From: a virus
Length of the DNA stretch: 22,849 nucleotides
Reading direction: 5' to 3' (one strand)
IMG/VR virus record: IMGVR_UViG_3300000130_000006
Location: 14,064-36,912 of that record
A program made the translations under genes and the position numbers. Positions 1 through 22,849 of this stretch are shown piece by piece; position 1 is the stretch's first letter; every line of letters begins with the position of its first letter. Under the pieces are notes generated by a model. It saw only the letters and a program-made list of their open reading frames with translations. It searched no databases and had not been told where the DNA came from.

Positions 1-309
1 ATGTTATTGGCAGACCAGAGAGCTTGCACTTTAGCAGTTAGGCGTTGTAACGAAATGATTGAAGAGCAAGAACTAAGTCATACCAAATGGGTTGACGAAC
101 ATTCAGAACTTGTTCAATTAGGTGCTACGTCAGTAGGCGAGAATATTGCTTATGGTTACAGTAGTCTTAAGGGCGTTATGGAAAGCTGGAAGAATAGTAC
201 TGGACATAGGCACAATATGTTGAATACAAAATGGGATTATATTGGCGTAAGTATAGTAAAAGATATCAGAGGTAGATTTTGGTATTGTACTTTATTCTTA
301 TCTGAATAA
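1..309 (+). CDS. CAP (SCP/YkwD-like) domain protein, probably 5'-truncated by the window edge
   Basis: The 102 visible residues match the core of the CAP superfamily (cysteine-rich secretory / PR-1 / YkwD). There is a helix with LAVRRCNEM and a following SH (His27), then GENIA (Glu47), a Glu at 61 and GHRHNML (His69, His71), then a terminal strand pair. These His and Glu residues match the usual CAP cleft. The first CAP helix, with its typical N-x-x-R element, is missing, and an ATG sits exactly at base 1. The true start is therefore probably upstream and the gene partial. No signal peptide is visible in what remains. The next gene overlaps its stop by one base (TAATG), so it belongs to the left-hand operon. 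CAP proteins are usually secreted; some bind sterols or lipids or act as proteases, but the role in a phage is unknown. The fold assignment is fairly firm and the function is not. Confidence 0.75.
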   Translation: MLLADQRACTLAVRRCNEMIEEQELSHTKWVDEHSELVQLGATSVGENIAYGYSSLKGVMESWKNSTGHRHNMLNTKWDYIGVSIVKDIRGRFWYCTLFLSE

Positions 310-548
310 TGGCTATTGTATATTTTGAAGAGAGACAACTGCAAGCAATCAAAGGGTATAAGAAACTCTTTGAAAAATTGGTTATATCATTTGCACATTC
401 AGTACCAATAATGAAATACGAGTCAGTAAGTATTAACTGGCTCAATGTATCTATGAAAGTTGATTATACAGTCACTTTCTATACGTTACACGATTCTATT
501 TATATAACAAGTATAATATCAAGTAATTATGAAGATAGTCAAGAATAG
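309..548 (+). CDS. Small hypothetical phage protein (79 aa)
   Basis: I do not recognise this protein. Its ATG shares one base with the stop of the CAP-domain gene, which suggests translational coupling. It has a basic/aromatic N-terminal helix (residues about 5-30) followed by alternating hydrophobic residues that look like three or four beta strands (about 38-70), so a small alpha/beta fold is likely. It has no cysteines, signal peptide or clear membrane segment. The next gene starts 20 bases before its stop, again in another frame, and the stop is TAG. Support rests on the tight head-to-tail packing with its neighbours rather than on homology. Confidence 0.6.
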   Translation: MAIVYFEERQLQAIKGYKKLFEKLVISFAHSVPIMKYESVSINWLNVSMKVDYTVTFYTLHDSIYITSIISSNYEDSQE

Positions 549-732
549 AGGCTGGGAATACGAATTAAAACCACAAGTAGGTTTAGGTCAAATAGGAATC
601 TGTAAAGGTTGTGAGTTTGACAGATATGAAAAAGCTTGTATTAGATATAGTAACGATTGTAATCCTAACAAATATGGTAATCAATTAGTTTTTAAAAAAG
701 TATTAAAAGATGAAGATAATAGTCAAACATAA
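529..732 (+). CDS. Small four-cysteine protein, possible zinc-binding (67 aa)
   Basis: This 67-residue protein has cysteines at 25, 28, 37 and 44 in the order CxxC-x8-C-x6-C. The motif CKGCEFDRYEKAC is followed by CNPNKYG and a closing strand (LVFKKV). The pattern, a CxGC-F/Y turn, two more cysteines and a final beta strand ending in a short charged tail, resembles small proteins that I recall from Bacteroidetes phages. Four cysteines in this arrangement could hold one zinc ion. The gene overlaps its upstream neighbour by 20 bases and the downstream small ORF at 710 by 23 bases. The function is unknown, and binding to nucleic acid or protein is only a guess from the cysteines. Confidence 0.65.
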   Translation: MKIVKNRGWEYELKPQVGLGQIGICKGCEFDRYEKACIRYSNDCNPNKYGNQLVFKKVLKDEDNSQT

Positions 733-850
733 AGGATCACAAGTAGAAGTTATAGATGATGCTGGTGACACTTCAATTCGATGGAAAGATATGAATGGAG
801 AAATCATTCGATTAGTTACTGAAATTATTAAAAGCATAGACAATGAGTAA
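710..850 (+). CDS. Very small hypothetical protein filling the gap (46 aa)
   Basis: The stretch between the stop at 732 and the ATG at 843 is open in one frame. An ATG at 710 runs for 46 codons to TAA at 848-850. It overlaps the previous gene by 23 bases and the next by 8 (ATGAGTAA), the same overlapping style as the rest of the cluster. The predicted peptide starts MKIIVKHKGSQVEVID, then DAGDTSIRWKDMNGEIIRLV, and ends in a short helix. It looks like a small beta hairpin plus helix and is free of low-complexity sequence. Nothing is recognised. I favour a real gene because it closes the only gap in the array and its amino-acid composition is ordinary. Confidence 0.5.
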   Translation: MKIIVKHKGSQVEVIDDAGDTSIRWKDMNGEIIRLVTEIIKSIDNE

Positions 851-1097
851 AGACGACAAAAAGCATAGGTTAGTAAGAAACCAAGATGATAAAGTATTTA
901 AGTTTCTAAAGAACGAAGGTAAAAACAAAAAGGTAATCACTTATTTCAAAAGTGAGAACGAGCTTGAACAACACGAATGGGAACTACTCTATGGAGAGTT
1001 CACCCAACAATGGCAACACCTACCATTAAAATTACAGAACAAATTTCTAAGATGGTTGTTAGAAGAAAGTAAACGAATAATTAAAAAAGAAAAGTAA
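843..1097 (+). CDS. Small basic hypothetical phage protein (84 aa)
   Basis: I do not recognise this 84 aa protein. It is highly charged. Residues 1-30 are Lys/Asp/Asn-rich (DDKKHRLVRNQDDK). The C-terminal half contains Trp at 46, 57 and 70 and an amphipathic helix (residues about 58-82) ending in a basic KRIIKKEK tail. A mostly helical, nucleic-acid- or protein-binding small protein would fit, but that is inference. It overlaps the preceding 46-codon ORF by 8 bases and is separated from the next ATG by only two bases, so it sits in the same transcription unit. Confidence 0.6.
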   Translation: MSKDDKKHRLVRNQDDKVFKFLKNEGKNKKVITYFKSENELEQHEWELLYGEFTQQWQHLPLKLQNKFLRWLLEESKRIIKKEK

Positions 1098-1099
1098 TT

Positions 1100-1378
1100 A
1101 TGAAAGATTATGATTTAGAAAAAAAAGTCAAAAAGAAATTACTCAAACGTGGAATTTCTGAGAAAATCATATTGAACAATAGAGGTTTAATTGGTGCTGT
1201 AATCGAAGAATCTTCAGAGGATAAACAACTTGCTGAACAAGTTAAGTCAATGCGATCATGTCAAAAACTGTACTTCAAATCAAGAAGTCCTAAAGCTTTG
1301 ATTGACTCGAAGGATTTAGAAAGAATGGTGGATGCTTATATTGAAGAACACTATGGATTAAATTTATTTAATAATTAA
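1100..1378 (+). CDS. Small basic hypothetical phage protein (92 aa)
   Basis: No family is recognised. The N-terminus is strongly basic (DLEKKVKKKLLKRG), followed by several predicted helices and a single cysteine at about residue 53. The C-terminal part (about 65-90) looks like one amphipathic helix ending in EEHYGLNLFNN. The start lies two bases after the previous stop and the stop is followed at once by a second in-frame TAA. Size, charge and position match the small accessory proteins of early phage regions. Nothing in the sequence says what it does. Confidence 0.6.
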   Translation: MKDYDLEKKVKKKLLKRGISEKIILNNRGLIGAVIEESSEDKQLAEQVKSMRSCQKLYFKSRSPKALIDSKDLERMVDAYIEEHYGLNLFNN

Positions 1379-1392
1379 TAAAGTCAGAAGTT

Positions 1393-1626
1393 ATGAGCCA
1401 ACTCTTAGACCAAGCAAAGCAAATGCACAAAGAGGCATTAGCATCAAGAGAAAAATATGCTGGTTCAGATATAAAAGAAGGTATTTGTCAAGGCATAGAA
1501 CGAATCATTAAATTGATAGAACGAAACGAGGATAAAACAATTCTCAAAGCAATAGAATTAACTACTGGACTAAATAACGGTAGCAAACAATCACTAATAT
1601 ATTTAAAACAAGCAAAGTTAGGATAA
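1393..1626 (+). CDS. Small helical hypothetical protein (77 aa)
   Basis: This protein is not recognised. The sequence looks entirely alpha-helical, with Ala/Lys/Glu-rich amphipathic heptad-like stretches at about 2-22 and 28-75 and no cysteines, prolines or membrane segments. Its stop shares one base with the start of the NinB-like gene (TAATG), so translational coupling to that gene is likely. A helical adaptor or a partner of the downstream protein would be a reasonable guess from the coupling only. The 14 bases before the ATG (TAATAAAGTCAGAAGTT) contain no convincing Shine-Dalgarno site. Confidence 0.6.
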   Translation: MSQLLDQAKQMHKEALASREKYAGSDIKEGICQGIERIIKLIERNEDKTILKAIELTTGLNNGSKQSLIYLKQAKLG

Positions 1627-2060
1627 TGAAACAGTTTGAAATAATAACTGAGATCAGAAACGGTAGCTTCTCGCGAAACATAAATCGCATACGAGAGGCT
1701 ATTGCTTCTTTTAATGGTAAGACAGTAACGTTGATTATTAAGGTCAACAATAAAGAACGTAGCGTGCAACAGAACAGATATTACTTTGGAGTAGTAGTAG
1801 TGATATGGAGAAAACTTATTCAAGACGAATGGGGAGAATTCTTTTCAGCACAGGAAACTCACGAGTTTTTGAAATACAACTGTAATTTCTTAGAGAAAGC
1901 GAATAGAGAAACTGGTGAATTTGTCAGAGTTTCAAAAAGCACAAAAGAGAATACAACAGTAGACCAAGAAGAATTTCACGAAAGATGTAGACGTTTAGCA
2001 ATGGATATATTTAGTTGTGAGATTCCTTTACCTAACGAGCAGATAAAAGTTAAACTATAA
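1626..2060 (+). CDS. NinB-like / phage recombination-associated protein (tentative)
   Basis: This 144 aa protein has a layout like the NinB (Orf) family of phage recombination accessory proteins. An N-terminal strand/helix region is followed by a basic KERSVQQNRYYFG segment (43-55) entering a hydrophobic helix. Next comes a THEFLKYNCNF helix (78-88), a strand-like segment with VSKSTKENTTVDQEEF (102-117), and a C-terminal helix ending near a proline-containing IPLP. The RS-x-x-QN-x-Y/W core and the later ST...EEF element are what I see in NinB-like proteins. In lambda, Orf helps load recombinases on single-stranded DNA. The match is by eye and short, so a different DNA-metabolism or unknown family remains possible. 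The gene starts on the stop of its upstream neighbour and abuts its downstream neighbour exactly. Confidence 0.45.
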   Translation: MKQFEIITEIRNGSFSRNINRIREAIASFNGKTVTLIIKVNNKERSVQQNRYYFGVVVVIWRKLIQDEWGEFFSAQETHEFLKYNCNFLEKANRETGEFVRVSKSTKENTTVDQEEFHERCRRLAMDIFSCEIPLPNEQIKVKL

Positions 2061-2450
2061 ATGGCAGAGAAACCCCAAAAGCATTATCTACCTACAAGAA
2101 AAGAATTGAATACGATGTCTAAGTGCATCAAAGCAGGATATAAAGTATTTCCTACTATTCCAAAATGGCAGAAGCATTGGCCATTAGTAATCCTTTCTAT
2201 AACATATAGAATGGGTAAGCCTGTAGAATCTAAAGAACCACCATTTTCACAAATGTATTTAGGCTATAAAATGTTTAAGCTATACAATATGATTTATGAA
2301 AGAAAAGTTCTGAAAGCGATAAAGAATACAGCACCAGCACCACCGAGAAAGATTATGAAATTCCCTCCCGGTCCACCTGTTCAAATGGCTCCACCTCCAC
2401 CTATTATAAAATTACCTAATTTAGCAGCACCACCACCACCTAAAAAGTAA
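2061..2450 (+). CDS. Hypothetical protein with proline-rich C-terminal tail (129 aa)
   Basis: The family is not recognised. Residues 1-90 form a small basic, aromatic domain (PKWQKHWPLVILSITYR at about 34-50, then a Tyr/Met/Lys-rich helix to about 88). Residues 91-129 are a low-complexity tail of Pro, Ala and hydrophobic residues, with APAPP, FPPGPP, APPPP and APPPP clusters. Such tails form polyproline-II helices and often dock to other proteins. Runs of three or more prolines also slow ribosomes and depend on EF-P. The ATG follows the preceding stop with no gap. There is no signal peptide, and the short hydrophobic stretch at 40-50 is too short for a membrane span. A protein-interaction or assembly role is inference. 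Confidence 0.6.
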   Translation: MAEKPQKHYLPTRKELNTMSKCIKAGYKVFPTIPKWQKHWPLVILSITYRMGKPVESKEPPFSQMYLGYKMFKLYNMIYERKVLKAIKNTAPAPPRKIMKFPPGPPVQMAPPPPIIKLPNLAAPPPPKK

Positions 2451-2453
2451 ATT

Positions 2454-2591
2454 ATGAAAGAAAAAATCACAAAGAAGCAAGGTGAAATATTAGACCGAAT
2501 GTTTAAAAAACCTACTAAATTCGAAGAAGATGAAACAAGACGAAACGGAGAGCACTCCAAACGAGAAGAGAAAAGACGCAGAGGTTTGTAG
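2454..2591 (+). CDS. Very small basic hypothetical protein (45 aa)
   Basis: An ATG at 2454, three bases after the stop at 2450, opens 45 codons ending in TAG at 2589-2591. The peptide is very charged, starting MKEKITKKQGEILDRMFKK and ending in Lys/Arg/Glu-rich sequence with REEKRRRGL. It overlaps the following ORF (from 2530) by 62 bases in a different frame. That is more than elsewhere in the cluster and makes one of the two starts suspect. The head-to-tail spacing from the previous gene supports translation of this frame. The function is unknown. Confidence 0.4.
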   Translation: MKEKITKKQGEILDRMFKKPTKFEEDETRRNGEHSKREEKRRRGL

Positions 2592-2751
2592 AGGTACAAG
2601 ACCTCCAGATTGGAGTCCTATTTTTAATAGAGACCCAATGGAAGGTATAAGTGAAGCTATTTATAAATCAGCTATGCCAGTCTTTGACCCAAAACTTAAA
2701 GGAGAGTTTGAACAAATCATAGTTTTTGGTACTGGAGGTGAGAAAGATTAA
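2530..2751 (+). CDS. Small acidic hypothetical protein, last gene of the left block (73 aa)
   Basis: No family is recognised. The N-terminal 20 residues are charged and probably disordered. They are followed by TRPPDWSPIFNRDPMEGISEA and a DPKLKGEFEQIIVFGTGGE ending, which looks like a short folded segment. The first Met (2530) is the only one before residue 37, so the start is either here or at a non-ATG codon. It overlaps the 45-codon ORF by 62 bases. It is the last gene before the hairpins and terminator at 2761-2860, beyond which all genes lie on the other strand. Confidence 0.55.
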   Translation: MKQDETESTPNEKRKDAEVCRGTRPPDWSPIFNRDPMEGISEAIYKSAMPVFDPKLKGEFEQIIVFGTGGEKD

Positions 2752-2760
2752 TAAGAAGCA

Positions 2761-2823
2761 CTTAGGGAACTGCTCCATAATTTTAAATGTTTGATCAGTT
2801 TTTTTGACGAATGGAGCCTTAAG
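2761..2823 (+). other. Potential two-part RNA hairpin between convergent operons
   Basis: The sequence can fold as CTTAGG (2761-2766) with CTTAAG (2818-2823), including one G-U pair. After a five-base bulge (GAACT), GCTCCAT (2772-2778) pairs with ATGGAGC (2811-2817). The closed loop is 32 bases of AT-rich sequence. It lies in the 107-base gap after the last left-block stop and three bases before the terminator stem. No U-tract follows it, so it is not itself a standard terminator. It might protect the 3' end of the mRNA or be a remnant of something else. Only the complementarity is directly seen. Confidence 0.35.
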
Positions 2824-2825
2824 TT

Positions 2826-2860
2826 GAAGCCCCCTAATTAAGTTTAGGGGGTTTCTTTTT
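2826..2860 (+). terminator. Intrinsic (rho-independent) terminator of the left operon
   Basis: A 12-bp stem pairs GAAGCCCCCTAA (2826-2837) with TTAGGGGGTTTC (2844-2855), with one G-U pair and a six-base loop (TTAAGT). It is followed by five T residues (2856-2860) on the + strand. This is a textbook intrinsic terminator for the left block. Its T-tract touches the stop codon of the giant gene on the opposite strand (2859-2861). On the - strand no T-tract follows the stem, so termination of the late operon here is less certain, although the stem would form in its RNA too. Confidence 0.85.
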
Positions 2861-5800
2861 AATCTCCAGTTATAGGTGCTGTAGATGGTGCAAAGCTTTT
2901 AAGCATGTTAACAATAGTTCTTAAAGCCGATGGCATCGCTTTGAATTCAAGTTTGCTTGTGTTCACTAAGTAATTCGCATCACCAACTAATTCATTTGCA
3001 ACATTTGCATTTAAACTTTGCCCGGCTATAATGGCTACAGATACCATTGCCAACCCTTTTAACCCAGCATCAAAACGAGCTCTGATTTGTGGTTCTAACC
3101 CTGCTCGATAAGCACCAAGCTGACCGATAGGTATTTCACCACCTGTAAATTTGGCTATCATTTCCCATACTGCAGTTAAGCTACCAATATGTTTTTCACC
3201 ATAAATATTGACATCTTCTTTTCCGAGTTTATCATAAACCATTGTTGGTATAAATCTACTAAACTGCATAATAGCTCTACCCCAAGAGTAACGTTGAATC
3301 AATCTTTGATCCGTAGGTGTATAACCTTTACCGTGAGAGTTCTTAACTTCATTTTCTAATTTGGTTACTTCTTGAGGTGTTATTTCTGTAGCACCACTTT
3401 TATAGTTTCCATTATCATCAAACCTATTGTATTGTTCAGAGGTTAACATTCCTAAAAAGTGTACTCCTTGAATCCATTGTTCAGAAGCCATCATAGGCCA
3501 AAGAGCAATATCTGTAAAGATAGAATCTAAACCAGAAGAGGACTGTAAGTTCACATCATCATAGAAATTTGAATCTGTAAAGTTCACTGCTTTTAGAATA
3601 CCCATTGCTTTTTTATGCTTACCCCAAAATCTACCTTCACCCGCAAGCCAGGATTTCCCTCCTTGATTTTTAATGTTGTTGTATTTACCGATAACGACAT
3701 TACCAATAGTGTACATTCCTTTGTGCACTGCTAACAATTTCCAACCCATTATATAAAGTAAGTTACCTCTTACCATAGCATCCATAACATTATCTCCAGT
3801 TGTATTTGGAGTTAGTTTTTTTGCTTTTAAGAAATACTCTTTATAAACCTTTCTTACGAACTTGTTTTGGTTCGTAAAGCCTTTCATCTTATTATGTAAG
3901 AACAAGCCATCTACAACAGCTTGTAATGCTTTAAAGCCTTGAAAGTTCTTATTACCTGTAATGAATAGTTGTGTATGTGTAAAATCAGATAGTGCTTTGT
4001 TTAAATCTAACGAAGCCATATGATCAGCATTTATCCAACCACCATTCGCAAAGTTGTTCACCATACCATCACCTAAGATTGTATGATTGAAAACATCTTC
4101 ATGCTTGAAGTTAGAGCCATCTTCATTCTTTTTAGTTTTAAATAATTTTACAGCTTTCCTACGAAGTTGAACATACTCTTTGTTTGTTTTCCAACTACTT
4201 TGTTTCTCTTGTCTAAAGATATTTTCTATGTCCTTAAATCTTGTAGACTTCCCTTCAAACATTAATTCTACATCACCAATAGATTCATTTAAAGGTCTTG
4301 ATTGCATTAGCATACCAAGCATTCCCTTTCTACCAAAAGATTCTAATCTTCCCATACCAATAGAAGGAATACCTCCACCAACATATTTTGGGTCATTTAT
4401 CTTAGGGTCTAATTCATTTGTGATATCTCTAAACTCTTTTGCAAACTTATATTCATTTTCAGATATTTCCTTATTGGCTAACTTTAATCTTAATTCAGCA
4501 TCAGGTAAAAGAGCATATCTTTTTTGTTGGGTATTTCCAACCTTTCTATACTCTGTCTTTATAAGATTACCATATAGAATACGATAAATATCATCCCTAT
4601 TTTTAAATAGTAATACTGCTGCTCTTTGTAGCTTTTTAATGAAACCATTTTTAGCTGGATTGTAATTAAACTTTTCAGCATATAAAGCTTCAGAAACATC
4701 ATTGATACGTGTAAGATATTTCTTACGTTCAGTCATAAAACCTTTGAACTCCGTTTCTAATTCACGTTGAACAGCTTGTGTAGCTGGATGTGAAGAATCA
4801 ATATTGTTTGTTTGGAACCAGGCTTTGACAACACCAATGTCATTTTGCCCTTCTTTTCTACCTGTAAGTTCTGATTGTTCGTTAGATGCACGTTGAGTAA
4901 GTTCAAGCATTACCGGAACCATAACGTTAGCAGTTGCATAAGCATCCATCTTACCCCAAGTATTATAGAGTTTTAATAAGTTCTCTGTAGAGGTATCAAT
5001 AAGTTCTTTTTTGAATTCACCTTCTTTATACTTTTCCAGAAAAGCATTTGACCGAGCTTTATCTTTACGATAGTTCAGCCAAATACGTGCTTCCTGAATG
5101 TATGTTAATGATTGCTTGTATTCATACGCATCGATTAGTTCTTGTTGATCTAATCCTTCTTCCCTTGTATAATTATAGTAATCATCTTTGAAATATCTCC
5201 CTACATTATTTTTTTTTTTAGAGGCTTCAATATCTCTTTTTGCTTTGTCTTTCATTACTGCAGTATTATCTAAGATGAGTGGTCTGCTATTTCCATTGTC
5301 AGTTGTAGAATCATCTTTTATTAATACCATATGAACTTTTTGAGGAACATTAGGTGTAACCGCTTGCAAGTTATCTAAAGAAGGTTTCTTAAATAAAACG
5401 TGTCCTTTTGATGTTTTTGAAGTGATTAAGTCACGCGCTATACTTGACCATTGATTTTTAGACCTGGCGTTTGAAATAGTCCTTTCATTGATATCATCAT
5501 CTTTGGTAATATATGGACCTACTGGTTGTATTTCTATTACTTCAGAAACTCGTTGACCATTTACAGGATAATGAACTGTTACTCTAAAAGGAATACGACT
5601 ATGTATTCTATTAATTACTGTTTTGTTATATCCTAATTTAGTATATAACTCATCATTTTCTTTAGATGCAGGGTCTTCACCTCTTGGTAAAGGATTGTCT
5701 AAAAACACACTTGGTAAATGATTGCTTTCACCTATGTTAGCACTGTTTGTTTCTAAATCTTGAATAGCACCAAAAGCATCTTTGATTATTTTGTCTGAAA

Positions 5801-8800
5801 TTTCTTCATTATTCTCTTTGAATTTTTTAGCTCTTGCTGTTATGTATGATGTAATGTCAGGAGGAAAGATAGGATATAAAGATTCTTCACCAGTCCATCC
5901 ATTTTGAATTAAATCATACAGTACTAATTTCTTCTGAATATGTAATGGCAATTCAGCAAACTCATCTTGTAACAGTACTCTATCAGCGTGTGTATAATGA
6001 CGTTGTAGTACTTGTGGATTTAATTTAACCTTACCTGTCTGGATAATAATACCTTGATTGAACAAACGAGAACGTGTGTAATCAGTATCTTTATCCATTA
6101 CATTATTTGGATTTTCGTAATGAACCGTTTCATCTAATCTTTCACCGTATTCTCTTAGTTCTGTAGCCAGAGGTAATAAAGCATCTTCTCCAGTTTCAAA
6201 CTCTTGTTCATCTTGGAAAATGTCATTGATATCATCAGTGCTAATATCATTCACTCCTAATAATCTACCATAAATAAATGGTATCAAATAGTCAGAATAG
6301 TGTTTTAATTGAGTTCCATTAAGTTCTGAAGCAGTAATCTTATTCGCTACCATTTGAACGATATCCCGAATAGAATCATTTTCAATAATATTCAAATGTT
6401 TTTGATGTTTATTGAACTCTAAAGCCATACGTTTATAGTGCTTTAATTCTGGACTATCAGTAATCAAAGGTATGTTCTGATCGTTTGCAGGTAAATCCTT
6501 TTGCTCTTTGAAATAAAGAGTGGCATTTTTATTACCTACTTCTTTTCCCATTGTAGAGGATTCACGTTGTTGATTTGTAATCAGTTTGTTTAAATCATTC
6601 ACTTGTTTTTGTAAAGCAAAAGGATTCATTTCAAGTTTATTGTGTCCTGAAGTAATGTTGGTTATTTTAGAAATATCATTCCCTACTTTAGATAAGTAAT
6701 GCATAAGTCTAAGAACAGCCATATTATTCTCTTCAGATTCATAACGAGCTCCTTGTGGATCTACAGTAACATCAAATTCATTAGGGCTACTATAAATATC
6801 TAATTTGGGATAATCTTCTTTGTATTGGTATATCATAGAACCATAACCTCCAGTATCAATGTAGTCATTCCCTATATCATTTCTTTTACTGATATATTCG
6901 GCAGCCATTGGATGATTGAATAACAATCCTATTTGTTTAATATCAAAACCTAAGTTTACCAATATCATTGCTGAAGAAATACTATTGATGTTTAAGTTCA
7001 AAGCATCTGCATGTCCATTCTTTGTACTATCCAATACAATGTTTGCAAGAATAGTAGACAAATGAACTCTTGAATTAATCCCTTTATTTTTAGATAAAGG
7101 TTTTTCTTTACTTACGTCATCAAAACCATTTTCTCTTTGTCCATCAATAGCAATATTAACTAATTTAGGTACTTCTATTGTCTTACCAGAAGCATCAACA
7201 CCTATCTGTGTACCATTAGCCAATCTTGTATTATAAGTAGCCAATAAGTTCAAAGCTCTATGTGAGTTGAAAGCTATCCCAATAGTCTGTTTGGCTATTA
7301 CAGAGTTGTTATATTGCTCTGTATAGTGTTGCGTACCAAATGGAATAGTAAATGGCGCTTTGGCTCTTATTTTAGCTAAGGCTTCATCGAACTGTGTTTG
7401 GGTTATTTGCTTCTTATCAAGTTTAGATTCAAGTGCTCTTTGTTCAGCATATTGTTCAGGATGTAAAGCTTCATTGTTCTCTTCAATAATACTATCCATA
7501 TTACTCTCAAAACGCAAAGGTGTTTCTAAAGTGATACGTTGATTATTGGAAAGCCATTGGTCAACCATCATATCAAAACCTTTGTTCCAATTTCCATAGC
7601 CATCTTTCATTCTGGTGTCCTTAGAACCATCTTTCATTTTGGCTTGCTGATAAACAAACAAAGCATCACCATCATGATCGGCTCCTATTATCCATGTGTA
7701 TTCAGAAGGTACAATAATATTAGATGCACCTGTATCATGGAAACCAACAACTTCTGCCACACCTACGAAAGCGGGTCCGTTATGTGGTATTCTTGTCATC
7801 ATTACTGTTTCTCCAGGAATGTATGTTCCTGTACGAGTTTCAGGGGTAGATTCAGGTGAAGAATAAATAGCATTATCTGTTAGCATTTTATCAATGGCTC
7901 TTGTTTTTAAGATACCATCATCAGTAATTAGATTTAATCTTTTTAAAGTGTTGATACGGATATAAGCTCCACGCTTATTTGTAGCAGTTAAATAAGCTCT
8001 TGCTTTTGTTTTTCCACCATTTCCATCTTTACTATAAAAACTCTCTCTTGCTTGGGTCTTATCACCTTTTTCTGGTCGAGGTAATACGATCTCCATTGGT
8101 TTAGTTCTTGGAATACCATCTACTATTTCTACTCCATAGAAGTTAAGTCCAGAACTACCATTCACATACTCTTGAGATACTTTAGGATTGTCTACACGTT
8201 TTACAACACCATCTTTATTTACTTCTTGGCCTACAGCTGGATATACTTTATCCCTGTTTGGTTTTTTTACAAATACCTCTTCATTGTTGTCATCAACATA
8301 TTTGTAACCCATATCAGAGATTGTCTGTCCATAGGTTCCTGGTCCTTTCAAGTTATTTCCGTGACGAATAATTTGAGAACGAAATTGGTTTCCTGCAAAT
8401 TCAGCTACGTGAGGTGAATATGGTAACTCTCCATAAGTTAAAGCTGCAATCGTATAAGGGTCAGAATTTAACTTGTTAGCAGTATTTTTAATGAACGTAC
8501 TATATTTGAAATCATCGTCTATTTCCAGCCCAGCCATTTCATCTAAAACCTTTGTTCTAAAGTTTATCCATTTTTGCTCTGACATATACTCTTGTATTTC
8601 AAGTGCATTGGCTAATTCAGAACCGGATTTTCCGTGAGGCAAAGAGGTTAATACTTGTGTTCCAAAAGTTGCTTGCGTATATCTCTTGTCCATTATTTGT
8701 TGTGGACCGAAGTTAGAACCATCCAATCCTACAAACCCATTTTGAGTATAATAAAGCTTATCTAATAAAGCCTCATATCTTTTCATCGTTGCAGGGTCTT

Positions 8801-11800
8801 GAAGTTGTTTCAAGCTAAATTGGGTCTTTAATGCTAACAACTCTTTTGTATGAAATAACCCAGCTTTTTCAGCTGTTATAGGTGTCGCAATAGGAATGTA
8901 TTTTGGTCTTGATGCATCTACAACAGTTTGTGTTCTAAAATTAGGATCATAATCCTCTCCATATTTAGCTTTATAATCAGCTTTAAACTTTTTATTTCTA
9001 TTGTTTAATATTTCCCATACTGGGAACAAATGTTGTTGATTACCAGTACGTACAGATTCTTCTGTAAGAATAGCAGTATATCCTTTCATTTGAGAAGACT
9101 GATTCATAAACCATGGATTGTCTTTCTCAATACTATGTGAGTATAACTTATAACCTTTATTGAAATCAGGGTTTGAATGTTGAATAGCTTCAGCGTGCTC
9201 TTCTAAAATATACTGAATACCATCATTCGTTACAATGACATTTTTTTCCCAAGTTGATATACGTTTTCTAAAAGAAGATTCAGTTTCCCCATCCTCTTTT
9301 AATGGTCGTGGTAACTTGAATTCATCATCCATAGGAATCATTTCAACTCTTAGATTTGGGTCTAATGCAATTACCGGTGCAATCTGTCCTTTGTTACTTT
9401 TGGTAATGCTATCCAATAATAAACCAGGACTCATCATTTGATGCACATAGAATGTATTTGCTATTCTATTAAATACAAAATTACGAACCATTGCTTTTCC
9501 TTCATCACTTAATTCCGAAAGTACTACGCCATCTTTAACTTTAAAATATTTCGTTAGGTTTTGAACTTTAGATAAAGTTGCTGAATTCTTTGTAAGAGTA
9601 TCTTCCCACTTCTTAATATCAGTTTCTACACCTTCTTGGAACTGGTCAAAATTGGCATGTCTTTTCTGATCTTTACCTTCCATGAACTTTTTCTTGTCAT
9701 AGCTCATTTGTTCATAAATAGAATACATCTTATTCAGATGATTTACAGCATTCGTATTGAACTTTCCATTTTTATCTATAAGGTTTTCAATACGAGGTAA
9801 AGCAAGTAATATACGTCTTGAAGAGTTCCCCAAAATATCCATTGAACCTAAGTAATTAGGATTGGTTTCATCTTGACTTTCCGTAAACTGCAACATCTCA
9901 TTCATTAGCTGTTGTTCAGCAGAAGCATCTTTATAGTTTTTCGCTTTCTTATACATATCATTTTTGCTACCAAAGTCAAGTACCATTAATGGCAACTCAT
10001 CTTTTGTATGGTAGTTATCATAAAACGATTCTAATATAGGATTGAACCAAGCTTTCTTAACTTTTTTAGGACTATTAGAATATTTAGTAACAAACTCTTT
10101 TTTAGCTTTAGGTGAATTTTCAGAATTCTTTAAATCTATCATCATTCTATTGAATAATTTAATAGAGTGATTGCTAAACATTCTTGTTGTTACGTTGTTT
10201 CCAGTCGGTCCTTTTACAACACTTGTTGAACCATACTTTTTACCAGTATGTAAAATAGAGGCAATTAGTGATCTTGTATTGGTGTAGTTAGAAACTGTTC
10301 TTGTTGAACCAGCGTCCATAAATGAATCAACCTTAGAGTTACCCGTATAAGGAACCATTTCTTGTTGAGATACTAATTGTATAATTGCAGTTTTAAGAGG
10401 TACATTTTTCTTGTCTACAATCAAATGGCCATTGGCTAATATCTTTTTAGCAATATTCAAATCGTGTGCATAGAACTTGATAACTGTTTCAATAGCTTCT
10501 ATAACTGCTGGAGTTGGTATTTCAGCTTCAGCAATTTCAAGTATAGCATTTTCAATAGCGATTCTATTCTCTACTGTTTTCTTGTTTGTTCTCTTTACTG
10601 TTCTTTCAATAATTAAAGGGTCATTTGCAGACATAGGAGTTACCGTAGAGTATTTTCCATCTTTATCTACCGTATGGATAATACCAGCCAATACAACAGA
10701 GTTATTATACAGCAAATGCATTGTTGTTAATCTACTTAATGGATCTTTGAATTCTTTTTTAAGATGTCTTATAAATGCTTTGTGCTCATTCTTTTTTGAC
10801 TGTTCTAATACCCTAATGAAATCAATAGGAGATTCATACATTGCCGCTAAGTCCATCAATCCTTCGGTTAACTTATTTAAGTTAATTCCTTCGGTGTACA
10901 TCGCATCCACTCTTTTAGCATTTGGATCTTTCTTCAGTAATTCAAGTTCGTCAGATTTTGTTTGATTTGCTACTTGATTAAACTTCTCTACAAAATGACG
11001 TATCACTTCAGTAGTTTTCATATTGGTAGCATTGTACTGGTCATCCCACATTGTACCTAAATCCATTTCTGCATCTTGTTGAAGTTTTTCAGCAAATTCA
11101 ACAGCAGAGTATTCAGACTCTCCTTCAACTGTTACATTATCAGAATCAAAAATATCGAAATCATCTTGTGCCTTACCAATTTTATCTGAGTCAACCTTAA
11201 GAGGTTCTACAAAGTTTTTAATAATCTTTCCATCATTAACAGCCTTCTCTTCCTTTATTCTATCATAGACATCATTGTTGTCCTCTTTTATAAATTCAGT
11301 GTTTACATCATCCATAGCGAACCTACCGCCAACAGTAACCTCTTTACCTTGAACCATATTTACGAAATTCCCCATAATATGATTGTTGAGGTTTGTAGGG
11401 TCTACAGTTTCACCTTCATTTAAAGCAGTAACGACATTGATGTTATTCTTTTCAATAGCTTTTGCTTTTCCTTTAATACGTTGCCACCAACTTTTAGCAG
11501 TTTGTTGACGAGCTGATTCTTTAATCGGAGTAAAGAATTTAGTCATACCGTTTGTCATTGGGTCTTGCATATAATGAGCAAATAATTCATCCAATAAAAC
11601 AGGTTGTTGTGACCAATCAGCTTTGTATGCTTCAGGTCTACCATTCTTATGTTTTTGACCTAACTGTCTTGTAAGTGCTGCTTGTTGTTTTTCACTTAAA
11701 TCATTCCACATTGCTCTTTTCTTTTTCATACCAGGTTTCCAGCCTTCTTGTTTGAAAATGAAAACAGTTTGAGGTCTATATCGAGCTTCTATTTCAGCTT

Positions 11801-14800
11801 TTAATTTATCGTTTCTTAATGCTTCTTTTAAAACAGCAATAGTCGCTGGGTCATTCTTTGAAAGTGAATAATGTATGTGTGCAAATTCATGCATAAAGAT
11901 TGGACTTTGATTCCAAACTTTTTCATCAATCATAATAGCACTTAGAGCTGCATATCCTAATGCTTTTACACCACCTAATGATTCATACATATTCTTCATT
12001 GCATAGGCTTGTATCTTACTATCTGGATATAACTGACGTAAGTGTTGGTTTACTGCAACTTGTTGAGTAATCACAGAAGGGCCTAATTCCATTTCAGCTT
12101 GTAAACTTGACAAATACTCATCATATTCTTCTTGTAGTACTTTCTTTTGAGTAGGGTCTTTCTTTACAATTTTTCTATATTCTTTTTGGAAATTAGGATC
12201 GTTAAACTTTTTAGATAAATCAGATTGTCTTTCATTTAAAGCAGTAGGTTGTTTTCTTTTTCTTGCTTTTTTCTTTGTATCACTATCTTTTCCTTTCTTA
12301 TTTCTATCAAGTCGTGCCTCTTTCTCTACTTTGGATTCTGGTCTGAAACTTCCTTCACTACCTAATCCCATAAGATAAGCGATCATTTGTTCTTCAGTAA
12401 CACCATCTTGATTTGCTACTTGTTCTATACGACCTCCAGCTGTACTAATCAATCTTTTAATTGCTCTTTCAGCGGCTACCTTATCTTTGAAATCTATTTT
12501 AGCAGCTTCTAATTGAGCTATCATTTCAAGTTCTCCCTCAACTACATTGGTATCTGAAGGTTTTGTAAATGACTTATTGATAGCTTCATCTACTGGTGTT
12601 GCTTTACGTTCTGGAGCTGATTCTTCTTTGAATTCTTCTTCTTCTTCAGTAGTAGCCTCTTCATCCATATAAGCTCTACCACCTTTGGTATTCTTAACAT
12701 TCTTTTTAGACTCTTCAATCATATCAGCCATTTCTACTTCTATAGATGTAGCTTCAGCTTTTTTAAGGTCATATTCTTTTTTGGTAACACCATCTTTACC
12801 AACTTCCATTGTTGCTAACTCATCTTGAATGGTTTTTAAAGCAATAGATTTTTTCTCGTAATCTATCTTTTGTTCTGGAGATAAATAGTCAAGACGTTCC
12901 GCTCTAATTTCAGTTACCTTCTCTTCGGTTTTCTCTTTAAAACCTTTAACTTTCTCTTTGGTAGAGTTAAACAAGTCTTTAAATCCTTTACCCATTTTCC
13001 CAAACATACCTTTGGGGTCGTACTTTTTGGTTTTGGCATCTTTATATATTTCTTCGTTAGTCTTATTGTAGTAGTTGTCATACTCTTCAGCGCTCAATCC
13101 TACAGCCACACGATTACCTTCTGCATTATCAACATACTTGATATTAGAAACCTCACCTTGCTCTCCACTTAGAATACTTAAAATAGATTTTTCAGCAAAA
13201 GCAAGGTCTGTTGCGAAACCATTTTCTACAGTTTCCCAAGACTCTTCAATGTTCTTCAATTTAGACTTGAACTCTTTGCTATCTTCTTTGCCTTGATATT
13301 CTTCTTTAAGTGCTTTTACCTTATCATTTTTCTTTTGAGTTTCACGAGCCAAACCATTCTTTGCTACTTGTTGTCTGTACTTGTGATTTAAGTATGCCTC
13401 TTTCCCAATATCATTTAAACCGAAACCTGTTGCTTTAACAGATTCAAGTTCCATATTTTTAGCGATAGCGATGTATTCTTCTTTCATATCCTCACTGATC
13501 ACTTCTTCTTCAGCAAGAGCTTCAAGCCAGGCTTTATTATCAACATAGCCATCCATAACATTATCTGTTAATTGCTCTTTGATATATGCCGCTTGATAAT
13601 TGAATTCCTTTTCATTAGAAGCAGCTCGTTTTAAGAGTTCCGTTTTAGAGTAATTCTTATAAGCAGTTTCAGCTTTCTTATTTACAGCCTCAACAATATT
13701 AGAACCAGCACCACCAAGCATACCTAATGCCATAGCGATAGTTCTGGTTGCTTCATTTTCTTTAGACAAATAGAAGTCAAAGTATGAAGCCATACTACCA
13801 TCACTATCCTTTCCATCAATGGTTATTGGTTTTCCGGTAACTTTAGCAACAGCTTTCTTTTTAGCCCAATCTTCAAAAGTCTCTTGAAATGTTTCTTCAA
13901 AACCTTCAAATAAAGGCTTAGAAACAGCACTTGCAGTATTCTTTAATCTCTTACCCGTTTTGGCTAACTTGTTTCCAGTAGCATCTAATACTCTCATCAA
14001 TGGTGTAATCTCTCTTGTAAAAGATTTACTTGATGCCTTTATTTGTTCAGCTGAATTATAGAATTTCTTTGTTCCTTTTTTATTGAAAGGATTCAGCATC
14101 TTATTGAACCTACCTGTAGACTTAGCATAAGTCATACCAAAGGAAAGCATATCAATAGGTAGATACTTCAAATTCTCAATCATAGTACTTGAAGCCATAT
14201 CACTTAATTGTTCTTCAGTGTACAATGGCTCTCCAGTATCAGGATCTTTTAAGTTCTTCATTTCATTAACTAAACCACCAGCATTCTGTAACCCTGCAAG
14301 TAGGTTCATCCCTAAACCACCACCAAAATTTCCAGCACCATCTACAAAACCAGCAGTAGCTTCACCTGTTGTGTCCATAAAAAGAGCACGCCATCCTTTC
14401 TTTGCACCTTGACCCGCAACTTTCGCAGTTTGAGCAGCACCTCCTGCTAATTGACGAGAAGTATTCCCAACTACTTTAGAACCCAATGCTTCTAATGACT
14501 CTCTGGTCATTCCTTTTGTCAAACCTTTCACACTACTTTGTGCCGCTTTCTTAGCTACACCACCAGCACCTTTTGAAAGGATTATCATTTCTACTAATTG
14601 TGGAATGTATTCAGCTGCAGTCTTACTCCAAAATTGCGGATTGGTAAAAGTGGCTAATGTAAATTCATTGTCTTTTAATTCATCTGGCATAAAGACCTTA
14701 TAGTCTCTCTCAAACTCTGCTCCTTGTTCTTGAAGTCCTCTCGATAATTGGTTTCCTTCTCTGATTTCCCAACCAGGTACTAAACCATTTACAAGTTGTA

Positions 14801-15197
14801 GAATATCACCGGTACCACCAACAACGTGTTTTCCAAAACCACGCATTAAACTTGTACCTACTTCTTCTACAAAACCACGTTGCGTATATTCAGGAGTCCA
14901 TAAATAAGGATTCTCTTGTTGTGGCTCTTTTAAATCACCTGTAATAGGCGCTCGTTCCATACGAGTTTGTTCCCTTGCTATTTCTTCAGGAGTACCTTGT
15001 GGTTGTCCTTCAGCGTTATCTTGTTCCATTTGTCCTTCAGGAGTAAGATTTGAATTAGGTGTAGGAATAGGTTGATCAATTTGCTCTTTCTGACTTTGAG
15101 CAATTTGGTCCTCTGTTAGCGTTGTTACACCAGGCGTTTTTTCAGATACATTTCTGTCAACTTGTGCTTGTTTTAACGCATTTAAAAAATCAGTCAT
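2859..15197 (-). CDS. Giant virion protein: zincin metalloprotease plus DxDGD RNA polymerase (crAss-like vRNAP)
   Basis: This is a 4112-residue chain. By eye there is a Gln/Glu-rich start (1-90), then a Gly/Ala-rich amphipathic region with several short hydrophobic helices (about 100-500) and a highly charged, coiled-coil-like region (about 510-1000) with Glu-rich and Lys/Arg-rich linkers. A zincin motif MHEFAHIHY follows (His1103, Glu1104, His1107), with a possible third ligand Glu1204 in LDELFAHYM. The RNA polymerase part has its catalytic ADHDGD at Asp2507, Asp2509 and Asp2511, preceded by RIPHNG and IIVPSEY strands as in the second double-psi beta-barrel. The C-terminal third (about 3300-4112) is helical, with GRAIMQFSRFIP and a hydrophobic helix near 4040-4060. 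In crAss-like phages this type of polymerase is packaged in the virion, enters with the DNA and transcribes early genes. The zincin could process the chain, which is inference. It is last in the operon, 17 bases after the lysozyme-like gene. The polymerase call is firm; domain borders are approximate. Confidence 0.85.
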   Translation of the reverse strand: MTDFLNALKQAQVDRNVSEKTPGVTTLTEDQIAQSQKEQIDQPIPTPNSNLTPEGQMEQDNAEGQPQGTPEEIAREQTRMERAPITGDLKEPQQENPYLWTPEYTQRGFVEEVGTSLMRGFGKHVVGGTGDILQLVNGLVPGWEIREGNQLSRGLQEQGAEFERDYKVFMPDELKDNEFTLATFTNPQFWSKTAAEYIPQLVEMIILSKGAGGVAKKAAQSSVKGLTKGMTRESLEALGSKVVGNTSRQLAGGAAQTAKVAGQGAKKGWRALFMDTTGEATAGFVDGAGNFGGGLGMNLLAGLQNAGGLVNEMKNLKDPDTGEPLYTEEQLSDMASSTMIENLKYLPIDMLSFGMTYAKSTGRFNKMLNPFNKKGTKKFYNSAEQIKASSKSFTREITPLMRVLDATGNKLAKTGKRLKNTASAVSKPLFEGFEETFQETFEDWAKKKAVAKVTGKPITIDGKDSDGSMASYFDFYLSKENEATRTIAMALGMLGGAGSNIVEAVNKKAETAYKNYSKTELLKRAASNEKEFNYQAAYIKEQLTDNVMDGYVDNKAWLEALAEEEVISEDMKEEYIAIAKNMELESVKATGFGLNDIGKEAYLNHKYRQQVAKNGLARETQKKNDKVKALKEEYQGKEDSKEFKSKLKNIEESWETVENGFATDLAFAEKSILSILSGEQGEVSNIKYVDNAEGNRVAVGLSAEEYDNYYNKTNEEIYKDAKTKKYDPKGMFGKMGKGFKDLFNSTKEKVKGFKEKTEEKVTEIRAERLDYLSPEQKIDYEKKSIALKTIQDELATMEVGKDGVTKKEYDLKKAEATSIEVEMADMIEESKKNVKNTKGGRAYMDEEATTEEEEEFKEESAPERKATPVDEAINKSFTKPSDTNVVEGELEMIAQLEAAKIDFKDKVAAERAIKRLISTAGGRIEQVANQDGVTEEQMIAYLMGLGSEGSFRPESKVEKEARLDRNKKGKDSDTKKKARKRKQPTALNERQSDLSKKFNDPNFQKEYRKIVKKDPTQKKVLQEEYDEYLSSLQAEMELGPSVITQQVAVNQHLRQLYPDSKIQAYAMKNMYESLGGVKALGYAALSAIMIDEKVWNQSPIFMHEFAHIHYSLSKNDPATIAVLKEALRNDKLKAEIEARYRPQTVFIFKQEGWKPGMKKKRAMWNDLSEKQQAALTRQLGQKHKNGRPEAYKADWSQQPVLLDELFAHYMQDPMTNGMTKFFTPIKESARQQTAKSWWQRIKGKAKAIEKNNINVVTALNEGETVDPTNLNNHIMGNFVNMVQGKEVTVGGRFAMDDVNTEFIKEDNNDVYDRIKEEKAVNDGKIIKNFVEPLKVDSDKIGKAQDDFDIFDSDNVTVEGESEYSAVEFAEKLQQDAEMDLGTMWDDQYNATNMKTTEVIRHFVEKFNQVANQTKSDELELLKKDPNAKRVDAMYTEGINLNKLTEGLMDLAAMYESPIDFIRVLEQSKKNEHKAFIRHLKKEFKDPLSRLTTMHLLYNNSVVLAGIIHTVDKDGKYSTVTPMSANDPLIIERTVKRTNKKTVENRIAIENAILEIAEAEIPTPAVIEAIETVIKFYAHDLNIAKKILANGHLIVDKKNVPLKTAIIQLVSQQEMVPYTGNSKVDSFMDAGSTRTVSNYTNTRSLIASILHTGKKYGSTSVVKGPTGNNVTTRMFSNHSIKLFNRMMIDLKNSENSPKAKKEFVTKYSNSPKKVKKAWFNPILESFYDNYHTKDELPLMVLDFGSKNDMYKKAKNYKDASAEQQLMNEMLQFTESQDETNPNYLGSMDILGNSSRRILLALPRIENLIDKNGKFNTNAVNHLNKMYSIYEQMSYDKKKFMEGKDQKRHANFDQFQEGVETDIKKWEDTLTKNSATLSKVQNLTKYFKVKDGVVLSELSDEGKAMVRNFVFNRIANTFYVHQMMSPGLLLDSITKSNKGQIAPVIALDPNLRVEMIPMDDEFKLPRPLKEDGETESSFRKRISTWEKNVIVTNDGIQYILEEHAEAIQHSNPDFNKGYKLYSHSIEKDNPWFMNQSSQMKGYTAILTEESVRTGNQQHLFPVWEILNNRNKKFKADYKAKYGEDYDPNFRTQTVVDASRPKYIPIATPITAEKAGLFHTKELLALKTQFSLKQLQDPATMKRYEALLDKLYYTQNGFVGLDGSNFGPQQIMDKRYTQATFGTQVLTSLPHGKSGSELANALEIQEYMSEQKWINFRTKVLDEMAGLEIDDDFKYSTFIKNTANKLNSDPYTIAALTYGELPYSPHVAEFAGNQFRSQIIRHGNNLKGPGTYGQTISDMGYKYVDDNNEEVFVKKPNRDKVYPAVGQEVNKDGVVKRVDNPKVSQEYVNGSSGLNFYGVEIVDGIPRTKPMEIVLPRPEKGDKTQARESFYSKDGNGGKTKARAYLTATNKRGAYIRINTLKRLNLITDDGILKTRAIDKMLTDNAIYSSPESTPETRTGTYIPGETVMMTRIPHNGPAFVGVAEVVGFHDTGASNIIVPSEYTWIIGADHDGDALFVYQQAKMKDGSKDTRMKDGYGNWNKGFDMMVDQWLSNNQRITLETPLRFESNMDSIIEENNEALHPEQYAEQRALESKLDKKQITQTQFDEALAKIRAKAPFTIPFGTQHYTEQYNNSVIAKQTIGIAFNSHRALNLLATYNTRLANGTQIGVDASGKTIEVPKLVNIAIDGQRENGFDDVSKEKPLSKNKGINSRVHLSTILANIVLDSTKNGHADALNLNINSISSAMILVNLGFDIKQIGLLFNHPMAAEYISKRNDIGNDYIDTGGYGSMIYQYKEDYPKLDIYSSPNEFDVTVDPQGARYESEENNMAVLRLMHYLSKVGNDISKITNITSGHNKLEMNPFALQKQVNDLNKLITNQQRESSTMGKEVGNKNATLYFKEQKDLPANDQNIPLITDSPELKHYKRMALEFNKHQKHLNIIENDSIRDIVQMVANKITASELNGTQLKHYSDYLIPFIYGRLLGVNDISTDDINDIFQDEQEFETGEDALLPLATELREYGERLDETVHYENPNNVMDKDTDYTRSRLFNQGIIIQTGKVKLNPQVLQRHYTHADRVLLQDEFAELPLHIQKKLVLYDLIQNGWTGEESLYPIFPPDITSYITARAKKFKENNEEISDKIIKDAFGAIQDLETNSANIGESNHLPSVFLDNPLPRGEDPASKENDELYTKLGYNKTVINRIHSRIPFRVTVHYPVNGQRVSEVIEIQPVGPYITKDDDINERTISNARSKNQWSSIARDLITSKTSKGHVLFKKPSLDNLQAVTPNVPQKVHMVLIKDDSTTDNGNSRPLILDNTAVMKDKAKRDIEASKKKNNVGRYFKDDYYNYTREEGLDQQELIDAYEYKQSLTYIQEARIWLNYRKDKARSNAFLEKYKEGEFKKELIDTSTENLLKLYNTWGKMDAYATANVMVPVMLELTQRASNEQSELTGRKEGQNDIGVVKAWFQTNNIDSSHPATQAVQRELETEFKGFMTERKKYLTRINDVSEALYAEKFNYNPAKNGFIKKLQRAAVLLFKNRDDIYRILYGNLIKTEYRKVGNTQQKRYALLPDAELRLKLANKEISENEYKFAKEFRDITNELDPKINDPKYVGGGIPSIGMGRLESFGRKGMLGMLMQSRPLNESIGDVELMFEGKSTRFKDIENIFRQEKQSSWKTNKEYVQLRRKAVKLFKTKKNEDGSNFKHEDVFNHTILGDGMVNNFANGGWINADHMASLDLNKALSDFTHTQLFITGNKNFQGFKALQAVVDGLFLHNKMKGFTNQNKFVRKVYKEYFLKAKKLTPNTTGDNVMDAMVRGNLLYIMGWKLLAVHKGMYTIGNVVIGKYNNIKNQGGKSWLAGEGRFWGKHKKAMGILKAVNFTDSNFYDDVNLQSSSGLDSIFTDIALWPMMASEQWIQGVHFLGMLTSEQYNRFDDNGNYKSGATEITPQEVTKLENEVKNSHGKGYTPTDQRLIQRYSWGRAIMQFSRFIPTMVYDKLGKEDVNIYGEKHIGSLTAVWEMIAKFTGGEIPIGQLGAYRAGLEPQIRARFDAGLKGLAMVSVAIIAGQSLNANVANELVGDANYLVNTSKLEFKAMPSALRTIVNMLKSFAPSTAPITGD
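7665..7679 (-). other. RNA polymerase catalytic motif DHDGD (residues 2507-2511 of the giant protein)
   Basis: The codons GAT CAT GAT GGT GAT give D-H-D-G-D within IIGADHDGDALFVYQ. The cellular RNA polymerase beta' subunit has NADFDGD at the same place, and the single-chain two-barrel phage enzymes keep DxDGD, whose three aspartates hold the catalytic magnesium. All three aspartates are present. The variable position is His where beta' has Phe. The preceding strand pattern (VVGFHDTGASNIIVPSEY) fits the barrel that carries this loop. Confidence 0.88.
11877..11891 (-). other. Zincin active-site motif HEFAH (residues 1103-1107 of the giant protein)
   Basis: H-E-F-A-H in a hydrophobic helix (SPIFMHEFAHIHYSLS) matches the HExxH zinc site with a catalytic Glu. 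About 100 residues downstream, LLDELFAHYM supplies Glu1204, in the D/E-E-x-x-A setting that often provides the third zinc ligand in gluzincin-like enzymes. The motif lies roughly 1400 residues before the polymerase active site. Whether the protease acts on its own chain, on other cargo proteins or on host proteins cannot be told from the sequence. Confidence 0.75.
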
Positions 15198-15211
15198 AAT
15201 AGGGTATGTTT
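15198..15211 (-). promoter_or_regulatory. Start-site leader of the giant gene (A-rich, no Shine-Dalgarno)
   Basis: On the - strand the leader reads AAACATACCCTATT directly before ATG. There is no GGAGG-like element. It has A at -3 and A residues at -12 to -14, as in the Kozak-like starts described for Flavobacteria. It is nearly identical to the leader of the amidase gene (AAACATACTATT), differing by two inserted C residues, and it supports the ATG at 15197 as the start. Confidence 0.5.
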
Positions 15212-15214
15212 ATT

Positions 15215-16534
15215 TTACGTTTTAAATTCTAAGTTATTTTTACCTAAAGCATCTTTGATTTTTGCCTTAGCTTTTAAAGTTCCTTCTCCTCTTAACATAT
15301 TGGTTGCTTGTACTCTTCTTTTAGCAAAGCTATGAGGTTGAGAATAAGCCTTTCTCCCATCCTCCATAAACTTATCGTTTTCCATAAGTCCATTATCAAA
15401 GTAGTATTGCATCATTTTTCTGGCTCCAGCTTCACCTTGATTGTACGAAGATACAGTAAAGAAATCTCTTGCTTGTTGAGATAATTCAATCCCTAATTGT
15501 TTTGCTTTACCTTCAACACTTACTACTGCAGCTTTCATAAAAGCATTCTTAGCAGTTAGAACATCATTCAAGTTTTTGAAATCAGCAGATACTCTACTCT
15601 CTCCTTTTTCGTTAATATTATTTGTTAGACGAATTCTATTTCTCATTTCCTTATCAATGTACCCTTTCTTCTCAAACTCGTCTAAGCGCTCTCCAAATGA
15701 GTCCAAACCAAACATACCATAACCATCATACATATAGGTATCTCCTGTTTGTGCTTCATTGGTGAATTGATCAGCACCTTCATCCATTAAACTCGCAAAC
15801 AATAATTCTTTATCAGCAATATCGTCTCTGCCATTCATCAGTTCTTCCCATGAAGTTTCTTCATTTGTTTGCGTTATAGTATTGTTTGGGTGTCCATCAA
15901 ATCGTTCAAATAGATTTTGTCTTTTATCGCTATCTTCTTTATTGAAACTATCTCTATAAGCCCTGTAATCCCAATCATTCATTCTTTCCTCTTTGGTCAT
16001 TTCTTTCCACTTGTCATATTCTGGTGGTAAGAAACGAGCAGGCGTTTCAGTCTGTCCAAACGTATCATCGAAAGTAGCGTTCTTAGCATCAATAGATTGG
16101 TCGATGTTTAAAAATTCAGTCTGTAACCCCGCTAATTCAGGATCACTAATATTTGAGCTATCATAAATACTGTAGTTGTCAACTATGTTTTGTTGAGGTA
16201 TCTTTTTGCTATATAAATCCATATAGATTTGTCTATGCCTAACACCAGCACCATATTTAGTTTTCATTCTTTCCCAATAAGCAGTTTTAGATTCATTAGG
16301 CTCTTTTGCAGGTATTGGTTCTTCACCTGTTTCAGCTTCATACAAACTACCACCAGCGGCATAATCAGCCATCTTTGGTAGAAATGAAACAAGCGCATCA
16401 ACTTCTTTCGAGAGTCCTTGCGCTATTAATTGTTCTACTAATTGTTTCTTTTCTTTAGGAATAATAGCAATATCACCATTCTTATTTTTTATTGCTACTT
16501 CTCCACCTTCTACTTCTACATTCTGTTTTTTCAT
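15215..16534 (-). CDS. Virion protein with lysozyme/transglycosylase-like domain
   Basis: This 439 aa protein starts with VEVEGGEVAIKNKNGDIAII (6-25), a beta-rich motif I associate with crAss-like phage virion proteins. A helical linker follows, then a region resembling lytic transglycosylases. That region has LFASLMDEGAD with a candidate catalytic Glu252, then YGMFGLDSFG (272-281) in the place of the usual GLMQ turn, and SSYNQGEAGA (362-371) matching the Y-N-x-G element. The C-terminus has KRRVQATNMLRGEG (406-419). The likely role is cutting the glycan strands of peptidoglycan during entry, as part of the tail or ejected cargo. There is no signal peptide, which fits a virion enzyme rather than a secreted lysin. 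Its ATG overlaps the stop of the previous gene (ATGA, a three-base share), and the giant gene follows after 17 bases. The fold call rests on three short motifs and is moderately sure. Confidence 0.6.
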   Translation of the reverse strand: MKKQNVEVEGGEVAIKNKNGDIAIIPKEKKQLVEQLIAQGLSKEVDALVSFLPKMADYAAGGSLYEAETGEEPIPAKEPNESKTAYWERMKTKYGAGVRHRQIYMDLYSKKIPQQNIVDNYSIYDSSNISDPELAGLQTEFLNIDQSIDAKNATFDDTFGQTETPARFLPPEYDKWKEMTKEERMNDWDYRAYRDSFNKEDSDKRQNLFERFDGHPNNTITQTNEETSWEELMNGRDDIADKELLFASLMDEGADQFTNEAQTGDTYMYDGYGMFGLDSFGERLDEFEKKGYIDKEMRNRIRLTNNINEKGESRVSADFKNLNDVLTAKNAFMKAAVVSVEGKAKQLGIELSQQARDFFTVSSYNQGEAGARKMMQYYFDNGLMENDKFMEDGRKAYSQPHSFAKRRVQATNMLRGEGTLKAKAKIKDALGKNNLEFKT

Positions 16535-18738
16535 AATTGAAAATGTTTCCCATTGAATACGATTCCTTTTTTAGCCTTTACTTTTCCTTGATTAATACTG
16601 ACTCCTTTTTTATCAATGGAAACATCTATTCCACCTTCCTCGTGAGAATTACCTTTGAAGTCTTTTACTACTTCCCATTCACTACCTGGAGTAAATCCAA
16701 AATCAGCACCATCTTTTGCTTTAGGTTTTTGTTTTGCACCTGATACAACATTGGTTAAATAGTTACTAAGCTTTGTATAAAAAATCATATTATTCTTAGT
16801 CATACCTTTGTCAGTGTTGTGTTCCGGTCTTGCTAATAATTGTTGCACTTGACTTAATATTTGGAAATCACTTACTCTTGGATCTTTAAGTGACATCTCT
16901 AATCCCATTGAACCGAACATACTACCAAAAGCATTTTCGTTAATTTCTGTATCTATATCATAACCTGGTGCATTTTCACCTGTAGTATTGATATCAAAGT
17001 TCATCATATAAAAAGCTTTCATAAGATTAGAACGAGAATTACCACCACCATATTTATCATATTCAGCTACTTGTGCTTTGAAATTTGGATTGGCATTAAA
17101 AGTTTGATGATCGATTGGAATCTTCGCTGTGCTTTCAGCTTTGACTTCAGCACTCATTTTGTTCTTCTCGTAGATATCAGTAATCTGTTTGTTCTCTTCT
17201 GTTTGATCTGCTAAATTATCAAACTTATCCATATATTGATTTAAGTCACTTTGTTTTCGTGAACCTTGATAATCTACTTCTTGATAGTAAGTTCTTCCAT
17301 CTTCATCTTCCAGAACAACATACATAGCATATTGACCTTTCACATCAATATCTTTTCCATCATCATCTTTCATATCATTGGAATACAACTTACTTGTTCT
17401 CTTCTTATCAATTTTTCCTTTGTTATCAGCTGCATCAACAACCATATAATCTTTGCCTTGTGCATCAATTTTGTAAGCCATTATAGCACCTTTGTTTCTC
17501 CATTGTCCAGTAGGTATTCCTGACTTATCTCCAACAGGAACTCCATTTGCATAATGTAAATTTTGTAAAGCATTAGGACTTAAATTTTGATAAGTACCAT
17601 TTATCATTTCCATAGCTCCATTTTGAGTTTGAAATAATGATTGTGCTAATTGAGGTCCTAAGTTAATAGCACCTCTTGGCTTGTAAGTGTTATTTTTATC
17701 GTAATCCCATAAACCTAATGTTAAAGTTTCTCCTGCAACTGCTCCAACTCCTTCTATAATCGTACCATCGATAGTTCCTTTTCCTTTCCATTTTTCATCC
17801 CCAAAAACACCATACATTTCTCTATGAGTATCAGAGTTAAATACATCTTGTTTTCTCATTTGTTCTAAAGAAACATGATTATTTGTTTTGTTTAATACCC
17901 ATGTTAAATGTCCACTTTGAGTTTGAACAATCTCTTGTTTATTCGCGCCATTTACTCCACCTGTTCGAGAACCACCACGGTTATTATTACCACGCATTCC
18001 TTTCATCGGATCTCTACTACCGTGAACAGAATATCCTTTCGCAATAGTGTAAGCTAATAATTCTTGATAAACTTCCTTCTGATTCATTTTACTTAAATCT
18101 GACTCTGGATGGTCTATCTCATAGTTACCCATTATTTTAGTATAGTTGGATTCGTTGAATAAGATATCTGCAGGAGTAGCCATTGTTCCGAGATCAAATA
18201 TATCAGAGTCAGGCATTTTCAATTCATTCATCAAACCACCATAAGAAATGTTTCCTCTACCATTTTCATTGTATTCTTTTAATGCATTGGTATCTCTATC
18301 AGAAATTAAATGACCCATTCCTTTTCCCTGTATATCTAATAACTTTTCAAGGTTTACTTTGTTCTCTTTATATTGAGCTACCTCATCAGAGTCCAGTACT
18401 TGATTGGTGTAATCACCTATCATAGATAAACCACCATTAGCCATAAACTTAGCACGAGAACCACCAAAAGCTTTTATCTGTTGGCGTATCTGTCCTTGAA
18501 TAGACTTGCTCTTCATGTTAATCGCTTTCCTATCTCCGACAAGCATCTTGTCAGCTTCAGCTTTAATTCGTTGATAGTATTGCTGTTCTACTAATGCGGC
18601 TTGTTGTTCTTCTTGCTCTTTATCTTTCTTTAGCTGTACGAGTTTACCCATAGTTGCTAAATCATTTTGAGCCGACTCACGTCTTCCAACATTTTGCGTT
18701 AACCCTTGCATTCCTGCACTGCTAATTCCTTCTGACAT
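16531..18738 (-). CDS. Coiled-coil virion protein with C-terminal HEEGG motif
   Basis: This 735 aa protein has a helical, Gln/Glu/Lys-rich N-terminal region (about 15-95). It is followed by IKAFGGSRAKFMANGGLSMI and LEKLLDIQGKGMGHLISDRD segments of the kind I recall from crAss-like virion proteins. The middle is Asn/Asp/Gly-rich and likely beta-structured (about 260-560), and a helical part follows. The C-terminus carries GNSHEEGGIDVSID (696-709), then short strands and the end. No enzyme motif was found. It lies between two peptidoglycan-hydrolase genes, three bases after the amidase gene and overlapping the lysozyme-like gene. A structural or ejected cargo role is therefore the best guess. 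It ends in TGA, showing that TGA is a normal stop here. Confidence 0.55.
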   Translation of the reverse strand: MSEGISSAGMQGLTQNVGRRESAQNDLATMGKLVQLKKDKEQEEQQAALVEQQYYQRIKAEADKMLVGDRKAINMKSKSIQGQIRQQIKAFGGSRAKFMANGGLSMIGDYTNQVLDSDEVAQYKENKVNLEKLLDIQGKGMGHLISDRDTNALKEYNENGRGNISYGGLMNELKMPDSDIFDLGTMATPADILFNESNYTKIMGNYEIDHPESDLSKMNQKEVYQELLAYTIAKGYSVHGSRDPMKGMRGNNNRGGSRTGGVNGANKQEIVQTQSGHLTWVLNKTNNHVSLEQMRKQDVFNSDTHREMYGVFGDEKWKGKGTIDGTIIEGVGAVAGETLTLGLWDYDKNNTYKPRGAINLGPQLAQSLFQTQNGAMEMINGTYQNLSPNALQNLHYANGVPVGDKSGIPTGQWRNKGAIMAYKIDAQGKDYMVVDAADNKGKIDKKRTSKLYSNDMKDDDGKDIDVKGQYAMYVVLEDEDGRTYYQEVDYQGSRKQSDLNQYMDKFDNLADQTEENKQITDIYEKNKMSAEVKAESTAKIPIDHQTFNANPNFKAQVAEYDKYGGGNSRSNLMKAFYMMNFDINTTGENAPGYDIDTEINENAFGSMFGSMGLEMSLKDPRVSDFQILSQVQQLLARPEHNTDKGMTKNNMIFYTKLSNYLTNVVSGAKQKPKAKDGADFGFTPGSEWEVVKDFKGNSHEEGGIDVSIDKKGVSINQGKVKAKKGIVFNGKHFQL

Positions 18739-18741
18739 AGC

Positions 18742-21159
18742 TTATTTTCTATTAAATTCGTTATAATCTATTTCATCTAAAGAGTATGGTTCTTGAGACG
18801 TTCTATTTACTACTTGTTGCATTGGAGTTTCATCTGGGGCAGTATCATCTGGGCCTAATTGAGTATTAGGCGCTCCACCATTTTGAGGTGTAATAGATAA
18901 ATCTCCTTCAATATTTTTTGGTTGCTGACTTCTTCTGTATTCATGATCTCCTTTAAATGCTAAATAACCACCTTTCTTGCTCCATTCTTGTTTCTGTTGA
19001 TTAGGTAAAGCTAACCAACTATTTTGAATGTTCTTTTCATTATCATACTTCTGCTTTCTCTCAGCATATATTTTCTTAGATTCAAAAGCTTGAGCTCTTA
19101 AATAACTTGGTGTTCCGGGAATGGTTCCAGAACCATCGTCTTTAATTCCTGAATTAACACCAGTAAGTTCATACATATATGCTTGTTTCAATCTATGGTT
19201 TGCAGAACCAGGACCATTCTCTTTTTGATATTGAATATCATCAAGCATTTGAGCAAACGCATTAGAAGCTAATTCAGCTCCCGCTTGTCGTTTCGCTGTT
19301 GCCTCTCCGAGCTTAATAGCGTGGTTGTCCTTTGCTTTATCTCTATTAAAGCTATCAATATATTCTAAAGTTTTTCCGTACTTGTCAAAGGCTGATTCTT
19401 TCTTCTGAATATCAAGCAAACCAATATTACTGATACCATCAATCACGTTTTTATTAAGACCAGCTAAAGAACCCATTACTAAGTTTCTGTTTCCACCAGA
19501 TGCTCTAACAATATTTGTGATTCCTAATTGATATGATTCAGAAATTTCCTGTTTCATTTTAGCCTCTTCTTCTGGCTTCAATCCCATATCAGCCATTTTC
19601 TTCAAGTCATTGCTGTATTGAAGTATGGCATTTGAAATTTTATCTTCTCTTAATGGTAGTTCTGTTTTAGCATCACCCATTCCAATAAGACCTAAAGCAC
19701 CTTGACCTAATGCTTCTATTGGTAACTGTACTCCCCAATCTCCAGCTTCATAATCGAATACGTCAGGCTGAATGTTTTCAATAGGCTCATCAAAACGAGC
19801 AAAATCATCTGTTGCTTGCTTGTTTAAAGCGGCAACTTCTATTTCAGTTAAAGGTTTCTTTCCTTGAACTTCATCTTCAATACCTGGTACCTTTGGTATA
19901 TCTTCTATGATAGTTTTACCTTTATCTTCAGGATCGTTTTCTTTTTTGATTACTTCGTTTTCCTTTTCTTTGTCTTTAATGATTTTAACTTCTTCATCAC
20001 GTTTCTCTCTTTCAATAGCTATCTTCTCAATAACTTTTGGGTCCGTAGAAACATCACCTCCAGTTATAATTTTTCTTTGCTCTTGTAGATAAGCTTCTTG
20101 TTTTATACGATTAGCTTCAACTACTTCAGGAGTTAATCCACTTTTCATATCCCAACCAGAATATTTACCCCTATTGGCTAACCATTCCTTTTTAGTTGGA
20201 GTCTTACGTGAGACAGCAGGAAGTTTATCAAGTTCAGCTATTGTTTCTATAGCTTGTTTTCCTTTATCAGATTCAGGTGTGTATTTCTTTTTATTTTTTT
20301 CAGCGGTTACTCGTCTTTGATCATTAATTATATTGGTTAAAGCATTCCCTTTTGTTGCTACATTGTAGCGAGCATCATCATATTCATCTTGTGCTATTTT
20401 TATGTCTGCCACTATACCACCAGTTGCGGGGTCAGTAGCTTCTTGTAATTTAATAGTTTTCTCTCTAAGAGTTTCATTGAGCCTATCATATTCATCAAAG
20501 TGTTTTTGAAAACCTTTTTGAGCTGGAGAGTATTCTTTATCAATAACCTCTTGTTGAATCTTATTCGGGTCTAAGTAAGCAGGATCCAATTTAGCTTTCT
20601 CTGTTTCGCTGATTGGAGTTTCCTTTCTTTTTGGAATATCTTTAAAACCATTTATCTGACTATTGGTTGTTGTGTAATCAGCAGTCTTATATTCTTCTGT
20701 CTTTAAATAGTCTTGGACAAAAGCAGTAGCCACTTCAGCTTCTTTGTGCTTGTTTTTTCCTGCAGCACTATGAGAGATAACATTCTCTATAGGAATCTGA
20801 TAAGACTTAACAAGTGAACCTGTAAGTCGTTTAAGTGCTTCCTCTTGCGCTGGTGTCATAGCTTCCCATTCAGTACCTCCTAAATTTAACCCGGCTATTT
20901 CAATTCCTATCGAACCTTGATTATGCCCTTTGGCGTGTGACATATAATCATTCACATCATTAACTTGATGGATAGAACCATCAGCATTAATTGTAAAATG
21001 AGCTCCAATACCATCTTCTGTCATACGTGTATCAGTTTCTTGGAAACCATATCCAGCTGTACGATGTATGATAATTTTGTCTGTCTTTTTACGTTTACCG
21101 TGAGTAGACATTCTTTTGATGTTGTATTTCTTGATAGCGAGTTCTTCAGGTGTTGCCAT
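18742..21159 (-). CDS. Virion protein with N-terminal N-acetylmuramoyl-L-alanine amidase (Amidase_2/PGRP) domain
   Basis: Residues about 25-155 of 805 form an Amidase_2 (T7-lysozyme-like, peptidoglycan-recognition) domain. It shows IIIHRTA (His32, zinc), IGAHFTINADGSIHQV, GSIGIEIAG, then VISHSAAGKNKHKE with His130 (zinc) and His138. His138 sits eight residues on, where T7 lysozyme has its Cys ligand. Lys135 and Lys137 flank the position of the catalytic lysine. The remaining 650 residues are mostly charged helices (about 200-450, Lys/Glu-rich) and a Gly/Ala/Leu region (about 485-660) typical of virion proteins. The enzyme would cut between MurNAc and the stem peptide. Because it is fused to a large structural region in the late operon, a wall-opening role during entry is more likely than lysis. 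The ATG is chosen for its A-rich leader, 12 bases after the preceding stop. Confidence 0.8.
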   Translation of the reverse strand: MATPEELAIKKYNIKRMSTHGKRKKTDKIIIHRTAGYGFQETDTRMTEDGIGAHFTINADGSIHQVNDVNDYMSHAKGHNQGSIGIEIAGLNLGGTEWEAMTPAQEEALKRLTGSLVKSYQIPIENVISHSAAGKNKHKEAEVATAFVQDYLKTEEYKTADYTTTNSQINGFKDIPKRKETPISETEKAKLDPAYLDPNKIQQEVIDKEYSPAQKGFQKHFDEYDRLNETLREKTIKLQEATDPATGGIVADIKIAQDEYDDARYNVATKGNALTNIINDQRRVTAEKNKKKYTPESDKGKQAIETIAELDKLPAVSRKTPTKKEWLANRGKYSGWDMKSGLTPEVVEANRIKQEAYLQEQRKIITGGDVSTDPKVIEKIAIEREKRDEEVKIIKDKEKENEVIKKENDPEDKGKTIIEDIPKVPGIEDEVQGKKPLTEIEVAALNKQATDDFARFDEPIENIQPDVFDYEAGDWGVQLPIEALGQGALGLIGMGDAKTELPLREDKISNAILQYSNDLKKMADMGLKPEEEAKMKQEISESYQLGITNIVRASGGNRNLVMGSLAGLNKNVIDGISNIGLLDIQKKESAFDKYGKTLEYIDSFNRDKAKDNHAIKLGEATAKRQAGAELASNAFAQMLDDIQYQKENGPGSANHRLKQAYMYELTGVNSGIKDDGSGTIPGTPSYLRAQAFESKKIYAERKQKYDNEKNIQNSWLALPNQQKQEWSKKGGYLAFKGDHEYRRSQQPKNIEGDLSITPQNGGAPNTQLGPDDTAPDETPMQQVVNRTSQEPYSLDEIDYNEFNRK

Positions 21160-21171
21160 AATAGTATGTTT
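21160..21171 (-). promoter_or_regulatory. Start-site leader of the amidase gene, shared with the giant gene
   Basis: The - strand leader AAACATACTATT lies directly before the ATG, with A at -3, -6 and -12 and no Shine-Dalgarno element. The lysozyme-like gene has a related leader (AAACATTTTCAATT, 16535-16548), and the giant gene has AAACATACCCTATT. The repeated AAACAT placed 7-14 bases before the start is probably a translation signal. Since these lie inside one operon, a promoter is less likely. Confidence 0.45.
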
Positions 21172-21939
21172 TTATGAGATTCGTGTATAGCCTAATGATT
21201 GTGATAACATTTTTTGTTCTTGCTCTAATTGTTTTGAAGTAGAGTTATAAAATAATTCCTCTAATCTTTTATTCTTTTCAGCATCTAAATTTCCTTGAGA
21301 AGTTTCATCATTAGAATCCATTAATCTTCCTTTCCATCCGATGTTATCTATAGCACCTGCCCCAGCACCAACAACAGCTCCGATTGCCGCACCCCACGGT
21401 CCAGCGGCCATTCCTATAGAGGCACCACTTGCCGCCATAGATAATATTTTTCCAGTTGCTTCTTTGCTTGAAGTAGGATCTGTACTAAGATTATTGATGA
21501 TACTTGGTGCTTCTTGTAATGCGGATACTCCCATTGTAGCAGCAGTTCCACCTACGCTACCAGCATCACCCATTTTGTCCAAATCTTTAGCATTCTTTTT
21601 ATCCACACGTCCAGCTCTCCTATCATTACGAGCCATTATCTTGTCAGCTCTATCAGGGTTCTTTGTAGCACGCTGAATAGCCTTATTTGTTCTCTTGCTC
21701 TGTTTGTCTATTCGATTGTCAATCTTTCCTTGTGCGTCCTTATAATAGTCTGGTAATTCATCATCAGTAGGTACTCCTTCTTGACCTTCAAATAAAGTTG
21801 GGTCGTAAGGATTCTTTTCCATTTCTTCGAATGGGCTACTTTTAATTCTTTTTTCTTTTTCATTTTCTTCTTGCCAGCTATCCCAATTACTTTTTAGGTT
21901 GTCAATGTAACTTGTAGGTGTATTATCAAATGCGTCCAT
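21172..21939 (-). CDS. Glycine-zipper virion/ejection protein (tentative)
   Basis: This 255 aa protein is charged and helical, with Lys/Arg/Asp-rich stretches at about 70-125 (RTNKAIQRATKNPDRADK and similar). A Gly/Ala-rich hydrophobic region follows at about 125-200, containing AASGASIGMAAGPWGAAIG and AVVGAGAGAIDNIG, with small residues every fourth position as in glycine zippers. The C-terminal 50 residues are again helical and charged, ending in SLGYTRIS. Proteins of this build occur among phage internal and ejection proteins, where the zipper can insert in or assemble at a membrane. No enzyme motif is seen. The start shares one base with the upstream stop. The amidase gene follows after 12 bases. 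The role is inferred from composition and context. Confidence 0.5.
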   Translation of the reverse strand: MDAFDNTPTSYIDNLKSNWDSWQEENEKEKRIKSSPFEEMEKNPYDPTLFEGQEGVPTDDELPDYYKDAQGKIDNRIDKQSKRTNKAIQRATKNPDRADKIMARNDRRAGRVDKKNAKDLDKMGDAGSVGGTAATMGVSALQEAPSIINNLSTDPTSSKEATGKILSMAASGASIGMAAGPWGAAIGAVVGAGAGAIDNIGWKGRLMDSNDETSQGNLDAEKNKRLEELFYNSTSKQLEQEQKMLSQSLGYTRIS

Positions 21940-22849
21940 TATATAGTGCTTTTTCTTAAAAAGACATTTACTGAAAATAAATCAATCTTTTTGTTATTAA
22001 TAGATTCTATCTCTAATTCAAGGTAAGCCCAATGACCTCTTAAATCCACTACTTCATATGGATTCTTTAAAGGAATAGAGTGCATACCCTCTCTTATTCT
22101 ATACGTCATATGATGACCAGGAATAAATCTTTCTTGATCTATAGACGTTTGTACTTTCACATTCTTAACAGCATAGTCTGTACTTAATATCATTTGTATT
22201 GCTTTAAAAATCTTTACGTATTGAGGACTTGCATTACACACGAAACCTATTTTCATTGTGTGTTGCTTTCCGAACAAATTTAGGAATTTTCCGACATTTA
22301 ATTCATGAAGGTCAGGACAGTATCTTCCAACACTTGTTTTTGGCTCATTATAGACTGTATCAGAAACCGTAAAATTCTCTGTAATATCGCACCCATATTG
22401 ATCTCTAACGTATAGAGTGTAAGTAGCATCTAATGGTACGAAGAACTCATTAGAACTCTGCCAATCTCCACTATCTATTTTGTATTCTAATGTTAGAGTA
22501 GAAACAGATTCTATTGTAATCTTAGATTGATTAATTTCATTTGCTTTTATAATACTAAAATCTTCATTTAGAAGTTTAGGTGGCGCTTCAACATCAAATG
22601 AAAAACTATTGTTATTTGCATCAGTTCCATTTAGAGTTGTTGTTATCCCTCTAAGAATTGTATAACCAAATGGATTTTCAGCAATGGTAACTCCTTCAAT
22701 ATCGTTTACTAAAACAGTAGTTTTAATTATTGCTATTACTTTATCACAAGGTTCAGTTGGATGCTCTTCAAAAGTTAGGTTTTCTATTTCTGCAGTAGAC
22801 AATCCACATACTTCATTTGTTATAACTGTGCTAATTCTCCCAAGTATAG
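21939..22849 (-). CDS. Tail/virion protein with Ig-like (SprB-type) segment, N-terminus outside the window
   Basis: The frame is open without a stop from 21939 to the window edge, so the gene continues upstream. The TTG at 22800-22802 is an unlikely start. The visible part is beta-rich. A segment ending TYTLYVRDQYGCDI (about 22385-22430) matches the Y-x-V-x-D-x-x-GC ending of SprB-type Ig-like repeats of Bacteroidetes surface proteins. The C-terminal 120 residues (HTMKIGFVCN, MTYRIREGMHSIPL, DLRGHWAYLELEIES, NVFLRKSTI) resemble the closing domain of crAss-like tail or collar proteins that I recall from memory. It is the first of the six late genes visible here and overlaps the next by one base. 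A structural role in the tail is likely. The exact position in the particle cannot be told. Confidence 0.55.
   Translation of the reverse strand, partial: ILGRISTVITNEVCGLSTAEIENLTFEEHPTEPCDKVIAIIKTTVLVNDIEGVTIAENPFGYTILRGITTTLNGTDANNNSFSFDVEAPPKLLNEDFSIIKANEINQSKITIESVSTLTLEYKIDSGDWQSSNEFFVPLDATYTLYVRDQYGCDITENFTVSDTVYNEPKTSVGRYCPDLHELNVGKFLNLFGKQHTMKIGFVCNASPQYVKIFKAIQMILSTDYAVKNVKVQTSIDQERFIPGHHMTYRIREGMHSIPLKNPYEVVDLRGHWAYLELEIESINNKKIDLFSVNVFLRKSTI

Follow-up and report, generated by a model that had tools for sequence, protein, structure and literature searches.

A giant frame of an uncultured crassvirus probably joins the virion RNA polymerase to gp47-like and gp49-like cargo regions

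The RNA polymerase of Cellulophaga phage phi14:2 (Steigviridae) is packaged in the virion and transcribes early genes (PMC7886860, PMC10136315). It is the product of gp66 (PDB 6VR4), which lies in the gene order gp67-gp66-gp65. All three products are virion proteins, with 1,797, 2,180, and 1,421 aa, respectively. The virion cargo of crAss001 comprises gp45, gp46, gp47, gp49, and gp50, and mass spectrometry of its virions found gp47, gp49, and gp50 (PMC10172136). A review puts the upper size of crassvirus polymerase genes at about 6,000 aa (PMC10136315), which is close to the combined size of all three parts.

Three layouts of these parts occur in the records that we examined. The gp47, polymerase, and gp49 proteins are separate in phi14:2 and crAss001. 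In cr1_1 (QOR58537, 4,551 aa) and cr50_1 (QOR58058, 4,774 aa), both Suoliviridae, a gp47-like part, an HExxH motif, and a DxDxD polymerase follow one another in one frame, with gp49 encoded separately. In crAss002, cr8_1, ctbg_1, cr271_1, and cr110_1, the gp47-like part ends in the HExxH domain and the polymerase is fused to gp49. Examples are crAss002 gp32/gp33, ctbg_1 AXH74541/AXH74559, and related Intestiviridae, in which the gp47-like protein is directly upstream of a 4.2- to 4.6-kaa polymerase protein (4,245 residues in crAss002). GenBank annotations already include an "RNAP associated protein fused to zincin protease" adjoining an "RNAP" gene. Flavobacterium phage Fpv3 gp32 (4,287 aa, a virion structural protein) also has polymerase and HExxH in one frame, with a weak gp47-like N terminus and a similar muzzle-cargo order. 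The N4-type virion RNA polymerase (Schitoviridae) is T7-like and is a giant ejected single chain with a zincin (PMC5512222, PMC12633501, PMC10770324). Polymerases of this type have about 3,500 aa and are, by one report, always fused to zincin domains (PMC5512222). The long-tailed phage P23-45 has a giant, single-chain, tail-borne polymerase at the N terminus of a 5,002-residue tape measure (PMC10770324).

We analyzed a 22,849-nucleotide stretch of viral DNA (the window; positions 14064-36912 of a 36,912-base IMG/VR record), in which one frame appears to hold all of these parts. Its features are as follows.

2859..15197, minus strand: single 4,112-aa frame, 465 kDa, read as gp47-like region, HExxH domain, virion RNA polymerase, and gp49-like region (frame, codon-position differences, hhalign)
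13038..14882, minus strand: residues 106-720, predicted homologue of gp47-type crassvirus cargo (crAss001 gp47 91-748; hhalign prob 97.3, E 2.7e-11)
11877..11891, minus strand: HEFAH at residues 1103-1107, a putative active site of a zincin (four lineages have HEF[AG]H; L046 lacks it)
11586..11588, minus strand: Glu1204 in DELFAHY, candidate third zinc ligand (invariant in alignments)
6267..10223, minus strand: residues 1659-2977, predicted virion RNA polymerase, aligning colinearly with phi14:2 gp66 531-1865 (hhalign prob 99.4, E 7e-22)
7665..7679, minus strand: DHDGD (D2507, D2509, D2511), catalytic DxDxD aspartates by alignment (in register with crassvirus DFDID)
2871..4469, minus strand: residues 3577-4109, predicted homologue of the C-terminal half of crAss001 gp49 / phi14:2 gp65 (hhalign prob 97.6-97.9, E down to 5e-13)

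The frame starts with ATG and has 4,112 codons and zero internal stops. An initial annotation had described it as uninterrupted, and this is borne out; the strand, which it left unstated, is minus. At about 34% G+C, stops are expected at about 0.07 per codon, and a random frame of 4,112 codons has a probability of about 1e-135, so chance is ruled out as its source. Scans of IMG/VR found homologous single frames on independent contigs. One relative (r, a single virus on three metagenome contigs) has a full-length frame of 4,163 aa with 69% identity to the window, and three others have 4,050 aa (L022), 3,965 aa (L023), and 3,878 aa (L046). In a further relative, L021, the homologous frame is cut off by the end of its own contig. 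The single frame is kept in every full-length member (five lineages, counting the window); the most distant lineage has roughly 12 to 47% identity per 200 residues. Between the window and r, the three codon positions differ by 0.24/0.17/0.43 along the frame, which indicates purifying selection over it. Together, the full-length homologues in four other lineages and the codon bias mean that neither chance nor misassembly accounts for the frame. A C-terminal profile search of prokaryote genome contigs found no relative.

The two motifs lie where the initial annotation placed them. HEFAH begins at residue 1103, preceded by 1,102 residues, and ADHDGD resolves into A2506 followed by D2507-H-D2509-G-D2511, with about 1,600 residues beyond. 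By composition, 0.08 HExxH motifs are expected in the chain, which makes HExxH suggestive, and 0.9 DxDxD motifs are expected, which makes DxDxD uninformative by itself. A second DxDxD, at 3035, is not conserved. However, HEF[AG]H is present in four of the five full-length family members and DxDGD in all six sequences of the family alignment (the window, r, L021, L022, L023, and L046). We take both motifs to be real because of this conservation across the family.

Searched as a single sequence, the giant protein gave nothing useful in Pfam, PHROGs, or the PDB, and PDB profile searches with two or five family sequences gave chance matches only. We used hhalign to compare the six-sequence family alignment with profiles of giant proteins annotated in crassviruses. 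Early runs used 500-residue pieces with small profiles and did not pick up the zincin or most of the N-terminal signal, which larger combined alignments recovered. The polymerase region aligned colinearly with phi14:2 gp66 (reversed control, 0.1), with DHDGD in the window where phi14:2 has DFDID. When the first 2,933 residues were compared with 50,697 phages by tblastn, there were 15 weak matches, each insignificant singly. All were to crassviruses, mostly to the polymerase protein.

A template-free AlphaFold2 model of residues 1880-2960 was poor (mean pLDDT 51). Its top PDB match was nevertheless 6vr4_A (Foldseek prob 1.00, E 5e-3), and a VIA-align comparison with residues 1115-1813 of that chain gave Z 12.8 and rmsd 4.5 over 364 aligned residues. 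This was the only clear PDB match; the next row, which is unrelated, had Z 4.2. Template memory is an unlikely explanation of the match, because the AlphaFold2 monomer training set had closed before the 2020 release of 6VR4. As for double-psi barrels around residue 2507, the active-site loop is modeled at pLDDT <50, and the model overall matches 6VR4. The reading of the frame as a crAss-like virion polymerase chain related to phi14:2 gp66 appears largely right on these alignments and this model. Since the record ends are open, an additional separate polymerase may be encoded elsewhere in the genome.

The initial proposal had cargo-type regions fused to either end of the polymerase, and the profile comparisons identify both. 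The N-terminal region matches the gp47 family, with 0.1 against the gp49 and polymerase profiles and all reversed controls at or below 5%. The C-terminal region, which is the most conserved part of the chain, matches the gp49/gp65 family. Wrong-family comparisons for the flanks gave nothing, and no reversed control exceeded 5%. The gp47-, polymerase-, and gp49-like parts are colinear with phi14:2 gp67-gp66-gp65. The two viruses share these homologous regions and the DxDxD motif, but phi14:2 makes three proteins where the window has one chain. Its polymerase is indeed a separate protein, as stated in the initial annotation, which gave the size as about 2,200 residues. In addition, phi14:2 has HExxH only in gp65 and none before the polymerase, whereas it precedes the polymerase in the window. 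The cr1_1 and cr50_1 frames are like the window in that order, with about 1,450 to 1,490 residues from HExxH to DxDxD compared with 1,404, but they have a longer gp47-like part and a separate gp49-like gene. The crAss002/ctbg_1 type differs in that its chain is split after the HExxH domain, ahead of the polymerase. In Fpv3, the HExxH domain comes after the polymerase, and a separate gene is next. All three parts in one frame were not seen among roughly 20 annotated genomes examined, a sample with p-crAssphage (NC_024711, JQ995537) outside it.

The initial annotation called the HExxH region a zincin. The motif, a conserved downstream Glu, and the position of the domain all favor this, but its fold is unmatched in the PDB and Pfam. 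Four full-length members have HEF[AG]H, the residues beside it, and Glu1204 without change, in a stretch where overall identity drops to about 31%. The core (about 1099-1213) is modeled at pLDDT 80-89, and with this zincin-domain model PDB fold searches gave no credible match; Pfam gave none either. Known crassvirus HExxH domains themselves form groups without a clear mutual match, one of crAss001 and Suoliviridae (prob 98.5) and one of the crAss002 type and Fpv3 (prob 94). Here, matches to other crassvirus HExxH domains were weak (prob 3-10), with HExxH in register against three of the four reference frames. The best alignment to the gp47 family placed HEFAH on the HExxH of crAss001 gp47, crAss002 gp32, and cr50_1, at a low probability of 5-10. 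A putative peptidase in the chain is likely. L046 has no HExxH at all and retains the surrounding domain, the flanks, and EExF. This loss suggests that catalysis is dispensable there and that the family as a whole is unlikely to depend on self-processing.

Upstream of the giant frame, in the same orientation, the gene order is the muzzle C terminus, a glycine-zipper protein, an amidase protein, two more proteins, and the giant frame itself. From the giant frame outward, these are as follows.

15215..16534, minus strand: 439-aa protein directly upstream of the giant frame, conserved in a sister genome; presumed cargo/ejection, role by position
16531..18738, minus strand: 735-aa protein, conserved in the sister genome; presumed cargo/ejection, role by position
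18742..21159, minus strand: 805-aa protein with N-terminal amidase (Amidase_2; PF01510 E 1.6e-19); presumed cell-wall hydrolase cargo
21172..21939, minus strand: 255-aa protein, presumed to be a membrane/channel component (glycine-zipper-like segment; weak sub-cut-off Pfam match)
21939..22847, minus strand: crassvirus muzzle protein, C-terminal part, running off the window (PF25729 E 8.4e-8, above cut-off)

The sister genome (G002) encodes a muzzle protein (PF25731 E 1.4e-66), ring protein 2 (PF25702 E 1.4e-11), and a Crass_capsid match just under the cut-off (E 3.8e-6). The best matches of its TerL are crassviruses, at 22 to 26%. Judged by structural genes and gene order, the virus appears to belong to the Crassvirales. 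A tape-measure arrangement like that of P23-45 was rejected: the catalytic motif is at residue 2507 in a chain of 4,112, the regions on either side are cargo-like, and there are crassvirus short-tail genes.

We consider it very probable that an uncultured crassvirus packages the product of this frame as its early RNA polymerase, with three cassette proteins joined in one 465-kDa chain. Packaging, ejection, and early transcription are inferred because of the phi14:2 and crAss001 homologues. The chain would be made late and packaged near the portal together with the neighboring ejection proteins. It would then be expelled, partly unfolded, via the tail and muzzle and would refold in the host, where the two-barrel part would transcribe the early genes of the phage without the host polymerase. 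We take the HExxH domain to be a probable metallopeptidase; as a guess, its target during entry is either the chain itself or a protein of the host or envelope. A further proposal, to which we give nearly even chances, is that the large transcription cargo as a whole stays in one piece of about 465 kDa, uncleaved from packaging through ejection, with its parts delivered 1:1:1 and the peptidase domain lost in one member.

The main rival to an intact chain is a polyprotein. On this view, translation yields the whole chain, and cleavage no later than packaging releases gp47-, polymerase-, and gp49-like proteins, so that the virion would be the same as that of phi14:2; the protease would be either the HExxH domain of the chain or a different enzyme. 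The same parts are separate proteins in relatives, and zincins have been suggested to process multidomain proteins of phages, N4-type polymerases among them (PMC5512222). Conservation along the chain is lowest at about residues 800-1000, 1300-1400, and 3200-3300, which would be natural places for cuts. However, L046 keeps the single frame without HExxH. Also, several other crassviruses have HExxH in a protein apart from the polymerase, and their polymerase is still a two-part fusion. We regard cleavage as possible but somewhat doubtful.

The HExxH domain might instead be a structural relic with no working peptidase, in a polymerase chain that functions without proteolysis. The state of L046, which lost the motif and kept the domain around it, and the unmatched fold of the model are consistent with this. 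It is unlikely, given that the motif, its flanks, and Glu1204 are unchanged in the four other full-length members at about 31% identity. An assembly artefact or a frameshift-read fusion of adjacent genes, for which the metagenomic origin of the contig is the only support found, is refuted by the independent contigs, with stop-free homologous frames of 3,878 to 4,163 aa in four other lineages and codon-position bias along the frame. The zincin fusion recalls the N4-type polymerase, but a T7-like enzyme is extremely improbable here: there was no Pfam T7-type match, the unrelated two-barrel family was matched instead (DxDxD in register with crassvirus polymerases, structural match to 6vr4), and the muzzle, ring, and capsid genes are those of a crassvirus.

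To call the fusion extreme, as was done initially, was an overstatement. Single frames of 4,245 to 4,774 aa are common in Crassvirales, cr1_1 and cr50_1 already combine HExxH and polymerase, and N4-type and P23-45 fusions are known. Rather, the design is known from crassviruses, and the fully fused form of it is unusually complete. Crassviruses divide one cargo cassette at differing places, into three proteins in phi14:2, two in cr1_1/cr50_1 and in the crAss002-like viruses, and one here. This variable splitting suggests that the three parts act as a unit with fixed stoichiometry. L046, with its HExxH lost, is a natural test of the need for the peptidase, and the six-lineage alignment adds new, divergent sequences for the phylogeny of crassvirus polymerases. 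The fused lineage is also a clean test case for the passage of so large a chain through a narrow tail.

A divergent full-length relative of the giant frame has the active-site motif GGDFDGDQFF, which is very near the NADFDGDQ motif of cellular beta-prime. HExxH, the putative zincin active-site motif, is absent from this relative. The gp49-type cargo proteins of some crassviruses have a second HExxH, distinct from that of gp47-type proteins.

L046, 596-12232: divergent giant frame, 3,878 aa
L014/L027, residue 245: second HExxH of phi14:2 gp65
L035, residue 517: second HExxH of the second cr1_1 protein
L057 (Leptolyngbya phage Lbo-JY46), 7320-15566: 2,748-aa protein containing a gp49-like region (E = 4e-8)

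Lbo-JY46 infects a cyanobacterium, whereas the presumed hosts of crassviruses are Bacteroidetes.

An inverted repeat is visible in the sequence between the giant frame and the converging genes to its left. Together with the T-rich stretch that follows, it is likely to be a terminator. Within the record's replication half, a PcfJ-like protein adjoins a DnaB helicase.

Window, about 2820-2858: inverted repeat CCCCCTAATTAAGTTTAGGGGG, then T-rich sequence
L001, 6237-7598: PcfJ-like protein (PF14284, E = 7e-19)

In the sister genome, G002, the crassvirus muzzle core occupies residues 120-1425 of a much longer protein. It is followed by He_PIG Ig and DUF5122 beta-propeller sequences and by four DUF285 stretches, repeats that are common in bacterial surface proteins.

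L010 (G002), 1867-11673: muzzle protein, 3,268 aa
Window, 18742-21159: cargo protein upstream of the giant frame
L010 (G002), 13766-16147: its counterpart

The window cargo protein has an N-terminal Amidase_2 domain. The N-terminus of its G002 counterpart is different and has no Pfam match. This difference suggests that the cell-wall-degrading domain has been exchanged.
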